Source of the DNA: a virus
Length of the DNA: 64,000 nt
IMG/VR virus record: IMGVR_UViG_3300034019_000950
Location: 1-64,000 of that record
Strand: one strand, 5' to 3'
Shown here: one piece after another, positions 1-64,000 of the stretch
Layout of the letters: every line of letters starts with the position of its first letter
Position numbering within the stretch: the stretch's first letter is position 1
Notes under the pieces: model-generated
The model's input: the letters and a program-made list of their open reading frames with translations, nothing else
Told to the model about the DNA's origin: nothing
Database searches by the model: none
Program-made: the position numbers and the translations under genes

Positions 1-180
1 GGGCCGGGGGGGCGGGGTGGGCCGCCCCGCCTGCGGGGGGGGGCAGGGGGCAGGGGGGTGGGGGGTGGGGGCGGGGCGGGCGGCACCACCCCGGCACCAC
101 CCCCGCGCCACCCCTACAGCCGCCACAGGGGCGCTGCGCGGCCTGCGGCACGCTGCAAGGGGGTGCTGCAAAACGCCAAC
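1..180. other. G/C low-complexity left edge
   Basis: Almost pure G/C sequence: G runs on the + strand up to about base 80, then ACC-rich stretches to about 120. It resembles the GC-rich spacer material at 1024-1580 and may be the end of the same kind of array continuing to the left. No convincing gene is seen; the ORFs here are compositional. Confidence 0.5.
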
Positions 181-227
181 CCACAGGCCGTTGTTGAGAA
201 TTTTTAAGTTTTTTCCAGGCTGTTTGC

Positions 228-257
228 TTTACAGCCTAACCGCCCCCTTGTTACGCT
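228..257 (+). promoter_or_regulatory. Early-type promoter with TAAC-N9-GTTA dyad (site 1)
   Basis: The -35 is TTTACA (228-233), the spacer 18 bases and the -10 TACGCT (252-257), preceded by TGT as an extended -10. The dyad CTAAC-N9-GTTAC occupies 236-254, its right half overlapping the -10. It lies 86 bases upstream of the 343 start. The same arrangement recurs before at least ten other + strand genes. Confidence 0.65.
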
Positions 258-342
258 GCTGGCATGCAGGGCAGGCACCGGGCCGGCCGGCATAGGGGGG
301 CAACCCCCACCACCACAGCAGCAGCAGCAGGGTACAACCACA

Positions 343-1023
343 ATGGCCACCACCACCACCACCCCCGTCGCCACCACCACCACCACCCCCGCCGCCGCCG
401 CCACGGGCAAGGGCAAGGGCAAGGGCAAGGGCACCACCACCCCGGCCGCCACCAAGGCCAAGGCCGCCCGCGCCGCCGCCGCCACCCCGGCCCCGGCCCC
501 GGTTGCCGCCACCCCGGCCCCGGCCCCTGTGGCGGCCCCGGCCCCGGTGGACAGCCTGTTCTCGGCCCTGGCCCAGCTGGACACCCCCCCGGCCGCCACC
601 ACCCCCGCCACCACCCCCGCCACCACCACCCCGGTCGAGCAGGGCGGGTGGGCCACGGCCGCCGACTGGTCCGCCGCCACGGCCGCCTGGGCGCTGCTGG
701 CGCAGGTGGAAAATTCCGTCGCCGCCGCCACGGCCGCCCCGGCCGCCCCGGCCGCCCCCAAGGCGGCCCGGTGGGCGCGCAACCCCGGCGCCGGCACGGT
801 GGGCCAGCTGGCCGCCCTTATTGCGGCGGCGGGGGGGGGTGACACTGTCGTTCTCGACGCAGCGCTGCTGGCGGCCCACAACATTGCTGCCACGTGGCTG
901 AAAAACACCCCCGCCTTTACCCAGGCCGACGGGGTCCGCAACGTGGCTGCCCTGCAGTGCGGCTACAAGGTTGCTGCGTTCAAGCGCGGTGTGGCTATCA
1001 CCCTGGTGCGCGTGGCTGCGTAG
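343..1023 (+). CDS. Ala/Pro/Thr-rich protein with (GK)n tract and small C-terminal domain
   Basis: A 226-residue protein of unknown function. Residues 1-110 are low complexity: Thr runs, a Gly-Lys repeat near residues 22-30 and Pro-Ala-Pro repeats. This looks like a flexible linker with a basic patch that could touch DNA. The last 50 or so residues are of normal composition, with alternating hydrophobic residues and a Trp, and look folded. The gene follows promoter site 1, and the ATG at 343 comes after a CAG-rich leader without a clear Shine-Dalgarno. The reading frame, promoter and normal C-terminus argue for a real gene; the N-terminal repeats have probably grown by slippage, as in the neighbouring arrays. 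Confidence 0.6.
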   Translation: MATTTTTPVATTTTTPAAAATGKGKGKGKGTTTPAATKAKAARAAAATPAPAPVAATPAPAPVAAPAPVDSLFSALAQLDTPPAATTPATTPATTTPVEQGGWATAADWSAATAAWALLAQVENSVAAATAAPAAPAAPKAARWARNPGAGTVGQLAALIAAAGGGDTVVLDAALLAAHNIAATWLKNTPAFTQADGVRNVAALQCGYKVAAFKRGVAITLVRVAA

Positions 1024-1580
1024 CCGCTGCACGGGTGGGGGGCGGCACGTAGCGCCCCCCAGCCCACCCCCACCTGCCCGCCCACCTGCCCGCCCGCTGC
1101 CTGCCCGGCTGCGCGGCGGGCCGCGCCTTTTGGCCCTGCCCGGCCGGGCTGCGCGGGGCCGGTGCACGGGGGGTGCACGGGGGGTGCACGGGCCGGGGCG
1201 CCTGCGGGGGGCGCGGGGCGCGGGGCACGGTGGGCGCGCCCACCCCCTGCTGCGCGCCGGGGCACCGGGGCGGGGTGGGCACGGTGCGCGGGGTGGGCAC
1301 GGTGCGCGGTGCCGGTGCGCGGGGGCCACGTGCGGCACGTGCGGCACGTGCGGCACGGGGGGGGCACGGGGGGCACGTGCGGCACGGTGCGCGGGCTGGC
1401 GCGGTGCGGGGCGCACGCTGGCGGGGCCACGTGCGGCAAGGGCCGCCACAGGCACAACGGGCAGCCTGTGGCGTGCGGGCGCCCACCCCTACCGTGTACC
1501 GGGCAGGCTGCCCGTTGTGCCTGCTACGGGCTGCACGGGGGGTGCATACCAGGGAGCAACCCTTGCCGCACGGGCTACGG
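1024..1580. repeat. GC-rich low-complexity repeats (GTGCACGG / CACGTGCGG words)
   Basis: Untranslated-looking sequence made of short recurring words. GTGCACGGGG occurs tandemly near 1161-1190, and GGCACGTGC occurs three times in a row near 1327-1352. It leads without a break into the large array that follows. Several frames are open because the words contain no stop codon, so the ORFs here are not evidence of genes. Confidence 0.7.
1449..1523. repeat. 20-bp perfect inverted repeat, 35-base spacer
   Basis: The arms are 1449-1468 (CAGGCACAACGGGCAGCCTG) and 1504-1523, exact reverse complements. Within low-complexity sequence a perfect 20-bp arm with a non-repeat core sequence stands out. It could form a cruciform or a strong RNA hairpin, or be a protein binding or replication site. 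Confidence 0.8.
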
Positions 1581-3490
1581 GGGGTGGTGCAAGCTGGGCA
1601 CGGTGCGGACGGTGCGGACGGTGCGGACGGGAGCACGAGAGGCACCGTCAGCACGTGCGGCACCGGGAGGGGCACGGTCAGCACGTGCGGCACGGTGGAC
1701 GCGGTGAGCACGGTGCGGACGTTGGAGACGGGCTGGTGCAGGGTGGACACGGTGAACACGGAGCACGAGACACGGGCTGGTGCAGGGTGGACACGGTGCA
1801 CGGTGGGCACGGGACACGAGACACGGTGGGCACGGTGCACGGCGGACACGGTGCACGGTGCACGGTGGACGGTGGACGCGGTGCACGATGGACACGGTGG
1901 ACACCGGGGACACGGTGGGCACGGCGGACACGGTGCAGACGGTGGGCAGGATGGACACGGTGCAGACGGTGGGCACGGTGAGCACCGGGGACACGGTGCA
2001 AGGTGCAGACGGCGGACGCGATGGACGCGGTGCGGACGGTGGACACGACGCGGACGGTGGGCAGGATGGACACGGTGGGCACCGGGGACAACGGAGGCAC
2101 CGGGGACACGGTGGGCACGGTGGGCACGGTGGGCACGGGACACGGTGCAAGGTGCAGACGGTGGGCACGGTGGGCACGGTGCAAGGTGCAGACGGTGGAC
2201 ACGATGCACGATGGACACGGTGGGCACGGTGGACACGAGACACGGTGGACGCGGTGCAAGGTGCGGACGGTGGGCACGGTGCGCACCGGGGACACGGTGC
2301 ACGATGGACGCGGTGCGGACGGTGGGCAGGATGGACGCGGTGCAAGGTGCGGACGGTGGGCACCGGGGACACGGTGGGCGCCAGGGGCACGGTCAACATG
2401 TGAGACGCGATGGACGCAGTGCGCGCGGGGTGGACGGTGGACACGGGGCACAGTGGACACGGGGTACGGTGGACGCGGTGCTGGATGGACGCGGTGTGGA
2501 GGGCAGACACGATGGACGCGGTGAGCACGAGACACGGTGGGCACGATGGGGACGGAGCACGGGGCACAGTGGACACGGGGTACGGGGCACAGTGCGGACG
2601 ATGGACACGGGGCACGGGGCACGGTGCGGGATGGACACGGTGCGGGATGGACGCGGTGTGGACACGGGGTACGGTGGACACGGGGTACGGTGGACACGGG
2701 GTACGGTGGACACGGGGTACGGTGCGGACGATGGACACGGGGCAGGATGGAGATGGTGAGGACGGTGAGGACCGTGTGGACCGGCTGATGCACGATGGAC
2801 ACGTGGCACGATGGACGCGGTGTGGACGGCAGACACGATGGACGCGGTGCGGGATGGACACGGTGGACGCGGTGCACGGTGGACGCGGTGTACGGTGTGG
2901 ACGGTGGACACGGGGCAGGATGGTGAGGACCGTGTGGACCGGCCGATACACGATGGACACGGGGCAGGATGGACAAGGGGCAGGATGGACAAGGGGCAGG
3001 ATGGACGCGGTGTAGACGGTGGACACGGGCTGATGCAGGGTGGGGACGTGCGGCACCGGAGGCACCGGAGACACGGTGCAAGCTGGACACGCTGCATGCA
3101 CGATGGACACGGTGCAAGCTGGACACGGTGCACGGGCCACGGTGGACACGGTCCAAGCTGGACACGGTGCATGCACGATGGACACGGTGCAAGGCGCACG
3201 ATCGACGCGGTGTGGATGGCGGACACGGGGCAGGATGGACACGGTGCACGGTGCGCACGGTCAGCACGTGCAGCACGATGGACACGGGGCAGGATGGACA
3301 CGGGACAGGATGGACGCGGTGTAGACGGTGTGGACGGTGGGCACGGTGCAAGCTGGGCACGTGCGGCACCGGAGACACGGTGCACGGTGGACACGGTGCA
3401 AGCTGGACACGGTGTATGATCAGCACGGTGCAAGGTGGACACGGTGCACGGTGGGCACGGTGGGCGCGTGCGGCACCGGGGACAACGGAG
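1581..3490. repeat. Large degenerate array of CACGG-centred words
   Basis: About 1.9 kb made almost wholly of interchangeable words such as GGACACGGTG, GGGCACGGTG, GTGCACGGTG, GCGGACGGTG and CAGGATGGACACGG. A typical 60-base stretch holds about five or six CACGG; 1801-1860 holds six. Local exact tandems occur: the 16-mer GTGGACACGGGGTACG is repeated four times at 2658-2721. The array is strand-biased, with G-rich words on the + strand. Words are shuffled rather than evenly spaced, so this is not a CRISPR array. Open frames of 500-600 codons exist on both strands because the words lack stop codons. I infer growth by slippage and recombination; the function is unknown. Confidence 0.85.
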
Positions 3491-3631
3491 GCGCCGGGGG
3501 GGCATCGACTGTAAGGGGACCCGACGCGCCTTACTTCCTCCGATGCGCTGTTCGCCATCTCCGATGCGCGGGGTGTGCTCATGCGGATCGTGCGGCATCC
3601 GGCGCCGGCATCAGCGAGGGGCTGCGCCGCG

Positions 3632-3742
3632 CACCCTACCCGGCACCGTGCACCCTACCCGGCACCGTGCACCCCTTGCACCGTGCACCCTACCCGGCAC
3701 CGTGCACCCCTTGCACCGTGCACCCCTTGCACCCTACCCGGC
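3632..3742. repeat. Two-unit tandem repeat in the opposite sense
   Basis: It is built from a 19-mer, CACCCTACCCGGCACCGTG (3632-3650, 3651-3669, 3686-3704), and a 16-mer, CACCCCTTGCACCGTG (3670-3685, 3705-3720), ending in truncated copies. The core CACCGTG is the reverse complement of the CACGGTG core of the upstream array. The two blocks therefore face each other, and their transcripts could pair. Confidence 0.85.
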
Positions 3743-3861
3743 CGGGCCGGTGAGGGGGTGTGCTTCGCCTGTTGCGGGCCGGTCCTACACTTGCTCTCGC
3801 CGCAACAAGGGCGGCCCGGCGCATGTTTTAGGAAAATACAGTAAAAGTGTGCGGCTACAGG

Positions 3862-3891
3862 TTGCGCCCCTAACATGTGCCCGGTTACGCT
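3862..3891 (+). promoter_or_regulatory. Early-type promoter with dyad (site 2)
   Basis: The -35 is TTGCGC (3862-3867), the spacer 18 bases and the -10 TACGCT (3886-3891). The dyad CTAAC-N9-GTTAC lies at 3870-3888. It drives the two small peptides and probably the 4137 gene. Confidence 0.7.
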
Positions 3892-3947
3892 GTAAGCAAC
3901 GGGGCACGGTGCTCCGCTAAGCAACCCATTCCGCTACAGGTACTGCA

Positions 3948-4022
3948 ATGAACAACGCACTTGACATCGCCCTCGTCCTCAACCAGCTGCTCGCCGTTTC
4001 CCTTTTCTTCCTCGGCCTCTGA
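3948..4022 (+). CDS. Tiny hydrophobic peptide A (24 aa)
   Basis: A 24-residue peptide starting MNNALDIALVLNQL, with a hydrophobic remainder and a final Gly-Leu. It has the length and composition of a single membrane-inserting helix. It stands just after promoter site 2 and one base before a second, clearly related peptide gene. The paired MNN start, the D-x-x-LVL core and the GL ending in both copies suggest selection on the peptide. Its function is unknown; a membrane-acting or leader peptide would be consistent. It is too short for ordinary gene callers. Confidence 0.5.
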   Translation: MNNALDIALVLNQLLAVSLFFLGL

Positions 4023-4023
4023 C

Positions 4024-4113
4024 ATGAACAACCGCATCGACGTCACCCTCGTCCTCCACAACCTCGCCGTGCTGCTCGCAACCCTTGCCATCCCGGCCAT
4101 CCTCGGCCTCTAA
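4024..4113 (+). CDS. Tiny hydrophobic peptide B (29 aa), paralogue of A
   Basis: A 29-residue peptide starting MNNRIDVTLVLHNL and ending ILGL. It aligns with the upstream peptide over its whole length (MNN, I/L-D, LVL, N/H, L, A, final GL). Only one base separates the stop of peptide A from this ATG, so translation is probably coupled. The pair looks like a tandem duplication followed by divergence. Function unknown. Confidence 0.5.
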   Translation: MNNRIDVTLVLHNLAVLLATLAIPAILGL

Positions 4114-4136
4114 CCCACAACAGCAGGAAAGTCATC

Positions 4137-5189
4137 ATGCTTCACGCTAACACCGACATCTCCACCGTTACGTCCGGCCTCGCCTCCCTGGTGTGGTGGG
4201 ACTTCCACAACGTCCAGATCACTCCCTCCGACCTGCGCAGCCGGGTTGCGGCTGCTGGCTTCGACCCCTCCACCGTCAGCGACATTGAGCCGACCGACGC
4301 GGTGCGGCAGGCCGTCCGTTCCTTCCGCATCCACAACGCGGGGCGGGTCGTGATGGAGGCGGCGGTCGCGCACGAGGACCACACCGCGATGGTCATCAAC
4401 CTGCTCACCCTCACCCAGCAGGCCCGCGAGCGCGTGGCCAAGCTGCCCACCGACGAGCTGGTGTGGGACAAAATCGGCCGGGTTTGGCTCAGCGTTGGGT
4501 TGACCGCGGAAGCCGCCACGTTGCGCAATGAGGCGGCGGAACTGATGTCCTTCTACGACGGCAACAAGGTGCGCGAACACCTCGTCATGCCGGCCATCGA
4601 AGAATCCAAGGCATTCACTCTCAAGCGCGGCATGTACGTCGTTCCGCACGCGACTGCGGCGCCCATCGAGCGTGTCGCTGCGGCCCTCGCCGATCTCGAA
4701 ACGTTCAAGCTCCGCGTTGCCGTCGTCACCCCCAATCAGGGCTGGGAGGCGCCGCTGGCCGACGCCAGCCGGGCCGAGCTCCGCAACGACTTGCAGGAAC
4801 TGCAGGAACAGATCAACGGGTGGAAGAGCATGGCCAAGCGCGTCCGGTGCGACACGGTCGAAACGGTCATGGCCCGGTTCGCCAGCATCTCCGAGCGGGC
4901 CGCGCTTTACCGCGAAGCCCTGGCCATCAGCATCGAGGACATCGAGGCCGAGGTTCTGGACATGAAGAACATGGCCGAGGCCATCATCAACGACACTGCG
5001 CCCGCCCCGCGCAAGGAAGCGCCTGCGCCTGCGCCCGTCACCCCGCAGCAGGCGCGTCGCGCCGCCCTGCGCGCCATGAACGACGATCAGCTCAATACGC
5101 TGTGGGACGCGCTCGGCAACGGCGAGCAGCCCGCTGAGCGCGAGGCGCTGGTGGAGGCGATCGCTTCCGCAATGGAAGCCTCGCGGTAG
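4137..5189 (+). CDS. Conserved phage protein next to MoxR/VWA genes
   Basis: A 350-residue soluble protein. The N-terminus (residues 10-60) has an aromatic-rich segment with WWDFHNVQITPSDL, followed by mixed alpha/beta sequence. A charged helical stretch at about residues 215-280 is probably coiled coil, and an Ala/Pro linker leads to a short acidic C-terminal helix. The start region resembles phage proteins annotated DUF6744, but that is from memory and weak. It shares promoter site 2 with the small peptides and ends in a clear terminator. Position suggests it works with the MoxR and VWA proteins, perhaps as their substrate or adaptor; that is inference. Confidence 0.8.
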   Translation: MLHANTDISTVTSGLASLVWWDFHNVQITPSDLRSRVAAAGFDPSTVSDIEPTDAVRQAVRSFRIHNAGRVVMEAAVAHEDHTAMVINLLTLTQQARERVAKLPTDELVWDKIGRVWLSVGLTAEAATLRNEAAELMSFYDGNKVREHLVMPAIEESKAFTLKRGMYVVPHATAAPIERVAAALADLETFKLRVAVVTPNQGWEAPLADASRAELRNDLQELQEQINGWKSMAKRVRCDTVETVMARFASISERAALYREALAISIEDIEAEVLDMKNMAEAIINDTAPAPRKEAPAPAPVTPQQARRAALRAMNDDQLNTLWDALGNGEQPAEREALVEAIASAMEASR

Positions 5190-5203
5190 CTTCGCATCCC
5201 TAC

Positions 5204-5244
5204 GGTCCGCGTCGCCTGCTGGCGCGCGGACCTTTCCTTTTTTA
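5204..5244 (+). terminator. Intrinsic terminator after the 4137 gene
   Basis: The stem GGTCCGCG (5204-5211) pairs with CGCGGACC (5225-5232) and is followed by TTTCCTTTTTT. It ends the transcript from promoter site 2 before the next promoter. Confidence 0.8.
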
Positions 5245-5313
5245 CGTGCAGCACGTTGGCGCATCTTCCCTTGATGAACCAAACTTTTTTGCAAGTTAGG
5301 CTGCGCGCAACCC

Positions 5314-5343
5314 TTGCAACGGTAACCGCGCACATGTTACGCT
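5314..5343 (+). promoter_or_regulatory. Early-type promoter with dyad (site 3)
   Basis: The -35 is TTGCAA (5314-5319), the spacer 18 bases and the -10 TACGCT (5338-5343), with TGT as extended -10. The dyad GTAAC-N9-GTTAC lies at 5322-5340. It precedes the MoxR gene and decides its start: an upstream ATG at 5256 would lie before the promoter. Confidence 0.75.
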
Positions 5344-5378
5344 TACAGTGCAACGGGCAACGCCCAAGGAGAGCAAAG

Positions 5379-6506
5379 GTGACCACCACCACCATTCACA
5401 ACGCGCACGCCGACCTCACCACCCTTCGCGTCCAGATGAAAAACGCGTTCGTCGCCCGCGACGCCGAGATTGACGGGCTGCTGCTCGCGCTGCTGGCCCG
5501 CACGCACGTTCTGCTGCTGGGGCCTCCCGGAACCGCCAAGTCCCTGGTGACGCAGGTGTTCGCCAGCGCCCTGGGCGGCGACTACTTCCAGCGCCTGCTG
5601 ACCGCCTTCACCGCGCCCGAGGAGCTGTTCGGCCCGTATGACCTCAGCGCCCTCGACGCGGGCCGCTACGAGCGCGCTGTGCAGGGCTACCTGCCGACTG
5701 CCACCGTGGCGTTCTGCGACGAGGTGTTCAAGGCCAACAGTGCGATCCTCAACAGCCTGCTCACCGTGCTGAACGAGCGCCAGTTCGACAACGGCACCAC
5801 CCGGATGCAGCTGCCTCTGGAGCTGTGCGTCGGCGCCAGCAACGAGTACCCCGAGGACGCCAGCTTGGAGGCGCTCTACGACCGCTTCACCCTGCGCTAC
5901 TGGACGCAGTACGTGCCCACCCGCGCCGGGCGGCTCGCGCTGCTGACCGCCGCCGACCCCGCGCAGGTGGTGACGGCCAAGCTGGCGCCCGACGCGGTGC
6001 AGGTGCTGCAGCAGGCCGTTCGTGACGTGGTGGTGCCTCAGAGCGTTCTTGTCCTGCTGTGTGACGTCGCGGACAAGCTGGCTCAGGACAACGGCGTGGT
6101 GGTGAGCGACCGTCGCCTGCGCGGAATGGTGCGGCTGCTGCAGGCCAGCGCCGTTCTGGACGGGCGCGTCACCGTCACCGCGCGCGACTTGCTCGTGCTC
6201 GCGGACAGCGTGTGGCACCGTCACGATCAGCGCCCCGCCGTGCTCGCCACGGTGCTGTCGGTCGCCGCCCCAAAGCTCGCGGCCGCAATGAAACTGTCCG
6301 ACAGCGCGCGCGAGATCTACGACGCGGTCAAGGACGTCAGCAGCGACGGTGCTCGCGCCCTGCAGCGCATCAAGGCCGTTGAGGCGGAGCTGGTCAACAT
6401 GGGTCTTGACGACACCGACGTTCTCAACGCACACCTGTCCGTCGTCGAGCTGCGCAAGGGGCTGGCGCGTCGCTTCATGTCTGCCAGCGGGCTGGGCAAC
6501 GTGTAG
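5379..6506 (+). CDS. MoxR-family AAA+ ATPase
   Basis: A 375-residue AAA+ ATPase of the MoxR group, which acts as a chaperone-like remodelling enzyme together with VWA-domain proteins. Walker A is GPPGTAKS at residues 48-55; a Walker B CDE (ATVAFCDEVFKAN) lies near 107; sensor regions and a C-terminal lid follow. The GTG at 5379 is the best start: it follows AAGGAG at 5366-5371 and promoter site 3. A longer frame from 5256 would place its start upstream of the promoter. The next gene encodes a VWA protein, the usual partner (compare RavA-ViaA). What the pair remodels in the phage cycle is unknown. Confidence 0.9.
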   Translation: MTTTTIHNAHADLTTLRVQMKNAFVARDAEIDGLLLALLARTHVLLLGPPGTAKSLVTQVFASALGGDYFQRLLTAFTAPEELFGPYDLSALDAGRYERAVQGYLPTATVAFCDEVFKANSAILNSLLTVLNERQFDNGTTRMQLPLELCVGASNEYPEDASLEALYDRFTLRYWTQYVPTRAGRLALLTAADPAQVVTAKLAPDAVQVLQQAVRDVVVPQSVLVLLCDVADKLAQDNGVVVSDRRLRGMVRLLQASAVLDGRVTVTARDLLVLADSVWHRHDQRPAVLATVLSVAAPKLAAAMKLSDSAREIYDAVKDVSSDGARALQRIKAVEAELVNMGLDDTDVLNAHLSVVELRKGLARRFMSASGLGNV

Positions 6507-6527
6507 TCCTCCGCACCGCTCTGTCTG

Positions 6528-6559
6528 CACCCCCGCATCACCCTGCGGGGGTGTTTTCG
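6528..6559 (+). terminator. Intrinsic terminator after MoxR
   Basis: The arms CACCCCCGCA (6528-6537) and TGCGGGGGTG (6544-6553) form a perfect 10-bp stem, followed by TTTTCGT. Confidence 0.85.
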
Positions 6560-6583
6560 TCCAAAAAACCTTGCTGGCACAGC

Positions 6584-6613
6584 TTGCACTGCTAACCGGG
6601 CGCATGTTAGGTG
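6584..6613 (+). promoter_or_regulatory. Early-type promoter with dyad (site 4)
   Basis: The -35 is TTGCAC (6584-6589), the spacer 18 bases and the -10 TAGGTG (6608-6613) after TGT. The dyad CTAAC-N9-GTTAG (6592-6610) is perfect. Confidence 0.75.
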
Positions 6614-6638
6614 TACCTTGCACCGCAAGGGGGGCACA

Positions 6639-8102
6639 ATGGCCAACTTCACCACCACGAAACACGTCAATGCCACGCGCGATGTCTCGCGCTGGGCCGA
6701 CTACCTGTTCACCAGCCGCGCGTCCGCCAGCGCAAGTCTGTCATCGGCTCGTCGTGAGCTCAGCTTCGCATACAAGGCGCAGGGCGGCGGCTCCGACGTT
6801 GAGGATCGTCGCCTTGACGATCTCGCCACTGCAACGGCTCGCGAGGTGTTCGCCGGCCTTTACGACGAGAGCGAGGCGACCGTTCTCGACAAGCCCGCGC
6901 CCGACACTGAGCTGGTCACCCGCGTCCACGGGCAGCTGCAGCAGCTGCCCGAGTATGCTCAGCTGCAGGGGCAGGTTGCCGGCGATCCTGACCTCGCCGC
7001 TATCGCCACGGCTCGCCTTCTTTCCTCTGTTGCGGCTGCGCTGCCCAAAATGGCAAGTGAGGAACGGAAAAAGGCCCAGCAGGAAGCCAGCGGTGCACCT
7101 GTTCGCGGCCCGGCCGCCGACGCTGACGGCGTGCTTCGTCGCATGTTGCGCACGGCCTGCAATGACGCAGCGCAGGCTGCCGCCGAGGCGGCGGAAGGCA
7201 TGGAAGGGCTGGCCCCCGGCCTTGGCGAAGCTCCCGCTCAACATGCGCAACATGACGACGGCCGCATCAAGCTTGCGGAGCGTGTCAGCTCCGACGCGCG
7301 CCTGCGTCGGGTGATGAAGCTGGCGGGCCGCCTGCGCCGCCTTGCCAGCGACGGGCGCAAGGTGCGCGACGAGCTGGGCGCGGACACGCTGGTCGGCACG
7401 ACCATCGGCGGCGACCTTCCGCGCGCCCTGCCCACTGAGCTCGGCCTTTTGCGTCACGCTCGCCTGCGTCGCGTGCAGCTTGCCAAGCTGGCCGATCGCC
7501 GCCTGCAGCAGTATCACGTGGTCGGCAATATCCCCAAAGGTCGCGGTCCCATCATCGTTCTGCTTGACGAGTCCGGCAGCATGGAAGGGGATCGTAACCT
7601 GTGGGCTGCGGCCGTCGCGCTCGCCTGTATCGGCACCGCAGCCCGCGAGCGCCGCGCCTGCACGGTCATTGGATTCAATGGGTCGGTTCGCTACATCGTC
7701 CGCCTTGACACTCACGGCAAGGCGTGGCGTCACGACACCAGCAACGTCGCCAACGCGACTGCAATGGGCGCTTGTGCGGATCTCGCCCTGCACGTGGCCA
7801 GCAGCCGCCCCGATGGCGGCACGCAGTTCGCGCCACCCCTGCAGGCCGCACTGGATCTTGAGGACGGCGTGACCCGCGAGCGTGCCGACCTCGTGCTGGT
7901 CACCGACGGCCATGCCGAGGCGCCGGTTGACATTTTGCAGCGGCTGCAGCAAGCGAAACACGACGGGCTGCGTGTTTTCGGCCTGACTGTCGGTGGCGGG
8001 AGCCTTGGCGCTGCGGTGCGCAAGATCGCAGACCATATCGTTGACCTCGACGACGCAGCGGGGCGCAACGACGGCAAGGAAGTCGCCGGCGCCATTCCGT
8101 AG
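6639..8102 (+). CDS. VWA-domain protein, MoxR partner
   Basis: A 487-residue protein with a C-terminal von Willebrand factor A domain (about residues 300-487). The MIDAS motif DESGS sits at residues 310-314, with a later T and a VTDGH segment typical of the metal site. The N-terminal 290 residues are helical and charged, as in ViaA/CoxE-type partners of MoxR ATPases. The ATG at 6639 follows AAGGGGGG; an in-frame ATG at 6618 lies too close to the -10 of site 4. The protein probably couples to the 5379 ATPase to act on a shared target. Its own promoter and terminator isolate it from the neighbours. Confidence 0.88.
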   Translation: MANFTTTKHVNATRDVSRWADYLFTSRASASASLSSARRELSFAYKAQGGGSDVEDRRLDDLATATAREVFAGLYDESEATVLDKPAPDTELVTRVHGQLQQLPEYAQLQGQVAGDPDLAAIATARLLSSVAAALPKMASEERKKAQQEASGAPVRGPAADADGVLRRMLRTACNDAAQAAAEAAEGMEGLAPGLGEAPAQHAQHDDGRIKLAERVSSDARLRRVMKLAGRLRRLASDGRKVRDELGADTLVGTTIGGDLPRALPTELGLLRHARLRRVQLAKLADRRLQQYHVVGNIPKGRGPIIVLLDESGSMEGDRNLWAAAVALACIGTAARERRACTVIGFNGSVRYIVRLDTHGKAWRHDTSNVANATAMGACADLALHVASSRPDGGTQFAPPLQAALDLEDGVTRERADLVLVTDGHAEAPVDILQRLQQAKHDGLRVFGLTVGGGSLGAAVRKIADHIVDLDDAAGRNDGKEVAGAIP

Positions 8103-8123
8103 CATCCAAGGCGCAAACCTCAA

Positions 8124-8163
8124 CCCGCACGGCGCAAGAAAGGCCGTGCGGGACTTCTTTTTG
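8124..8163 (+). terminator. Intrinsic terminator after the VWA gene
   Basis: The stem CCCGCACGGC (8124-8133) pairs with GCCGTGCGGG (8143-8152) around a 9-base loop, followed by ACTTCTTTTTG. Confidence 0.85.
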
Positions 8164-8254
8164 TGAGTTTTTGCCCCTTACACTGCCTCCACACCTTCAT
8201 ACACCTCAACAAGCAACGACTTGTCGGGATACCATCACCCCGGAGGCTGGAAAC

Positions 8255-8689
8255 ATGGAACCACTCGCCGCACTGCTCAACTTGTGGGCTTACCTTCGCG
8301 CCGCGCATCACCTCTACTGGACGCTTCACTGGCAGGCACGTGGTCCCTCCTTTTATGGTGATCATCAGCTGTTTGCGGAGCTGTATGAAGCACGTGTTGG
8401 TGAGATTGATCAGGTCGCAGAGCTTGTGGCCGGACACTACGGGTCTGACAAGCTTGATCCGATTGCAGCATGGAAGGCTGCCGTCCCCGTTGTGGAGGCG
8501 ATGCTGTCAGGATCTTCGCCCACGATCATCGCTCAACTTGTGGTCGCAGCGGCCGAGGAAGCAAACACGGCATGTGCGGAAGGACCTGCACCGGCATCTA
8601 CTCAGAACGTCGTCGCTGACATCGGCAGCGCACACGTGAAAGCACTCTATCTACTACAACAACGGTTCGGCCGGGCGACGAGCAAGTGA
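8255..8689 (+). CDS. Dps-like ferritin (DNA protection / iron oxidation)
   Basis: A 144-residue helical protein matching the Dps branch of ferritins. These form 12-subunit shells that oxidise ferrous iron with peroxide and often coat DNA. The ferroxidase residues are all present with canonical spacing: H25 (LHWQ), H37 (GDHQLF), D52 and E56 (IDQVAE), i.e. gaps of 12, 15 and 4. ATG 8255 follows GGAGG at 8242-8246; the longer frame from 8171 has no such site. The stop overlaps the GTG of the next gene, so it heads the lysis operon. It may protect phage or host DNA from oxidation; DNA binding is not evident from the sequence. Confidence 0.85.
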   Translation: MEPLAALLNLWAYLRAAHHLYWTLHWQARGPSFYGDHQLFAELYEARVGEIDQVAELVAGHYGSDKLDPIAAWKAAVPVVEAMLSGSSPTIIAQLVVAAAEEANTACAEGPAPASTQNVVADIGSAHVKALYLLQQRFGRATSK

Positions 8690-9156
8690 GCCAGTCGTTA
8701 GCAGCACCAGCATGGAACATGGAAGCGGACGTTGTGCCGCATCCTGCGCACGTAGAGCCGACTGTCGCCATTCCTCAACCTACTGCGGCTGCACGTGCTT
8801 ATCCAAGCCTGTATGACTCCGAGGGCGGCACCCTGCTCGCCATCACCCTTTGCATTGCCATCATCGGCGGTGTGCTGTGGTCGGTAGCTCGCATCTACCA
8901 GCGCAGCCGTGATGAACACGCTGCGCTGACGCAGTTCGTAACAACGATGGTCGCCCTTGTGGTGGGCGCGTTCATTGCGGACCTGCTGGTTGCTGGTCCA
9001 GACACGAGCCTGCTTGCAGACAACGATCACACAAGCATCCTTGCCTTCGTCAAGGACACGTGCCTGATGGTGTTCAGCTACTACTTTGGAACACGCGCTG
9101 TGCCACCTCCGCAGGCTCCACTTCCCTCAGCTGACCCAGGTGCGGAGGCTTCTTGA
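8686..9156 (+). CDS. Putative holin (three membrane segments)
   Basis: A 156-residue protein. After a Pro/Ala-rich N-terminal tail come three hydrophobic segments, at about residues 48-70, 84-105 and 120-140, then a Pro-rich tail. Membrane topology, length and position directly before the endolysin suggest a holin, which permeabilises the inner membrane to release endolysin. The GTG start overlaps the Dps stop (GTGA) and its stop overlaps the endolysin TTG. Similarity to a named holin family is not visible. Confidence 0.65.
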   Translation: MSQSLAAPAWNMEADVVPHPAHVEPTVAIPQPTAAARAYPSLYDSEGGTLLAITLCIAIIGGVLWSVARIYQRSRDEHAALTQFVTTMVALVVGAFIADLLVAGPDTSLLADNDHTSILAFVKDTCLMVFSYYFGTRAVPPPQAPLPSADPGAEAS

Positions 9157-9959
9157 CTACGCCTTTGACGCTTGTACGTGTGGATGCGTCTATTCTGTCC
9201 AGCTATGGCCGATCTGGCGGAACAGGCGGTCAACGTGCCAATCTCCGTCCTCTTGCCCAGCTTGGACACGCTGGCTTCGCCACACCGGACACTGCTTCTG
9301 CTCTACTGGCGCTGAACGACGTAGTGCTGGCTGCTGGCGGCGACTTTCGCGTAACCGAGCTGCACCGCGACGTGGCCACGCAGCAGAAAGCGCGTATTCG
9401 CTACGATCGGTGGGTTGCCGCTGGCAAGCCGGCACCCGGTTCACCCGGCTTCGACAGCGCAACCATGAAGCCTGCATTCGTTGCAGTGCCGGGCCGGTCA
9501 ATGCACAACGCAGGGCGCGCCATCGACGTTGACCTGAGCGCACTGCGGTTCCCCGGCGTGCCTGCTGACCGGCAGCTGGACCGGCTGTGGGATCTTGCGC
9601 GCCCGCTGGGCTGGGCGCCTGTGATCCGCGCGCCGGACGAACGAGCAAGCGAAGCGTGGCATCTTGACTACTGGGGCGAACTGAAAGGCGTGCTGGCACG
9701 GCTGGGCTACGCTCAGGCTGCATTCGCGGGCGCGCTTTTGGTCGGGCACGCTGGCAACGGAACCAGCTGGGCGAGCATCACACAGGCACTCCTTGCACGT
9801 GCTGGCTATGACCTTGGTGAGATTGACGGCCTGTGGGGCGAGCGTTCCAGGCTTGCGCTAAGCACTGCGCTTGACGTTTCATCCAACGATGCAGTGAGCC
9901 TTGCACTGCGTAGTGATGAAACCATCTGGCCGCGACTGCTTGCACTCACGCCAGGATGA
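9153..9959 (+). CDS. Endolysin: M15 peptidase plus peptidoglycan-binding domain
   Basis: A 268-residue protein. Residues 45-185 form an M15-type D-Ala-D-Ala peptidase fold with the zinc motif SMHNAGRAID (H118, D125) and the second motif AWHLDYW (H170). Residues 200-260 match a peptidoglycan-binding domain 1 repeat (LARAGYDLGEIDGLWGERSR). It cuts peptide cross-links of the cell wall at lysis. The start is a TTG overlapping the holin stop (TTGA). There is no signal peptide, so it should depend on the holin. Confidence 0.9.
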   Translation: MTTPLTLVRVDASILSSYGRSGGTGGQRANLRPLAQLGHAGFATPDTASALLALNDVVLAAGGDFRVTELHRDVATQQKARIRYDRWVAAGKPAPGSPGFDSATMKPAFVAVPGRSMHNAGRAIDVDLSALRFPGVPADRQLDRLWDLARPLGWAPVIRAPDERASEAWHLDYWGELKGVLARLGYAQAAFAGALLVGHAGNGTSWASITQALLARAGYDLGEIDGLWGERSRLALSTALDVSSNDAVSLALRSDETIWPRLLALTPG

Positions 9960-10381
9960 TTGAGGTGCGTATGGAACCTGTCTCACTGACCGCGATTGCC
10001 GTGATTGTTGCGCTTGCAGCTGGTTTTGGAGCCGGATGGGGGTTGAGGCCCGACAGCGCCGCGGAAGCACTGGCGGCACAGGCTGACGTTCTGGACGCGC
10101 AAGGTAAGACGCTGGCTGCCTTGCAGGCCGGACAAACTCAGCTTGTGGAAGCATCCAATCGTCCTGTCGTGCTTGATGCTGAGCTGCGGAGTGAGCTTGC
10201 ACGTGTGCCAGTGCAGTGTCGTCGGGATGCGGGCGGCAATCCACGAAGTGCCGAGTGCGCCTGGGCTACATGCCTGCAGTTCGGCCAATCATCATCTCAA
10301 CGACCTGAGTGTCGTGCTATCGAGGCATTGATGGTGCAGGCATTGCAAGGCGATGCGTGCGATCAGTCCAAAAAGCCGTAG
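9956..10381 (+). CDS. Putative spanin / Rz-like lysis protein
   Basis: A 141-residue protein with one N-terminal membrane segment (about residues 8-32), a helical region (35-90) and a C-terminal part with about five cysteines. It overlaps the endolysin stop (ATGA), the usual place of an inner-membrane spanin, which links inner and outer membranes in Gram-negative lysis. No outer-membrane lipoprotein partner was found inside or just after it. The Cys-rich tail is unusual for Rz, so the identification rests mainly on position and topology. Confidence 0.5.
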   Translation: MIEVRMEPVSLTAIAVIVALAAGFGAGWGLRPDSAAEALAAQADVLDAQGKTLAALQAGQTQLVEASNRPVVLDAELRSELARVPVQCRRDAGGNPRSAECAWATCLQFGQSSSQRPECRAIEALMVQALQGDACDQSKKP

Positions 10382-10624
10382 GAAGTCGTCTTTTTGACGA
10401 TTTGTGTATGTATAGGGGTGGTGGACGGGCTGCTACAAGGCCCGTGCGGGGGCTATGGGGCGCTGCTGGCCCATAGGGCGGGCTGCAGGCCCTGCAAGCC
10501 GGTATGCAGGCCACAAGGGGGCATATTGCGCACCGTTTAGGGCCTGCGGGGGCCTGCGGGGGCCTGCTTACCCCATACAACAGCGCGTATGGGTTAGGGG
10601 GTGGATGAAAATGGTGAGGTAGAC
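10382..10624. other. Intergenic GC repeats and small inverted repeats
   Basis: There is no gene here. The decamer GGCCTGCGGG is repeated at 10541-10570 (third copy degenerate). Short inverted repeats include CTATGGG/CCCATAG near 10453-10480 and CCCATAC/GTATGGG at 10571-10592. A weak hairpin TCGTC/GACGA just after the spanin-like gene may slow transcription. Confidence 0.55.
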
Positions 10625-11332
10625 GTGCGTTTCCTGCTGAGTGGTGGTTCTGGACGTCTTGGAAGGCTCTTTGTGCCGTGGTTGGAACAACAGGGCCACG
10701 AAGCATTCGCTCCTTCACGTGCTGCCTTGGATTGGTCGTGTCCAGATAGTGTGATGGCCGCCGTCACCGCCCAAAAACCCGACCGCATCGTGATGCTGGC
10801 GGCATGGACGGACGTGAGCGGAGCACAGGCACAGCCAGCCGCCTGCGTGCGGGACACGGTGCTGACAACACAGCATGCAATCGCCGCCGCGAAAGCCAAC
10901 AGTGTCTCGTTACTGTACGTGAGCACTGACTACGTGCACGCAGTTCTCCGACAGGACACGGCTGGCGTTTATGCAGCTGCAAAGCTCGTCGCAGAGCAGA
11001 TGGTTCTACTTGCGAACGGACACGTGGCCCGCGTTGCCTTCACCACCCCGGAACAAGTGGCTGAGTGGAGATGGGTCAACGACTACAGCAAGGCCAACAG
11101 GTGCTGGGTTGAGGATCTGATCCCAATGCTCGGCCTCTGGGCGTCCTTTCCAACTCACCAGCTACAACAGCTGGTGAACCTGGGTGGCCCACACCCTGTC
11201 ACGCCTGCGGAGCTTCTGGCAAGCCGCCATCCTGATCATCCAGCACTGAGGCGCGTGATTGCTTCGCAAGCGGAAGCAATCGCAATCGGTCTGCCAGCAC
11301 AGCCTCACGATACTTGTTGGAGGAAACTATAA
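10625..11332 (+). CDS. RmlD-like dTDP-4-dehydrorhamnose reductase (SDR fold)
   Basis: A 235-residue extended-SDR protein. The Rossmann motif GGSGRLG lies at about residues 6-12, followed by the YVSTDYVH strand and the catalytic YAAAK. RmlD reduces dTDP-4-keto-6-deoxy-sugars to finish dTDP-L-rhamnose. The GTG at 10625 is preferred: it follows GGTGAGG and places the first beta strand at the N-terminus as in the family; a GTG at 10601 is also in frame. The protein is shorter than cellular RmlD (about 290), with a reduced C-terminal substrate domain. RmlC-like and RmlB-like genes elsewhere in the window support a sugar pathway. Confidence 0.8.
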   Translation: MRFLLSGGSGRLGRLFVPWLEQQGHEAFAPSRAALDWSCPDSVMAAVTAQKPDRIVMLAAWTDVSGAQAQPAACVRDTVLTTQHAIAAAKANSVSLLYVSTDYVHAVLRQDTAGVYAAAKLVAEQMVLLANGHVARVAFTTPEQVAEWRWVNDYSKANRCWVEDLIPMLGLWASFPTHQLQQLVNLGGPHPVTPAELLASRHPDHPALRRVIASQAEAIAIGLPAQPHDTCWRKL

Positions 11333-11350
11333 AATATGCTGGCGCCCCCC

Positions 11351-11380
11351 TTGCACAGCTAACCCGCACCGCGTTACACC
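11351..11380 (+). promoter_or_regulatory. Early-type promoter with dyad (site 5)
   Basis: The -35 is TTGCAC (11351-11356), the spacer 18 bases and the -10 TACACC (11375-11380). The dyad CTAAC-N9-GTTAC lies at 11359-11377. Confidence 0.75.
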
Positions 11381-11421
11381 TATGGTGCAAGCAACGCGGC
11401 AGCAGCCGCAAGGGAGAGTAG

Positions 11422-11631
11422 ATGGTTCCGCACAATATGGGCCTCATTGAGAGCTTCATTGCAATGACCGGCTTCAAGCTCTCAGACATCAGCTACAAGG
11501 TTGTGGGCGACACGATGATCGTCCGCTGCCCCGGTCCCGATGGTGGCTGGGACTTCTACAGCTGGGACGGGTATGACTTCGACTACTCCGACGCTGCTAC
11601 TTTTGAGCAGGCCGACGAGGATCAGGCATGA
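11422..11631 (+). CDS. Small acidic protein, unknown
   Basis: A 69-residue protein, acidic at the C-terminus, with an aromatic-rich middle (GGWDFYSWDGYDFDY). It starts with ATG after AAGGGAGAG, downstream of promoter site 5, and its stop overlaps the next ATG. This is a typical small early phage protein; acidic aromatic proteins of this kind sometimes inhibit host DNA-binding proteins, but nothing here proves that. Confidence 0.7.
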   Translation: MVPHNMGLIESFIAMTGFKLSDISYKVVGDTMIVRCPGPDGGWDFYSWDGYDFDYSDAATFEQADEDQA

Positions 11632-11903
11632 GCCGCGCAGTGGGCGTGCTCGTGTACGCACTGGCCAACATCATCATCGCCGCGCCGTTCGCTCTGCTGG
11701 GCGTCCTCATGTTGTGGGCGTTCTTGCAACCGGACCCGGTTCAGCAGGCCAAGGGCCGAGAGGCGCACGCCGACCTGTCGGAGCGCCTGCAGGTGGACGA
11801 GGAGCGGTGCGTGGACGAGTTTCTGGAGCCGATGCGGGCGACACGAGGCGCCACCGACACCGAGCTGGCTGACGCGCACCGCTGGTGCGACCGTCTCAAC
11901 TAA
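11628..11903 (+). CDS. Small membrane protein, unknown
   Basis: A 91-residue protein with one N-terminal membrane segment (about residues 5-30) followed by a charged helix. Two cysteines (ERCVDEF and HRWCDRL) could pair across helices. It overlaps the upstream gene by ATGA. Function unknown. Confidence 0.7.
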   Translation: MSRAVGVLVYALANIIIAAPFALLGVLMLWAFLQPDPVQQAKGREAHADLSERLQVDEERCVDEFLEPMRATRGATDTELADAHRWCDRLN

Positions 11904-11917
11904 TCATGGAGACTTCA

Positions 11918-12202
11918 ATGGTTGTCGCGTACATCTACATGGGTGACAGGTGGTGGAGCGCCACTGAAAAGCAGTGGGAGATCATCATCAACACGTTGGA
12001 GGTCAATGTTGCTCCCCCGTGGCAGGAAGTGTTCAGACGGATTGGGCGACCGGCCTGCATTCGCTCCTGCGGCCAGCGTGACGGCCGCTATTGGAGCGAA
12101 GGCGCACCGTTCTTCCGTGTAGCTGACTTCACTTACGGCGACTGGGTTGATGCGCACTTGGACGTCCACCGTTTCATTGAGCGTCAGAAAGTGATGGTGT
12201 GA
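11918..12202 (+). CDS. Hypothetical protein (94 aa)
   Basis: A small alpha/beta protein with many Trp and Tyr residues. The ATG at 11918 is chosen because GGAG at 11908-11911 lies at the right distance; an in-frame ATG at 11906 lacks a ribosome site. It is the last gene of the site 5 operon and is followed by a hairpin. Confidence 0.65.
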   Translation: MVVAYIYMGDRWWSATEKQWEIIINTLEVNVAPPWQEVFRRIGRPACIRSCGQRDGRYWSEGAPFFRVADFTYGDWVDAHLDVHRFIERQKVMV

Positions 12203-12241
12203 TTGTGCCTTGATAGCTGAATAAGCTGCTGAACATCATGT

Positions 12242-12270
12242 CGGGCCGTCAAGTCTTTACTTGCGGCCCG
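12242..12270 (+). terminator. Hairpin after the site 5 operon
   Basis: The stem CGGGCCGTCAAGT pairs with ACTTGCGGCCCG (one bulge) around a short loop. No U-tract follows, so it may be an inefficient terminator or a stabilising hairpin. Promoter site 6 begins two bases later. Confidence 0.45.
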
Positions 12271-12271
12271 C

Positions 12272-12301
12272 TTGACTTTGTAACTTGCGAAAGGTTACAC
12301 T
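12272..12301 (+). promoter_or_regulatory. Early-type promoter with dyad (site 6)
   Basis: The -35 TTGACT (12272-12277) is close to the sigma-70 consensus, with an 18-base spacer and -10 TACACT (12296-12301). The dyad GTAAC-N9-GTTAC (12280-12298) is perfect and extends by one base pair (TGTAAC/GTTACA). This is one of the strongest members of the set. Confidence 0.8.
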
Positions 12302-12344
12302 GATAACGACAATGATCATCGCAAGGGCGCGTGGAGCAAGCAAC

Positions 12345-12767
12345 GTGAGCAAAAACACTGATCTGGTCGTGTTGAGGCACCCTGTCCTTGTCATCGCGCA
12401 AGTGCTGCAAGCTTGCGCACGACTGCAAGATCTGGCTGGATGGTGGGCGCCCGTTGGATCTCTCTTAGAGGGCGCACGACTGGCGCTTGTCGGCCTTGAC
12501 GGGCTGGATGAAGTGCAGATGCGTCGCCTTTTGCGCTGGGCAGCACGATGGGAAGCAATGGATCCTCGATTGCGAGCTTTGTATGCTCAACATCAGTCCG
12601 CCATTGCTGTTGATGTTGCGCTGTGGCACGTGCTTGACCAGCGAAGCGGACAGCCGAGCGGGGTTGTGTACGGGAAGCTACGCGACCTGTGGGTGAAGGT
12701 ATACGGATACTCACCAAGCATTGAGCTGGTCCCTACAATCACCCTAAACATCAAGGACCAACCGTGA
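12345..12767 (+). CDS. Hypothetical protein (140 aa)
   Basis: A helical soluble protein with no recognised motif. GTG 12345 lies after GGAG (12332-12335). An ATG at 12312 would leave almost no leader after the -10 at 12296-12301, and 12285 is inside the promoter. Its stop overlaps the RmlC-like start (GTGA), so the two are one transcript. Confidence 0.6.
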   Translation: MSKNTDLVVLRHPVLVIAQVLQACARLQDLAGWWAPVGSLLEGARLALVGLDGLDEVQMRRLLRWAARWEAMDPRLRALYAQHQSAIAVDVALWHVLDQRSGQPSGVVYGKLRDLWVKVYGYSPSIELVPTITLNIKDQP

Positions 12768-13405
12768 CAACCGACGAGCAAGACATTCACTTGATGTATC
12801 AAGACGCCGGCTACCTGCGCTGGGCCAGCGTTCCGCAGCAGGTGCAGCCGCCGTCTTTCCGCACGCTGGGCGGAACCGAGCCGTGGCACGCTCGTCCAAT
12901 CGAGGTGCGCCCGCTACGCTGGCACGTGGATGCGCGGGGCGCCTTGGTGGAGCTGCATCGCACAAGCTGGCACCGAGAGCGTCTGCCGGGCGAGGTGCAG
13001 CTGCCGCGTCGTGGCGAAGTGGCACAGATCTACGTCAGCACCACAGCCGAGGGTGTAGTCAAGGGCTGGCACCTGCACGCGCAGCAGTCCGATCGCTTCA
13101 CGGTGCTGCGCGGCGCCGTGCTGCTGGCCCTGTACGACTTGCGCGCTCACAATCGCGCCAGCCGGCTTGGTGATGAACTGCCGCCGGTACATGAAGTGAT
13201 GCTTCATGCAGAGCGCAATGCTGCTCAGGTCATTGTTCCCCCCGGCTGGGCGCATGGATGGATGGCACTGCCCGGCTACGGTGAGGCGCACGTGCTGAAC
13301 GCCGTTTCGCACGAGTATGACGGAACCGACGAGTGGCGACGCAATGCACACGCTGGTCCGGCCACGGGCAAAGACTATGACTGGCGTCGTTCTCGTGATG
13401 GATAG
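12764..13405 (+). CDS. RmlC-like dTDP-4-dehydrorhamnose 3,5-epimerase
   Basis: A 213-residue cupin-fold protein resembling RmlC, which epimerises dTDP-4-keto-6-deoxyglucose at C3 and C5. Diagnostic segments are KGWHLHAQQSDRFTVLRG (catalytic His region; active-site R/K-G-W-H) near residue 100, LALYDLR and IVPPGWAHGW near residue 160. The RmlC core is preceded by about 60 residues of unknown function. It overlaps the upstream gene by GTGA. With the RmlD-like and RmlB-like genes it suggests that the phage makes or remodels a dTDP-deoxysugar. Confidence 0.8.
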   Translation: MTTDEQDIHLMYQDAGYLRWASVPQQVQPPSFRTLGGTEPWHARPIEVRPLRWHVDARGALVELHRTSWHRERLPGEVQLPRRGEVAQIYVSTTAEGVVKGWHLHAQQSDRFTVLRGAVLLALYDLRAHNRASRLGDELPPVHEVMLHAERNAAQVIVPPGWAHGWMALPGYGEAHVLNAVSHEYDGTDEWRRNAHAGPATGKDYDWRRSRDG

Positions 13406-13435
13406 TGTTTTTTGGTTGTGGTTATGGGTGGCGCG

Positions 13436-13457
13436 CTACCCGTTGCGGTGTTATACT
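13436..13457 (+). promoter_or_regulatory. Early-type promoter with dyad variant (site 7)
   Basis: The extended -10 TGTTATACT (13449-13457) is the best of the set. The dyad is degenerate in its left half: CTACC-N9-GTTAT at 13436-13454. No good -35 is seen at the usual distance. It precedes the sigma-like gene. Confidence 0.6.
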
Positions 13458-13497
13458 GCAATGGTCAGCAACAGCGGCATAGCCGCACGGAGGCCAC

Positions 13498-13971
13498 ATG
13501 AGTGAGCATAGTGAAGCCTGGGGATGGGTCCTGCAACATGCACAGGTGGTGAAGTGCGCCGCGTGGCGCATGGCCAGCGGCACCGGCTTGGATGCCGACG
13601 ACCTGCACAGCGCACTGCTGGTGCGGCTGGTGGAGCGGTGGCACGTGTACGACAACACGGTCGCCAAGCCTTCCACATGGGTCTGGTGGCAGGCGCGCGC
13701 AGTTCGTAGTGCGATGATCGACCAGCGACGTCGTCGGATGCAGGAGGACGAGCTGGTAGATGCGTCTCATCCCGTGGTTGCTCCCACCGCTGAGGCGTGG
13801 GTGCTGGCGGCACAGGCCCGGAAGATTGCAGAGCCGGACGAGTGGCAGGCTGCTCTTGCGTATGCGGAAGGGCTTGTCGGCGAAGAACTTGGTCAAGCGT
13901 GCGGGTGCGCGCCGTTCAGCGCCCGTCGTCGTGTGGCGCGCCTGCGCGCGCGTATGGAGGGTGCAGCATGA
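13498..13971 (+). CDS. Sigma-70-like (ECF-type) protein
   Basis: A 157-residue protein with the layout of a small sigma factor. Residues 30-80 match region 2: the D-A-D-D-L-H-S-A helix, then a Trp-rich WVWWQARAVRSAMIDQRRR, the -10 recognition helix followed by a basic patch. Residues 115-155 could be a minimal region 4 ending in a basic helix. ATG follows GGAGG. It could redirect host RNA polymerase to phage promoters, possibly those carrying TGTTAnnnT or the late TGATACAGT. The stop overlaps the HTH gene. Sequence similarity is moderate; a DNA-binding protein of related fold is the alternative. Confidence 0.7.
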   Translation: MSEHSEAWGWVLQHAQVVKCAAWRMASGTGLDADDLHSALLVRLVERWHVYDNTVAKPSTWVWWQARAVRSAMIDQRRRRMQEDELVDASHPVVAPTAEAWVLAAQARKIAEPDEWQAALAYAEGLVGEELGQACGCAPFSARRRVARLRARMEGAA

Positions 13972-14300
13972 GTGATGTAGCGGAAGTGGAGCAGGAAGAA
14001 GAAGTGCACGAGGCGCAGCTGCTACGTGAACTGCAAGCGGGGCAAGACCTTCCACTTGTGGAAGTCTTTGCAGAGCTGGCAGCAGAGTGGCATCGTCGCA
14101 ACCCCGGCACCCGGTCGAAAGACCTTGCCGCGCTACTCGGGGTGCGCCCGCAGCTGTGCTCGCAGTGGAAAACGGGCACGGACGATAGGCGCCCGCCTTG
14201 GAGCGCGATCGTTCTACTGTGCCACCTGTGCAAGCGTCAGGTTGTCATTCGACCTGATGGGCTGCACCTTGCACAGCTGCGACGTCAGCGAACCGCGTGA
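13968..14300 (+). CDS. Helix-turn-helix DNA-binding protein
   Basis: A 110-residue protein with an acidic N-terminal helix and a Cro/CI-type helix-turn-helix at about residues 45-75 (SKDLAALLGVRPQLCSQWKT). It starts with ATGA on the stop of the sigma-like gene. It is the best candidate in the window for a regulator of the repeated TAAC-N9-GTTA dyads, by position and fold only. A longer frame upstream to 13797 overlaps the sigma-like gene and is rejected. Confidence 0.75.
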   Translation: MSDVAEVEQEEEVHEAQLLRELQAGQDLPLVEVFAELAAEWHRRNPGTRSKDLAALLGVRPQLCSQWKTGTDDRRPPWSAIVLLCHLCKRQVVIRPDGLHLAQLRRQRTA

Positions 14301-14833
14301 GTCACGCAAACAGAGGCCGTGCATGGGAACAGCTATTGGAGCTGTGGCACGCACGGTATGAAGCAAGGGGCGAAGCAGTGGTGTTGCGGACACCACCTCC
14401 GATGCGCATCCTTCGCTCAATGTCTGGCGGTCAGTTCGTGGCGGTTTATGCCACGGAAGGTCCGCCAGACTACGTTTTGCTGTCCGATGGCCACGCCATT
14501 GCAGCAGAGGCCAAAGACTGTCTGGCCGATCGCTGGCAGCTCAACAAGCTGCACGCTCATCAGGCCAGACGTCTGACAGCATGGGAAGCACAGGGCGGGC
14601 TTGGGGTCGTGTTGCTACGACATCAGCCGAGTGACACACGATGGGTGCTCCCCTGGTTGCGCCTTGGTCCAGTATGGGCACGATGGCACGAGGCTGCCGA
14701 GGCTGGACGCGAACTGCCGCGTGGTAGTGCAAGCATCAGCCTTCCGCAGCTGCACGATCTGGGCTTGCCATTCTGCCGTATTGGCGGACATCTGCCTGTG
14801 ATTGTAGGGCAGAACAGCAAAAAGTTATGGTAG
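14297..14833 (+). CDS. RecU-like Holliday junction resolvase
   Basis: A 178-residue PD-(D/E)xK nuclease. NRGRAWEQLL at residues 5-14 matches the N-terminal motif of RecU. The catalytic residues are D58 (PPDYVLL), E71 and K73 (AEAKD), followed by the H-x-x-Q helix and the GGLGVVLLR strand characteristic of the family. It resolves four-way junctions during recombination and before packaging. It overlaps the HTH gene by GTGA. Confidence 0.85.
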   Translation: MSHANRGRAWEQLLELWHARYEARGEAVVLRTPPPMRILRSMSGGQFVAVYATEGPPDYVLLSDGHAIAAEAKDCLADRWQLNKLHAHQARRLTAWEAQGGLGVVLLRHQPSDTRWVLPWLRLGPVWARWHEAAEAGRELPRGSASISLPQLHDLGLPFCRIGGHLPVIVGQNSKKLW

Positions 14834-14837
14834 CCCA

Positions 14838-14866
14838 TTGCACTGTAACCCTGCACATGTTACCGT
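14838..14866 (+). promoter_or_regulatory. Early-type promoter with dyad (site 8)
   Basis: The -35 is TTGCAC (14838-14843), the spacer 17 bases and the -10 TACCGT (14861-14866) after TGT. The dyad GTAAC-N9-GTTAC lies at 14845-14863. Confidence 0.75.
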
Positions 14867-14889
14867 AAACATGTAAGCAGGAGCAGCAC

Positions 14890-15375
14890 ATGGCAACAAA
14901 GAGCAACAAGACCAACGTCACTATCCTTCAACGCGGCGGCAAAAAGCATCACGACGTGCTGGAAAGCGCATCTCTTTTCTTCATGCGCGAGCTTATGAAT
15001 GCCGAGCTTGCGTGCATCCTGAACCTCCGCATTGAGGTGAGGGCTACGAAGATGCAACGGGGCACGGTCGCTATCTCATACCTGCCCGTAAACAGCAACG
15101 AGCCGTGCACGGACTTCACCATCATCCTGCATAGGGATCGCAGGTTGATTGATCAGATACAAGACCTGGCTCACGAGCTGGTTCACGTACAACAATCCGT
15201 TAGCGGCCGGTTGCAATACCACAGGTCGAATGACAGCAAGCTGTATGCGTGGTGGGAAGGAGTAGATATGGGCGCGGTAGAGGATATTCCATACTTCAGT
15301 CGCCCGTGGGAGGTAGAGGCGCGGTGTTTGGAAGTGGCGCTAATGAACAAGCTGCGACAGGCTGTCAGCAGCTGA
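14890..15375 (+). CDS. Zincin-like metallopeptidase
   Basis: A 161-residue protein with the zinc protease motif HELVH at residues 95-99 and a downstream Glu-containing segment PWEVEA at 139-144, which could supply the third zinc ligand. Proteins of this layout are common small phage zincins related in plan to SprT/IrrE. ATG 14890 follows GGAG. The target is unknown; host regulators are a reasonable guess. It runs into the convergent primase-like gene, overlapping by 11 bases. Confidence 0.75.
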   Translation: MATKSNKTNVTILQRGGKKHHDVLESASLFFMRELMNAELACILNLRIEVRATKMQRGTVAISYLPVNSNEPCTDFTIILHRDRRLIDQIQDLAHELVHVQQSVSGRLQYHRSNDSKLYAWWEGVDMGAVEDIPYFSRPWEVEARCLEVALMNKLRQAVSS

Positions 15376-16867
15376 CGTGCAGCAGGTGTGCACGGTAAGG
15401 CGTACCGTCCACGAGCCTCCAGCCGGGCCGCCTTCCAAAACGACCAGCCGCGCAGGCGCTGGCGTCGGCGTGGCCGCCCTGTGCGCCATGCGCGCGCGCC
15501 GCAACGAGCACCCGCGCGCCCAGCGCAGCGTGCCACGCGCGCACCGCAGGCTGCTGGTGCCACGTGGCCGCGCTGTGACGCGCATAGCGAAGCTCAACCC
15601 ACACTTGCAGCCCGACAGGGCCAGTGCGGACAACCGCACACCTGCCGCTTGCCTCTCCATCCATCACCACTGACGCTGCCAGTGCTTCCGCAAGCCCTGT
15701 AACGTCGTCTGGCAGCACAATATCGTCAATGTCAACCAACACCCAGTCCTGGCATCGCGGCGCTTGCGGAGTATTCCAACCGCCATGAGGCGCGCGGCCC
15801 ATTGTGGAGACGCTAAGCAGACGATCTGGCAATACAGCACGAGCTGGCAGACCATCACCGAACACCGCAGCATCATGGGCGCGCTGTGCGGCTGCCGGCG
15901 TCCGGCTAAGCCTCTCCGCACGCTGCAAGGCCACCAAAACGCCGCCCGTGGCCCGATTGCCGGGTGTTCGCCATGTAGTCGCACGGCCAGAGGCCGATAT
16001 AGAGGCACGCAGCAGCGCGATGGTGTGCCCGCTGCGCACAGGGCCGCTCAACACACACCCCCCAACAGGGGCGCTGTAGCCCGTAAGGGGGGCCGGGCCA
16101 CCCGTGGCAGAGGCAGCGGCCCGCGCAGGGCCGGGGGCCAGTATGGGGGGGCTTTTATTGTGCCGGTAAGGTTGCGATGCCGTGCTGGTGCGGCTTGCAG
16201 GCAACAGGCGCACCTTATGTCCGGCGGCCAGCCACGCCCAACGGGGCGCGGTTCCATCGACTTGCTCACATGCCATGCACATCGCCCCACCATTCGCCCA
16301 AAGCACAAGTGACGGCGTGTTGTCGTCGTGCAGGGGGCAACGTATGGTCGCGGTGCGTGACCCGGCCCGTAGACGAGCCAGCGCATCTGCTGCTTCTACT
16401 TCCAAGTCGGCAGACTGGCATACGCTGGCGCCAGACGCTGCTCGAAGTCCGGCAATCTGCCATCCTTCCAGCACAATATGCCGACCGTATCGGCTTCCCC
16501 ACCGGATGCGTCGTAACTGCGCGCCAAGGACGCGCGCGTGCTCCGTTGCGACCTCTGCCCATCCGACCAAGTGTTGAGCGAAACGCCATGCCAGCGTCGC
16601 GGCCCAGCGGGTACAGCCCTCAACCGTTGCCACGTAGCTTGGACAACTTTCTACATACCACCTACCACACGGAAGGCGCTGCGCTTGACGCAGCTGAACA
16701 GACCAGCCGTACATCGCGGCCCGTAGACCGACGCCAAGCGCACCCACACTTGATGCTGCAGCGCGAAGTGCCGCTTCCAAGCGACGACCCGCCAGTGCAG
16801 CAGGATCAACCGGCAATGCAAGACTCGACACCACACTTGCTGTGTGATAGGGTTTGGCTGTCGCCAT
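15365..16867 (-). CDS. Zinc-finger / AEP-like primase, stand-alone
   Basis: A 500-residue protein, the only large - strand gene among the + strand replication genes. A CHC2-like zinc site lies at residues 177-200 (RCPLHDD, then CMAC). The C-terminal third has features of archaeo-eukaryotic primases: VLVDIDD at 376-382 as the metal D-x-D, RTGPVGLQVWVEL (414-426) where the family often has His (here Gln), and RFGRRPGW (476-483) as the R-x-PG segment. I infer a primase or prim-pol. The window also carries a T7-type primase-helicase, so this would be a second priming enzyme. The Gln substitution means activity is uncertain. Confidence 0.65.
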   Translation of the reverse strand: MATAKPYHTASVVSSLALPVDPAALAGRRLEAALRAAASSVGALGVGLRAAMYGWSVQLRQAQRLPCGRWYVESCPSYVATVEGCTRWAATLAWRFAQHLVGWAEVATEHARVLGAQLRRIRWGSRYGRHIVLEGWQIAGLRAASGASVCQSADLEVEAADALARLRAGSRTATIRCPLHDDNTPSLVLWANGGAMCMACEQVDGTAPRWAWLAAGHKVRLLPASRTSTASQPYRHNKSPPILAPGPARAAASATGGPAPLTGYSAPVGGCVLSGPVRSGHTIALLRASISASGRATTWRTPGNRATGGVLVALQRAERLSRTPAAAQRAHDAAVFGDGLPARAVLPDRLLSVSTMGRAPHGGWNTPQAPRCQDWVLVDIDDIVLPDDVTGLAEALAASVVMDGEASGRCAVVRTGPVGLQVWVELRYARHSAATWHQQPAVRAWHAALGARVLVAARAHGAQGGHADASACAAGRFGRRPGWRLVDGTPYRAHLLHVSC

Positions 16868-16976
16868 GATCGTGAAGGGTCCGTGGTGGCAGCCGTAGGC
16901 GCGTGGTGGCGTTTACGGCAACCTGTTTGTAGCCCGCAGGTGTGCTAAACGCACCCCCTGCGCCTAAAACGGGTCA

Positions 16977-17040
16977 GGGGCCGGCTGCGCATCTCCCTGC
17001 GCTGCTGACACTGTGCTCCTTGCTGTACGCAGCCGGCCCC
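16977..17040. repeat. 13-bp perfect inverted repeat between divergent genes
   Basis: GGGGCCGGCTGCG (16977-16989) is matched exactly by its complement at 17028-17040, with a 38-base spacer. It lies in the 189-base gap between the - strand primase-like gene and the + strand helicase, a likely place for divergent control or a replication signal. Confidence 0.75.
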
Positions 17041-17056
17041 CTTTCCCACCACGACA

Positions 17057-18535
17057 ATGCCAAACTCCGCACACATCGCAGCAACACTGGCCCTCCACTC
17101 TCAGGGCCTTCCGTTGCGGTTCGTCCAAGCTGTGCAGGCAATGGTGACTGTTCAGAACCCGGAGCGCGAGCAGATGGCTCGTGCTGGGGTGTCCGCATCA
17201 CACCTGCCCGCCCTGCTGCCGTTGTGGGAGCAGCGAGCAGACTGGCTCCATGTTCCACGTGGAGCAGTGAAGATGGTACGGCAGCAAGCGGCGCTGCACG
17301 GTGCAGAACTGCAGTGGACAAGCTCGGTTGTGAGCCGAGCATTCCGCCGTGTTCCTATCGAAAAGCTACCTGTCAACCTGCGCCCGTACCAACGCGAAGC
17401 TGTGGAAGCGATGTTGTTCGGTGTGCAAGGTCACGTCGTTGCTCCATGCGGAGCAGGCAAGACTGTGATTGCGAGCAGCGCACTGGTTGCCTCTGGCGAG
17501 CCTGGGCTGGTGCTGGTCCACACGCACGATCTGCTTGATCAGTGGACAAAGCTTCTGCGAAGCTGGGGATGCCGAGTACGTGTAGTGTCTGGCGGGCGGT
17601 CGCGTTTCAGCCCCCTTGGATGGGGGCAGGATGGACAGCCAGAGATTGCGGTTGCAATGGTGCAAACACTGGTTCGCGCTGGCGCAGCAGCAGACCCATT
17701 GTTGGGAAGTGCTGGAGCGGTGGTGATGGACGAGTGTCATCATGCGCCAGCCTCTACGTTCCGTTCACTGATGAACAAAGTGCCTGCTCGCCATAGGTGG
17801 GGTGTCACCGCCACGCCCGAGCGCGGCGACGGGATGCGCGTCATGCTGGAGCTGGCGCTGGGCGAGCAGCTGTACGAGATCACAACCCAGCAGCTGCTGG
17901 CGGGTGGCTACCTCATGCAGCCAATCATCCTGCCAGTGTTCAGTGCTGCACGGGTTGATCTGCAAGCTTGCATGACCTCAAAGGGTCAGGTTGTGATTGC
18001 GCGTGCACTGCAGCAGCTGGTAGACGACCCGGAAAGACACGAGCTACTACTGCAGCTGGCAACGATCGCCGCAAGTGTTGGTAGAACAACCCTGCTATTG
18101 GTCCCGCGTGTTGAGCAAGCTCAGCAGCTTGCTGCCCATCTTCGCGCACGTGGCGTCAGCGCGGCTGATGCCACCAGTGCGACAGGGAAGGAAGCAAGAG
18201 CATCGCAACTTCGCCAACTTCGCGCACGACAGCTGCAAGTGCTGGTTGCAACGCAGCTGGCAGACGAGGGACTGGACGTGCCGGTGCTGGACTGCGTGAT
18301 CGTGGCGAGCACCGGGCGAGCGGCAGGGCGAGCGGTGCAGCGCATCGGGCGAGTGATGCGCACGGCGGACGGCAAGGCACAGCCCGTGGTCGTGGACGTA
18401 GTGGACCCGACGCCGTTCCGTGGCCAGTGGCGTGCGCGGGAACAGGCGTATCGGGATGCTCTGGGATTACAGGTCCCAGCGCCAGTGGCGAGGAACAATG
18501 GGCCAGATGCGCTCCGTCGTGCGCTGGGGTGGTAG
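17057..18535 (+). CDS. SF2 DNA helicase (XPB/UvsW-like)
   Basis: A 492-residue superfamily 2 helicase. Walker A is APCGAGKT (about residue 130), motif II is DECHH (DEAH-type), and motif III is the GVTATPERGDG segment. Motif VI QRIGRVMR lies near residue 438. The layout is that of XPB/RadD/UvsW-type helicases that remodel forks and recombination intermediates. It sits with a RecU-like resolvase, RecB/Cas4-like nuclease and Sak4-like annealing protein, forming a recombination set. The ribosome site before ATG 17057 is weak. Confidence 0.88.
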   Translation: MPNSAHIAATLALHSQGLPLRFVQAVQAMVTVQNPEREQMARAGVSASHLPALLPLWEQRADWLHVPRGAVKMVRQQAALHGAELQWTSSVVSRAFRRVPIEKLPVNLRPYQREAVEAMLFGVQGHVVAPCGAGKTVIASSALVASGEPGLVLVHTHDLLDQWTKLLRSWGCRVRVVSGGRSRFSPLGWGQDGQPEIAVAMVQTLVRAGAAADPLLGSAGAVVMDECHHAPASTFRSLMNKVPARHRWGVTATPERGDGMRVMLELALGEQLYEITTQQLLAGGYLMQPIILPVFSAARVDLQACMTSKGQVVIARALQQLVDDPERHELLLQLATIAASVGRTTLLLVPRVEQAQQLAAHLRARGVSAADATSATGKEARASQLRQLRARQLQVLVATQLADEGLDVPVLDCVIVASTGRAAGRAVQRIGRVMRTADGKAQPVVVDVVDPTPFRGQWRAREQAYRDALGLQVPAPVARNNGPDALRRALGW

Positions 18536-18544
18536 CCTATAACA

Positions 18545-18575
18545 TTGTGCACCATTACCCTGTGCGGGTTAGTGT
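18545..18575 (+). promoter_or_regulatory. Early-type promoter with dyad variant (site 9)
   Basis: The -35 is TTGTGC (18545-18550), the spacer 19 bases and the -10 TAGTGT (18570-18575). The dyad is imperfect: ATTAC-N9-GTTAG at 18554-18572. A small hairpin TGCCT/AGGCA follows in the leader. Confidence 0.6.
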
Positions 18576-18619
18576 GTGGGTGCCTACTATAAGGCAGCCA
18601 CCAACGCAGGAGGTGCACA

Positions 18620-20047
18620 GTGGCTCAACGTGTCAAACGACAGCTGCAGCGGTTTAGGGCGGCGGCAACGCTTGCCCCCCGCTATGAGAGTGGCGTGCTG
18701 GGGCTTCCGCCCGGCGCAATGGTGTTGACGAACAGCGAGCGCAAGTCGGCGTGGTGCCCGCGTCGGTGGTGGTACGAGTACGGCACCGGCCTGCGCGGCG
18801 AAGCCAGCGGCGCGATGCGGTTCGGCAGCGCCTACCATGCCGTCATGGAGCGCGTGCTCGGCTGGCACCAGCACCACGACGGGGAGCTGTTCCCTGTGGA
18901 GGGGCTGGACCGCTGCCTGCACTGCGGCGGCGCCGACAGCGCGTGCCCGCTGTGCTTCGGCACGGGGCTGGGCGCAGTGGAATACGTGGCGCAGCAGCTG
19001 CGGGCCACGCCCGAGGTGTACGACCCTGACGAGGGAGGCGTGGAGGGCGAGGTGGACCGCCTGCGCCGCGCCGTAAACGGATGGCTTCACGTGTACGGCC
19101 AGGGGATGCGCGACGACTGGCAGGTGTTGGCAACGGAGCTGCCTGTGGCGGCGCCGATCACCAGCCCGCGCACGGGCGAGCACTATCGCAGCCGCGTGCC
19201 GGTGGTGACGACGCAGGATGGATGGCGGCTGGCCGATGCTGGTGACACTGCTACGCAGGTCCAAGAAGTGGTGCTGCCCTGGTATCAGCTTGCACAGCTT
19301 GACGCTGTGGTGCTCAACCGTCGTAGCGGCAACCTGTGGCTGTGGGAAACCAAGACCAGCGCCAGCCCGGCCACCTATGGTGAGAACCTGGGCCTCGACA
19401 CTCAGCTTCCCGGCTACCTGCGCGCCCTGTGGTATCTCACGGGCACGGGCCGCTGGGGCGATGGCCGGCAGGTGGAGGGCTACGTGTGGGACGTGGCCAG
19501 CAGCGGGCACCAGCGCGACCCGAAGCGGCTGGCCAGCGGCAAGCTGAGCACCGACAAGCGCCAGCGGGTGCCCAGCTGGGTGATGGATGCGGTGCTCGCA
19601 ACCGAGGACGCGGCCCGCTACAAGCCGGACGAGCTGCAGGCGCTGCGGGATCTGCTGCAGCACCTGCGCGAAAGCGTGGACGGCAGCCTGTACCACCGCG
19701 AGTTCGGTCGCTACCTGCCCGAGCAGCTGCGACGGTACGAGGTGGAGCTGTATGCCGAGGCGGTGCGGCTGTCGGGCTGGCGGCGCGCGGTTGTCGGCAC
19801 CGCTACGGGTATCGGTGGCACGGTAGCCGATGATGAAAGTGTGGCTGAGCAGTGGCCGCGCGTGCCGCTGTGCCGGACGCCGGGTGGCAGCTGCCCGTTC
19901 ACCGGCATCTGTCAGCAAGACAGTGCAGAGGGCCGTGCGGTGTTTGAGCGGCGCCCGTCAGTGCGCTGGCTCACGGCAAACGCGGTGAAGAAACTCAACG
20001 AGCAAGCCGCAAAAGAGGCGGCAGGAGGTGTGGAATGTCCGTTCTGA
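18620..20047 (+). CDS. Cas4/RecB-like PD-(D/E)xK nuclease with zinc insertion
   Basis: A 475-residue exonuclease of the Cas4/AddB-RecB type. The N-terminal Cys (SAWCPRRWWYEY), FGSAYH, the catalytic LDAVVLN and LWLWETKTS, and the C-terminal CPFTGIC give the pattern of an Fe-S nuclease with four cysteines. Between FGSAYH and the catalytic core there is an inserted CLHCGGADSACPLC motif (about residue 98), a DnaJ-type zinc knuckle that I do not know from Cas4. The GTG start follows AGGAGG. The context is replication and recombination, not CRISPR. Confidence 0.85.
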   Translation: MAQRVKRQLQRFRAAATLAPRYESGVLGLPPGAMVLTNSERKSAWCPRRWWYEYGTGLRGEASGAMRFGSAYHAVMERVLGWHQHHDGELFPVEGLDRCLHCGGADSACPLCFGTGLGAVEYVAQQLRATPEVYDPDEGGVEGEVDRLRRAVNGWLHVYGQGMRDDWQVLATELPVAAPITSPRTGEHYRSRVPVVTTQDGWRLADAGDTATQVQEVVLPWYQLAQLDAVVLNRRSGNLWLWETKTSASPATYGENLGLDTQLPGYLRALWYLTGTGRWGDGRQVEGYVWDVASSGHQRDPKRLASGKLSTDKRQRVPSWVMDAVLATEDAARYKPDELQALRDLLQHLRESVDGSLYHREFGRYLPEQLRRYEVELYAEAVRLSGWRRAVVGTATGIGGTVADDESVAEQWPRVPLCRTPGGSCPFTGICQQDSAEGRAVFERRPSVRWLTANAVKKLNEQAAKEAAGGVECPF

Positions 20048-20856
20048 ACTGGTCCCGTGTGGGTGAGATGCCTGCCGCAGATGTGAAGGTCAAGGCGCTG
20101 CTGTACGGCGATAGCGGCGCGGGAAAGACGCACGCAGCCAGCACTGCGCCGCGCCCGTGCTACCTTCTGACAGAGGCCAACGGCCTGCCGACCATCAAGG
20201 CGGCGAACCCGGACGCCGTGGTGGTGCAGGCGTCTGACATGGATACCGTGCGCGCGTTCTTCAAGGCTGCGCTGGACGGCTCGCTGGCCAAGGAAACCGG
20301 GTGCCAGACCATCGTGCTGGACAGCCTGACCGAGCTGCAGCGTATGCTGCGAGACGAGATCATCGCCAGCCGCAAGGGGCAGCCGGGCGGCGAGTCGTTC
20401 AGCCTGCAGGACTGGGGCACGCTCACCGACCGGATGCGGAAGCTCGTGCGCACGGTGCGCGACCTGCCGTTCCACGTGGTTTGCATCGCGCTGGCGGCCA
20501 GCGACAACGACGAGGGCACCGGGCAGCGGTACACGCAGCCGTCCTTCGATGGCAAGAAGCTGCCCAACGAGATCGCCGGCTACTTCTCGCTTGTCGGGTA
20601 CGTGTACCGCGAGCGTGCCAAGGCCGAGGACGGCACCATCACCGTGCAGCACCGCGTTCTGTTGCAGGGTCCGCCCACGCTGCTGACCAAGGCGTTGCCG
20701 GGTCTTGACCCGGTGGAGCCGCCCAACATCACGGCATGGTTGGCGAAGCTCAACGGTACGGCGACCAGCAGCGTGGATGGTGCACAGGCGCCGACGGCCC
20801 CTCGCGTGGAGGCCCCGGATCCCAATCAGCCGGCCCGTCGTCGGCGCACGGCTTAG
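20035..20856 (+). CDS. Sak4-like RecA-fold ATPase (AAA_24)
   Basis: A 273-residue P-loop ATPase. Walker A GDSGAGKT is at residues 25-32 and the Walker B-like IVLDSLTELQ near residue 100; the C-terminus is Pro-rich. This is the pattern of phage Sak4-type single-strand annealing/recombinase ATPases (AAA_24). These work with the phage SSB, which is the next gene here. The ATG overlaps the nuclease gene by 13 bases with GGAGG in front. Confidence 0.85.
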   Translation: MSVLNWSRVGEMPAADVKVKALLYGDSGAGKTHAASTAPRPCYLLTEANGLPTIKAANPDAVVVQASDMDTVRAFFKAALDGSLAKETGCQTIVLDSLTELQRMLRDEIIASRKGQPGGESFSLQDWGTLTDRMRKLVRTVRDLPFHVVCIALAASDNDEGTGQRYTQPSFDGKKLPNEIAGYFSLVGYVYRERAKAEDGTITVQHRVLLQGPPTLLTKALPGLDPVEPPNITAWLAKLNGTATSSVDGAQAPTAPRVEAPDPNQPARRRRTA

Positions 20857-20892
20857 TGACAACAGACAACAGGCAAAAGTGAGGGTACAACA

Positions 20893-21453
20893 ATGTCTTT
20901 CATGGTGGATCCCAGCGCGCCTGCGACTGGTGGTGGTGGTGGCAAGCGGCGCCCCGACGTCCGGCCCGGTCGCAAGCTGGTCTGGTGCGCTGACATCGAG
21001 TACGGCAAGAGCAACGCCGGCAACGACAAGATTGACACCCGCTGGTGCGTGGTGGACGACCCCGAGGGTAGCGGCGCCGACGTGCGCGGTCTGTTCTACG
21101 ACACCCTGACCCTGACGCAGCGTGCCGCATGGCGCGTCCAGCAGCTGGCCAAGGCGCTGGGGCAGACCGCGCCCTGGGACGCGCTGGATGGCGAGGCCAC
21201 TTGGTCGGTACTCACCCGGCGCCCGGTGTGGGTGACGCTGGCCGAGGAAACCTACAACGGCAAGACCCGCGTCAAGGTGCAGGAGTTCGGTCACTACGGC
21301 GGCGAAGTGACCGAGGCGATGGAGGACACCATCAACGACGCAGAAAAGTGGTGCCGCGAAGGCAAAAACAAGCGCGCTGCTGCTGGTGGCGGAAGCGGAG
21401 CCGTTGCCCAGGCTGCCGGCGGATACGCGCAGGACGAAGACATCCCGTTCTAA
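20893..21453 (+). CDS. Single-stranded DNA-binding protein with acidic tail
   Basis: A 186-residue protein ending DEDIPF, the acidic-hydrophobic tip that SSBs use to recruit partners. A Gly-rich N-terminus and a Gly/Ala-rich linker flank a beta-rich core (residues 25-150) resembling phage DUF669-type SSBs. Location between Sak4-like ATPase and replication initiator fits. It is followed by a strong hairpin. Confidence 0.8.
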   Translation: MSFMVDPSAPATGGGGGKRRPDVRPGRKLVWCADIEYGKSNAGNDKIDTRWCVVDDPEGSGADVRGLFYDTLTLTQRAAWRVQQLAKALGQTAPWDALDGEATWSVLTRRPVWVTLAEETYNGKTRVKVQEFGHYGGEVTEAMEDTINDAEKWCREGKNKRAAAGGGSGAVAQAAGGYAQDEDIPF

Positions 21454-21464
21454 AACACACGATG

Positions 21465-21494
21465 CGCCCGCCCGGCGTCAGCACCGGGCGGGCG
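21465..21494 (+). terminator. Strong hairpin after SSB
   Basis: The stem CGCCCGCCCGG (21465-21475) pairs perfectly with 21484-21494 around an 8-base loop. Only TTGTC follows, so it may attenuate rather than fully stop transcription and give more SSB than downstream products. Confidence 0.65.
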
Positions 21495-21525
21495 TTGTCA
21501 TGTGAAGCAAAGCAGGGAGGAAGTG

Positions 21526-22626
21526 ATGCGCGACGTAGTGTTGCGGGCGACGTGGTGGGACGACGCGAGGGTGCAGCTGCTGGACGCACAGCATCGGATG
21601 GTGCTGCTGTACCTAACTGCGCAGGCCGACAGGGATGGCATCGTGCAGGTGGACAGCGCGCAGCTGGTGCCGCTGCTGCCGCTCGGAGCTGAGCGTCTGG
21701 ACGCGGTGGCCGTGGTGCGCCGGCTGGAGCAGGCGCAGCTGTTGGCGCTGTGGTCGCACAACGACATCATTCGTGGGTCGCAAACATGGGCGTGGCTGGT
21801 GCGGCAGCACGAGGACCAGCCGACTACGGGTGCGCTGGCGCTGCCCCGGTGCAGCGACCGGCCAGCCCCGCCGCGTGACGTGGTGCTGGCACTTCTGGAG
21901 AGGCAGCTGGGGCGCCCGGCCACCGCAGCCGAGGGAAAGCGTGTCAGCCCAAGAAGCTGGGGCCTTGTCAGGCAAGCGGCACCGAGCGCGGCACAGGAAG
22001 TGGAGCGCGTGTGGGCGGCGTGGCGCGACCGGCAGGCACGACCCGGCGCGTGTGTGCTGGCAGAAGCCGTGCAGCGGCAGGTGCGCGCGGCGCTGCAGCA
22101 GGCCACCGCCGATCAGCTGGTTCAGCTGGTGGCGTTCGCCTACGAGGCAGACGAGCCAGCCGCCCGGTTCTGGCGTGGCCAGAACGACCAGCGGCGAACG
22201 TACCTGGGTCTGGACAACCTGCTGCGCCTCGGCAAGCTGGCCGACCGCCTGCAGCTGGTGGAGCAGTGGGCGGCGCGGCAGCAGCCGGCAGCGGGCGGCG
22301 ATGGTACGGACCTGGGGCCGCTGGCAGCGTATCGGCGGCGCGGCCCGGCGGGCACCACCACCAGCCCGGACCCGCGCCCGCCCAGGCTGGCGGCACAGTG
22401 CGCCGCCATGCTGCAGCTGTTCGTGCGGCGCGGCGCCGAGGGTGTGCGCACGCACGAGCTGGCTGAGCTGGCGCTGAAGTATTCCAGCCGTATCAGCGAA
22501 CTGCGCGGGTACGGAGCTGACATTGTGATGGTTGAGCGCAACGAGGACGGTGACAACGTGTACCAACTGATCAACGTTGAGCACGTGGCGCACCTGCTGG
22601 ATGGAGGCGACGGTGGGCTGGATTGA
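21526..22626 (+). CDS. Replication initiator-like protein (winged helix)
   Basis: A 366-residue protein. The N-terminus (ATWWDDARVQLLDAQHRMV and following) resembles phage replisome-organiser N-domains that read origin DNA. The C-terminal 70 residues look like a winged helix (VRTHELAELALKYSSRISEL). The middle is a charged helical linker. Position between SSB and the primase-helicase supports a role as origin binder or helicase loader. ATG 21526 follows GGGAGG; an upstream GTG at 21502 is inferior. Confidence 0.65.
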   Translation: MRDVVLRATWWDDARVQLLDAQHRMVLLYLTAQADRDGIVQVDSAQLVPLLPLGAERLDAVAVVRRLEQAQLLALWSHNDIIRGSQTWAWLVRQHEDQPTTGALALPRCSDRPAPPRDVVLALLERQLGRPATAAEGKRVSPRSWGLVRQAAPSAAQEVERVWAAWRDRQARPGACVLAEAVQRQVRAALQQATADQLVQLVAFAYEADEPAARFWRGQNDQRRTYLGLDNLLRLGKLADRLQLVEQWAARQQPAAGGDGTDLGPLAAYRRRGPAGTTTSPDPRPPRLAAQCAAMLQLFVRRGAEGVRTHELAELALKYSSRISELRGYGADIVMVERNEDGDNVYQLINVEHVAHLLDGGDGGLD

Positions 22627-24658
22627 CGAAGTAAAGGGCGCGGCCACCGTGGCGCAGGCGGCTCAGGCCATCAATCTACGTGTGACACGTGGTTCTGGCT
22701 TGACGCCTTGCCCGTCGTGCAAGGCCGAGCAGCGTGGCACCGATGACCGGCGCGGCCCGCTTGGAGCGCGCACGGACGGCCAAGGCTGGCGGTGCTTCCG
22801 GTGCGATGCGTCGGGCGACGTGCCCGACCTGCTGGCGCTGGGCTGGCTGGGCGGGCGGCTGCGTGAGCTGTCGCCCGAGCAGCGCACGCAGCTACGTGAG
22901 CGGTGCGCGGCGCAGGGCTGGTGCACCACCGACGACGCGGGGCGCACCACAGCCGCTAAGGGCGCGCCTGCGGTGCGTAGGCTGCCCACACCGGCACCGG
23001 CTACACCGGCCGCCGCTGGCGCGCCGGGGCCTGTTACGGGGCCTGCCGGGGTTGTGGCACCCACCCCGCAACAGGGCGGCCCGTTTGGATGGAGGACAGA
23101 CCTACCAGCCGAGTGTGAGGCGGCGCTATGGGCAGACGAGGGTGCACAGGTGCTCGCCTACCTGCAGGGGCGCGGGTTTAGTGACGAGACACTGAAACAC
23201 TGGCGCGTTGGTGCACACTTTTTGCGCGCAGCAGACGGTCGAGTGTTGGAGCAGTACGTGGCGCTGCCGGTGCTGGATGCACAAGGCCAGCCGATGAACA
23301 TGCGCTTCCGTAGCGTTCCAGGCACATGCCTGCGGTGCGGCGGCGCTGGGTGTGATCGCTGCAAGGCCGGGCAGGTGAAAAAGATATACCTACGATGCCC
23401 AGGCGCCACGAGCACACTGTTTGGCATTCATCAACTTGATGGTGATCCAAACAGTGAAGTGATCGTAACCGAGGGTGAGCTGGACGTGCTCGCACTTTGG
23501 CAGTACGGGCTGCGGTCCAACGTGGTCACGGGCACTGCTGGTGCAGGCACGTGGTTGGACGAATGGCTGGACACATTGGAGCCTTACCGCTCCTTTCTAC
23601 TGGCATACGATGCTGATGATGCAGGCGAGCAGGGCGCCCTGGCACTTGCCGCTAAGCTTGGCAGGGAAAGGTGTAGTCGCGTCAAGTTACCGGCAAAGGA
23701 TGCCGCCGACTGCCTTGCAGCGTGCGTTGGTCAGCGGACGGTCCACGCTGCGCTTGATGCCGCAGCGCCGATGCTGGACGTCAAGCTTGTCCGCGTAGAC
23801 GCCTACGCCGATGCAATCGAGCAGCTGGTGCAGCGACCGGCTGAGCTGCGAGGGCTGCCTATTGGAAGCGCCAAGCTGGACGAGGCGCTGGGCGGCTGGC
23901 GTCCCGGCCTTGTGGTTGTGACGGGCGACACGGCAGCCGGCAAGACATCGTGGACGACGTGGGTGGCGCGCGAGCAGGCACTGCGCGGCGTGCCCGTGAT
24001 GCTGACCAGCTTCGAACAGCGCCCAATCGGCACGGTGCAGAAGCTGCTGCGCGCACAGCTGGGTGGCGACTTTTCACATGCAAGCGAGCACGAACGGCGC
24101 GCGGCGATGGCGCAGCTGGGCCAGCTGCCAATCTACGTGCTGGATCACTACGGCGAGCTTGGTGTGGAGCAAGTGCTGGAGGCTGTCGGCTACGCCGTCC
24201 GGCGGCGTGGTGTAAAGATGGCAGTCATTGACCACCTCGGCTTCCTTGTGACAGGGGCAGAGGATGAGCGCAGGGCCATTGAGGATGCTGTGCGCAAGAT
24301 GGCTGTGTTTGCGGTGCAAAGGGAAGTGACGCTGGTTCTAATCTGCCACCCCAACAACCTGTCAGTGACGCAACAGCGCCGCGTCATGCTCGGTGACCTC
24401 AAAGGCGCGAGCGCCATCAGACAGGATGCACACGTAGGCATCGTGGTAGAGCGCATTTTGCCAGGACGGGCAGTGCAGCACCCCGCGACGGCGGTTTACG
24501 TGGACAAGTGCCGATCAGAGTTCGGTCTACAAGGCGCGCGCGTCGTTCAGTTCTATGACCCGGAAAGCTGCGTGTATGCCGACACCTGGGAGGGCACACC
24601 AGCCGGCCGTTCTGGGCGTGGCTCCGCGCTCGCAGCACATACTGACCCGAGCGCATGA
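22613..24658 (+). CDS. DNA primase-helicase (T7 gp4-like)
   Basis: A 681-residue fusion. A zinc site (C33, C36, C61, C64) leads into a Pro-rich linker. An additional DnaJ-like zinc knuckle is inserted at 239-250 (CLRCGGAGCDRC). TOPRIM follows, with TEGE (286-289) and YDADDAG (332-338), then a DnaB-type helicase with Walker A GDTAAGKT (438-445) and Walker B AVIDHLGF (about 537-544). It makes primers and unwinds the fork. The GTG at 22613 follows GGAGG and overlaps the initiator-like gene. The zinc insertion parallels that in the 18620 nuclease. Confidence 0.9.
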   Translation: MGWIDEVKGAATVAQAAQAINLRVTRGSGLTPCPSCKAEQRGTDDRRGPLGARTDGQGWRCFRCDASGDVPDLLALGWLGGRLRELSPEQRTQLRERCAAQGWCTTDDAGRTTAAKGAPAVRRLPTPAPATPAAAGAPGPVTGPAGVVAPTPQQGGPFGWRTDLPAECEAALWADEGAQVLAYLQGRGFSDETLKHWRVGAHFLRAADGRVLEQYVALPVLDAQGQPMNMRFRSVPGTCLRCGGAGCDRCKAGQVKKIYLRCPGATSTLFGIHQLDGDPNSEVIVTEGELDVLALWQYGLRSNVVTGTAGAGTWLDEWLDTLEPYRSFLLAYDADDAGEQGALALAAKLGRERCSRVKLPAKDAADCLAACVGQRTVHAALDAAAPMLDVKLVRVDAYADAIEQLVQRPAELRGLPIGSAKLDEALGGWRPGLVVVTGDTAAGKTSWTTWVAREQALRGVPVMLTSFEQRPIGTVQKLLRAQLGGDFSHASEHERRAAMAQLGQLPIYVLDHYGELGVEQVLEAVGYAVRRRGVKMAVIDHLGFLVTGAEDERRAIEDAVRKMAVFAVQREVTLVLICHPNNLSVTQQRRVMLGDLKGASAIRQDAHVGIVVERILPGRAVQHPATAVYVDKCRSEFGLQGARVVQFYDPESCVYADTWEGTPAGRSGRGSALAAHTDPSA

Positions 24659-24704
24659 CGGGTTTAGTCGTGCAGTGGAACAGTAAAAACTTGCAGTGCG
24701 CCTA

Positions 24705-24734
24705 TTGCAAGCGTAACGGGTTGCATGTTACCCT
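24705..24734 (+). promoter_or_regulatory. Early-type promoter with dyad (site 10)
   Basis: The -35 is TTGCAA (24705-24710), the spacer 18 bases and the -10 TACCCT (24729-24734) after TGT. The dyad GTAAC-N9-GTTAC lies at 24713-24731. It precedes the serine recombinase. Confidence 0.75.
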
Positions 24735-24760
24735 TGTGGTATAGCAATGGGGCCGACATA

Positions 24761-25504
24761 ATGAGCCGCAAGACCAGCAACATCACTCGCACCCGTGCCG
24801 TCGCGTACCTGCGCGTGAGCACAGACAAACAAGCAGATACTGGCGTAAGCCTTGACGCACAGCGCGCCAAGGTGCAGCTCTACGCCGATCTCTACGACGT
24901 GGAGCTGGTCGAGGTGGTGGTGGACGCGGGCGCAAGCGCCAAGACGCTGGAGCGCGAGGGCCTGCAGCGCGCGCTGGCCATGCTGGACAGCGGCAAGGCT
25001 GACGCCCTGCTGGTGTGCAAGCTGGACCGCCTCACGCGCAGCGTGCGCGACCTGGGCGCGCTGCTGGACGGCTGGTTCGGGCGCAAGGACGGCCCGGCGC
25101 TGCTGTCGGTGCAGGAGCAGGTGGACACCCGCACGGCAGGCGGGCGGCTCGTCCTCAACGTGCTGATGTCCGTGGCACAGTGGGAGCGTGAAACCATCGG
25201 AGAGCGCACCAGCGCGGCGATGGCGCACATGAAGGCAGAGGGTGCGTACACGGGCGGGCGCGCGCCCTATGGGTGGCAGGCCGACGCCGAGGGGCAGCTG
25301 CACCCGGTGCCTGCCGAGCAGGCAGCCATCGTGCTGGCGCAGCAGCTGCACGCCGAGGGGAACAGCCTGCGCCGGGTGGGCGCGCTGCTGTTGGAAGCGG
25401 GACACCTGCCCCGTATCGGTAGTGCATGGCACGCGAGCAGCATCAGGGTTGTTCTGGCTGCACGGGTCGCAACGGCTACAAGTGTGGATCAGTCGGCTGC
25501 GTAA
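24761..25504 (+). CDS. Small serine recombinase
   Basis: A 247-residue resolvase/invertase-type protein. The catalytic Ser is S20 in YLRVSTDKQ, with CKLDRLTRS and the ERETIGERT helix typical of the family. A short recombinase-like C-terminal segment (APYGW and the LRRVGALLLEAGHLP helix) binds DNA. It is much shorter than large serine integrases. It may resolve genome dimers, invert a segment or act as a minimal integrase. No paired attachment sites were seen beside it. Confidence 0.85.
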   Translation: MSRKTSNITRTRAVAYLRVSTDKQADTGVSLDAQRAKVQLYADLYDVELVEVVVDAGASAKTLEREGLQRALAMLDSGKADALLVCKLDRLTRSVRDLGALLDGWFGRKDGPALLSVQEQVDTRTAGGRLVLNVLMSVAQWERETIGERTSAAMAHMKAEGAYTGGRAPYGWQADAEGQLHPVPAEQAAIVLAQQLHAEGNSLRRVGALLLEAGHLPRIGSAWHASSIRVVLAARVATATSVDQSAA

Positions 25505-25556
25505 GTCACCTGTGCGCGTTGGAAGCAAACGCCCTATGACTTCTGCAGGAGGGCTG

Positions 25557-26441
25557 ATGCTCGATCTGCGAAACCTACCGACCAGCGCGGTCATGCGACT
25601 GGTCCGCGCCACCCCTCGGAGGGATGGCGCCGGCATCGTGTGGGACTACGACCTTTCTATTGAGGTTCCAGACGAACAGGCGGCTGCATTGGTGGACAGC
25701 TACGTGCCCGGTGCTGCACGAGCATTCGCCAGTGGTGGTGATGGTGCGCGTGGCAAGGCGAGCACAACCGGGGGCTTTGACCTGTGTGCGTTGGAGCTAT
25801 CCGCAGAGGACGGGCGTCACCTTGCGCGAGGTCATGCCGAGGTGCGGCAGGCTACGGTCAGCGTGACGGCATCACAGGCAGTGCTGGTGGTGCGCGTGCG
25901 CGTGCACGGACTGTTGGAAAGAGCGGCGACTGATGTTGTGTATCAGCTTGACGAAGTGCTGCAGGTGTCTTTGACGACACAGCACGCTGCACGACTGACG
26001 GTTGCGGAAGCTGTGGGCGCTGGGCAGCGGCCCGCTCAAAGTGTGGGTGGCTTGATTGGCAGGCTGGTTGTCGTCCAGCATGGAACAGAGCTGATGGCTG
26101 GCATTGTTGTCCATCAGGATGGAACAAGCCTGCATCTTGAGTCATTGGACGAGGGCGTGTCGCTGGTGGACCTGGGAACCGGAAAGCCGGCAACGGTGTT
26201 GGACGTGGTTCCTCCTCCTGGCGAGGCGATGAGCGAGCTTGTGTCGTTCTACTCGGTCAGCTGTGCTCATGCCGGTGTGCGTGCAAGCTGGCACGACGTA
26301 ATCACGGCAATCGGCCTGCTGTATGCTGAACAAAAGCTGCAAGCGTTGCCTGACTACAGCTGGCAGCTTGACCCCGAGGTCTGGGAAGCTGCACTGGAGC
26401 ACGCAATCACAAACGCGGGGCCGACAACGGCAGAGGCGTGA
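25557..26441 (+). CDS. Hypothetical protein (294 aa)
   Basis: Beta-rich soluble protein, unknown. The N-terminus has VMRLVRATPRRDGAGIVWDYDLSI-like alternation; the last 70 residues are helical. ATG 25557 follows AGGAGGG. It begins an overlapping run of genes that leads into the modification operon. Confidence 0.7.
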   Translation: MLDLRNLPTSAVMRLVRATPRRDGAGIVWDYDLSIEVPDEQAAALVDSYVPGAARAFASGGDGARGKASTTGGFDLCALELSAEDGRHLARGHAEVRQATVSVTASQAVLVVRVRVHGLLERAATDVVYQLDEVLQVSLTTQHAARLTVAEAVGAGQRPAQSVGGLIGRLVVVQHGTELMAGIVVHQDGTSLHLESLDEGVSLVDLGTGKPATVLDVVPPPGEAMSELVSFYSVSCAHAGVRASWHDVITAIGLLYAEQKLQALPDYSWQLDPEVWEAALEHAITNAGPTTAEA

Positions 26442-26713
26442 CCACCTATCAAGTGCAGTGCAAGGTGATTTTCATGCTAAACGGTTCGACGCGAGAGCAG
26501 GTAGTGCTGGAGCATGGCGACATCGTGCAAGGTGCAACACTGGGGAGCGTGTCCGCAAGAGATCTGCGCGAATACACTCGCATGGAGCAGCAGCATTCCA
26601 TCTTCCATAGGAATGAGCGCATCGTTTGGGTGCAAGTGTATGGCGCAGTGCGCGGACTGATTGTTGGAAAGCAGTGCGTACCTTCCAATCTTACGGCGAC
26701 GGTGCCGCTGTGA
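26438..26713 (+). CDS. Hypothetical protein (91 aa)
   Basis: Small alpha/beta protein without recognised motifs. It starts GTGA on the upstream stop and itself overlaps the next gene in the same way, so the spacing supports a real gene. Confidence 0.65.
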   Translation: MTTYQVQCKVIFMLNGSTREQVVLEHGDIVQGATLGSVSARDLREYTRMEQQHSIFHRNERIVWVQVYGAVRGLIVGKQCVPSNLTATVPL

Positions 26714-27006
26714 CGACAAGCAATCTGCCAGAGCGAGCTACGGTCCTATCGCTGCCGATGGACGACCCGGAAACAAGCGTGCGCAGTCCTGCACTGGCGG
26801 CACTGCTGTCAGAAGGATGGAAAGTCATCGCCAGTCTGCCGGCAGCTCGTGGTGATCGTACCGAGCTATTGCTGGTGCTGGCACCACCGCGCCCGCACTA
26901 TGCCCCGCAAGTGCCCCCGGCGCCCTTATGGGCTTACTTGCTTGCTGCGCTGGCCTGCGGTGTGGGGGCCGCCGCTGGCAGCCTGCTGGCTGGCCTTGCA
27001 AACTGA
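26710..27006 (+). CDS. Small membrane protein (98 aa)
   Basis: Soluble N-terminal part followed by one C-terminal hydrophobic segment (about residues 72-96), so probably tail-anchored. The GTG start at 26710 overlaps the upstream stop. Function unknown. Confidence 0.65.
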   Translation: MTTSNLPERATVLSLPMDDPETSVRSPALAALLSEGWKVIASLPAARGDRTELLLVLAPPRPHYAPQVPPAPLWAYLLAALACGVGAAAGSLLAGLAN

Positions 27007-27021
27007 CAACTGGAGTATTCG

Positions 27022-27762
27022 ATGCCGACCACTGAGCTGAACCTGACGACCGTGGCGCTTTCTGAACTGCGCCCCGACCCTGCCAATCCGCGCACGCACG
27101 ATGCGCGAAACATCGCGGCCATCGCAGCCAGCCTGCGAGAGCACGGTCAGGTAGAGCCGCTGCTGGTTCAGCGTTCCACGATGATGGTGATCGGCGGCAA
27201 CGGACGTGCAGAGGCCATGCGCTCCCTTGGCTGGAAGCAGGCCCGCGTGGCGTTGCTTGATGTCAGCGACACGGAGGCTCGCAAGCTTTCCATTGCACTG
27301 AACCGCACGGGCGAACTGGCCGGATGGGATGAAGCTGTGCTGGCGCGGCACCTTGCCGACCTGTCGGCGTTGGATGGTTTCGTTGTCGAGGACCTGGGCT
27401 TCAACACGGCTGAGCTGGACGCCTTGGTGGCCGCCTATGTTGGTGAAGTCGATCAGATGCACTTGGAAGAGCCGCCGCCGCGCGACACCAGCAAACTTCC
27501 AATCAACCAGCTGACTGCCGCACAGACCGATCAGCCTGCTTCCCCTGTCACGTCGTCCGTCATGCCCGCTACGCCCGAGCACACCGTTCCTGCGCCGATG
27601 CCGACCAGCAGCGTTCGCCTTGTCCAGCTGTTCTTGGATGATGAAACCATCGACGGCTTTCAGATGGCCGTGCGCAAGCTTGCCGACCAGTACGTGACCG
27701 ACAACATCACCGACACCGTGCGTCGTGCTGTGCTGACGGCAGCCGGCGATTGGAAGGACTGA
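27022..27762 (+). CDS. ParB-like nuclease-domain protein
   Basis: A 246-residue protein. Residues 8-100 form a ParB/Srx-type domain: LRPDPANPRTHD, then IAASLREHGQVEPLLV and MVIGGNGR (the ParB G-x-x-R box). A Pro/Thr linker and a helical C-terminal domain follow. In cellular ParB this fold binds and hydrolyses CTP; phage versions often accompany DNA-modification genes. It opens the modification operon: its stop overlaps the oxygenase ATG. No parA is nearby, so plasmid-style partitioning is unlikely. Confidence 0.82.
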   Translation: MPTTELNLTTVALSELRPDPANPRTHDARNIAAIAASLREHGQVEPLLVQRSTMMVIGGNGRAEAMRSLGWKQARVALLDVSDTEARKLSIALNRTGELAGWDEAVLARHLADLSALDGFVVEDLGFNTAELDALVAAYVGEVDQMHLEEPPPRDTSKLPINQLTAAQTDQPASPVTSSVMPATPEHTVPAPMPTSSVRLVQLFLDDETIDGFQMAVRKLADQYVTDNITDTVRRAVLTAAGDWKD

Positions 27763-28655
27763 TGCGGGCGGTCCTACGGACCAAGGTGCCTGAGCATGAA
27801 GTGGCTGCATGGAAGGGCAGGCACCCGCAGGCAAGCCAGTTCGACATGCTGGTTACTGGTGAGTGCGACCTGTATGGGCCGGATGGATCACCTTTGCTGT
27901 TTGTCCGACGCGGCAAGCTGAACAGCGAGGCAATAGAACAAGCAAGGCCGACACTGCACTGGATGCGTCGCTTCACAAGCGACAACCGCGCTGACTACGC
28001 TGGCGGCATTGCAGCCAAGGCCGTCAACGCAGATGGCACAGTGGCGAAGCAGAGCCGGACATACGATGAGCAAGGCAACGTGATGAGTGTGCCGAGCTGC
28101 ATTGCCGGCTTCTTTGAGCCGCAAGGCGGCCGGCATCCGTTCTGCAGGGCCACAGCATTCCTGCGCTCCTTCCCTGATCAATGGGCCAGTCTGCAGCCGA
28201 TGCTTAGGGACGTCGGCGCACTCTATCGACGCACTGTTCCGCTGCGATGGAAGCAGCAGATGGAAGTGGTGGACAAGTCAGACCCAGCGTGGGTCATTCC
28301 TGGCACACCCTTCACTACGATTACCGTCAACAACACAGTGCCGGCTGCCTACCACCGAGATGGTGGCGACCTCAAAGAAGGCTTTGGTGTCCTTGTCGTC
28401 TTGTCAAAGGGTCAGTTCGACGGATTCGATCTCGTCGTTCCAGAGTACCGTGTGGCTACCCACCTGCGCGACGGCGACGTTCTGTTCTTTGACCCGACTG
28501 TGTGGCATGGCAACACCCTGCCGACCAACATGGTTGGAGAGAAAGACGAGGACTGGTATCGCATCAGCCTTGTGGCTTACTACCGAGAGGGCATCGTCGG
28601 CTGCGGCAGCCCGCAGGCAGAGCTGCAAAAAGCAAAGGCCAGGGGTGCGCTGTGA
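27762..28655 (+). CDS. TET/JBP-type 2-oxoglutarate/Fe(II) dioxygenase
   Basis: A 297-residue protein with the signature of the TET/JBP family, which hydroxylates 5-methylcytosine or thymine in DNA. Iron ligands are H198 and D200 (YHRDGGD) and H249 (VWHGN); R267 in YRISLVAYYR should bind 2-oxoglutarate. The segment GFDLVVPEYR before DGDVLFFD is the usual metal-core strand, and FTSDNRADYAGG near residue 71 matches the family N-terminal motif. ATG 27762 follows GGAAGG and overlaps the ParB stop. Whether C or T is the substrate cannot be told; no cytosine methyltransferase was seen beside it. Confidence 0.82.
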   Translation: MRAVLRTKVPEHEVAAWKGRHPQASQFDMLVTGECDLYGPDGSPLLFVRRGKLNSEAIEQARPTLHWMRRFTSDNRADYAGGIAAKAVNADGTVAKQSRTYDEQGNVMSVPSCIAGFFEPQGGRHPFCRATAFLRSFPDQWASLQPMLRDVGALYRRTVPLRWKQQMEVVDKSDPAWVIPGTPFTTITVNNTVPAAYHRDGGDLKEGFGVLVVLSKGQFDGFDLVVPEYRVATHLRDGDVLFFDPTVWHGNTLPTNMVGEKDEDWYRISLVAYYREGIVGCGSPQAELQKAKARGAL

Positions 28656-29179
28656 AGACCGTGCTTTACGTCGTCGGAGCGCCCGGTGTAGGTAAAAGCA
28701 CTGCGCTCACCGGACTACTCGACAAGTGGGCCACCGCGCTTGTTCAGTCCCCAAAGTGGACATTGAGTGCGCCGATTGCTCTCGTTGGTCACTACGTAAA
28801 GGGCGGCCATGATGGCGGCGACACCGTTCCCTACGACGGTGCGGCAGAGTGCTTGACGTACATGCGCGATGTTCTGTTGCAAGATCACCGCCTGCATGGC
28901 TTTGTGCTGGATGGTGACCGCTTTACAACCTCTACCTGCCGTCAGTTCACTGACGGCCTACCTGGCATCCGTGTTGTGTGTGTTCATCTACAAGCCAGTG
29001 ACGCAACACTCACAGCCAGACGGACAGCCAGGGGCAGCACGCAGAACCCAACATGGATGCTCGGCCGCAACACGAAGGCGGCACGGTTTGCTGACAGCTT
29101 CCCCGACGCGGTACGGCTGCAGACTGATGAAATGAGGCCGGATGAAGTCACCCAGGCAATACGGGAACTGTTGCGGTGA
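28652..29179 (+). CDS. P-loop kinase, putative hydroxymethyl-base DNA kinase
   Basis: A 175-residue P-loop protein with Walker A GAPGVGKST at residues 9-17 and a DGDRF motif near residue 90. The fold is that of small nucleotide/nucleoside kinases. P-loop kinases that phosphorylate 5-hydroxymethyluracil in DNA are known from phage hypermodification pathways. The overlap with the oxygenase gene (GTGA) and the aGPT-like gene downstream support that role, which is inference. A host-nucleotide kinase is the alternative. Confidence 0.7.
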   Translation: MKTVLYVVGAPGVGKSTALTGLLDKWATALVQSPKWTLSAPIALVGHYVKGGHDGGDTVPYDGAAECLTYMRDVLLQDHRLHGFVLDGDRFTTSTCRQFTDGLPGIRVVCVHLQASDATLTARRTARGSTQNPTWMLGRNTKAARFADSFPDAVRLQTDEMRPDEVTQAIRELLR

Positions 29180-30219
29180 GCGCATCGCCAGTCGCACTTG
29201 CAGAGCCAGATCTTGCGAAAGTGAAAGCTTTGCTTCTGGACACGGCATCACCCGTACACGGTGATCCATCGTGTGTAGTGGTGTTGTTGTCTGCGAGCCG
29301 TAGTGGAAGCAGCACGGTGCATGACCTGCTGGCCCGGTGCGATGCCGTCGCGGCCTTGCCAGGAGAGATTGAGCCATACCTGCGATTGACTGGTAACGCG
29401 CAAGGCGTAGATGGAAGTAACGAGGTCACTTCCTTCACAAACATCGAAGAACTGCGCGCGCTTGTCCGCACGGATCTGCGCCTATGGTCGCAACCTCTAC
29501 CGCTGGTTCATGGTTCTGATTGGCATCAGCGTCGCCTGTTGTTTCAGTCTCCTATGGGCTTGGAGCTGGACGAAGGCTGGTATGACGGTTGCAGCAGACC
29601 GCCCGCTTCCAATCTCACGGTCTTGGAAGAGCCGCCACTGGTTCCAATAGCAGATGCGGTGAAGCCGGGTAGCCTAAACGGCGTCAAACTCATACTCAAA
29701 ACACCACAACTCGTCTATCGACGTGGGCTGGTGGAGGCGCTGTTTCCAAACAGTCCGGTTCACTACCTACACCTAAGACGCAGCGCGCCGGGGACTGTCA
29801 ACGGACTGCTTGATGGGTGGCTTGGTCCACACTTTTGGTCATATCGACTACCAGCGCCTGATGGGGCGGCGATGCCTGACTGGTGGTGCTTTGATGTGCC
29901 GCCAGGATGGCACGCGACACGAGGACTGCTTGATGCCTGTGTGCTGCAATGGGTTGCCGCCAACACGGCTGCGCTTCTGCACCCGCTGGTGGGGCATCTC
30001 CACTACGAGGACTTGTGGAGGCCGCAAGCAGAGCAACGAATAGCAGCCGCTTGTGGGATTGCCGTTGAGGCACGGCTACGTACAGTGATGGCGACAGAAC
30101 AGCCGGCTGAAAGACGCTGGGCAACCAAGCGGCCAGAACTTGCAGGCTTGATGGAGAGGAATGACGTTACACAGCTCATGGAGCAGCTGGGTTACGTGAA
30201 TGGAGGTGTCCAGTGGTAG
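29176..30219 (+). CDS. Sulfotransferase-like protein
   Basis: A 347-residue protein with the two PAPS-binding elements of sulfotransferases. The 5'-phosphosulfate loop is LLSASRSGSSTV (residues 37-48); the 3'-phosphate region is HYLHLRRSAPGTVNG (196-210); the strand ending LKTP (174-177) precedes it. These enzymes move sulfate from PAPS to a hydroxyl or amine. It overlaps both neighbours in the modification operon. The hydroxymethyl group made by the dioxygenase would be a natural acceptor, but this is inference. Some P-loop proteins of this fold bind other nucleotides. Confidence 0.7.
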   Translation: MSASPVALAEPDLAKVKALLLDTASPVHGDPSCVVVLLSASRSGSSTVHDLLARCDAVAALPGEIEPYLRLTGNAQGVDGSNEVTSFTNIEELRALVRTDLRLWSQPLPLVHGSDWHQRRLLFQSPMGLELDEGWYDGCSRPPASNLTVLEEPPLVPIADAVKPGSLNGVKLILKTPQLVYRRGLVEALFPNSPVHYLHLRRSAPGTVNGLLDGWLGPHFWSYRLPAPDGAAMPDWWCFDVPPGWHATRGLLDACVLQWVAANTAALLHPLVGHLHYEDLWRPQAEQRIAAACGIAVEARLRTVMATEQPAERRWATKRPELAGLMERNDVTQLMEQLGYVNGGVQW

Positions 30220-31046
30220 GGTTACAGGTCGTCAACCCGGATGGTCGGCTACGTTCAGTGCTGGTATCCAGTGCTGACAAGCTTGCGGCATCCTTGCCGG
30301 CCGCTGTTCCCGCAAGCTGGCTCGCCATGCCAGACGCAAAGGGTCTGATGGCAGAAGTGGAAGCATTCCACGACTTCTTGCGATCGCGCTTGCAGCTTGT
30401 TGTTGTCGACGTGGCCGACGCAACGCTGTTTGATGGCCTGTATGCGCGCGATTACGGCGCCGTCGTCAATCAGACGCTGTATCTGATGCGCAGTCCAGTG
30501 CCGCATCGTGCGCCAGAACGAGACAGGGTGGCTGACGAGCTGCAAAGGCTTGGAATCAAGGCAGTGTGCGCGCCAGATGATGTCTATGGTGAGGGAGCAG
30601 ACCTGCTTCCGCTTTCGCAGGGCCGATGGGCAATCGCAACCGGACGGCGCACAACACAAGGCATGGCCTTATGGATGCGCTCGCAGCTTCCATCAGATCA
30701 AGTCCTCTATCGAACCAAAAAGCGTGGACCTGATGTGCCTCAGCACCTGCTGGGTGGCAACCGCATCCTCAACGGGGTGCTTTACCACCGCGCAGATGTC
30801 GAGCCACTGCCAGGATGGACGGGCGAGTGCGTCAGTCTGAATGTCAATGATGAGGTTGGCAGCAAGCTCGGCATGAACTGGCTCGTGCTGGACAGGGCGG
30901 AAGTCGTGATGGCAGAGGACTGCCCAGGAGTGCGAGCCATGCTGGAGAAAAAAGGCATCAAAGTTCATGTTCTGCCGATGGCTAACATCAGGGCAATGGG
31001 GGGCGGCTTTGCCTGCGCCACGTTGCCGCTGTGGAGAGATCTATGA
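30213..31046 (+). CDS. Pentein-fold amidinotransferase / dimethylargininase-like enzyme
   Basis: A 277-residue member of the guanidine-modifying (pentein) superfamily. Motifs in order: ARDYG (78-82), GEGADLLPL (126-134; acidic residues for substrate), TGRRTTQG (143-150), the catalytic His in PQHLLGG (176-182; H178), and the catalytic Cys in GGGFACATLPL (263-273; C268). These enzymes attack the guanidinium carbon of arginine, then transfer the amidino group to an amine or hydrolyse it. GTG 30213 follows GGAGG and overlaps the sulfotransferase-like gene. In this operon it may act on an amine carried by a modified base, or supply such an amine. Confidence 0.78.
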   Translation: MVGLQVVNPDGRLRSVLVSSADKLAASLPAAVPASWLAMPDAKGLMAEVEAFHDFLRSRLQLVVVDVADATLFDGLYARDYGAVVNQTLYLMRSPVPHRAPERDRVADELQRLGIKAVCAPDDVYGEGADLLPLSQGRWAIATGRRTTQGMALWMRSQLPSDQVLYRTKKRGPDVPQHLLGGNRILNGVLYHRADVEPLPGWTGECVSLNVNDEVGSKLGMNWLVLDRAEVVMAEDCPGVRAMLEKKGIKVHVLPMANIRAMGGGFACATLPLWRDL

Positions 31047-31999
31047 CAGATGCGCTTGATCCAACGTCATGGCCCTTGTGGTCTGTGTTCATTCGCTTTG
31101 CACGTCGTCAGCTGGAAACGCTCGACTACGACCCGTTCCATCCGATGCTGGTGCACCTACAGCGCGGCACGAGTGTTGATGAAGGCTTGTGGTCCAGCTT
31201 CCTTTACATGGCCTTCTACAACCTGGGATCAGCCTACTGTGCGTGGACAACAACACGTCCGATGCAGGCACTTCCAGCAATAGCGGACCGATGGTCTATC
31301 GGAACGCAAAGACGCAACCTGCGAGCAAGCAGTGTTTGCAAGCATGTTGAGTCATTGGCATCGCAAGCCAGACCGCACGGGAGCCTCTACAGCTTCTTCA
31401 CACATGACTTCACTGGTAACGAAAAGGCAGATTGGCTAAGCCTTCTGAACAGGCTGGAAGGCGTGTGGGGTAACGGAAGGTGGGGCGCTTACACGACAGC
31501 TGAGCTGCTACAGAAAGTGAACCAGCTACCAGTGCAGCCAGCAACCCTTGGATTGGAAGGAGCCACAGGCCCACGAAAGGGACTGGTGGTGCTGACGGGC
31601 CTATCAGCGGAAACCAGCACGGAGGTCATGCAGGTGTATGGTGACGCGCTACTGGCCAAGCTACGCAGCCTGTTTCCAAACCCCCGCATCCCCTGGGCAA
31701 GACACGGCATTGACTTCGCAATGACCGAAAGCATCCTCTGCGACTTCTACGGCTTGACCAAGGGTCGCTACTACATCGGGCGGGACATAGACCGTGAGGC
31801 AGGACGGATACTGTCTCAAAGTGGTCGAACTGACGTGGATATGGGTCCCTTGTGGGCCGCACGCGCCACAGTGTTCCCACCTCACCTGCTTGCTGAGCGA
31901 CGGAGGACCGTGCTGGACATTGATTATGAAAGAGCGCGGGTCTACAAAGAGACTGGCCTGCTGGCAGACTACCGTGACGACTTCCCTTTGCTGCCATGA
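31043..31999 (+). CDS. Probable alpha-glutamyl/putrescinyl-thymine pyrophosphorylase-like protein
   Basis: A 318-residue helical protein. The region near residue 225 (ARHGIDFAMTESILCDFYG, then KGRYYIGRDIDR) and the N-terminal yDPFHP and aromatic helices resemble the aGPT-PPlase families (distant DNA glycosylase relatives). They are predicted to join amino acids or amines to phosphorylated hydroxymethyl-thymine in phage DNA. The match is from memory of the family pattern, so moderate. ATG 31043 overlaps the pentein stop and follows GGAG. It closes the operon; a new promoter follows. Confidence 0.6.
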   Translation: MTDALDPTSWPLWSVFIRFARRQLETLDYDPFHPMLVHLQRGTSVDEGLWSSFLYMAFYNLGSAYCAWTTTRPMQALPAIADRWSIGTQRRNLRASSVCKHVESLASQARPHGSLYSFFTHDFTGNEKADWLSLLNRLEGVWGNGRWGAYTTAELLQKVNQLPVQPATLGLEGATGPRKGLVVLTGLSAETSTEVMQVYGDALLAKLRSLFPNPRIPWARHGIDFAMTESILCDFYGLTKGRYYIGRDIDREAGRILSQSGRTDVDMGPLWAARATVFPPHLLAERRRTVLDIDYERARVYKETGLLADYRDDFPLLP

Positions 32000-32006
32000 G
32001 TGATTG

Positions 32007-32034
32007 TTGCGCATAACTGCCTGCATGTTAGTAT
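32007..32034 (+). promoter_or_regulatory. Early-type promoter with dyad (site 11)
   Basis: The -35 is TTGCGC (32007-32012), the spacer 16 bases and the -10 TAGTAT (32029-32034) after TGT. The dyad ATAAC-N9-GTTAG lies at 32013-32031. Confidence 0.65.
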
Positions 32035-32054
32035 GGTGGTGCAAGGGGGCCACC

Positions 32055-32393
32055 ATGATTGACTACAAACAGGCAGTAAGTGGGGAACAGCGTGCGGCTT
32101 GTGCGAGGTTGCAGGCCGACCTGCAGTTAGAGCTGAGCGCACTGCCTAAGCAGGCAAAGTGGCACGAGCGCATCGCCTACAACAACGCAATCGACTGGCT
32201 CGATAGCGTCATTCAACATGGCGCATACGGTTGCCAGCTGTGCTTTACGAAGCATCCGGTCGTGTTGCGTCTTGCTGCGCATCATGGAGTGCCGGTAGCG
32301 CCCGCCCCGCGTCATGCCACGACTGATGATGTGCGTAGGTTGCGGGAAGGCATCGCGCTGACAGAAAGGGTGCGTCCTAACCTGCGCGCATAG
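32055..32393 (+). CDS. Hypothetical protein (112 aa)
   Basis: Small basic helical protein, unknown, with a possible metal-binding CQLCFTKH in the middle. ATG 32055 follows AAGGGGG and promoter site 11. The C-terminal end runs into a decamer repeat. Confidence 0.65.
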   Translation: MIDYKQAVSGEQRAACARLQADLQLELSALPKQAKWHERIAYNNAIDWLDSVIQHGAYGCQLCFTKHPVVLRLAAHHGVPVAPAPRHATTDDVRRLREGIALTERVRPNLRA

Positions 32394-32430
32394 GGGCGCG
32401 CAGGGGCGCGTAGGGGCGCGTAGGGGCCTG
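32391..32430. repeat. Tandem decamer TAGGGGCGCG
   Basis: Four in-phase 10-base units: 32391, 32401 (CAGGGGCGCG), 32411 and 32421 (TAGGGGCCTG). The exact helical-turn period would present the same face of DNA repeatedly. It begins at the stop codon of the 32055 gene. Confidence 0.8.
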
Positions 32431-32490
32431 TAACGGGGCGCATAGGGTGCCCATACGCGCCAGCACTGGCAACGCATGGCCGGTGCGTGC

Positions 32491-32520
32491 ACAGGGCTAA
32501 CACCCTACAATATAACGGCA
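32491..32520 (+). promoter_or_regulatory. Possible promoter with one TAAC half site
   Basis: TGCACA (about 32489-32494) and TATAAC (32512-32517) stand 17 bases apart, with CTAAC between them but no GTTA partner. It could serve the 32560 gene and may be a decayed member of the dyad promoter set. Confidence 0.35.
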
Positions 32521-32559
32521 GCGCAACACGGTACAGCAAACAGTAAGGCAGATCAAAAC

Positions 32560-32907
32560 ATGACTATCTGGACAATACGGGAAGCTGGCGATAACAAAAG
32601 CGTGGGGGCTGACGGGCAGGTGGTGTTCGACCCCAGCTTTTCGCCTAACTGGCTGCAGATGCCCGATGACCTCGGCGGACAGCAGCATCGTGTCGCTGGC
32701 AGCTGCTGGATGTCGTGCGCGCCCAACCCGGAAAGAGATCTGAATGACCAGTCAACGTGGTGGCTGGAGCAGAAAACACGCTGGCACGTTCTGGCTGACT
32801 CGCCGATGGTCGTGGCCGAGGTGGTGGGCAAGGGCTGGGTTGTGATTGAGCCTGGACCGGAGGCGCGCTCGTTCCTTATGAGGCTCGCCAAGCTGGAAAA
32901 GCTCTAA
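32560..32907 (+). CDS. Hypothetical protein (115 aa)
   Basis: Small alpha/beta protein with several Trp residues, unknown. ATG 32560 has only a weak ribosome site. It is convergent with the 32941 gene; a GC hairpin at about 32923-32962 may end both transcripts. Confidence 0.6.
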   Translation: MTIWTIREAGDNKSVGADGQVVFDPSFSPNWLQMPDDLGGQQHRVAGSCWMSCAPNPERDLNDQSTWWLEQKTRWHVLADSPMVVAEVVGKGWVVIEPGPEARSFLMRLAKLEKL

Positions 32908-32940
32908 GACGCAAGGCCGCATCTCATGCCGCCGCCCGGT

Positions 32941-33258
32941 TCAGCCCGGCGGCAGGTATGAGATAAGGTAGTGCACACCACCACCATCCATCAGAAAGGT
33001 GCCGCCGGCCAGAAGGCCGTGGAAGTCCAGCGTCACGCTATCGCCGTTGTGTACGTGCATAAACGCACCGCTGGGGAACGTAAACGTGGCGTCACCGCTA
33101 TGGGCTTCTACGTGAAGGTGGTGTATTGCCGCACCACCGTCAATCACTAAGGTGGTGAGGGCAGACACTTCACCACCAAGCACGACGAGCTGGCCGCTGG
33201 TGGTGGGTCGCCCGTCCGCTGCTCCTGCTACCCGGTCGTTCCAAGCGTGAGTGGCCAA
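32941..33258 (-). CDS. Small beta-rich protein on the opposite strand
   Basis: A 105-residue protein, Gly/His-rich, with alternating beta-type sequence. The start is a TTG after GAGGTGA. It is one of only two - strand genes in the left arm. The composition resembles small cupin-like or head-decoration proteins, but no family is recognised. Coding status is supported by the ribosome site and regular sequence. Confidence 0.55.
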   Translation of the reverse strand: MATHAWNDRVAGAADGRPTTSGQLVVLGGEVSALTTLVIDGGAAIHHLHVEAHSGDATFTFPSGAFMHVHNGDSVTLDFHGLLAGGTFLMDGGGVHYLISYLPPG

Positions 33259-33316
33259 TCTTCACCTCAAAGACAGCGTAGCGCAGGCGTGCGTCAAGCG
33301 CCCGGAGGACCTACAT

Positions 33317-33604
33317 ATGAGTGGAGGCATCATGTCAGGGCTACTGTGTGAGAAGTGTGACAGTGGGACAAAGGTTGTAGACAGCCGTTGCACCCCGCAT
33401 CCAGATACACCGATCGCAGCGAGGCGCGCGGCGATGGCGTGGGGTGGTATTGATGAGAGCTGGCAGTGTCGCCGTAGGGTTTGCTCTACCTGCTTCGCAA
33501 TCAGCTGGACGATTGAGATGCCGATGACCACGCTGATGGACCTGATGATGCTGGTTGAGCAGGGCAAGGCCAAAAACGTAGTCGCAGCTCTGCAAGGAAA
33601 GTAA
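33317..33604 (+). CDS. NrdR-like zinc-ribbon protein
   Basis: A 95-residue protein whose first half resembles the NrdR zinc ribbon: CEKC, then TKVVDSR, then CRRRVCSTC, with a 20-residue insertion in between. NrdR represses ribonucleotide reductase genes, and its ATP-cone domain is missing here. It could bind host NrdR boxes and alter nucleotide supply, or simply reuse the ribbon. ATG 33317 follows GGAGGA. Confidence 0.65.
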   Translation: MSGGIMSGLLCEKCDSGTKVVDSRCTPHPDTPIAARRAAMAWGGIDESWQCRRRVCSTCFAISWTIEMPMTTLMDLMMLVEQGKAKNVVAALQGK

Positions 33605-33609
33605 GGCTG

Positions 33610-33939
33610 ATGCCTGCAATCGGTCTGGTTCTAATGGTCAAGCTCACGGCTTACACAGCCGACTGCACTGGATGCAGTGGTGTCATGGCGGACGGGCGGC
33701 GTGCGGACCACCGCCTGCAAGTCGTTGCTGCAAGCAAGGCATGGCCGCTCGGCACATGTCTGGAGCTGGAGCTTGGAGGCGACAAGCATCGTGTGCAGGT
33801 GGCTGACAGGCTTGGTCCTCGCACACGCCAACAACCCGGAGCAGACCGGCATCTGGACTTGCTGGTTGAGAGCACGGCCCAGGCTCGCGCTATGGGTGTT
33901 CAGCAAGTGCGTGCGCGGGTTGTGTCGTGCAAGAGCTAA
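33610..33939 (+). CDS. 3D-domain (double-psi beta-barrel) protein
   Basis: A 109-residue protein matching the 3D domain of lytic transglycosylase-like proteins. YTADCTGCSGVMADG starts the barrel, then VAASKAWPLGT and VADRLGPR, ending with HLDLLVES. Such domains cleave glycan strands. There is no full signal peptide, though the first residues are hydrophobic. It is far from the lysis cassette, so it may help entry or act on other glycans. Confidence 0.75.
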   Translation: MPAIGLVLMVKLTAYTADCTGCSGVMADGRRADHRLQVVAASKAWPLGTCLELELGGDKHRVQVADRLGPRTRQQPGADRHLDLLVESTAQARAMGVQQVRARVVSCKS

Positions 33940-34364
33940 CCTTGCCTCAACGTGTGGCTGCCGCGCCGTGGTGGCGCTGGCCCATCGGCTGTGCGGTGCG
34001 CACGCCCGGCTGCGCGGATCTGCTGCGGGTGGTGGGGCACCAGCACGTGCAGCGGGCGCCGCACCTGCGCCTGCGGGTGCACGCGCGCGGGCTGGTGGAG
34101 CTGACGATGCGGGCCACGGCCTGCGCGCCCGCGCTGGACGACGACGCCACCGCCGCGCTGCTGCTGGCGGCCCTGTGGGCGCACGACCCCGAGTGGCACA
34201 CCCACCACGACGCGGAGGGCTACGTGGCGCACGTAGACCCGCGCAGGGGCGAGTGGACGGCGCAGGTGCGGGGCGAGGCGCTGGCGCTCGCTGCGCTTGC
34301 CTGCCTTGGCGAGAACGGGATGGCGGGCGTCTGGCCTGCAATCAAAACAAAGGATGAACCATGA
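33927..34364 (+). CDS. Hypothetical protein (145 aa)
   Basis: A GC-rich gene filling the space between the 3D-domain gene and dUTPase, overlapping both. The start ([15 protein letters not shown]) is typical of short phage proteins, and the rest is helical. Reverse-strand frames are also open, but the tight overlaps favour this one. Function unknown. Confidence 0.6.
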
Positions 34365-34807
34365 CAACCCGTGACCATCACGTGCTCGTGCACGCATCGC
34401 CTGCTGCTGTGGGCCTCCCCGAGTACGCAAGCAAAGGGGCCGCAGGCGCGGACCTACGCGCCGCGTCCGCCGTAGTGCTGGACCCTGGCTGCACCGCGCT
34501 GGTGCCGACCGGCATCAGCCTGCAGCTGCCGCCCGGTGTGGAGGCGCAGGTGCGCCCACGCAGCGGGCTGGCAATGAAGCACGGCATCACCGTGCTCAAC
34601 GCGCCCGGCACCATTGACAGCGACTACCGGGGCGAGGTCAAGGTGTTGCTGGTGAACCACGGACGGGATGCGGTGCAGCTGGAGCGCGGCGACCGCATCG
34701 CGCAGCTGGTGCTGGCCCCGGTGCTGAGGGGCGTGTGGCTACCCGTGGACGAGCTGGACGAAACGGAGCGCGGGGCTGGTGGCTTTGGCTCAACGGGTCG
34801 CACATGA
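34361..34807 (+). CDS. dut: dUTPase
   Basis: A 148-residue trimeric-type dUTPase that turns dUTP into dUMP. All five family motifs are present: GAAGADLRA, then [11 protein letters not shown], then [16 protein letters not shown] and the C-terminal GGFGSTGR. It keeps uracil out of DNA and feeds dTTP synthesis. In a phage that seems to modify its bases, pool control has added meaning. ATGA overlap with the upstream gene. Confidence 0.95.
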
Positions 34808-35346
34808 AGACGCGGGTCCTGCATCTTGCACTACGAGCAGACGGACCCGCGCCGTGGTCCCCTTGGATCACCGCCTGTGGGCGCAAGGAATGGGAAGAAG
34901 ATCTGGCAACCGACGAAACGAAAGTGTCGTGTAAGGCGTGCCTGAGAACTGAGGCTGGGAGAGACGCGGTGGCAGAACAGACGGTGCTGGCTATGGGGCT
35001 AAGCCCCACGCCCGCCGCCACGTGCGCCACCGTGCCATGCGATCAAGAAAAAGGACCAACCCCGCTGGAGACTGGGCTACTTATCAACCTTCCACCTCAA
35101 CTATTGGTGGACATACAGGCACGCGCCGCCTTGGGGCGCGACAAGTATGGAATGCAGCTGCGCGCACCGTGGCCGCAGGGGCTGAACGAGGCACTGCCCG
35201 AGCTGCTGGATGCGGTTGCATACCTATTGTCCAGCGGCCATCCAGACTCGACCTCGCTCGTGCGCCAGCTGGTGCCCATCATCGGGCAGCTGCACCGGCT
35301 GCTGCGCGGCGAGCCAGCGTGGCCAGCATCGCCCGAGGCGCTGTGA
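34804..35346 (+). CDS. MazG-like nucleotide pyrophosphohydrolase with zinc N-terminus
   Basis: A 180-residue protein. Residues 15-60 hold four cysteines (ACG, then SCKAC plus a later one) that may bind zinc. Residues 95-150 contain RDKYG and the helix [13 protein letters not shown] typical of all-alpha NTP pyrophosphatases. It would clear unwanted NTPs. ATG 34804 overlaps the dUTPase stop. Confidence 0.65.
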
Positions 35347-35428
35347 TGCGCGGCGGGCACCGCTTCCTCGGTGCAGTGTAAAAAGCGTGGATGGCCAAAG
35401 TCATTGTGAGTGAAGGAGGTATAGGATA

Positions 35429-35827
35429 GTGACACAAGATCAGGTATGCGAAGTGATTGTTGGCCTCGGTGGCAAAGAATACCCCGATGCCCAAAGGTCA
35501 GGCGCTACTCGCTGCTTCTACATGAAGCGACTTGTTGGTGTAGCAAAGTGCGGCCTAAACGACAGGGCGCCGAGCATTCACGTCATCACCCATGCCGACT
35601 TTGAGGACACCTACAATAATCAACGGTTTGACGGTGGCGTTGAGTTTACGGTTAGTGGTCAGGCTGGTGGCGGGCGCTGGATGAAAGCTCTGATCTACGG
35701 CGTTAGCCGTGATGAAGTGCAAGGTCTGATGCCAACAATCGAAGCAACGGCAGCTGCCGTATGGTCGGCTTTCGTGGCCTCGCTTGAACACGAGGACAAG
35801 GCAACTGCCAGCAACAACGGCGACTGA
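35429..35827 (+). CDS. Hypothetical protein (132 aa)
   Basis: Alpha/beta protein, unknown. The GTG start follows an excellent GAAGGAGG. It is the last + strand gene before the arms converge at about 35.85 kb. Confidence 0.75.
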   Translation: MTQDQVCEVIVGLGGKEYPDAQRSGATRCFYMKRLVGVAKCGLNDRAPSIHVITHADFEDTYNNQRFDGGVEFTVSGQAGGGRWMKALIYGVSRDEVQGLMPTIEATAAAVWSAFVASLEHEDKATASNNGD

Positions 35828-35897
35828 TGAGGTGTAGGGTTTACGGTTGCCACGTGGCGCACCGCTAACCCCGCGCCGCAAGGGGCAAGGCAGCCTG

Positions 35898-36116
35898 TTA
35901 GGGCCGCGCTACACCACCCCTGCGTGCAACGGCTACCCGCAACACCGGCCCGGCTTGTGGTGTGTTTATGGGCGCTGTGGGTGCGGGCGCCGCATCTTCA
36001 CGGTGATTGCGCACCATCTGCAGTGGAGCCGTGCCAAGCTCTACACGGCAGGTGTGCACATCATCCCGTGCAGCCATCACCAGTGCGAGCAGTTCATCCC
36101 GCAGGCTGTATGTCAT
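35898..36116 (-). CDS. Small protein at the end of the late operon
   Basis: 72 residues. The start overlaps the upstream stop by ATGA, as in the rest of the - strand operon. The second half is Ala/Pro/Arg-rich and of low information. A + strand frame (35847-36158) with several cysteines competes here; overlap favours the - strand. Confidence 0.4.
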   Translation of the reverse strand: MTYSLRDELLALVMAARDDVHTCRVELGTAPLQMVRNHREDAAPAPTAPINTPQAGPVLRVAVARRGGVARP

Positions 36117-36415
36117 GGCAGGCGCTCCAAGGTGGTGTGGATCTGCTGTAGTGATTGATCCACGCTCACAAGTCGCTGGTCAATGCGGGCAAGTAGCTGC
36201 TGATCTGATCTCTGGTGCTGTTCCAGCTGTGCAACGCGAGGCACAAGCTGTGCACCCTCCGTGCGGTCGCTCACCGTTTTCAGCTCGTCCAAACGACGAT
36301 GAAGGGTGGCGATGTGCTCCCGCGTCCTATCACTTGTGCGAACCCACACGCGCTCCAGTGTCACCAGGGCGGACAAGGCAAGGCCCGCCCAGCCCACTAC
36401 CTCGTCCGCCGTCAC
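36113..36415 (-). CDS. Membrane-anchored coiled-coil protein
   Basis: 100 residues: one N-terminal membrane segment (residues 6-25) and a long charged coiled coil. Small proteins of this plan often lie after tail genes and can be holin-like or spanin-like. It overlaps both neighbours. Confidence 0.6.
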   Translation of the reverse strand: MTADEVVGWAGLALSALVTLERVWVRTSDRTREHIATLHRRLDELKTVSDRTEGAQLVPRVAQLEQHQRSDQQLLARIDQRLVSVDQSLQQIHTTLERLP

Positions 36416-36720
36416 GGCTGCACCCGGCGCCGTGCAGGCGGTATGGCGTCGGCGGGCGGCGCCGCCGCAGCGGCAGCCGTAGCCACGGCAGGCGCGCCTA
36501 TCGCATCCGTGGTGGGGATCTCACGACCCTCTACCACGTAGCGAAGGTCGGCCTGCCGCAGCGCGAGGCTGTGCACGTCCACGTCGGGGTGCTCGGGGTC
36601 GTTGACCCCACGCACCGCCAGCAGCACCACCATCCCCTGCAGGAACGGGTGCTGCACCAGCGAGGCGGCGCGCAGCGTCACCTCGCCGGTAGGGCTGGCC
36701 CAGCGGACGAGCACAGCCAC
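36412..36720 (-). CDS. Hypothetical tail-region protein (102 aa)
   Basis: A beta-rich first part and an Ala/Pro-rich tail. It lies between the fibre protein and the small membrane protein, with ATGA overlap. Probably accessory to the tail. Confidence 0.6.
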   Translation of the reverse strand: MAVLVRWASPTGEVTLRAASLVQHPFLQGMVVLLAVRGVNDPEHPDVDVHSLALRQADLRYVVEGREIPTTDAIGAPAVATAAAAAAPPADAIPPARRRVQP

Positions 36721-36724
36721 GGCA

Positions 36725-38044
36725 TCAGCCCAGGTAGTTCGCGGTGATCACGTCATCCACGGTCGGCGCGGTGCCGCCCAGGGTGACGCGGGTCTTGCTG
36801 GTGCCGGTGTTGCGATCCACCACGAACTCGCCATCGCCGGGCGTGCTGGCCACGGAGAGAAGAAGCTGGCCGTTCAGGGCCACCATGACGCCGGGGTAGA
36901 ACTCGCTGCGGATGTCCTGCGACAAGTCGTAAGCGAGCGCGGTGCCGCCGGTGAAGCTCTGCGCGTAGGGCCGGAACCCGGCCTTTGCGAGCGTCACGGC
37001 GTTGTCGGCGATCTTGCCCGTGACCACCGCCCCGTTCGCCAGCTGCGTGGTGCCCACGCCACCGTCGGCGATCTTGACACCCGTACCGCTCTGGCCCAGG
37101 GTGCCACCGTCGAGCAGAAGGGTGACGAACCCGCTGCCGTCGATCTGCACACCACCCGTGGCCTTGACGGCCAGCGCGCCGGACGAGAACTCCAGACCCT
37201 TGTTTGCGGCAAGGCCAACGGAAAGACCGTCTCCATCCTTGATGATGCCGCTGTTCGACTTGATGCGGACGGTCAGTCCGTTGCTGTCCGCGATCAGGCC
37301 GGGGTTGCTGGCGTTGAGCTTCAGCTGCACGCTGTCGGACAGCACCTGCACGCCGTTGCTGGTGTTCACCGACAGGGTGTTCCCCGTTTTGGCCAGACCG
37401 TCGCCGGCCACAATGCTGGCGGCACCAGTGAACTGAACGAACGTGATGGCCGTGCTGCCCAGCGTCACAGCGTCGTTCGTGCACACCCAGCCGGTGTCGG
37501 CGTTGCCCGTGCCCTCGCTGACGAAGATGGCGGCGCTCGGGAACTCGCTGCCGGCGTCGAGGTCGGCAGCGCGCGAGGCGGCACCGGACGCGGGCGCCAC
37601 GTACACGCCGTTTTGGCTGCCCGTGGACTGGCCGATCAGCAGGATGCGGTCGCCTTCCACCAGCGTCACGCCGTCCACGGTCTGCCCCGCCGCCAGCGCC
37701 GTGCTGATGTCCACGTTGGCGATGGCCACCACGCGGGCGGGCTGCTTCCACTTGATGCCCTGGGCCACGCCGTCCACGTAGGACTTCGTCGCCACGTCGT
37801 CGGACGCGCTCGGGGCCGCAGCGCGCAGGGTGCCGCTGGTGAAGCTCCACGTGCCGGTGAGGTCAGCCTTGCCGGCGGTCACGGCGTTGGCCGCGAGCTT
37901 TCCGGTGGTGACGTTCAGATCAAGGATGGCGGCGGTATCCACCGCATCGTTCGCGAGCTTGCCGGCGGTGACGGCGTTGTCAGCCAGCTTGCCGGTGGTG
38001 ATGCTGAGGTCTGCGAACTGCCGGGTAACGAACTGCAGGGCCAT
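36725..38044 (-). CDS. Tail fibre-like protein with TGKLA-N-AVT repeats
   Basis: 439 residues. The N-terminus has several copies of the short repeat (I/V)TTGKLADNAVTAGKLA typical of phage fibre shafts. A KSYVDG motif (about residue 86) and a Gly/Asn-rich beta-helical region follow. The repeat returns near residue 335 before a compact C-terminal domain. It probably binds the host surface. Confidence 0.8.
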   Translation of the reverse strand: MALQFVTRQFADLSITTGKLADNAVTAGKLANDAVDTAAILDLNVTTGKLAANAVTAGKADLTGTWSFTSGTLRAAAPSASDDVATKSYVDGVAQGIKWKQPARVVAIANVDISTALAAGQTVDGVTLVEGDRILLIGQSTGSQNGVYVAPASGAASRAADLDAGSEFPSAAIFVSEGTGNADTGWVCTNDAVTLGSTAITFVQFTGAASIVAGDGLAKTGNTLSVNTSNGVQVLSDSVQLKLNASNPGLIADSNGLTVRIKSNSGIIKDGDGLSVGLAANKGLEFSSGALAVKATGGVQIDGSGFVTLLLDGGTLGQSGTGVKIADGGVGTTQLANGAVVTGKIADNAVTLAKAGFRPYAQSFTGGTALAYDLSQDIRSEFYPGVMVALNGQLLLSVASTPGDGEFVVDRNTGTSKTRVTLGGTAPTVDDVITANYLG

Positions 38045-38092
38045 GACTGCTCCAAGCGGTGAGTGCCGTTGAGTGCTGTGCTGGTGGCCCGT

Positions 38093-38467
38093 CTACGCAG
38101 GTCGGTAAGCCACCTCTATACCGCTTGGAGAGGCTGGGGGGAAGGGTAGTGTGAAGGTGGTGGACGAGCTTTCCGAAAAGTCTGTTAGCCGTAGCCGCTG
38201 GCCGCTGTCATATACTTGGAGGCTACCGGGATAATACGCAGCAGGCACAGTGAACACGGTGCGCACACCATCCACCTGAGCGGTCAGGTCGGCACGCAGC
38301 AGCGCGGCGCGCACGGCGCGCGTAGCCACCACCACCGCGCCAGTGTAGTCCTGGGCGGGGCTGGGCGCTGTGGTCGCCTGCAGCAGCGGGTCCGGGTTGT
38401 CCTCGGTTGTCCAATACACCAGCACGCCATCACTTACCCGACGTGCACGGTTTACGTACTGCAGCAC
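38093..38467 (-). CDS. Small distal tail protein (124 aa)
   Basis: Beta-rich; the C-terminal half (TVFTVPAAYYPGSLQVYDSG) is a pattern often found in tail-fibre attachment domains. Lies between two fibre-type genes. Exact role unknown. Confidence 0.65.
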   Translation of the reverse strand: MLQYVNRARRVSDGVLVYWTTEDNPDPLLQATTAPSPAQDYTGAVVVATRAVRAALLRADLTAQVDGVRTVFTVPAAYYPGSLQVYDSGQRLRLTDFSESSSTTFTLPFPPASPSGIEVAYRPA

Positions 38468-38476
38468 GATGCCTCC

Positions 38477-39310
38477 CTACTCGATGCGCAGGCCGGCGAA
38501 GCCAACGATGCCAAGGTCGTCCGGGTCGCTGGCGTCCACGAGATCGGCGTGCAGCTCGTACACTCGCGAGCTGGACCGCAGGTTACCCGGCTGCGTGCCA
38601 ACGGTCAGGCCCGCGCTGAGCACGGCCACGGGCGCAGCCCCCGTGCGCGCCACCACAGCACCCGTCACGTACTCGGCATCGCCCACGTTCCACAGCCGGA
38701 CCCGCACCTGCCACCCGCCGGCAGTGCTGAGCACGGACTGCAGGCGCACCGTGCGCCCGTCAGGGTAGTCGGCAGGGTTCCACGGCACGGCAGCCAGCAC
38801 GCGCACACCGTCGCGGTCTGTGACAAGCTGCTGCCCGCACCACACCATCGGCTGATGCAGCGGCGCCGGCACGTAGCTGGGCAGCTGCCCCGCGCCCTGG
38901 CTTGCCAGCACTCGGCCAGCCGTGCCCACCGCAAGGCGCGCCCACGTGCCTTGTGTATCGCGTACCAGCAGGTCGCCCGTGGTCTGCCCGGCGACGCCTA
39001 CGGCCAGAGACACAGGACCACCAGGGCCGCCATCGGCCAAGGTAAGGCCAACACCTGCGGTCAGCACTCGTTCTGCAGTAAGGCCCGCGCTTGTCCCGAT
39101 GACCACGTAGCTGGCGTCGGTGGGCGCGCCGCCACCCTGACCACCAGACACAAGGTCGAACGACAGCGTAGCCGGGTTCCACGAAAGCGTGGACCCCTCG
39201 GCTGTCTGCACCGTAGCACTTGATCCAAGCTTAGGCGCGTGACCGGCAAGGTTGAGTAGCGCGATGCGCTCGGCAGGGCTACCACCGCCACCAGCACGAC
39301 CGGACATCAT
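38477..39310 (-). CDS. Putative minor tail / fibre protein (277 aa)
   Basis: Gly-rich N-terminus, then repeated short beta motifs, and a compact C-terminal domain that looks carbohydrate-binding in style. ATGA-type overlap with the upstream gene. Assigned by position. Confidence 0.65.
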   Translation of the reverse strand: MMSGRAGGGGSPAERIALLNLAGHAPKLGSSATVQTAEGSTLSWNPATLSFDLVSGGQGGGAPTDASYVVIGTSAGLTAERVLTAGVGLTLADGGPGGPVSLAVGVAGQTTGDLLVRDTQGTWARLAVGTAGRVLASQGAGQLPSYVPAPLHQPMVWCGQQLVTDRDGVRVLAAVPWNPADYPDGRTVRLQSVLSTAGGWQVRVRLWNVGDAEYVTGAVVARTGAAPVAVLSAGLTVGTQPGNLRSSSRVYELHADLVDASDPDDLGIVGFAGLRIE

Positions 39311-40962
39311 GCACCCCCGGCCATGCTTGCTGATGCACTACCGCCGCCGAGGGCGTAGTAGCGCGCCCACACGCGCAGTCCAAGCGTGCACGCAGACGGT
39401 GTGTAGGTGATTGACTCAACCGTTGCGCGCTGCTCTGACCACCCAAACTCGGCATCCGTCAGCAACACTGTGTCGCCACGCCGCAGATGAAGCAAAACCC
39501 AAGGTGCAGCAAGATAATCGACACGATAGCTGGGCAGCGCCGTATGCTCCACCAGCCAGTCCACCACCGCCTCTGCCACCTGCTGTTCAGCAATCCACAG
39601 GCTCTCCACAACGTCGCCTTGACGCTCGCCCACCATCTGCCGGCTAATCTGACACAGCAGGCTGTTCGTCGGGTCACGCTGCACGACGCCAGTGTAGGCA
39701 TCGGTCAGCGGGTCGTATCCGTACTGCATGGTGAAGGTGTTTTGCAGATTGGAACGTGGGCTTTCTGAAACGCTCGTGGCCCTATCAAGCAGGGGCCACT
39801 GGTCAGCGACCAAAGACAACACGGGTGGAGCACGCCTGTCAGTGACAATCGGGCCGTACCCACCACCTTCCCAGATCATCGACACCATCGGAAAGCTTGT
39901 AAGGAACTCCCCCTCGATGAAGGCAATGACAGTCGTGTTGGATGCGCCGCTGGCGTTGACGGCGCAGCGTGCAGCCATACGTGAGCCGAGCTTTGCCTGC
40001 GCCTCCGCAAACAAGCCGTGTGAGGCTCCAGCAGGTCCAAGTGTGGTGTAGCCCTCCACAAGCTCACGAATGATGGTTGTGGGCGTGCCATCACTCGGCC
40101 CACCGCTAACCGACACATATACAGCTTCATCACCAGAAAAGCCAGATAGTCCGCCGGTAAAGGACAGACGAGTGTATGGCTCGCCCATTGCGTCCACCGC
40201 GTTGACCTGCGCCCACGGGTAGTAAATGGAGGTTGACGTATAGGCAGCACCATCCACATACACGGCTGTAATCGTCAGGTGTCCGTGGCACACAGCATAG
40301 GCGGGCGTCGAAACAGACGACGAGACGAGGATGGCAGGAAGCGGGTCGAACGAAGGCAGAACGACTGGTAGCCGTTGGCCCTCACTTGCCGATGGCAGTC
40401 CGCTGATGCGCTCGGAAGTCAAAACATACGGTGGTAACTGCTGGTCACAGCTGGCCAGCGGGTCAGTCACGGTGCAGGAAACAACCTGAGCGATAGCGCC
40501 AAACTGAACATCATCCATATCACCACGGATGAGAACAATGCGCTGGTCGTGATCTCCACCGTCTACGTTCAGCGACACCTCTGCCACGCCAGACAGCAAC
40601 CGACCCGCCGCAATCAGCCCCGCTGCGTTGACCAGTGCGTTGGGAACAGTGACAGACAACGTCTTTGCCGTGCTGGACCCGCTCGCAAGCTGATAGTCCA
40701 TCGTGATGCTGATGCTGTCGCTCAACAACCCGTGCCAGGACTGAACCTCGCCCGTCAGGCTGCTACGTGTGCTGCACTGCCTGTTCGCAACCCGCACCAC
40801 ATGATCATCGCCAAAGACAAGCTCTACACAAACGGCAAGGCCATATAGCTGAGGGTCGATCTGCAGCACGCCCTGCCAGTAGCTGCTGCTCAACCCACGA
40901 GCGCCAAAGCGCCCGGTGCGCCAGCGAGTGAAAGCCGGGTGCTGCAGGTAAAGACTGCTCAC
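39307..40962 (-). CDS. Distal tail/baseplate protein (551 aa)
   Basis: A long beta-rich protein. The order after the tape measure and two other tail-tip genes suggests a baseplate hub or tail-tip protein. No enzymatic motif is seen. Overlaps both neighbours by 4 bases. Confidence 0.65.
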   Translation of the reverse strand: MSSLYLQHPAFTRWRTGRFGARGLSSSYWQGVLQIDPQLYGLAVCVELVFGDDHVVRVANRQCSTRSSLTGEVQSWHGLLSDSISITMDYQLASGSSTAKTLSVTVPNALVNAAGLIAAGRLLSGVAEVSLNVDGGDHDQRIVLIRGDMDDVQFGAIAQVVSCTVTDPLASCDQQLPPYVLTSERISGLPSASEGQRLPVVLPSFDPLPAILVSSSVSTPAYAVCHGHLTITAVYVDGAAYTSTSIYYPWAQVNAVDAMGEPYTRLSFTGGLSGFSGDEAVYVSVSGGPSDGTPTTIIRELVEGYTTLGPAGASHGLFAEAQAKLGSRMAARCAVNASGASNTTVIAFIEGEFLTSFPMVSMIWEGGGYGPIVTDRRAPPVLSLVADQWPLLDRATSVSESPRSNLQNTFTMQYGYDPLTDAYTGVVQRDPTNSLLCQISRQMVGERQGDVVESLWIAEQQVAEAVVDWLVEHTALPSYRVDYLAAPWVLLHLRRGDTVLLTDAEFGWSEQRATVESITYTPSACTLGLRVWARYYALGGGSASASMAGGA

Positions 40963-43900
40963 ACCTCCTCCTCAAAGGTCACTGCCAAGTCGCCCACCTG
41001 CACCCACCTCTGGAGCGTTGTATCGTACCGCCATCCGGCATTCGCCAGCTCGGTGCTACCCATGAAGCGTGAGTAAAGCATGGAGAGGCTTTGCTTTTGA
41101 TCGTCGCTGCACAGCACGAGTGGATGCGCGCCATACCGGCCAAGGTGACGCATCGTTGCACGGAAAGCCTCACGCCAACGCTCAACATCACCTTGACTGT
41201 TCCCAGTAACGACACGACGCGGAGTGCCGGCGACGTAAGCTGTACGGGCGCCAGAAACAGCGGTTGTAAACTCAACATTCCCTGACTGTTCATCCCCGGT
41301 GTTCCAGTCAAGCGGAACGCTAAACGGCAAGGTCATGCCAGCGACAATCGAACCGATACGCCAATAGCCCTCGGGCGGCGCACCCTGCACAGCATCGGAT
41401 GGAATGGTGATGCGCAGGTAGCGAGGGAAGTCGTTGTCGGCGCGCCGTGTACCAGTGCCAGATGCGTCCGCAATAACCCGTACACCTTGCGGGTAGTCAG
41501 CGAAGGCCAGAAGGTGCCGATCCGCCCAGATGTCCAGGGTCACACCGCTGGTGATCCCATAGCTAAACAGACCCTGCGTCAATCCGGCAAAGTGGATTGT
41601 GTCGCCGTGGTTGGTGGCGATGCGAATGATGCTCGGGTTGGTGCTGAGCGCGTGCACCTGTGCCCGGCAGTAGTGCCCCGCCAGCTCTCCATCACGCCAC
41701 TGCGCCGCCTGCGATGCGTTGACCCGCACGCTGTTGCTTGCAAGACCCTGGGATTGCAAGGTGGCGATGTACCGCAGACCGTCTACGTAGATGCGCGAGG
41801 GTGATGAAAGGGTGGCATCATCACCGTACTCCAGTGTGAAGTAGCGGCTGTTGGTTCCAACGACGGCAAAGCCACTGTGCCGGAAGCGAACGACATCGCC
41901 AGTGACGGAGGCTCGCTGTGCGTCAAGCAGCAGCTGTTGTTCAGCCTCCGTTGTGCTGCGCCACCCGCTCTCCGGGCTGGGCGTCACAAGCTGGTCGCCA
42001 CCATACTGATACTGAACCGGGGCAACGAAAGTATCGCCATCAAAACCGCCGCCACCGCCCCACCGGATGCTGATACCCTGCGCCACGTGTTGCGGCTCGG
42101 CCGCAGCAAGCCATCCACGCAGATTGCTCGGATTGGTCAGGCCATATTGCCCCAGGCTGCTGACGCGCGACCACCATGCTTCGCGCCATTCATGTGTGAA
42201 TGTAGCGGTTGCCTGGACAGCAAGGTGTCCCCACTCAACACGCTGAAACGCGGTCGGCAGGACTGCGCTTGTTAGCGTCAGCGGCCCGGTGGTGTTCCAC
42301 ACGTTGTCGCCGGCACGCGACCACGAAAGCTCGGCACTTGTGGTGCTGACCTGGGTTTGGATGGCAACACGGAAGTCATACCAGCTGCCGGTCGTGATGC
42401 CAGCGAGCGCGTTTTGCGGGCTGAGGAACAGAGTTGTGACAGCGTTGGGGTCGTAGATGCCGACGCTCCCATCGCTGGAGAGGTGGACGCCAACAGCAAA
42501 GGATAGACCCGCGCTTGACAGTGCCTGGATGCCAGCCCCCCAGCGGGGCGCCCGCATAGCCGCCCCAGTCACGGCAGACGGCTGCGTGCTGCTCGTTCCT
42601 GCCGTTGCGCGGGTTGTCCATCCCAGCACACCATCGTCGGCCATAAACTGCGTGACGGCCGCAGCCGCTTGCGAGACGCTGATGGAGAGGCGGCTGGGCG
42701 TTCCTACAGTGAACTGGGTTGCGTCCGCTACCCATGTGAGCAACGGCGTGCCAGCGGAGGATGCCCCCCAGGGAGTGAACGCGCTGGCACCGCTGTAGGC
42801 TGGTGGCCCGTATTGTGAACTCCAATAGTTAGTGAACATGCTGCCGAACTCGTCGGACAGCACGCCAGCTTCACGGTGCACGGGTCGTCGGCTGTAGCCC
42901 GACCAGTAAGCAAGTGTTCCTGCCTTCCAGTCTGCCGTGCCTGTTCCAGTTTCACGGTCGATGCCGCCCGCCAGGAAGCCCAGCCGATCGCCCAGCCATG
43001 CCAGCGTGCCGCCCTTGGGGCCGTAGCGCATGGACCCGGTGTGACCCAGGATATCGTCGCCCCACAGCACCCACTCTCCGACACGCGGCGCGGTGGCGCT
43101 CCATCCTGCCTGAATGCGATCTACAGGAATGAGGAAGCTGTAGTTGGCGAAACGGTTGTTCCCAGCCGCATCATCTGTATGAACAAGCAGGTAGACGTAG
43201 GCGCCGCCACGAGCCAGATACAGCGCCTTGCTGTTACCGACTGCACTAATCAAGCCAACGGTGAAGCCAGACGGCGCCCAGGCACCGCCACGGCTTGCGA
43301 ACTCATACCTCCACGTGCCAGCAGCCAGCGCACGGACACGGAAAAAGGCCCCATCAAGGGTTCCAAGTCCAACGATGTCGTTCAGCTCGTTAGCGTTGAA
43401 GCTGTCGCCATTGGAAAGGTCGTCCAGCCCATCCGGCTCGGCCACCGCCGCGCCCCACGTGGCACCGCGATCACCGCTATAAACGCTGGCAATCCCCTGC
43501 GTCGCCGTGCTGCCAAGCCAAAGCTCCATTCTGAGCCAGTCGCCGCTCACGGCTGCACGCATGGCGAAGATCTGATGGGTGCGACCGTAGATGGCAGAAA
43601 CGATGCCCGGCGTTGCCAGTGTCCACGTTGCGCCACCATCACGGCTGGTCAGCATGTCAACATCAGACATGCCGGGGGCGCCGGAAGGGTCGGGCACGTA
43701 GGTATAAAACCACCGCAAGCTGCCGTCAGGCAGCTCTACAATCGCAGAGTAGCCAGTGAAGGCAGGAACGCGCCCGATTGCAGGCGTGTATGTCGTGGTG
43801 GTGTAGTTAGCGGAGGGATCAGAAGTGGACAGGCTGCGGTAAGCAATGTCAAAGACGGACGTTCCGCTTCTCAACCGCACCGCGACAACACGATTGAACG

Positions 43901-44396
43901 CGGAGCTGTAGGCAAGCGCATAGTGTCCAGCGGCCGTTTTCGCCGTGTTCCACGGATGATGGACGCCCTGTTCATATCGCAGGTCGTGGGCGCCGCGCGT
44001 CTGTGACTGGTCGTCCGTTTGGTATCGCCAGCCCCACTCGGCACCCTCAAACAGACCGCCCGTAGACAACAGCTGTGCCACCATCCCGGTAGGCGAAGGT
44101 TGCGGTGTTGATGGCGTAGTATCCCAAGCTCCAGCCAAGAAAGGCAGCAGATCGCCCTCGTTGGTGGCGTCAGGGTAGGCGGTTCCAAGTCGCGGGCCTT
44201 GCTGACTGGTGGCAGTGGACAACACGTTGCTGCGCAGCGCCGCGTCCTGGGTCAGCAGAAATGAGCGAGGTTCCGCCCTGTCTGCCTGCAGATCAAGGTC
44301 GGCCCATACAACCTCTGCCGTTGCTCCAAACGCGGTGCCACTGGTGATGCCGAAGTGGACGACAGACGCAACAGCGCCAGAGGCAGGGGTAGCCAT
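40959..44396 (-). CDS. Large tail protein with Asp-box (BNR) repeats
   Basis: 1145 residues. The N-terminal third contains Asp-box motifs, TSRDGGATW and YSGDRGATW, of sialidase-like beta-propellers, with other W-rich strands around. The rest is beta-rich with a lectin-like region near residue 600. Such proteins can bind or cut surface glycans. Catalytic sialidase residues could not be confirmed, so it may be only a receptor-binding propeller. Confidence 0.7.
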   Translation of the reverse strand: MATPASGAVASVVHFGITSGTAFGATAEVVWADLDLQADRAEPRSFLLTQDAALRSNVLSTATSQQGPRLGTAYPDATNEGDLLPFLAGAWDTTPSTPQPSPTGMVAQLLSTGGLFEGAEWGWRYQTDDQSQTRGAHDLRYEQGVHHPWNTAKTAAGHYALAYSSAFNRVVAVRLRSGTSVFDIAYRSLSTSDPSANYTTTTYTPAIGRVPAFTGYSAIVELPDGSLRWFYTYVPDPSGAPGMSDVDMLTSRDGGATWTLATPGIVSAIYGRTHQIFAMRAAVSGDWLRMELWLGSTATQGIASVYSGDRGATWGAAVAEPDGLDDLSNGDSFNANELNDIVGLGTLDGAFFRVRALAAGTWRYEFASRGGAWAPSGFTVGLISAVGNSKALYLARGGAYVYLLVHTDDAAGNNRFANYSFLIPVDRIQAGWSATAPRVGEWVLWGDDILGHTGSMRYGPKGGTLAWLGDRLGFLAGGIDRETGTGTADWKAGTLAYWSGYSRRPVHREAGVLSDEFGSMFTNYWSSQYGPPAYSGASAFTPWGASSAGTPLLTWVADATQFTVGTPSRLSISVSQAAAAVTQFMADDGVLGWTTRATAGTSSTQPSAVTGAAMRAPRWGAGIQALSSAGLSFAVGVHLSSDGSVGIYDPNAVTTLFLSPQNALAGITTGSWYDFRVAIQTQVSTTSAELSWSRAGDNVWNTTGPLTLTSAVLPTAFQRVEWGHLAVQATATFTHEWREAWWSRVSSLGQYGLTNPSNLRGWLAAAEPQHVAQGISIRWGGGGGFDGDTFVAPVQYQYGGDQLVTPSPESGWRSTTEAEQQLLLDAQRASVTGDVVRFRHSGFAVVGTNSRYFTLEYGDDATLSSPSRIYVDGLRYIATLQSQGLASNSVRVNASQAAQWRDGELAGHYCRAQVHALSTNPSIIRIATNHGDTIHFAGLTQGLFSYGITSGVTLDIWADRHLLAFADYPQGVRVIADASGTGTRRADNDFPRYLRITIPSDAVQGAPPEGYWRIGSIVAGMTLPFSVPLDWNTGDEQSGNVEFTTAVSGARTAYVAGTPRRVVTGNSQGDVERWREAFRATMRHLGRYGAHPLVLCSDDQKQSLSMLYSRFMGSTELANAGWRYDTTLQRWVQVGDLAVTFEEEV

Positions 44397-45442
44397 CAGG
44401 AAGCCCCGTACCGAAGGGTCAGGTTGTCAAGGTCAGCAGCGGCCCAGCCGGTGCCGCCGGGCTTATCGGTGCGCAAGAAGGTGCACAGCCCACCACTGGG
44501 AGACATTGCCGTTCCAGTGCCCGACGCAGTGCTTCCGCCCAAGGCCATCCCAGCAGTTCCAGTCGGCAGTGTTCCATCACCCGCAGCGGCCACGTTGACC
44601 TGTACCGCTTGCACAGCAGGTGAGGTCCAGGCAGCGTTGATGTTCGTGCGGTTTTGGAGGTTCACTTGGAAGGTGCTTGCGGTCGGTGTGGAAGTGTACG
44701 ATGCGTCAGCGGCATCTTCCAGCGCCTGCCAGTTGCTCGGAGCACCAGTCGGCAACCACGCGCCGTTGATGTCGTCCGCGTTTGGCCGCAAGCCCTGGAT
44801 CCATGTGGTGCTCGTCACTGGATCACTGCTACTGCCCCACACAACCGTATGATCATGGTAGGCGACCACTGTACCAGCGCCGCCGCCAGCCATCGGCGCG
44901 CCCCATCGCGCAACATCAACCCCACTGACTGTAGTGAGGGCCGTGCTGCGGCTCAGCACCTGCACGCCGTCCACCCACAGCGTCAAGGTGACGGTGCCGC
45001 CCACGATGGCCCAGCGAAGCGCAAGCCGGATCCATCGGGCAGTCGTCACTGTTGCGCTGGTAGTGCCCACAGTCACGCCATTGTGCTTGACCGTCAGCCG
45101 TGTGCTTACCCCCGTATCGGCGGCGTAGACGCCAGCCATCTCCAGGCCACCAGTGTCATACACGGCGACCAGCGGAACGGTGGAAGCACCATTGAAGTTT
45201 TGTGCAGCTTGGAAAGTTGTGTTGATGCCACCCCCGCTGGGAACGGAAAACACAGGCGCAGTGCGAAGCCAGCTATCAGCCGTCAAGGACAGGCTGGTGT
45301 TGCCGCCGCCATACCCGCTCGGGTGCTGGTGGGTGACTGTGCGCTCGTTTGGATCAACGCCCCCGACTGACGACCAAGCGGTGTTTGTGTAGAAGGCAAG
45401 CGGTGCACGAACTTCCCAGCCCCAAGCCCAGATGATGGCCAT
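44396..45442 (-). CDS. Minor tail protein with concanavalin-like domain
   Basis: 348 residues. About residues 20-190 look like a laminin-G/concanavalin-type jelly roll (ARWIRLALRW, then TLTLWVDGVQV). The rest is Gly/Ser/Thr-rich beta sequence. ATG 45442 follows GGAGTGA. Directly after the tape measure gene, the usual place for a distal tail protein. Confidence 0.7.
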   Translation of the reverse strand: MAIIWAWGWEVRAPLAFYTNTAWSSVGGVDPNERTVTHQHPSGYGGGNTSLSLTADSWLRTAPVFSVPSGGGINTTFQAAQNFNGASTVPLVAVYDTGGLEMAGVYAADTGVSTRLTVKHNGVTVGTTSATVTTARWIRLALRWAIVGGTVTLTLWVDGVQVLSRSTALTTVSGVDVARWGAPMAGGGAGTVVAYHDHTVVWGSSSDPVTSTTWIQGLRPNADDINGAWLPTGAPSNWQALEDAADASYTSTPTASTFQVNLQNRTNINAAWTSPAVQAVQVNVAAAGDGTLPTGTAGMALGGSTASGTGTAMSPSGGLCTFLRTDKPGGTGWAAADLDNLTLRYGAS

Positions 45443-45460
45443 GCTTCACTCCTGCCGCCG

Positions 45461-48400
45461 TTAGAACTTGCCACGGTCGAAGCCGACGTGCACGCCCGCC
45501 CGCAGTGTAGTGCGTCGAAGCTCACGCTGCAGCCTCGGTGCCTCTCCACGCTGGCCAGCCGTAAACAGCACCTCGTCCAAAGTGCGCCCGTTTGCCTGCA
45601 CCACCACCTGCACCCGTTGGCCGCCCATGCCCCCACCACCACCGCCGGCAGCGCCTTGCATAGCCGTGGCGGCCTGTAGCATGGCACTGGCAAGGCCAGC
45701 CGCCGCAGGCACCTCCACCTCGCCGGGCAGGTAACCACGCGCGGCGGGCGCCAGCCCGTTGGCAAGCTGACCACGCATTGCATCGAGAGCCTGCTGGAGC
45801 AGATCTGCCGGACGCTGGGCGGCGATGATGTAGTCGCCGGGTGCAAACCGGGCAGCCATGCCCTCAGCGCCCGCCTTCACCGCTCCGGGCGTGTCCCCGA
45901 ACGTGGCAGTTTCTGCCTTGCCAAGCGTGAAAATCTCGGCCAGCACGTCGCGGAAGAACTGCACCAGCTTCTGCAAGCCAAGGACGATGGCCTCACCGAT
46001 GCCCCGTGCAAGGTAGCCGAGTGCCTGCCCGATGGCCAACAGCAGCCCGACCGTGACCTCATACAGAATGACAGGCAAAGCCTTGATAAAGGCAGGCACG
46101 AACTGCGTGATGAACGCAACGATGAAGGTGGGGATCAGGTTGATGACTGCAGTGACAATCTGCGGTAGCGCGCGTGCAATACCAAGGATGATCGCGGGGA
46201 TCAGGCGCACGACGGCAACAATCAGGTCAGGCAGCATGATGATGATGGCCGCAATCAGGCGCGGCAGCATGGCGATGATGCCAACCACGATGTCAGTCGT
46301 AGCCATCAGCAGGTTTTCGATGATGGATGGCAGCTGGCGAACCAGCTCCAAGATCAACATCGTAGCCGCCTGCATCAAGCCAGCGACGATAGCCGGCAGC
46401 ATATCAACCACCGCCAGCACCAACCGGGGCACCTCTGCAATCAGCATGGCCACGAGTTGAAGCGCGCCGGCTGTCAATGCCTGGATGATGCGTGGAAGCT
46501 CCAGCACGACGGCGCCAACGACACCGATCGCTGCATCAACAAGCGCCGGCACCAGCGCCTGCAACACCTGCATCAAGGCTTGCACCAGCTGCGGCAACGC
46601 GCGCGCCACGGCGCCGACAAGCACCGGAACCAAGTCCACCACGGCCAGCACGGCTCGTAACAGTGAAGGCAGGGCAGCTTGCAGGGACGCCACCAGCTGA
46701 TCCACGATCAGCGGCAAGTCCTCAATCAGTGCCTGGACCAGCAGCACCACGCTATCGGCCAGGGCGCCGATGATGGCAGGAAGCTCAGCAATGATGGCAG
46801 ACGCGAGCTGACCAGCCGCCTGCGCAAGTGTTGACGCAAGCATGGGAAGGGCGTCTGCGAACTGCTGCAGCAGCGACGGCAGCTGATTGGCCAGCGCCTC
46901 CAACGCTGCGGGCGCCGCCTCTACGAAAGTGGCCAGCAGCTCGCTTGCGCCATTCACAAGCTCGGTGACGTATGCTTCTGCACCAGCCACTGCAGTCATG
47001 GGCAGTGCGGCCAGCTTTTCCTCATACTCGTCAACCGAGATCTCACCAGCGGCCAGCTGCTCTTGCAGGGCTGCTACTTCCTCCATCCCCTTCTTGGCTT
47101 TCTCCATTGCGTCTGAAAGGCTGAAACTGAAGCCAGTCAGCTCCTCAAAGAGCGTCAACACGCCCATCGCGGCCTTGCCGATGCCGATGCCGATTGCACG
47201 CGCAACATCAACCGCAGCGGCCCGCACATTCTCCATCACCTGCTTGGCCACATCACCGAATGTATCAACGCCTTCCTCCGCTTTTGCCAGCGCGTCGGCA
47301 ATCGCGGCGTTGTAGTAGGCAATGACTGCCTCACGCTCTGCCAGCTGATCCTCTGCCAGCCGTGAAAGCAGTTGGTCACGCTCCTTCTCCAGCTCATAGA
47401 CCCGCCGGTAGTCACCCGCCGTCAGCATACGCACTTCCTCTGACAGTGCGCGCTTTTGGTTCAGCACTCGCTGGTCATACACAGCGTTGATCTCGGCAAC
47501 CTGACGCCCGGTCGCGTTTGCGCTCTCTACCAGCGTGCGCAAACGCTCCAGCTCGATGCGCTGCAGCTCGTTCATCTGCGCTTCTGCATCAGAAAGCTGC
47601 AGCTGCTCAATGATCTGATTGATGCGTGTGTAGGTGTCACGCACACGCTGTTGCGCCTCTGCCGCCTCCACTTCTTCGAGCTTTGTACGTGCCTGCATGA
47701 AGCGCAGCAGCACGTCAAGCCGTTCCGTTGCGCCACGCTCGTAAAGCGCCAGCTCTTGCTCAAACTCCAGTCGCAGCGCCTCGCGTCGGGTGTTGATGCG
47801 AGACTGAAGCTCAAACGCTTCCCGGTCTGCTTCATCCCTGCCAGCGGCTGCCAACGCCTCACGGAGCTGTTTCAGTACCGCTTCTTGTTCTTCCTGCTGC
47901 TGGCGCGCCGCGTCGGCACGCACGACGGCCACAATCCGGGCGCGTTCCAGCTCTGCCGCACGGATCTTGTCCGTCTGCTTGCCATAGGCCAACACCTCGG
48001 CATCAAACAGACGATTGAGTTCTTCCAGCTGCAAGCGAAGCTCAATCGCCGCCTGCTCGCTCGCCTTTGCGCGTCGTCTGGCGATGTCGTCCTCGGCCTT
48101 CTGAACCGCGCGCACCCGCGCCTCATAGGCCCGTCGCCATTCCTCCGACGCGTCTCGTGCCTGACGTGCGGATTGCTCGTCAACATCGCCCATCATGGCC
48201 GTCTTTTTGGCGGCCAGCTCTGCTGCAATCTCCTTCTTTGCCAGCGCCTGCGCCGCAAGCTCAGCACCCTGCGCAAGCCCTTCTATCTTCGCTTGCGCAT
48301 CCTTGACCTGTTGGCCCAGGTCCTCCTGCCGCTTGCGCACTTCCTCAACCGTTGCGCCGAACGTCGAAAGAACGCCCTTGTAGGCGACAGTTTCGTTGCC

Positions 48401-50374
48401 ACCGGCCTCCACGAAAGTGTCGTAGTCATTGATCGCAATATTGAGCTTGTCAAGCTGACGCTTGCTGTTGGCAAGTTCACGCTGCGCATCCATCTGCGTA
48501 GTCTTGAAGCTCGCCGCTGCAGCGTCTGCTTGTGATGTACCGTCATACTGAAGCTGCAACGCGGTGGCGTGGTCAAGCACAACCTTTGTGCCATTCATGG
48601 TGGCAGTGAACAGCTGACCACTTGACAAGCCGGCTTGGATGGTTGCGCTGTCAAGACCCTGCAACCGCTGGATCTGTTGCTCCAGACTCACGTTTAGCGT
48701 GTTTTCTGTTTGCAGCAGCAGTTCCAGATTGCCCATGCGCAGGGCTTGCTGTGCAGCCAGCTCTGCTGCTGCCTGACGCTGCTTGTTTGCCCTTGCCTCC
48801 TGCTCTACAGCCAGCTTTTCCTCTGCTGCACGCAAGCGTTCCGTTGCCGCCTCAGCCTCTCTGCTCACTGTTGCAAAGTAGACCAGCCCCGCAATCAGGG
48901 TGCCGACCGCCGCAACCACAGCGTAGATGCCACCCGAAGCTGCGGTAAGAGACAGCATAAGAGTGCGAACACTGCCGCTAACCACGCCGATTGCGCTGGC
49001 GGCACTGCTCAACGATGCGACGAACACGCGCACACGATCTGCCGCCCACACAACGATCATCACCTTGGAGATCTGCAACAGCACGGGCAGTAGTCGTGCC
49101 AGCGTCTCGGTAGCCCCACGCACGCTCTTGATGAAGTCAATGAAGGTCGTAGCAATCATGGCCCGGTTGTCGCGCAGGTACGCCACCGCACGGCCGACCA
49201 TGTCCTCAAAGCTGCGGCCGATAGTGCCAGCCTCACGGTTGAACACCTGAGCGACGTAGGCGATTGTGTTCGCAACCTCGTCCAGCAGGTCCGCCATCGG
49301 ACCTTTCATGGTGTCGAACAGCGACAACATCAGCTCTTGGAAGGCAGACAACGCGATGTCAAGGCGCCCCTGCACCGTGTTCGTCATTGAGCCGTACAGT
49401 GCTTCTGCCTCACCTGCGCCATTCTTCATGGCATCCAGCAGCGTGTAGTATTCAGTCGTTCCGTCTGCGAACTGACGCGCAATGTTGGCGATGTTTGCGC
49501 CGCTACGCAGACCGAACACCTCCAACATATCGGTGGTCGTCATGGCTGCCTTGCCGACAGTCTCCATGATCTCTGCAAAGCTGTGTAGCTCAGGGTTGAT
49601 GTCCTCTGCCGTCAAACCATACTTTGCAAGCACCTTCCTTGATTCATCTGTAGCGTTGGCGGCTGCCGCCATCGACATACGGAAGTTGGTGCCGGCCATC
49701 GACCCTTCGAGGCCAAGGTTGCGGAACATGGCCAGCGCGGCGGTCGTTTCCTCCAACGCATAGCCAAAGCCTGCACCCACAGTGCCGCCGTACTTCATGG
49801 CCTCGCGCAAGCTGTCCACCTCAAACAGTGACTTGCGCAGAGCGATGCTGAACACGTCGGACACACGCCCGGCCTGGGTCGCGTCAAGCTGAAACTGAGA
49901 CAGCGTGGCTGCCGTCAGGGCGGTTGCGGTCGCCATATCGGTGCCCGCGCCACCAGCGAACAGCATGGCGGGGCCGGTGGATGCCAGCACCTCATTGACA
50001 CTCATTCCGGCCTGGGCCAGAAACTTCATAGCGTCTGCGGCTTCCGTAGCTGTGAACTTGGTGGACGCTCCAAGCTCCCGCGCTCTGTCCGTCAGTCGCT
50101 CCAGATCATTGTCACTTGCGTTAGCGATCGCTCCTACGTTCGTAATCGCCTGCTCAAAGTCAATGCCGGTCTTGACAGTGGCAACGCCGAACGCTGCCAT
50201 CGCCGCACCAGCAGCCGCCAGTGCGCCGGTTACAGCTTTATCAAGCGCGCCACCGAACATGAGACTGGTCTGCTGCAGCTGTTCCAGGGCCGCAGTCGCG
50301 GACTTGACGCCACCCTTGAAGTTGGTGTCATCAAGTCCAAGCTCAACAAGCAGCTTGCCGATGGTGCTTGCCAT
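45461..50374 (-). CDS. Tail tape measure protein (TP901 type)
   Basis: 1637 residues. Residues 60-260 match the TP901 tape-measure core (FEQAITNVGAIAN, then LGASTKFTATEAADAMKFLA). A membrane-like region follows near 430-500, then long coiled coils (500-1080). About 1130-1480 are hydrophobic LP-x-x-I repeats. The C-terminus is Gly-rich. It sets tail length and is injected at infection. At about 0.15 nm per residue it predicts a tail of roughly 245 nm (a rule of thumb). Confidence 0.95.
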   Translation of the reverse strand: MASTIGKLLVELGLDDTNFKGGVKSATAALEQLQQTSLMFGGALDKAVTGALAAAGAAMAAFGVATVKTGIDFEQAITNVGAIANASDNDLERLTDRARELGASTKFTATEAADAMKFLAQAGMSVNEVLASTGPAMLFAGGAGTDMATATALTAATLSQFQLDATQAGRVSDVFSIALRKSLFEVDSLREAMKYGGTVGAGFGYALEETTAALAMFRNLGLEGSMAGTNFRMSMAAAANATDESRKVLAKYGLTAEDINPELHSFAEIMETVGKAAMTTTDMLEVFGLRSGANIANIARQFADGTTEYYTLLDAMKNGAGEAEALYGSMTNTVQGRLDIALSAFQELMLSLFDTMKGPMADLLDEVANTIAYVAQVFNREAGTIGRSFEDMVGRAVAYLRDNRAMIATTFIDFIKSVRGATETLARLLPVLLQISKVMIVVWAADRVRVFVASLSSAASAIGVVSGSVRTLMLSLTAASGGIYAVVAAVGTLIAGLVYFATVSREAEAATERLRAAEEKLAVEQEARANKQRQAAAELAAQQALRMGNLELLLQTENTLNVSLEQQIQRLQGLDSATIQAGLSSGQLFTATMNGTKVVLDHATALQLQYDGTSQADAAAASFKTTQMDAQRELANSKRQLDKLNIAINDYDTFVEAGGNETVAYKGVLSTFGATVEEVRKRQEDLGQQVKDAQAKIEGLAQGAELAAQALAKKEIAAELAAKKTAMMGDVDEQSARQARDASEEWRRAYEARVRAVQKAEDDIARRRAKASEQAAIELRLQLEELNRLFDAEVLAYGKQTDKIRAAELERARIVAVVRADAARQQQEEQEAVLKQLREALAAAGRDEADREAFELQSRINTRREALRLEFEQELALYERGATERLDVLLRFMQARTKLEEVEAAEAQQRVRDTYTRINQIIEQLQLSDAEAQMNELQRIELERLRTLVESANATGRQVAEINAVYDQRVLNQKRALSEEVRMLTAGDYRRVYELEKERDQLLSRLAEDQLAEREAVIAYYNAAIADALAKAEEGVDTFGDVAKQVMENVRAAAVDVARAIGIGIGKAAMGVLTLFEELTGFSFSLSDAMEKAKKGMEEVAALQEQLAAGEISVDEYEEKLAALPMTAVAGAEAYVTELVNGASELLATFVEAAPAALEALANQLPSLLQQFADALPMLASTLAQAAGQLASAIIAELPAIIGALADSVVLLVQALIEDLPLIVDQLVASLQAALPSLLRAVLAVVDLVPVLVGAVARALPQLVQALMQVLQALVPALVDAAIGVVGAVVLELPRIIQALTAGALQLVAMLIAEVPRLVLAVVDMLPAIVAGLMQAATMLILELVRQLPSIIENLLMATTDIVVGIIAMLPRLIAAIIIMLPDLIVAVVRLIPAIILGIARALPQIVTAVINLIPTFIVAFITQFVPAFIKALPVILYEVTVGLLLAIGQALGYLARGIGEAIVLGLQKLVQFFRDVLAEIFTLGKAETATFGDTPGAVKAGAEGMAARFAPGDYIIAAQRPADLLQQALDAMRGQLANGLAPAARGYLPGEVEVPAAAGLASAMLQAATAMQGAAGGGGGGMGGQRVQVVVQANGRTLDEVLFTAGQRGEAPRLQRELRRTTLRAGVHVGFDRGKF

Positions 50375-50422
50375 GCCCGCGCCCCTTGTTCATCGTATCG
50401 CGCGAGGGCGCAAGATGCGTGC

Positions 50423-50692
50423 CTACACGTCCTCTACCGGAAGCCCAAGGGCTGCCAGCTGTGATGCCAGATCACGCTTCTGCTTACCTGCACCCTCCTG
50501 CTTATTATCAACCCTTGCGGCGCGCGGCTTCGCTTGCTTCTTTACCTTGCCTCCAAGCGCCGAGCTGATGGCACCCATGACAAGGTTCGCTTGCTCTGCC
50601 TTGTAGGCTACGACGCACTGGCTGACAACCTGTAACTGCTGCCACGTTAGACCAAGAACGTCGTCAAGCGTCCAGCCGCTTGCGAACAACAT
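50423..50692 (-). CDS. Tail assembly chaperone, second frame
   Basis: 89 residues from ATG 50692. The same frame is open upstream through the stop of the preceding chaperone gene, so it is probably made as a -1 frameshift fusion (G-GT arrangement), as in lambda and many siphophages. Helical and basic C-terminus. Position just before the tape measure fits. Confidence 0.7.
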   Translation of the reverse strand: MLFASGWTLDDVLGLTWQQLQVVSQCVVAYKAEQANLVMGAISSALGGKVKKQAKPRAARVDNKQEGAGKQKRDLASQLAALGLPVEDV

Positions 50693-50721
50693 GCCAAGTC
50701 CCTGCTGTAGCTGCTCAATCG

Positions 50722-51216
50722 TCAGCCCGGCACCTTCACGTTCATGCCGCTGGCGATCACCTGCACCCCCTGCCCCAGCCTCCGAACGAAACGCTCCGAG
50801 AAAGGGACGAGGGACACAGCCAGCTCCTCGATCGCCAGCGCGTCAAGCGGGTCACGGCCACCAAGCGCATCCGGGTAGGCTTCACTGAACGCCTTGCCCA
50901 GTAGATCGGCCACCTGTTCGTCGGTAGCCAGCTGCACCACTGCGTCCACCAGCCCGGCAGTGCCAGAACCACGCACGAGCGCCACAGCGCCGGACAGCTG
51001 CGGAAGCTCGGCCATCTGCTTGATGGTACGGAACACCTGCACCTGCCGACGTGCAGAGATTGCGCCGGGAAGCGTGATGTCCTGGCCATCCACGGTGCGG
51101 ACGTGAAGCTGGTCAGGCGGCACAAGCTTGTCCAGCAGGGCCGACAGCTGCGCGTTGAAGTCGGAAGGCGAAAGAGTGTTGTCGGTGGTCTGGGCGTGGT
51201 TTTCGTTCTGGCTCAT
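50722..51216 (-). CDS. Tail assembly chaperone, first frame
   Basis: 164 residues. Charged helical protein with the size and place of the G component. ATG 51216 follows AGGAGG; the GTG at 51222 does not. It lies downstream of a TGATACAGT promoter-like element. Confidence 0.75.
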   Translation of the reverse strand: MSQNENHAQTTDNTLSPSDFNAQLSALLDKLVPPDQLHVRTVDGQDITLPGAISARRQVQVFRTIKQMAELPQLSGAVALVRGSGTAGLVDAVVQLATDEQVADLLGKAFSEAYPDALGGRDPLDALAIEELAVSLVPFSERFVRRLGQGVQVIASGMNVKVPG

Positions 51217-51241
51217 GTGCACCTCCTACGGCGTCGCCGCG

Positions 51242-51251
51242 ACTGTATCAC
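51242..51251 (-). promoter_or_regulatory. Late-type promoter element GTGATACAGT
   Basis: On the - strand TGATACAGT reads as an extended -10 (TG-A-TACAGT), about 26 bases upstream of the chaperone start. The same word precedes the 60491 gene. No consistent -35 was found. Confidence 0.5.
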
Positions 51252-51338
51252 GGGTGCACACAGGCCGGAACGCAAGAGCGGCGCAGTGTGGCATGGTTTG
51301 CCACCCCTGCGCCGCTTGGAACGCACCACCAGATCAGA

Positions 51339-51890
51339 TCAAAGCTGACGCTCCAGCTTGATCAGCTGAACACGCGGTCCCAGCGTGGCGCCGTTCCAGT
51401 CCGTGTTGGAGCGCAGCGCGGTGTAGGAATACTCGAACTGGTGCTCATCCTGGCCGAGCGGCAGGTTCAGCCCCATGTCCGAGCTGGCCTTCCACACGTA
51501 CACGTTCATGGTGTTGCCGGTCACAGCCATGTAGTGCTGAATGTGCAACGCGCACTCGGTGACGATGGGATCACCACCAAAGCTGAACGTCTCCGCGCTG
51601 CCGGAAACGGTCGTGGTGCCTGCACCCATTGCGCGAGCAAAGTTGTCGAAGTTCCACTCGATGCCCGTGACCGTCACCTTCGCGCCCTGGGTCTGGCTGA
51701 AGTTGTAGACGGGGATCTTGGGGTTGCCCTGGGAGATGTACCGCTTTTCGCTGGTGATCTCGATGCTGACGCCATCCTCGGTGATGGAGCCGACATCGAC
51801 GGTCGGGGTCGCTCCAGCGACGCCGAGGTACAGTACGGCAGGGCCGAAGCTGATGTCGTTGGTCGTGACTGTAGGAATGTTGAACGGCAC
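51339..51890 (-). CDS. Major tail (tube) protein
   Basis: 183 residues, beta-rich, with the tube-protein style strand ISFGPAVLYLG and VSIEITSEKR. Order between neck/terminator genes and chaperones is canonical. GTG start after GGGAGG. Confidence 0.75.
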   Translation of the reverse strand: MPFNIPTVTTNDISFGPAVLYLGVAGATPTVDVGSITEDGVSIEITSEKRYISQGNPKIPVYNFSQTQGAKVTVTGIEWNFDNFARAMGAGTTTVSGSAETFSFGGDPIVTECALHIQHYMAVTGNTMNVYVWKASSDMGLNLPLGQDEHQFEYSYTALRSNTDWNGATLGPRVQLIKLERQL

Positions 51891-51956
51891 GGGTGCCTCC
51901 CTTGCATTGTGTGCTTGATGCTTGGCACCGCTCGCGCCTTCCAGCGTCTACTGCGG

Positions 51957-51973
51957 GATAACCGCACGTTATC
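51957..51973 (-). promoter_or_regulatory. Dyad GATAAC-N5-GTTATC upstream of the major tail gene
   Basis: A perfect 6+6 dyad with a 5-base centre in the gap before the major tail gene. On the - strand it contains TGATAACGT, an extended -10-like word. It may be a promoter with operator. The spacing differs from the early dyads (N9). Confidence 0.5.
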
Positions 51974-51991
51974 ACAGACCAGCGCCCTGGG

Positions 51992-52336
51992 CTATGGCCT
52001 ACGCGCATCCTCCAACCTGTTGCGCTGACCGCAGCGACGGCACGGCACTTCCACCACACCACCAGCGCCGGGCCGCACGTAGCAGATGAAATCCTTGTAG
52101 CGCACGCGCAGCTCGTCCGACTTCTCATCGTAGATGCCAAGTCGTGCTGCACAGCTTGCGCACGACCACACCGTATCGCGCATCGTGGTGGCCTCGTCAG
52201 TGTCGCCACCACCACCGCTATTGGAAGTGGCAGCAGCCACCATCGCAAGCTGGCCGGAAAGACCCTGGACGGCCGCTTGCAGCTCGTCGATCACCACTTC
52301 CAGTCGATGAATGCGTGCGTCAGCGTTGGCTGCCAT
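51992..52336 (-). CDS. Coiled-coil protein with C-terminal zinc ribbon
   Basis: 114 residues: a short helix region (LEVVIDELQAAVQGLSGQL), Gly-rich linker, then SCASC and PCRRCGQRN forming a Com-like zinc finger. In Mu, Com is a small zinc-finger translational regulator, but the resemblance here is only to the ribbon. ATG 52336 overlaps the upstream gene. Confidence 0.6.
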   Translation of the reverse strand: MAANADARIHRLEVVIDELQAAVQGLSGQLAMVAAATSNSGGGGDTDEATTMRDTVWSCASCAARLGIYDEKSDELRVRYKDFICYVRPGAGGVVEVPCRRCGQRNRLEDARRP

Positions 52337-52523
52337 TCTGCACCCCCAGCCGCACAGTGCGGCCACACGCGTCACAGCACAGGGCCGTATCGGTGCCATC
52401 CCCACGGGCACGCGCGGCCGTAATGGGGGCGGGTAGCGTTGCCAGCGTGGCCCCACAGGCGCACCGCAGCCGCAAGGCTGGCCCCGCCGGGGCATTGCTG
52501 GCCTGCCAATCATGCGTCCTCAT
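52320..52523 (-). CDS. Small zinc-ribbon protein (67 aa)
   Basis: CACG and CCDAC suggest a four-Cys zinc ribbon. It starts by ATGA overlap on the tail-terminator gene and overlaps the next zinc protein. Two zinc proteins in a row within a tail operon are unusual. Confidence 0.55.
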   Translation of the reverse strand: MRTHDWQASNAPAGPALRLRCACGATLATLPAPITAARARGDGTDTALCCDACGRTVRLGVQNGSQR

Positions 52524-52957
52524 TGTCCACTCCTGTAACTTACGCGCATCGTCCACTGTCCACGCACGTAGTAAGCCCGCGTCAGTTCATTCCATCCATC
52601 GTCTGGCCGCTCTGCTTCTACACAATAGCCGGCCACCGATATGCCATCCCTTCTCAACAGCTGGTGCTGCAGCGCGGCGGCACACGCATCATAGACCCGT
52701 GCCGCCAGACCGGAGCTATCTCTGCTGTATGCGTAAACGTCCACCCTGATGGCCTGATAGGTGCTTGTTGGTCCCGTTCTACCAGTGATTAGCTCAAACA
52801 CGACCAGCGGATAGAGCGCGTTCACGGCATCCGGTGTTTGCAGGTGAGCGCCGTGCACCTGCGCGCCCACAAGTGCGCTAACAGCCGCATCTGTAAGCAG
52901 ATGGCTGCGAAGCAAAAGCTTGACCTGCTCGATGCTCGGTGCGGGACTAAGGGACAT
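52520..52957 (-). CDS. Tail terminator/completion-like protein
   Basis: 145 residues with the pattern of DUF3168-type tail-end proteins (the stretch from IEQVKLLLRSHL through LYPLVVFELITG). ATG 52957 follows TGGAGGA. Confidence 0.65.
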   Translation of the reverse strand: MSLSPAPSIEQVKLLLRSHLLTDAAVSALVGAQVHGAHLQTPDAVNALYPLVVFELITGRTGPTSTYQAIRVDVYAYSRDSSGLAARVYDACAAALQHQLLRRDGISVAGYCVEAERPDDGWNELTRAYYVRGQWTMRVSYRSGQ

Positions 52958-53492
52958 TGGGTCCTCCACTACCGAAACGGATGCCAGCCTGGGTGCGTAG
53001 CTCGGCACCCATCACCAGCACAAATGCACGCAGCAATGCTGGTCGCAAAGCCGGATCGCTTACCGTCCACCACAACACGTCACGCCCCTGCATGACGCGC
53101 GTTCCTTCCACAACCCACGGAGCGTGGGTTGGAACCTGCACCATCCAGCCGACTAAGTAGTATGGGCGTGAACCGCCACCACCACCAGCACGAAACTTCA
53201 GAAGGCCCTGCAGCCGTGCGGCCATCAGGCCAGTGCGCTCATGGACGACGTGCGGCTGACTGGGATGAATGTTGATTGAGCCATGACGCTTTGCGTATGG
53301 GTGATCCATGCGGCGCAGCTGCGCAAGGCTGTGGTCATTGCGTGTAAGGTTGGCATATACCGCCGTCATCGCGACTCCACCAACCTTGGTCAATGCCCTG
53401 CCAGCCGCCGCACGGATGAACTTGTCTTTCAGATCACGGAGGTTGATGACCGTTGCCTCGATCCCAACCACACGTGTCTTGTCACGTGGCAT
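52947..53492 (-). CDS. HK97 gp10-like neck protein
   Basis: 181 residues. N-terminal VINLRDLKDKFIRAAAGRAL helix and the central RTGLMAARL fit gp10-type head-tail joining proteins. ATG 53492 overlaps the end of the glycosyltransferase gene. Confidence 0.65.
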   Translation of the reverse strand: MPRDKTRVVGIEATVINLRDLKDKFIRAAAGRALTKVGGVAMTAVYANLTRNDHSLAQLRRMDHPYAKRHGSINIHPSQPHVVHERTGLMAARLQGLLKFRAGGGGGSRPYYLVGWMVQVPTHAPWVVEGTRVMQGRDVLWWTVSDPALRPALLRAFVLVMGAELRTQAGIRFGSGGPNVP

Positions 53493-56310
53493 CCTTGCCG
53501 CCCTCACCAACAGTATGCGGCGAGGTCAATGCCGCGTCCAGTGCATCCAGCAAGCTGTGCAGATCCACACCATCCGGCACCGCCGTCCGGCCCGCGCCCA
53601 ACACGGGCTGGTCAGGCGCGTGCTCGCGCAGCCACCCGTGCATTGCTTCGACCTGCGGCATCAGTGTGTGTGCGGGCGCGAGCCTTCGCTGAGCCTCACC
53701 AACAAGCAGGCGAGCGGCCCGTAGATGGTAAAGCGCCGCCTCACGGAAAGGCAGGTAGCCGGTGCCCGCGCAGCGCATTGCGGCTTCGTAGCACTCCCAC
53801 TGCTCGGCACGTCGCCCGTCGTTGCCGTATTGCAAGCCCAGGCTCACCCACGCGCCAGGGCTTGCCGGCTCGTCGGCAATCTGCTTGACCAACAGGCGCG
53901 TGTACCTTTCCAGCTTCCCCTGCATCGCATCGGGTCCGCCGGCCAGCCCACGGTGATCAACCGTAAAGGGCGCATAGCGCACCTGCGGGTGGATGCCGCG
54001 CCGACCCAGCTCGGCCATGCCGCGCTCCAAAGTCTCATGGACGCGGAAGTTGAAGCGGAGGATGCCACCGGCAAGCCGGAACAGCCGAGTATTCTCAGAC
54101 CAGTTCCACTGCCCGTCTGCTCGCCAGTTGCGGAAGCGGAACATCCACGCCCAGCTGTCCGTGACCTCAACCATGCGGCGCAGCGCCACCGTGGCCAGGA
54201 ACGTGCTCTCGTATTGCTCGTCCGGGTCCATCACAAGGCACCACGCGCATCCGTGCGCGCGCAGCCGGTCCACGCCCGCGTTCCGCGCCGTGCCCAGGTC
54301 GTCGTTCAGCGGCTGGTACACCCATTCGGCGCCGTAGCGCGCTGCCACGTACTGCACGTCGGCGCTGGGCGCGGTGCCCTCCGGGCCAGTCCACACCAGC
54401 ACCACATGATCGGCAAGTGCGTAGACGCTGTCGAGGTGACGATGCAGGTCGAACAGCTGCTCGCCAGCGTGCCACAGCATCGTAAAGCCGATGCCGTTGT
54501 CGGGCTGCCACGGGGCCAGCTGCATCCCTTCCTCTCTCACGAGGTGGTCGTACCCGCCACCGCCACTGGTGCGGCCTTGCGTGAGCACACTGTCAGGCTG
54601 CGCGTCCTTCTCGCGGTAGAAACGGAACTTGCGCAGCCGGTCGGCGTGGCGCAGGTAGCCATAGTGACGGAACCGCAGCGCCGCCACGCGCTTGGCGTTC
54701 TCGCCCGCGTCGGGCACGTTGCCGCAGTGCAGGCCGATGGCGTTGCCCGCCTGCACCTGCTGCACGCTCGGGTGCGTCACGCGCCACAGGCGGAACCCGC
54801 GCATCGAGCTGCGGTAGTCGGGGCCGCACCAGGGCACGTCCACGCGGCACAGGCGCGGGCTGTCCCAGTGGTTCGCCCAGCCCACGTCGTAGTGCGTGAC
54901 CAGCGGGTCAGGGTGTCGCATCCACTTCTGCAAAAGCTCGCGGTCAACGCGTTCCTCCACCACCTCATCGTGGTCCACCGACATCATCCAGTCGGGGGCC
55001 AGCTGCAGGCCCAGGCGGATCGCCGCGTTGCGCTCGTCGCGCTCGTTCCACTCGCCAGCCCACCCGCGCACCAGCACGGGAACCTCGCGCCCTGCACTGG
55101 CTTGCGCGAGATCGAAGGCGTACCGCTGCAGCGCATCGGCCTGTGCGTCCAGCGTGGCGCCCTGGCACGCATCCAACAGCGCCTGCTCGGCGGGCGGCAT
55201 CATGCCAGCCTGCCACTCCGGGCTGGCCAGCACGTCGGCGGGATTGCCGGTAAGCAGGATGGCCATGCCGTTCACCAGCTGCGCCGTGCGCCCCAAGCTC
55301 GCGCGCAGCATGGCAAGGTCGTTCGGCACGTGCAGCTTGACGCGCCACACCGCAACCAGCCGCTGCTCTCGGCTGGTGTACGCTTCCCAGGTGCGCAGGT
55401 ACGTCGGCAGGTTGGCCAGCCCGCGCTGCGCCTCGGGGAACACGCTGTCCAGCGTCTGGTGCCCCAGGTGGTGCACGTAGCAGTTCGTCGCGATGGCCAT
55501 GCGCCAGCCCAGCAGCTGCGCGCGCGCCGCGATGTCGTTGTCGTCGTACCCGCCCACGCCGTACTGCGGGCGCACAAGGCACACGCGACCCTCGTGCTGC
55601 TCCAGCAGCTGCAGCAGGCACTCGCGGTCATACAGCACGCACAGCCCGGACAGGAAGCTGGCCGCCATCGGGGTCCACCCGTTCTGCTCCGCGTAGCTGC
55701 CGGCGAACTGGTCCAGCATAGTGTCGGCGTCGGCGGTGAAGGCGCTGCCGGTGGGCAGCTTCACGTCGGGCGCGCGCACCTGCTGCATCCCCGCCACCAC
55801 GTTGGACACGGGGCCGACCATGCCGATCCGACCGTACCCGGCGACCGGGTGCGCAGGCGCCTGTAGGCCGTAGCCGGCCACCTCGCCCTGCAGCTTGATG
55901 TCGGGGCTGGTGAGCGCGCCGTGCAGCCGGTGCAGCCAGCTCGGCGTCACGCGCACGTCGTCGTTCATCACCACCACCGTAGGCGGAAGGCCACCGTGCT
56001 GCAGCGCGGCCTGGACGCCAGCGTTCACCGCGCCCGTCCAGCCGACAGGGCCGGGTAGCTGCACCCACTGCAGCTCCACCTGCTGCGGGCTGGTCGCGTT
56101 CGCCAGCTGCACCAGCGCCGACACCTGCTGGTGCAGCGCCTCGATGGTTCCGTCCTCCATCGCCTGCGGCAGCGGATTCACCACCAGCATCAGGCGCCAG
56201 CGATCAACCTGTGTGCAGCTGACCAGCCGCTGAACGCACGGCAGCACGAGGTCGGGGCGGCCCATCGTGGGCACGATGATGATGGCGTTGTTGGCGTCGT
56301 CGTGGTTCAT
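53482..56310 (-). CDS. Giant multidomain glycosyltransferase
   Basis: 942 residues with three glycosyltransferase-type segments. (1) Residues 8-300: GT-A fold with VVVMNDDVRV (113-121). (2) About 405-600: GT2-like NERDERNAAIRLG and SVDHDEV (444-450). (3) About 620-800: WTGPEG, LGTARNAGVD and MDPDEQ (694-699), then the RVHET element. A TPR-like helical end follows. ATG 56310 follows GGGGAG. It sits inside the head-tail operon and overlaps the neck gene. The product may glycosylate virion proteins, DNA or host surface sugars; donor unknown, though RmlBCD-like genes hint at a dTDP-deoxysugar. Confidence 0.85.
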   Translation of the reverse strand: MNHDDANNAIIIVPTMGRPDLVLPCVQRLVSCTQVDRWRLMLVVNPLPQAMEDGTIEALHQQVSALVQLANATSPQQVELQWVQLPGPVGWTGAVNAGVQAALQHGGLPPTVVVMNDDVRVTPSWLHRLHGALTSPDIKLQGEVAGYGLQAPAHPVAGYGRIGMVGPVSNVVAGMQQVRAPDVKLPTGSAFTADADTMLDQFAGSYAEQNGWTPMAASFLSGLCVLYDRECLLQLLEQHEGRVCLVRPQYGVGGYDDNDIAARAQLLGWRMAIATNCYVHHLGHQTLDSVFPEAQRGLANLPTYLRTWEAYTSREQRLVAVWRVKLHVPNDLAMLRASLGRTAQLVNGMAILLTGNPADVLASPEWQAGMMPPAEQALLDACQGATLDAQADALQRYAFDLAQASAGREVPVLVRGWAGEWNERDERNAAIRLGLQLAPDWMMSVDHDEVVEERVDRELLQKWMRHPDPLVTHYDVGWANHWDSPRLCRVDVPWCGPDYRSSMRGFRLWRVTHPSVQQVQAGNAIGLHCGNVPDAGENAKRVAALRFRHYGYLRHADRLRKFRFYREKDAQPDSVLTQGRTSGGGGYDHLVREEGMQLAPWQPDNGIGFTMLWHAGEQLFDLHRHLDSVYALADHVVLVWTGPEGTAPSADVQYVAARYGAEWVYQPLNDDLGTARNAGVDRLRAHGCAWCLVMDPDEQYESTFLATVALRRMVEVTDSWAWMFRFRNWRADGQWNWSENTRLFRLAGGILRFNFRVHETLERGMAELGRRGIHPQVRYAPFTVDHRGLAGGPDAMQGKLERYTRLLVKQIADEPASPGAWVSLGLQYGNDGRRAEQWECYEAAMRCAGTGYLPFREAALYHLRAARLLVGEAQRRLAPAHTLMPQVEAMHGWLREHAPDQPVLGAGRTAVPDGVDLHSLLDALDAALTSPHTVGEGGKDAT

Positions 56311-56382
56311 GCTGGCTCCCCGCCTCCTGGGCGTGTGTGGGTGCACAGCGTATCTCACATCAGCCGGATTGTGAACGGCTGA

Positions 56383-57015
56383 TCACTTAGGACCGTAACG
56401 GTCTGCCCGGCAGTGCCAGTGATGCGGCCGGAAACCGAAGCCAACGCGGATCTCTCGCACACCACCTACAAGCCACTGGTCGCCAGTGTCATCTTCGATG
56501 AAGAAGTCCTGCGCGCTCGGTGCCCAAGTTTCCTCATAGTCAATAAGGAAGATTGCCGCATCTTCCTCCTTTGTGCCCTGATTGTAGACGGGCACCTTGA
56601 TCCAGCCTGACCATCCAAGCACTGCGGGCTTGCTTTCCGCCACGGTCACGAGCATGAACTGTGGCGTACCGTCCGCGCTCACTGCCTGCACGGAAACCGT
56701 TGGAATAACTGCTTCATTCGCAAGCCCTGTGGTCACCACACTTGTCAACGTCGCAAAACGCTTGGTAGAAACCTGAGTTCCGTTTGCTGCAAACGTCAGC
56801 GTTTCTGACTGTGAAGCACCACCCGGCGCTGTACCGACCAGCTGCACGGTTCCACTTCCAGTCGTTCCGTTTGCTACCGTGACCTGTAAGAACGCCTGAC
56901 CGAGCAAAGCGCGTGTCGGGGTCATGTTGGCCGCAGCTGGCGAAGCAACGAGAGCGAAAGCAGTCTTTCGCTGTACGGTGATGTAACGATTGGCACTGCT
57001 GCTAACCGTGCTCAC
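56383..57015 (-). CDS. Beta-rich virion protein (210 aa)
   Basis: Thr/Val-rich with an immunoglobulin-like pattern in the middle (QVSTKRFATLTSVV). It starts GTGA on the methyltransferase stop. Possibly a decoration protein; position and composition only. Confidence 0.6.
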   Translation of the reverse strand: MSTVSSSANRYITVQRKTAFALVASPAAANMTPTRALLGQAFLQVTVANGTTGSGTVQLVGTAPGGASQSETLTFAANGTQVSTKRFATLTSVVTTGLANEAVIPTVSVQAVSADGTPQFMLVTVAESKPAVLGWSGWIKVPVYNQGTKEEDAAIFLIDYEETWAPSAQDFFIEDDTGDQWLVGGVREIRVGFGFRPHHWHCRADRYGPK

Positions 57016-57521
57016 GCCCGCACACCCCAAACGAAAGTGTCCAACCCGTTGCGCTCCAGTCGGCCATGCAGGCTCGACCACTCGCACTCTTTCCGCAAGA
57101 CTTCCAGCATCTCGTCAGGATCACGCCCACCGTAGTATCCCGGCGTTGGACTATCCTCCAGATGATGCTCGGGGCGCGCCCGGCTCGCGCAGCTGAACGC
57201 CAGCAGGCCGCCCGGCCGCAGGTGCGCCGCCGCCGCCTGCAGGGTCTGCTGCCAGAACGGGTCGTGCTCCAGCATCTCCGTGGATACCACCACGTCCACG
57301 GGGCCGCCCTCGGGCGGGTGCTCGTGGGCGATGCCCACCACGTCCACGCCAGCGCCCGCATAAGCGTCGATGCCCAGGTAGTACGACGGGGCCGGGAACA
57401 GCCGGCGCGGGCTGCCGTTGATGTCGCGGCTGCCGTATTCCAGCACCCGCGCGCCCGGCGCGAACAGTGCGGGATGCGCAAGGCGCAGCCCCTGCAGCCA
57501 ATCCATCACGGTGCTGTGCAT
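57012..57521 (-). CDS. Class I SAM-dependent methyltransferase
   Basis: 169 residues. Motif I is VLEYGSRDING, followed by the acidic motif YLGIDAYAG and VVVSTEMLEHDPFW. No target-recognition domain is seen, so it is more like small-molecule/sugar or protein methyltransferases than DNA ones. It lies beside the glycosyltransferase and RmlB genes, hinting at sugar O-methylation. ATG 57521 follows GAGGA. Confidence 0.75.
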   Translation of the reverse strand: MHSTVMDWLQGLRLAHPALFAPGARVLEYGSRDINGSPRRLFPAPSYYLGIDAYAGAGVDVVGIAHEHPPEGGPVDVVVSTEMLEHDPFWQQTLQAAAAHLRPGGLLAFSCASRARPEHHLEDSPTPGYYGGRDPDEMLEVLRKECEWSSLHGRLERNGLDTFVWGVRA

Positions 57522-57523
57522 AA

Positions 57524-58189
57524 TCAATCCTCGTCCTGCTCGGCCTGTTCTTCACTGGTGTCGCTGTCGCTGGCCAAGTTGTCAGCCATCAACTCAGGCG
57601 GCACCAGTATCTCGTCAGGTGGTGCCGGCAGCTGGGCGGACACGTCGGGCGCTACAGGCGCCAAAGGCGCGCCGGGGTGCGCCGCAGCCTCCGGGGCAGC
57701 CGCCCCTACCCCCGGCACCGCCGCAGCGCCCTGGTGGGCGCTTACGGGCCGCATCAGGGTGGGTACTGGTTGCCAACCGCCCGGCCCATAAGCCTGCACC
57801 GCAACCTGGGCAGCATCCGACACCACCACTCTCAAGGCTGCGCTACCCACATCAACCACATGCACTTCGTGGTGCGAAGTAAGCGACTGAGCGGCATCCC
57901 GTACCGCCGGGGCATCGCCATACACCAACAACACCACCGCCGCACGCAGGTCGCCCACCGCCAGCGCGCGCAAAAGGTAGGGTTGTGCGCCTGCTAACAG
58001 GCTGGCGCGCCCCACCTGCGCCCGGTAGCCGTGCCGGGCTGCAACCGCCCTACCGCGCCCCACGGCCGGTAACGGGGCACCGCCGGGCTGGTCGGTAAAC
58101 AACACGTGCCGCGCATAGTGCAGGCCCGGCTGAGCAAGTGGAAGCAGGTCCAGGGAAGGCACAATGCCCACCACATCAGTTTGGCTCAC
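57524..58189 (-). CDS. Hypothetical protein of the sugar cluster (221 aa)
   Basis: The first 140 residues are alpha/beta with a strand-rich core; the rest is a Pro/Ala linker and an acidic C-terminus ending DED. No family recognised. It overlaps RmlB (GTGA) and the methyltransferase (TTGA). Confidence 0.6.
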   Translation of the reverse strand: MSQTDVVGIVPSLDLLPLAQPGLHYARHVLFTDQPGGAPLPAVGRGRAVAARHGYRAQVGRASLLAGAQPYLLRALAVGDLRAAVVLLVYGDAPAVRDAAQSLTSHHEVHVVDVGSAALRVVVSDAAQVAVQAYGPGGWQPVPTLMRPVSAHQGAAAVPGVGAAAPEAAAHPGAPLAPVAPDVSAQLPAPPDEILVPPELMADNLASDSDTSEEQAEQDED

Positions 58190-59184
58190 GTTGCCTCCAC
58201 ATAAGATGCAAGCTGAACATCACTGCCACGGTACGCGGCAAGCAGCCTGTCAAGATGCTGCGGATCCAACAGGCGCTGCCGTGCCTCCCATCCCAGCCGG
58301 CGCAGATAGTCACCTGTCACGCAGTAAGCCCGGTCTTGACCGGGCCGGTCGCGGCTGTCCACCACCGCAGCGTGCGCTGGTACACCCGCCCGCTCAGCCA
58401 GCGCGAGCACCACCTGTCGCACACTGGCCACGCACGGGCCTGCGATGTTGACGGTCGTGCCCGCTTGCAACCTTCCGGCTGCAAGCCACGTGGAAACGGT
58501 GCACAAGGCGTCAGCAAACTCGCCAACCGCGATCCACTGGCGAAGCTGGTGCCCGCCACCGTGCAGCGGCACGGGGCGCCCAGCCTGGAGTAGCGCGCAG
58601 GCGATAGGCACCAGCTTCTCGCCCAGCTGGCCCTCGCCCCATGCGTTGCACCCGCGCGTGATTGCGTAGCGCAGGCCCGCGCTCGTGCCCATCGCCCGCA
58701 CTGCAAGCTCCCCGGCGGCCTTCCCGGCGCTGTATGGGCTGCTTGGGTTTAGTGCAGATCCCTCGCTAAATCCTTCGAACGACGGTTGCCCCTCAACCAC
58801 GGGTCCATACACCTCGTCGGTGGAGCAGTAGACCAGCGGCACGCCAGCGGTCGCGCAAGCGGAAGCAACAACCTGTGTGCCGTAGCCGTTGACGATCATG
58901 GCTTCGTTTGGTTGTTGTAAGCTACGATCTACATGACTTTGTGCAGCCAGATGCAGCACTACATCAGGCTGCGCGTCCAACATCGACACACGCACTTCAT
59001 GCGGATCGCACACGTCACCGCGCCACAGCTGGTCGTCAATCATACCTTGCACGGCATCCCATCCGGTCGCCGCGCGCGTGCGCGCGTCCAGCACGGTCAC
59101 GCTGCGCGCGCCGTGCCTTTGCACAAGCTGTCGAACCACGTGCTGACCGATGAAGCCAGCTCCACCTGTGACAAGGAAGCGCAT
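58186..59184 (-). CDS. RmlB-like dTDP-glucose 4,6-dehydratase (extended SDR)
   Basis: 332 residues. TGGAGFIG at residues 6-13, LHLAAQSHVDRS, the YCSTDEVYG strand and catalytic YSAGKAAGE fit RmlB, which makes dTDP-4-keto-6-deoxyglucose. ATG 59184 overlaps the upstream stop by one base (TGATG). Along with the RmlC- and RmlD-like genes on the other arm this covers three of the four dTDP-rhamnose steps. Confidence 0.85.
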   Translation of the reverse strand: MRFLVTGGAGFIGQHVVRQLVQRHGARSVTVLDARTRAATGWDAVQGMIDDQLWRGDVCDPHEVRVSMLDAQPDVVLHLAAQSHVDRSLQQPNEAMIVNGYGTQVVASACATAGVPLVYCSTDEVYGPVVEGQPSFEGFSEGSALNPSSPYSAGKAAGELAVRAMGTSAGLRYAITRGCNAWGEGQLGEKLVPIACALLQAGRPVPLHGGGHQLRQWIAVGEFADALCTVSTWLAAGRLQAGTTVNIAGPCVASVRQVVLALAERAGVPAHAAVVDSRDRPGQDRAYCVTGDYLRRLGWEARQRLLDPQHLDRLLAAYRGSDVQLASYVEAT

Positions 59185-59417
59185 CAGCCACCACTCTTGC
59201 GGCGTCGGGTCTTTGCTTCTGTCACTGGCTGCACAGGGGGCTGAACGGCCTGCCATCGCTTCCGCAGCAATACTGCCTCAGCCGTGGTTGTGTGCGCTTC
59301 CGCGATCCAGCTTCCGTCCGCATTACGTGTGGCGACGACGGCTTCCTCTGGCGTATACACCACCATTCCATCATCAGGATCGCCATAGACGTGCGGGCGT
59401 GTCCAAAAGGTGCTCAT
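59184..59417 (-). CDS. Small protein (77 aa)
   Basis: Compact beta/alpha start and a basic tail. Overlaps the connector gene (ATGA). Function unknown; perhaps a head-neck accessory. Confidence 0.6.
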   Translation of the reverse strand: MSTFWTRPHVYGDPDDGMVVYTPEEAVVATRNADGSWIAEAHTTTAEAVLLRKRWQAVQPPVQPVTEAKTRRRKSGG

Positions 59418-59983
59418 GCTGTTGCGTCCGTCGGCATGACCCGAATGTAACGGGCAAGTATGGTAAGGGCTGCAGCAGGAAGGCCGCTGGTATCAACGCT
59501 GTAGCGGTATCCGGTTGCGCCTTCATTCCGCAGGCCCGCGTGGCGTGCGCGGTTGAACTCGGCCACAGCGATAAGGGTGGCTGCGTGTTGCAGATCAGCA
59601 GGCGGCGTAGCGTAGCCGAACGTGTAGGTCACACTCACACGTTGCCGCCCCTCAGGGAAGTAGTAGCCACTTGGAGCAAGCCGCACGATGCCGGGCCGCT
59701 TGTCCACGTACCACTGGTCAACCCCAAGTGTTGATCCAGCTGCTACCACTGCAGCAACACTGATCACCGGGAACGCGCGCAGCCGTAGCTCGCTGGTTCC
59801 AGCCGCCTCAATGTCGTAGATCTCGGTGACCGTGGTGGACGTAAGGGCAGCCATCCCGCAGTAGTTGATGACTGCTTCCTCCCCCACATCTATAAGGTCG
59901 TCCAGCAGCGCATCGTGCATGGTGACACCCGCAGGGATGCCAAGAACTCGCTTGCAGCGTGCAGTGCTGGTCAGGGTCGCCAC
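59414..59983 (-). CDS. Head-tail connector protein (gp6-like)
   Basis: 189 residues. The helix TARCKRVLGIPAGVTMHDALLDDLI near the start is typical of HK97 gp6/SPP1 gp15-type adaptors that sit under the portal. GTG 59983 follows GAGGTG. The 60049 frame start overlaps the winged-helix gene and has no ribosome site. Confidence 0.8.
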   Translation of the reverse strand: MATLTSTARCKRVLGIPAGVTMHDALLDDLIDVGEEAVINYCGMAALTSTTVTEIYDIEAAGTSELRLRAFPVISVAAVVAAGSTLGVDQWYVDKRPGIVRLAPSGYYFPEGRQRVSVTYTFGYATPPADLQHAATLIAVAEFNRARHAGLRNEGATGYRYSVDTSGLPAAALTILARYIRVMPTDATA

Positions 59984-59984
59984 T

Positions 59985-60491
59985 TCACACCTCGTCTGCG
60001 CGCGGGCCGCGCCGGTAGCGATATCCCACGTTGCCATGCTGGGCTGCATGCCGACGCTGGCGAGCCGTCAGGTTGCATTCAGCCAGCCCACGTTCCTCCA
60101 GCAGCCGGATCGTCGTGCGCCATTCACCATCACTGATGCCGCTGGCCTGCATCAGTTGCTGCTTGCTTTGCCACTGATCACTAAGCGCAGCGAAGATTGC
60201 TCGCTGAGCAGGCGTGCTGATGCGCGGTTTTGCATCCTCCAACGCTTGCAGCCACTCGTCAGTCGCGTCCTGCCAGCCCTGGCACAGTGCGCGATGCCGA
60301 GCCGTTTCGCCTTGCAAGAACAGCGTGTGAGCTATCGTACCGTTCAGCTCAATCGCGCGGCTGTCGGTCGCCTCGTCGTAGCTCGCAAAGGCGATCGGCT
60401 GTGCATCGCTATTGGATGCGTCCCTATCGTAACGCCGTAGAACGAAACGATAGGCGTCCGCTGCAGGCGGCGTGTCACTGATTGCGCTCAT
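59985..60491 (-). CDS. Winged-helix protein between capsid and connector
   Basis: 168 residues. The C-terminal 80 residues resemble a winged helix (AQRAIFAALSDQWQSKQQLM, then a basic end). DNA-binding proteins are unusual at this spot; it may bind phage DNA in the head or regulate late genes. Preceded by TGTGATACAGT. Confidence 0.6.
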   Translation of the reverse strand: MSAISDTPPAADAYRFVLRRYDRDASNSDAQPIAFASYDEATDSRAIELNGTIAHTLFLQGETARHRALCQGWQDATDEWLQALEDAKPRISTPAQRAIFAALSDQWQSKQQLMQASGISDGEWRTTIRLLEERGLAECNLTARQRRHAAQHGNVGYRYRRGPRADEV

Positions 60492-60512
60492 GCTGTGCGC
60501 CCTCCTGGCCGG

Positions 60513-60523
60513 ACTGTATCACA
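60513..60523 (-). promoter_or_regulatory. Late-type promoter element TGTGATACAGT
   Basis: An extended -10-like TG-A-TACAGT on the - strand, ending 22 bases before the start at 60491. Together with the terminator at 60597-60630 it splits capsid from the downstream head-tail operon. Confidence 0.55.
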
Positions 60524-60596
60524 CGCTTCGCCCTGGTGCGCAGCGCAATGACACTTACTGCGCAGCTGCGCCACGTTTAGTGAACGCCCGCGCAGC

Positions 60597-60630
60597 AAAA
60601 CGCCCGCCCCAGCGGGTGCTGGAGCGGGCG
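60597..60630 (-). terminator. Intrinsic terminator after the major capsid gene
   Basis: On the - strand a GC stem of 12 bp (arms 60619-60630 and 60601-60612, one G-U) with a 6-base loop is followed by TTTT. It lets the capsid be over-expressed relative to downstream genes. Confidence 0.8.
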
Positions 60631-60646
60631 CCTATGGCCACAGCCG

Positions 60647-61654
60647 TCAGTTGGCAGCGATGCCGGCCAGGATCGACGCGCCCTTCGTGTTGGCGAGGAC
60701 AACCGCGCCGTCCCAGTAGATGTCGAACTGGTCGAACTGGCTGTCGGTGGTCGCCAGCGGCATCATGGTCATCGGGGTCAGCTCTTCGAGGTACGCGAAC
60801 CGCTTGTTGACCACGACCAGCGCGGTGGTGGGGTTCGTGACTTCGCCGCCGAACGCGGTGATGCTGGTGCCGGACCACGACATCGCATCGGACATGCCGG
60901 TGGACACGACGAGCGGAACGCCATCGTAGGTGCGGACGCGGAAGCCGGCCGCAATCTCCACCTCGTTGATGAACTGCTGCTGGGCCTGCAGGGCAGCGTT
61001 GAGCTTGCGGATGCCCTTGAAGGAACCGTAGATCACCAGATCGGAGCGGTTGCCCGCGCCGCGCACGGCGTCGATGGTTTCGTCAAGCTTGGCGAGCGTG
61101 AGCGCCGACCCGGAGGTGGCGGACGTCTGCGCGACAACCTGACCGCTCACAGCGTTGATGAGCGTCAGCAAGCCGTTCATCATGTTGGCGTCGCCGCCCG
61201 AGCCGCTGTTCCCCACAAAGATGCAGAGTTCCAACGCCTCGTTGAAGTCGTCAGCCTTCTGCATCATTTCTTCGGCGAGGATGTCGATGTAGGACCGACC
61301 ACGAGCGCGCATCTTGCGGGTCACCTTGCCGCGCGTGGCGAGCGTGGCGTAGGTGAAGGTCGCCTGAGCGTAGCTGCCCGTGCTCTCAACAACGCTGTCG
61401 GTGTCCGACACCCACACGTCGCCCACGGTCATGCTGGACGCGGTGCGGCGGTTGATGATGGCCGCCGACCCGGAACCCGGCTTGCGGTCCATCGTGCCCA
61501 GCGCGCCGAACTCGCGGATCGACAGCTGCTGGATGATGCGGTTGGTGAAGTTTTGCACCAGCACGGAGCCGGCACCGGAGACGTTGATGGCGCGGGCGAA
61601 AGCCTCGCGCTTGGACGGGTCAAGGCCCGCCCACACAGTCGGGGTGGTGGTCAT
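60647..61654 (-). CDS. Major capsid protein (HK97 fold)
   Basis: 335 residues. The N-arm, the E-loop-like region (KVTRKMRARGRSYIDILAEE) and a C-terminal P/A-domain pattern (TTALVVVNKRFAYLEEL, then DIYWDGAVVLAN) fit HK97-type capsids. Location after the protease-scaffold gene, with a terminator behind, agrees. Confidence 0.9.
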   Translation of the reverse strand: MTTTPTVWAGLDPSKREAFARAINVSGAGSVLVQNFTNRIIQQLSIREFGALGTMDRKPGSGSAAIINRRTASSMTVGDVWVSDTDSVVESTGSYAQATFTYATLATRGKVTRKMRARGRSYIDILAEEMMQKADDFNEALELCIFVGNSGSGGDANMMNGLLTLINAVSGQVVAQTSATSGSALTLAKLDETIDAVRGAGNRSDLVIYGSFKGIRKLNAALQAQQQFINEVEIAAGFRVRTYDGVPLVVSTGMSDAMSWSGTSITAFGGEVTNPTTALVVVNKRFAYLEELTPMTMMPLATTDSQFDQFDIYWDGAVVLANTKGASILAGIAAN

Positions 61655-61658
61655 TGGC

Positions 61659-63692
61659 TCACGCCTCCATCGAGTCGGTGATCACGCCGTCCGCGAACGC
61701 GGCGGCGAGCAGGCTGCGCAGGTCGGCCTCCAGCTGGGCGCGCGTCTGCAGCACGGTGCTGTCGCGGCGCTCGGCCTGGGCGCGAGCCACCTGCACCAGC
61801 GCGGACTGGCTGCCCATCGTGCGCTCTACGGTGCGGATCAGCCCACCGTGACCGCCGACGTCGGTGTGACGGCTGGCGTGAGGGCTGTGCGCCACACCCT
61901 GACGGCTGGCAGCGGCAAGGGCGCGGCTCAGCTGCGCCTCCTTGGCTTCCAGCTGTGCGCGGAGCTGTGCCGCTTCATCGGCAACGCTGCCGGAAGCGGT
62001 GGGGGTGGTGGAAGGAGCGACGCGCTCGACCAGCTTGGACAGAACACCATTGAGCTCGCCGATGGCGCGCTCGATGTTGTCCATGCGCTGGGTGTCGGTC
62101 GCCGTGCGGTTATCGGGCATGGCGTTGTCCTCGCTGGGGGTGAGTTGCTGCAGTGCTGCGCTTTGCACGGCGTCCGACTGGCTGATGGCAGTAGAACCCT
62201 GCACATCCTCATTGTCAAGAGCCGTATCACCCGCGCGCAGTTCGGGCGGTTCTTTGTCGAAGCGTTGATAGAGTTTGGTGATGCGGTCGTACACCTTGGA
62301 ACGGTCGGCATCGGGAATGTCCACGCCACCGCGCGCACCGTTGAGCGCACCCATCGCCGCCGCCACACCACGAAACACGATGTGCAGCTCCCCATTCACC
62401 ATCTTGGCAAACGGCAGCTTGTAGCTGGCGCGTCGCTCAGGGTTCGCGGTGTCCACCCACAGGTGCGCCATCGCGTACCGCTCCCAGTCCGGCGGGTCGC
62501 CCAGCACCTCGTTCGCGGTGTCGGTGTCCCAGCCCCAAGCGGTGTCCTCGGGCGCAAGCGGGAGGTCGGTGTTGCCGCTCACCGCGCGCTGTTCGTCGGG
62601 CTGCGTTGGCGCGTTGCCATCGCTGCCCCCGTTGACCAGCTCGTCCGCGCTGGCGCGCTCCCATCCGTCGCACACCCACTCCGCACTGCAGGCAAAGTTG
62701 AACGCCTTGCACCAGCCGTCGCGGGTGCGGTGCGTGCACGTGCCGCACTGCTGCGTCGTGCTGTCAGACAGGTGGTAGTTAGGAGCATCACCCACAGCGC
62801 GCTCACTGCCCATCGCATCGCTGTACGGCATGGCCTCGCCCCCCTCGGTGCCCTCGGCCTCGGCCTCCTCGGCCTCCACCTCGGTTTCGTTCTTGTGCTG
62901 GCAGACGCTGATGTTGACGTTGACGTTCATGCCACGGTTGTCCATCGCCTGACCCGCACCGCCCAGGTAGCCGGTATCACCAGCAGCACGCGCAGCTGCC
63001 ATTGCGGTGCCCGTGGAACGGGCAAGGCCAGAGATCCAGCTGTCCGGGTTGCTGGGCCGGCGGGTGACGGCAAGGTGGTCCAGCTCTACTTCCTTGATGT
63101 AGATCCGCTCCACCTCGTCATTCTCGTTGGTCACAACCTCCGCGTCGGTAAACCACCCACCGATGCTCATACCAACGACCTGACCGCGTTTCATGGCTTT
63201 CATCAACAGCTGCGCGCGCGGGTGCTCTGGATACACCTCTACCCGCACGGCCAGCCGATAGCCCTCGGCCTGACGCCCAGTGGCGCCATCGCGCAGCACG
63301 GTGCCTTGTTCCACACGGGCCTCCACCGTGCGGCCCATCACCTGCTCCCACTCGTCCTCATAGTGCCCCGGCACGTAGGGAACACCAGCCGCCATCTGGC
63401 GCGCCATGCTGTCCAGCGCCTCGCGGGTCATCTCGGTTCCGTGCCAGTCCATGCTGGTGCTGCTGGCGTAGCCCTCCAACAACACGGGGCCATCACCATC
63501 TGCGCCGCTGGACACCGGGACCGTTGCACCTTCCTGCCTTACAGCAGCATCCCGCTGTGCAAGCGTACCCGCCAGCAGGCCAGCCATCGGTAGACGGCAC
63601 CGAGCCGTCCAGACGCGCTTGCCATCACGAACACCTGCAGGCTGCAGGTCGAGCTGATGCTGTTCATTGCCAACGGGCACGGTCACGCGCAT
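61659..63692 (-). CDS. Prohead protease fused to scaffold, with Cys cluster
   Basis: 677 residues. About 60-230 is a prohead protease (GYASSTSMDWHGTEM, then VGMSIGG, ELDHLAVTRRPS with the His/Ser pattern). About 310-345 is a Cys-rich insert (QQCGTCTHRTRDGWC, then CSAEWVC). 380-480 resembles a small domain often found with phage proheads (YKLPFAKMVNGELHIV). The last 120 residues are coiled coil, a scaffold. The protein guides capsid assembly, then cleaves itself and the capsid. ATG 63692 follows GGAGGA. Confidence 0.85.
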   Translation of the reverse strand: MRVTVPVGNEQHQLDLQPAGVRDGKRVWTARCRLPMAGLLAGTLAQRDAAVRQEGATVPVSSGADGDGPVLLEGYASSTSMDWHGTEMTREALDSMARQMAAGVPYVPGHYEDEWEQVMGRTVEARVEQGTVLRDGATGRQAEGYRLAVRVEVYPEHPRAQLLMKAMKRGQVVGMSIGGWFTDAEVVTNENDEVERIYIKEVELDHLAVTRRPSNPDSWISGLARSTGTAMAAARAAGDTGYLGGAGQAMDNRGMNVNVNISVCQHKNETEVEAEEAEAEGTEGGEAMPYSDAMGSERAVGDAPNYHLSDSTTQQCGTCTHRTRDGWCKAFNFACSAEWVCDGWERASADELVNGGSDGNAPTQPDEQRAVSGNTDLPLAPEDTAWGWDTDTANEVLGDPPDWERYAMAHLWVDTANPERRASYKLPFAKMVNGELHIVFRGVAAAMGALNGARGGVDIPDADRSKVYDRITKLYQRFDKEPPELRAGDTALDNEDVQGSTAISQSDAVQSAALQQLTPSEDNAMPDNRTATDTQRMDNIERAIGELNGVLSKLVERVAPSTTPTASGSVADEAAQLRAQLEAKEAQLSRALAAASRQGVAHSPHASRHTDVGGHGGLIRTVERTMGSQSALVQVARAQAERRDSTVLQTRAQLEADLRSLLAAAFADGVITDSMEA

Positions 63693-63759
63693 GGCGTCCT
63701 CCAAACGGGTGCAGCGCCTTGCAGCGTCTGCTTGTTTTTACCACTTTGCTAACCTTTCA

Positions 63760-64000
63760 TCAACCACCAGCGCCGGGAGCACGAGCTGACAAAGCGATGG
63801 CAGCCCCACTGCTGACCTCAGCGCGGGTCCAGAACACCAGCACACAGCGGCAGCGGCCACGACACAACGTATCCTCACCGGGGCGCCGCTGTAGCTCACT
63901 CAAAGGAATGAACCCGCGAGCACCTTCCGTTTCGCACGTGGGGCAGCTGTCACCACCCGCGCTTACCCACTCCACCATCCAATCCACGGGCGTTTCATTC
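63760..64000 (-). CDS. Minor head protein, C-terminal fragment (cut by window edge)
   Basis: The frame runs open to base 64000, so the GTG at 63987 is not necessarily the start. The end NETPVDWMVEW, then SCPTCETEG, and CRGRCRCVLVFW matches the Cys-rich C-terminus of SPP1 gp7/F-type head morphogenesis proteins. Terminase and portal would be expected beyond. Confidence 0.7.
   Translation of the reverse strand, partial: NETPVDWMVEWVSAGGDSCPTCETEGARGFIPLSELQRRPGEDTLCRGRCRCVLVFWTRAEVSSGAAIALSARAPGAGG

Follow-up and report, generated by a model that had tools for sequence, protein, structure and literature searches.

A one-way array of two interleaved short words, which looks like a fast-changing DNA repeat, between the early and late arms of an IMG/VR phage genome

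The window analysed here is a 64,000-nucleotide stretch that makes up bases 1-64000 of a 79,355-bp IMG/VR phage contig (IMGVR_UViG_3300034019_000950, labelled G000). Early and replication genes occupy the plus strand from about 4.1 to 36 kb, among them those for a primase/helicase, a helicase, a Sak4-like annealing protein, a small serine recombinase and a protein with a ParB_N domain. The minus strand from 36 to 79 kb encodes the structural proteins (capsid, protease, portal, terminase). The terminase shows about 31% likeness to the terminases of SPO1-like phages; a search for a close cultured relative found none, and the sole match in a terminase-based host search, at 30%, lies in a Clostridia MAG. 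No end repeat was found in the contig. Four further contigs cover the late arm only, at 99.98-100% identity. Compared with the relatives G003 and G004, G000 has its early arm turned round with respect to the late arm, and its lysis cassette (8.8-11.3 kb) is shifted between early genes, so that the spacer containing the array described below lies at a rearranged boundary.

Several other features of the early arm deserve mention. A MoxR AAA ATPase and a VWA protein are encoded as a pair at 5340-8102 (plus strand) and are kept through distant relatives, and a short 10-bp tandem repeat, GCGCGTAGGG, occurs six times at 32386-32447. The ParB_N gene (27022-27762, plus strand) opens a group of genes, 27022-31999 on the same strand, that also encodes a TET/JBP-type oxygenase (PF12851), a P-loop nucleotide kinase, an ADI-like C-terminus and an amino acid:DNA transferase (ADDT; PF18724)/aGPT-Pplase. 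This is a putative base-hypermodification cluster, and its domain content suggests that an oxidised DNA base is phosphorylated and then conjugated. No PF00145 cytosine methylase was found, and a dUTPase gene follows the cluster at 34361. A search of the relatives with PF18724 gave no match anywhere and is hence uninformative.

The main array spans 1581-3490, and its surroundings are themselves structured. To its left lies an orphan gene (343-1023, plus strand), whose 226-aa product is of low complexity with a Lys/Ala/Pro-rich N-terminus; a search for relatives of this product found none. The N-terminus of the protein, which is encoded next to the array, resembles a histone tail (GKGKGKGK, KAKAARAAAATPAPAP). 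Shorter runs of words on the same strand, detected by TRF and by their spacings, occupy about 1141-1400: GGTGCACGGGG in 2.9 copies, GCGGGGTGGGCACGGTGC in 2.2 and CACGTGCGG in 6.9. Between this sub-array and the main array, at 1449-1523, is a perfect 20-bp inverted repeat, CAGGCACAACGGGCAGCCTG, with arms at 1449-1468 and 1504-1523. It forms a strong predicted hairpin that folds far better than shuffled versions (z -3.5 and -3.8), and it is the sole inverted repeat in G000 with arms of at least 15 bp and a loop of at most 120; it is absent from the relatives and the other IMG/VR contigs searched. To the right, a non-repetitive core of about 135 bp (3491-3626) separates the main array from an oppositely oriented one, and in blastn the core matches only G000 and the second contig that carries the array (G001, see below), i.e. 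it is confined to one species. The mini-array beyond it (3627-3733, minus strand; TRF and spacings) is built of related words running in the opposite direction, in 16/19-bp units with GTGCA spacings of 9, 7 and 9, and the skew flips at about 3500-3640. The initial annotation had placed the repeats at 1581-3490; that main block is real, and related shorter arrays also lie outside it on both sides.

Both flanks carry copies of an element recognised throughout the phage family. Its members on the two sides, each of the form CTAACCGC..GTTAC on the plus strand, lie at 236-262, upstream of the 343-1023 gene, and at 3870-3896, to the right of the array and ahead of two short ORFs (3948 and 4024). Their presence on both flanks identifies these as phage DNA and eliminates contamination. 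The general form is CTAACCG(N)xCGGTTAG/C, often palindromic, often with TTGCGC just before it and GTCAGCAG just after; sites in the window start at 236, 3870, 6592 and 11359 (all plus), and many more occur upstream of genes in the relatives G002-G005. The element is a candidate family promoter or operator.

The array had been described as words recurring in no fixed order or spacing. Recurrence itself is beyond doubt, with 75% of the 10-mers in 1581-3490 recurring, compared to 7-11% in Markov shuffles. The spacing, however, proves to be quantised. Of the CACGG spacings below 48 bp, 69 of 70 are sums of 7 and 9 (the mean fraction under an order-3 Markov null is 0.50, with a maximum of 0.69), and the same is true for 102 of 106 ACGG spacings (null 0.46, maximum 0.59). 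Autocorrelation peaks fall at 9, 16, 7, 18, 25, 27 and 34. Viterbi tiling resolves the plus-strand array into about 222 units of two words, the 7-bp CGGTGCA (87 copies) and the 9-bp CGGTGGACA (135 copies), the latter being the 7-mer with two inserted bases. This two-word segmentation tiles 95% of the array, whereas order-3 Markov controls with identical training reach 81-85%, and its score of 1054 is almost double their 522-605. The strand bias reported earlier is pronounced, with forward and reverse counts of 112 and 3 for ACGG, 93 and 1 for GGAC, and 80 and 2 for CACGG. The fourfold tandem of a 16-mer at 2658-2721 (plus strand), a 9+7 unit, is exact. The density of CACGG had been overstated at five or six per 60 bases; the mean is 2.5 and the maximum 7. 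A resemblance of the shared 7-mer to the V(D)J heptamer was set aside as chance.

Stop codons are as scarce as had been claimed, with 3, 6 and 4 in the three plus frames and 1, 2 and 2 in the minus frames, where shuffles have about 15.5 and 7.6, respectively. This scarcity does not require coding, since the words are poor in T and in TA. The steps between ACGG motifs fall 54, 50 and 7 into the three classes modulo 3, so the units are not multiples of three and do not keep a reading frame.

How variable is the array? A second contig, G001 (IMGVR_UViG_3300042320_001627), matches G000 from 2266 to 26669, with zero differences across about 23 kb outside the array. All differences fall inside it: at 2658-2721 G001 carries three copies of the 16-bp unit instead of four, and there is a base change or changes at or near the G001 contig end, where the substitution may stem from the assembly graph. 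The array is thus known from two assemblies, and its mutability from one 16-bp indel plus a substitution near a contig end. Within G000, array stretches become less alike with distance (similarity 0.745 falling to 0.707). Long exact repeats (the longest is 51 bp) are clustered, 29% lying within 150 bp of each other where 15% would be expected. Such local decay of similarity and clustering of exact repeats are what slippage or unequal exchange would produce.

Among closer relatives the array is missing. The most informative is G004, with 70-78% DNA identity and a terminase about 90% identical; we read its exact 127-bp terminal overlap as marking a complete circular genome of about 74.7 kb, and the array was looked for there and is absent. 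None of G002-G005 has it, and in those of these genomes that have a homologue of the gene at 4137, this homologue comes right after the lysis cassette. Two candidates were rejected: the hit in G002 is a 22-bp repeat in three copies, and the L071 repeats belong to the coding tail of its homologue of the 4137 gene. When IMG/VR was scanned for exact patterns of the array words, 33 and 22 loci came back, of which G001 alone was array-like; a similar scan of GTDB genomes returned 0, and blastn of the array against phages gave no match. Against plasmids, blastn returned two short, simple 9-bp repeats in actinobacteria that were judged convergent.

Arrays of similar form but unrelated sequence occur in more distant relatives. 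An unbiased autocorrelation scan, using lags not divisible by 3 and covering about 0.7 Mb and more of family contigs and loci, revealed long arrays in only three other lineages. In L119 (IMGVR_UViG_3300033153_007882; terminase 53% identical), one-way GGACGTT/GGAGGTT words at 7-bp steps occupy L119:115-372, at the contig end and about 4 kb upstream of terminase. G017 (IMGVR_UViG_3300006923_000018; terminase 51%) has 27 tandem one-way TTAATC[GAC] words at 75,520-75,712 (L155:15520-15712), with all 26 steps exactly 7, preceding a short Lys-rich ORF. In G006 (terminase 52%), one-way, G/T-rich degenerate repeats with periods of 28, 33 and 38 bp lie at both contig ends (L033:5150-5772 and L029:1-320); diverged copies of one unit and G-runs are found at both ends, and the array is about 2 kb downstream of terminase. 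Each of the three runs in one direction and is apparently non-coding. Their words are mutually unrelated, and no array is further than about 1 kb from a contig end, at an early/late or terminase-side boundary. Some such proximity is to be expected, since repeats themselves interrupt assembly. G-runs at the tips of contigs (G006 1-70, and a 22-bp G-rich extension in L107/G009) were excluded as evidence; poly-G ends can arise from two-colour sequencing. A control scan of 490 kb of unrelated viral loci gave one short match and zero long arrays, so that enrichment is suggestive only, the control set being too small for proof.

Phage T7 offers the closest formal parallel. In the T7 genome (NC_001604), CCTAAAG occurs 11 times forward and 0 times reverse at the left end, where most copies are spaced by 13 bp and the run adjoins the left terminal repeat; near the right end, by terminase gene 19, it occurs 5 times forward and 0 times reverse. 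The periodicity scan detected the left end (z 8-9) and did not detect the right. We take these copies to be the described SRL/SRR elements. A role in concatemer processing has been proposed for SRL/SRR. Like them, the G000 array is non-coding and degenerate and consists of one-direction short words at an early/late boundary, the T7 words being 7 bp long and at a genome end. It lacks, however, the identical 7-bp word at 13-bp steps that defines the T7 type: the T7 steps of 13 bp extend over about 170 bp and adjoin a terminal repeat of 160 bp, while the G000 array has 7/9 steps and unrelated words and is ten times longer than SRL.

Other known repeats share different subsets of properties. With the minisatellites (VNTRs) of eukaryotes and bacteria, the array shares local duplication, head-to-tail variant units (the class has units of roughly 6-100 bp), higher-order periods, similarity that decays with distance, and length polymorphism, here a single event; it differs in its two interleaved unit lengths, its near-strict 7/9 spacing and its location in a phage spacer. 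The intergenic tandem repeats of Borgs, which are recently formed and fast-evolving, likewise belong to extrachromosomal elements and show a strand-composition bias, but they are near-perfect, A-rich and scattered over the genome, whereas the array is a single large, degenerate, G-rich block (PMC9879509). Only 14-38% of the unit lengths of intergenic Borg repeats are divisible by three (PMC9879509).

Considering these features together, we lean, with modest confidence, towards a lineage-specific, non-coding minisatellite that grew by slippage in the early/late (terminal-type) spacer and is probably dispensable. Its appearance is that of a rapidly changing DNA repeat in the neighbourhood of the genome-end region, not of a gene or a centromere. 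The two words, CGGTGCA and CGGTGGACA, occupy the spacer that parts the early/replication arm from the late/packaging arm. In the mechanism we propose, they would be interconvertible, and replication slippage, or recombination between adjacent copies, would lengthen and shorten the array in steps of whole words. Such whole-word changes would preserve the 7/9 spacing and the one-way orientation while letting word order drift. We infer slippage or recombination as the cause of array change. Because the complete G004 genome lacks the array, it is presumably not essential to the phage group, with the caveat that an array-free relative shows only that related phages can manage without one.

Other explanations fare less well. 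The initial annotation offered a centromere-like ParB site array and a decoy for a host protein among its readings, and pointed to the ParB-like protein encoded at 27022 as a possible binder of the array. The words are indeed numerous, short, intergenic and one-directional, as in ParB/parS or iteron systems, and a ParB_N protein is encoded. That protein, however, matches Pfam ParB_N at residues 8-92 only, its matches to solved structures stop at about residue 117, and no HTH domain of ParB could be detected; structure prediction gave no usable model (pLDDT 39). No ParA partner (PF13614) was matched in G000, a record that is maybe slightly incomplete, while all 14 of 14 controls were positive. 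Moreover, homologues 70-81% identical are kept in G002, G004 (74%) and G005, none of which has the array, and the gene adjoins the TET/JBP, kinase and ADDT genes for base modification. A centromere or decoy bound by this protein is therefore scarcely credible. Nor is an assembly artefact any easier to accept. Repeats assembled from short reads are prone to error, and contigs terminate within the array or close to it, but its longest exact repeat is shorter than common read and k-mer lengths, and G001 joins about 1.2 kb of array to 23 kb of phage DNA. An encoded repeat protein or a structured non-coding RNA seems very unlikely. Long open frames exist (e.g. 634 aa on the minus strand), and folding of array segments is uneven (z from -0.06 to -3.6), with some out-folding their shuffles and others near -0.6 to -1.5. 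The unit steps and the 16-bp polymorphism, however, break any reading frame, which argues against a coding repeat, and an Rfam search returned no family at gathering score; its one match, to an miRNA on the hairpin, was below threshold. A replication origin, in which the G-rich, purine-rich strand would prime replication by forming an R-loop or an opened stretch downstream of the gene at 343, is improbable. It could draw on the G+A content of 55-69% and the skew of +0.16 to +0.44 over the array, on the hairpin together with the skew flip, and on a skew minimum near the contig junction. The skew mostly follows gene strand, however, and is largely monotone in G004, which is coded on a single strand, so it was rejected as evidence for an origin; no known initiator or iteron family was matched, the complete G004 again lacks the array, and the earlier suggestion of an origin is left without independent support.

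The main rival, by virtue of the array's place and form, is a terminal or packaging function, in which one-way words would flank the site of concatemer cutting or end-repeat copying, as proposed for T7 SRL/SRR, with fast turnover of the words and conservation of the form. We regard this as possible, though unlikely. The array lies between the early and late modules, arrays of unrelated words lie near contig ends in L119, G017 and G006, T7 has its one-way words at both ends, and the hairpin and opposite-strand mini-array would give the zone a defined anatomy. Against this, G004 does without the array despite its closely similar terminase, placement and orientation with respect to terminase vary across the four lineages, and repeat-induced assembly breaks bias arrays toward contig ends. 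Position thus mildly favours the packaging zone suggested at the outset, and the array-free G004 speaks against it. The recurrence in four lineages and the clear avoidance of reverse words could nonetheless reflect function, and if the array has a job, the likeliest is one like that of the short repeats at the T7 ends, in a terminal or concatemer-junction zone. A broader version of this idea is a long shot: related phages would independently carry one-way short-word arrays at genome ends (7-bp based in three of four lineages), with the sequence freely replaceable and the form (strand, step and place) selected, as a general and previously unnamed terminal element of which T7 SRL/SRR would be one case.

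A large non-coding minisatellite is not what one expects in a compact phage genome. The arrays explain assembly breaks in this phage group and offer a rapidly changing marker for strains. If similar steps but unrelated words characterise arrays that recur at early/late boundaries, they would bear on the retention of T7-like end repeats; if only slippage is at work, the G000 array would be a clear case of phage junk DNA of hypervariable size.

Follow-up and report, generated by a model that had tools for sequence, protein, structure and literature searches.

Phages normally carry one priming system. The stretch of DNA analysed here (the window: positions 1 to 64,000, 64,000 nucleotides, of IMG/VR virus record IMGVR_UViG_3300034019_000950) encodes two. 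One is P0003, a primase-helicase of the T7 gp4 type in which zinc site, TOPRIM and DnaB_C domains are all present. About 6 kb away, on the opposite strand, lies a gene whose product combines a CHC2-type zinc site with the motifs of an AEP primase, a fold unrelated to that of P0003. What would such a phage do with a second primase? The first-pass annotation had recognised an opposite-strand, AEP-type primase beside the TOPRIM enzyme, and the open reading frame, motifs and fold matches bear this out. The features discussed are collected in Table 1.

Table 1. Coordinates of the AEP primase gene, its parts and its neighbours in the window
Feature	Position	Strand	Evidence or remark
RecU Holliday junction resolvase	14297..14833	+	
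Putative metalloprotease	14890..15375	+	3' end overlaps AEP gene 3' end by 11 bp
CHC2-zinc + AEP primase gene	15365..16867	-	500 aa; ORF, codon-position differences, homologues, model, dN/dS
AEP catalytic domain, residues 265-500	15368..16075	-	AlphaFold2, Foldseek
Motif IV R479-R480-P481-G482	15422..15433	-	Invariant; aligned with RepB' GRLAGF
Motif III D468	15464..15466	-	Invariant; ends strand 463-468
Motif II T-G-P-V-G-L-Q421-V-W, Gln for His	15599..15625	-	Gln invariant; RepB' counterpart TSPxNYQAW
Motif I D379-I-D381	15725..15733	-	Both Asp invariant in 11 homologues
CHC2-type zinc site C177-x2-H180...C197-x2-C200	16268..16339	-	HMM matches, invariant ligands
N-terminal domain, residues 1-160	16388..16867	-	Conserved pattern and low-confidence helix/strand order
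Conserved hairpin, AEP/helicase intergenic region	16977..17040	-	13-bp perfect arms in window, loop core 16996-17018
SF2 (ResIII-type) helicase	17057..18535	+	Adjoins AEP gene in most relatives
PD-(D/E)XK exonuclease	18620..20047	+	
Sak4-like RecA-fold ATPase	20035..20856	+	
Probable SSB	20893..21453	+	
TOPRIM-DnaB primase-helicase P0003, T7 gp4 type	22577..24658	+	Own Cys-rich zinc site, TOPRIM, DnaB domains

The AEP gene is real and kept by purifying selection. Between it and its homologue in L003, 98, 88 and 248 differences fall on codon positions 1, 2 and 3, indicating a coding sequence, and comparison with four close relatives gives dN/dS of 0.12-0.19, rough values since dS exceeds 1. The codon-position pattern and dN/dS rule out a chance or antisense frame. 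We found ten more distinct homologues, all in uncultivated phage contigs, with identities down to about 31%, and the 11 distinct proteins can be aligned over their length. The diverged members were found with a DNA pattern for GRFxRRPGWR and later confirmed and extended; a second pattern scan, on motif II, returned known members and unrelated proteins and nothing else. Neither named phages nor GTDB genomes yielded a homologue at the sensitivity of these scans, which rely on short conserved peptides that diverged genes can escape.

The alignment of full-length members leaves D379, D381, T415-P417-G419-Q421-W423, D468 and the GRFGRRPGWR segment invariant. D379, D381 and D468 supply the superfamily signatures hhhDhD/E (motif I) and hD/E (motif III). 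Motif II of the superfamily is sxH or an accepted family-specific substitute; here His itself is absent and Gln421 takes its place. The D-x-D, the Gln for His and the R-x-PG noted in the first-pass annotation are present, and they are invariant in 11 of 11 distinct homologues. Full-length AlphaFold2 prediction with five close relatives gave an unusable model (pLDDT 42), and a confident one was obtained after adding the diverged homologues and folding the domain separately (residues 265-500, 11 sequences, pLDDT 87.3, pTM 0.86). In this predicted model an RRM-like catalytic core is preceded by an alpha/beta unit, as is characteristic of the superfamily. From the secondary structure, the first strand of the RRM-like unit would carry D379 and D381 and the third strand Q421, with D468 closing the fourth, as in AEPs.

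A Foldseek search against the PDB places LigD polymerase domains at the top (probability 1.00, E 1.4e-3), the mycobacterial enzyme being the best match among solved structures; HSV helicase-primase ranks seventh, and CAPP and yeast primase follow further down. In the BFVD viral library, 'Replication protein B' of a phage ranks first (E 1.9e-4). TM-scores are moderate, at about 0.4-0.47, and no PDB E-value is below 1e-3, so that we base the fold call on fold, motifs and profile agreeing with one another. Taken together, the product of 15365-16867 is almost certainly a protein of the AEP superfamily. The first-pass annotation was to be given up if structure prediction lacked AEP similarity, and AlphaFold2 with Foldseek revealed it. 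Unlike the phage protein, the LigD polymerase domain is part of an end-joining ligase and has no CHC2 module, and its motif II carries His.

The zinc site claimed from the letters is also present, as weak HMM matches and invariant ligands indicate. It has the context C-P-x-H-x-D-x-x-P-S of a CHC2/DnaG-type zinc ribbon, and C177, P178, H180, D182, C197 and C200 are invariant in the full-length alignment; the first spacing is longer in three family members. The DNA primase profile phrog_360 matches weakly (E=1e-3), and PF01807 matches seven of the 11 members (best E=3e-4), with the window protein below its cut-off. The AEP domain itself went unrecognised in direct HMM searches of Pfam, PHROGs, NCBIfam and PDB sequences. 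Ordinary HMM libraries see the zinc site only, and the AEP domain represents a family that current libraries miss. The N-terminal domain has no match among PDB sequences; its conserved pattern and low-confidence model suggest that it is probably a winged-helix DNA-binding domain.

Does the Gln in motif II mean a damaged enzyme? That it replaces the usual His could speak for an inactive relic, or for a regulator that keeps the AEP fold only. We consider this highly improbable, as the acidic triad, the Gln, the Arg and the zinc ligands are invariant in 11 lineages and dN/dS is well below 1. PolpTN2-like and RepB'-like AEPs are reported to carry Arg in motif IV and, as a conserved residue, Gln in motif II (Kazlauskas et al., PMC5862659). 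We gathered RepB' sequences of IncQ plasmids (RSF1010-type) for a profile comparison with the AEP family. The motifs align in register: the acidic motif, R-T-G-P-V-G-L-Q-V-W-V with E-T-S-P-K-N-Y-Q-A-W-V, and GRRPGW with GRLAGF, which sets Q421 and R479 against the motif II Gln and motif IV Arg of RepB'. The score of 31.7, at a match probability of only 28%, compares with a maximum of 25.2 among 200 column shuffles, 17.4 for the reversed profile and 17.6 for an unrelated domain. Gln421 is a feature known from plasmid primases and not a damaged site. The suggestion of an altered active site in the first-pass annotation is not supported, the residue being invariant here and typical of RepB'-like and PolpTN2-like AEPs (PMC5862659).

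RepB' of the IncQ plasmid RSF1010 (PF16793, PrimPol-PV1) is similar in its AEP core, its acidic motif I, its motif II Gln in a T-S/G-P-x-x-Q-x-W context, its G-R-x-x-G-F/W flange motif and in being a separate priming protein. The phage AEP differs from RepB' by its N-terminal DNA-binding-like domain and its CHC2 zinc site; RepB' lacks a zinc motif and carries a C-terminal helix bundle. Motif I is D-x-D in the phage protein and an adjacent D-D in RepB', and Leu485 replaces the conserved motif IV Asn of PrimPol-PV1. These phages, unlike the RepB' system, encode a TOPRIM primase as well. A PF16793 search of three records, one of them the window, gave no match at E<=10, and the Pfam scans gave none either. 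By the missing Asn, the spacing of motif I, the extra zinc and N-terminal modules and the lack of a PF16793 match, the family is not RepB' proper. PolpTN2 of the Thermococcus plasmid pTN2 and other PrimPol-PV1 members can be likened to it by the motif II Gln and motif IV Arg (PMC5862659), but PolpTN2 differs in lacking a zinc motif and in its PriL-like C-terminal part.

Sequence and predicted structure thus reveal an AEP fold, an intact acidic triad, the motif II Gln and motif IV Arg, the zinc ligands and a conserved linkage to the partner genes. We favour, with a chance we put at about even, a catalytically competent Gln-type AEP primase of the initiator type, with the TOPRIM enzyme running the fork. 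In the survey of relatives proposed in the first-pass annotation, 13 of 14 records have both the AEP and the TOPRIM primase-helicase. The remaining record, L045, is cut off by the contig end just past the neighbouring gene 21502, so an absence of the primase-helicase from L045 cannot be claimed. One homologue of the primase-helicase, in L006 (G005:C1:14894-16894), contains an in-frame TGA, which may be sequencing error, recoding or decay, and in the window a serine recombinase/integrase-like gene (24725-25504, +) adjoins the primase-helicase gene. Two unrelated primases in a single phage have been described before, in 0305phi8-36, which has an AEP primase and a DnaG primase (PMC2147016). In that phage the partner of the AEP is an adjacent DnaB helicase, and DnaG stands as a protein of its own, whereas here the TOPRIM primase is fused to the helicase and the AEP adjoins an SF2 helicase.

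The order RecU-(AEP)-SF2 helicase-exonuclease-Sak4-SSB-unknown-primase-helicase is largely retained down to 30-40% identity; other genes take the RecU position in three lineages, and in L047 the helicase block lies about 5 kb from the AEP gene. The reversed orientation stressed in the first-pass annotation stands for ten of 11 lineages, in which the AEP gene opposes the direction of the block, and fails for L045, where it is co-directional with its neighbours; the reversal is hence a habit of lineages and not a functional requirement. Several other genes lie at lower coordinates on the plus strand. An ATPase gene (phrog_19600) beside one for a VWA-domain protein (5256-8102) is kept in relatives and resembles MoxR-VWA pairs. 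RmlD-like (10601-11332) and dTDP-4-dehydrorhamnose epimerase-like (12764-13405) genes make sugar decoration possible, and a small protein (13498-13971) carries sigma-70 region 2.

This neighbourhood raises the main rival to the initiator role, namely a primase-polymerase for repair or recombination. Similar to the LigD polymerase domain or PrimPol, it would fill gaps or reprime during recombination-dependent replication, together with the SF2 helicase, exonuclease, Sak4, SSB and RecU. In nearly every lineage the AEP gene has recombination genes around it, the LigD polymerase domain is the nearest solved fold, and a zinc module suits template engagement. Nevertheless, the match to LigD is by fold only, the sequence motifs resemble those of RepB', and neither a Ku nor a ligase partner was noted in the scanned genes. 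We regard such a role as possible but doubtful.

Profiles for DNA_pol_A, DNA_pol3_alpha (DnaE/PolC) and DNA_pol_B found no match in nine records, all of them possibly incomplete. A lack of family A, B and C polymerases could mean that the AEP is itself the main replicative polymerase, a PrimPol replicase for which phage NrS-1, with its PrimPol, sets a precedent (PMC8718748). Many phages, however, use host Pol III, and a self-priming replicase would make the TOPRIM primase redundant; given also that every record may be incomplete, we think this unlikely.

The special role put forward in the first-pass annotation, on modified templates or in host conflict, receives no support from the compared records. 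The window does encode a 2-oxoglutarate oxygenase of the TET/JBP family (27750-28655, +; PF12851, E 8e-25) beside a ParB-like gene (27022-27762). This is the sole base-modification gene found and suggests oxidised pyrimidines in the phage DNA, the argument for an enzyme dedicated to such templates. The PHROG name of 27750-28655, DpdA-like, is ruled out by the Pfam TET/JBP match, and a C5-cytosine methyltransferase (PF00145), which could partner the TET-like gene, was found in none of 11 records. The oxygenase itself occurs in only five of the 11 AEP-bearing records, and three records of 75-86 kb lack it. Gln is a normal residue in RepB'-type AEPs (PMC5862659), and the compared lineages have the AEP close to their replication and recombination genes. 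There is very little to recommend a dedicated role of this kind.

Between the start of the AEP gene and that of the helicase gene lies a hairpin. Its 23-nt loop core is identical in five close relatives, in which the arms vary and their pairing is kept. In the arms, 89% of cells are paired, compared with 13-46% for slid partners, and three pairs are changed on both sides; shuffles give this covariation moderate support, from five sequences only. A scan of 2.9 million viral contigs found the loop sequence confined to contigs that carry the AEP gene. L041, L043 and L046 have hairpins with different arm and loop sequences at the equivalent place; L044, L045 and L047 showed no recognisable counterpart. 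An Rfam search gave only a weak chance match, and GC skew tracks gene direction and gives no origin position. Some tens of nucleotides away, towards the AEP start, there is a second small GTGC...GCAC stem. In the RepB' system, ssiA is a hairpin recognised by the primase (PMC4434180). By analogy, the hairpin could be a candidate primase recognition site; it could also be a structured 5' leader of the AEP mRNA.

How might an initiator-type AEP primase act beside P0003? On melted phage DNA, the AEP would make the first primer, or primers for restart, at a defined site chosen by the N-terminal domain and the zinc module; the intergenic hairpin may be this site. The host replicative polymerase would extend the primer, a step we propose because the nine searched records yielded no phage polymerase. 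From there the TOPRIM primase-helicase would take over, driving the fork and priming the lagging strand. The opening step would be analogous to that of RepB', which makes site-specific primers at hairpin ssi sites that are extended by host Pol III (PMC4538821, PMC4434180). A more specific version is rather improbable: that the winged helix, CHC2 zinc and Gln-type AEP modules define a new AEP family of origin-specific initiators that recognise a covarying hairpin next to their own gene and hand over to the TOPRIM primase-helicase, with two primase folds dividing initiation and elongation in a lineage without its own DNA polymerase.

These phages join an AEP to a CHC2 (DnaG-type) zinc module in a family absent from current libraries, next to a candidate recognition hairpin. 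Despite deep divergence, both of the unrelated primases have been retained, so that in a defined set of genes one can test why a phage should have two.
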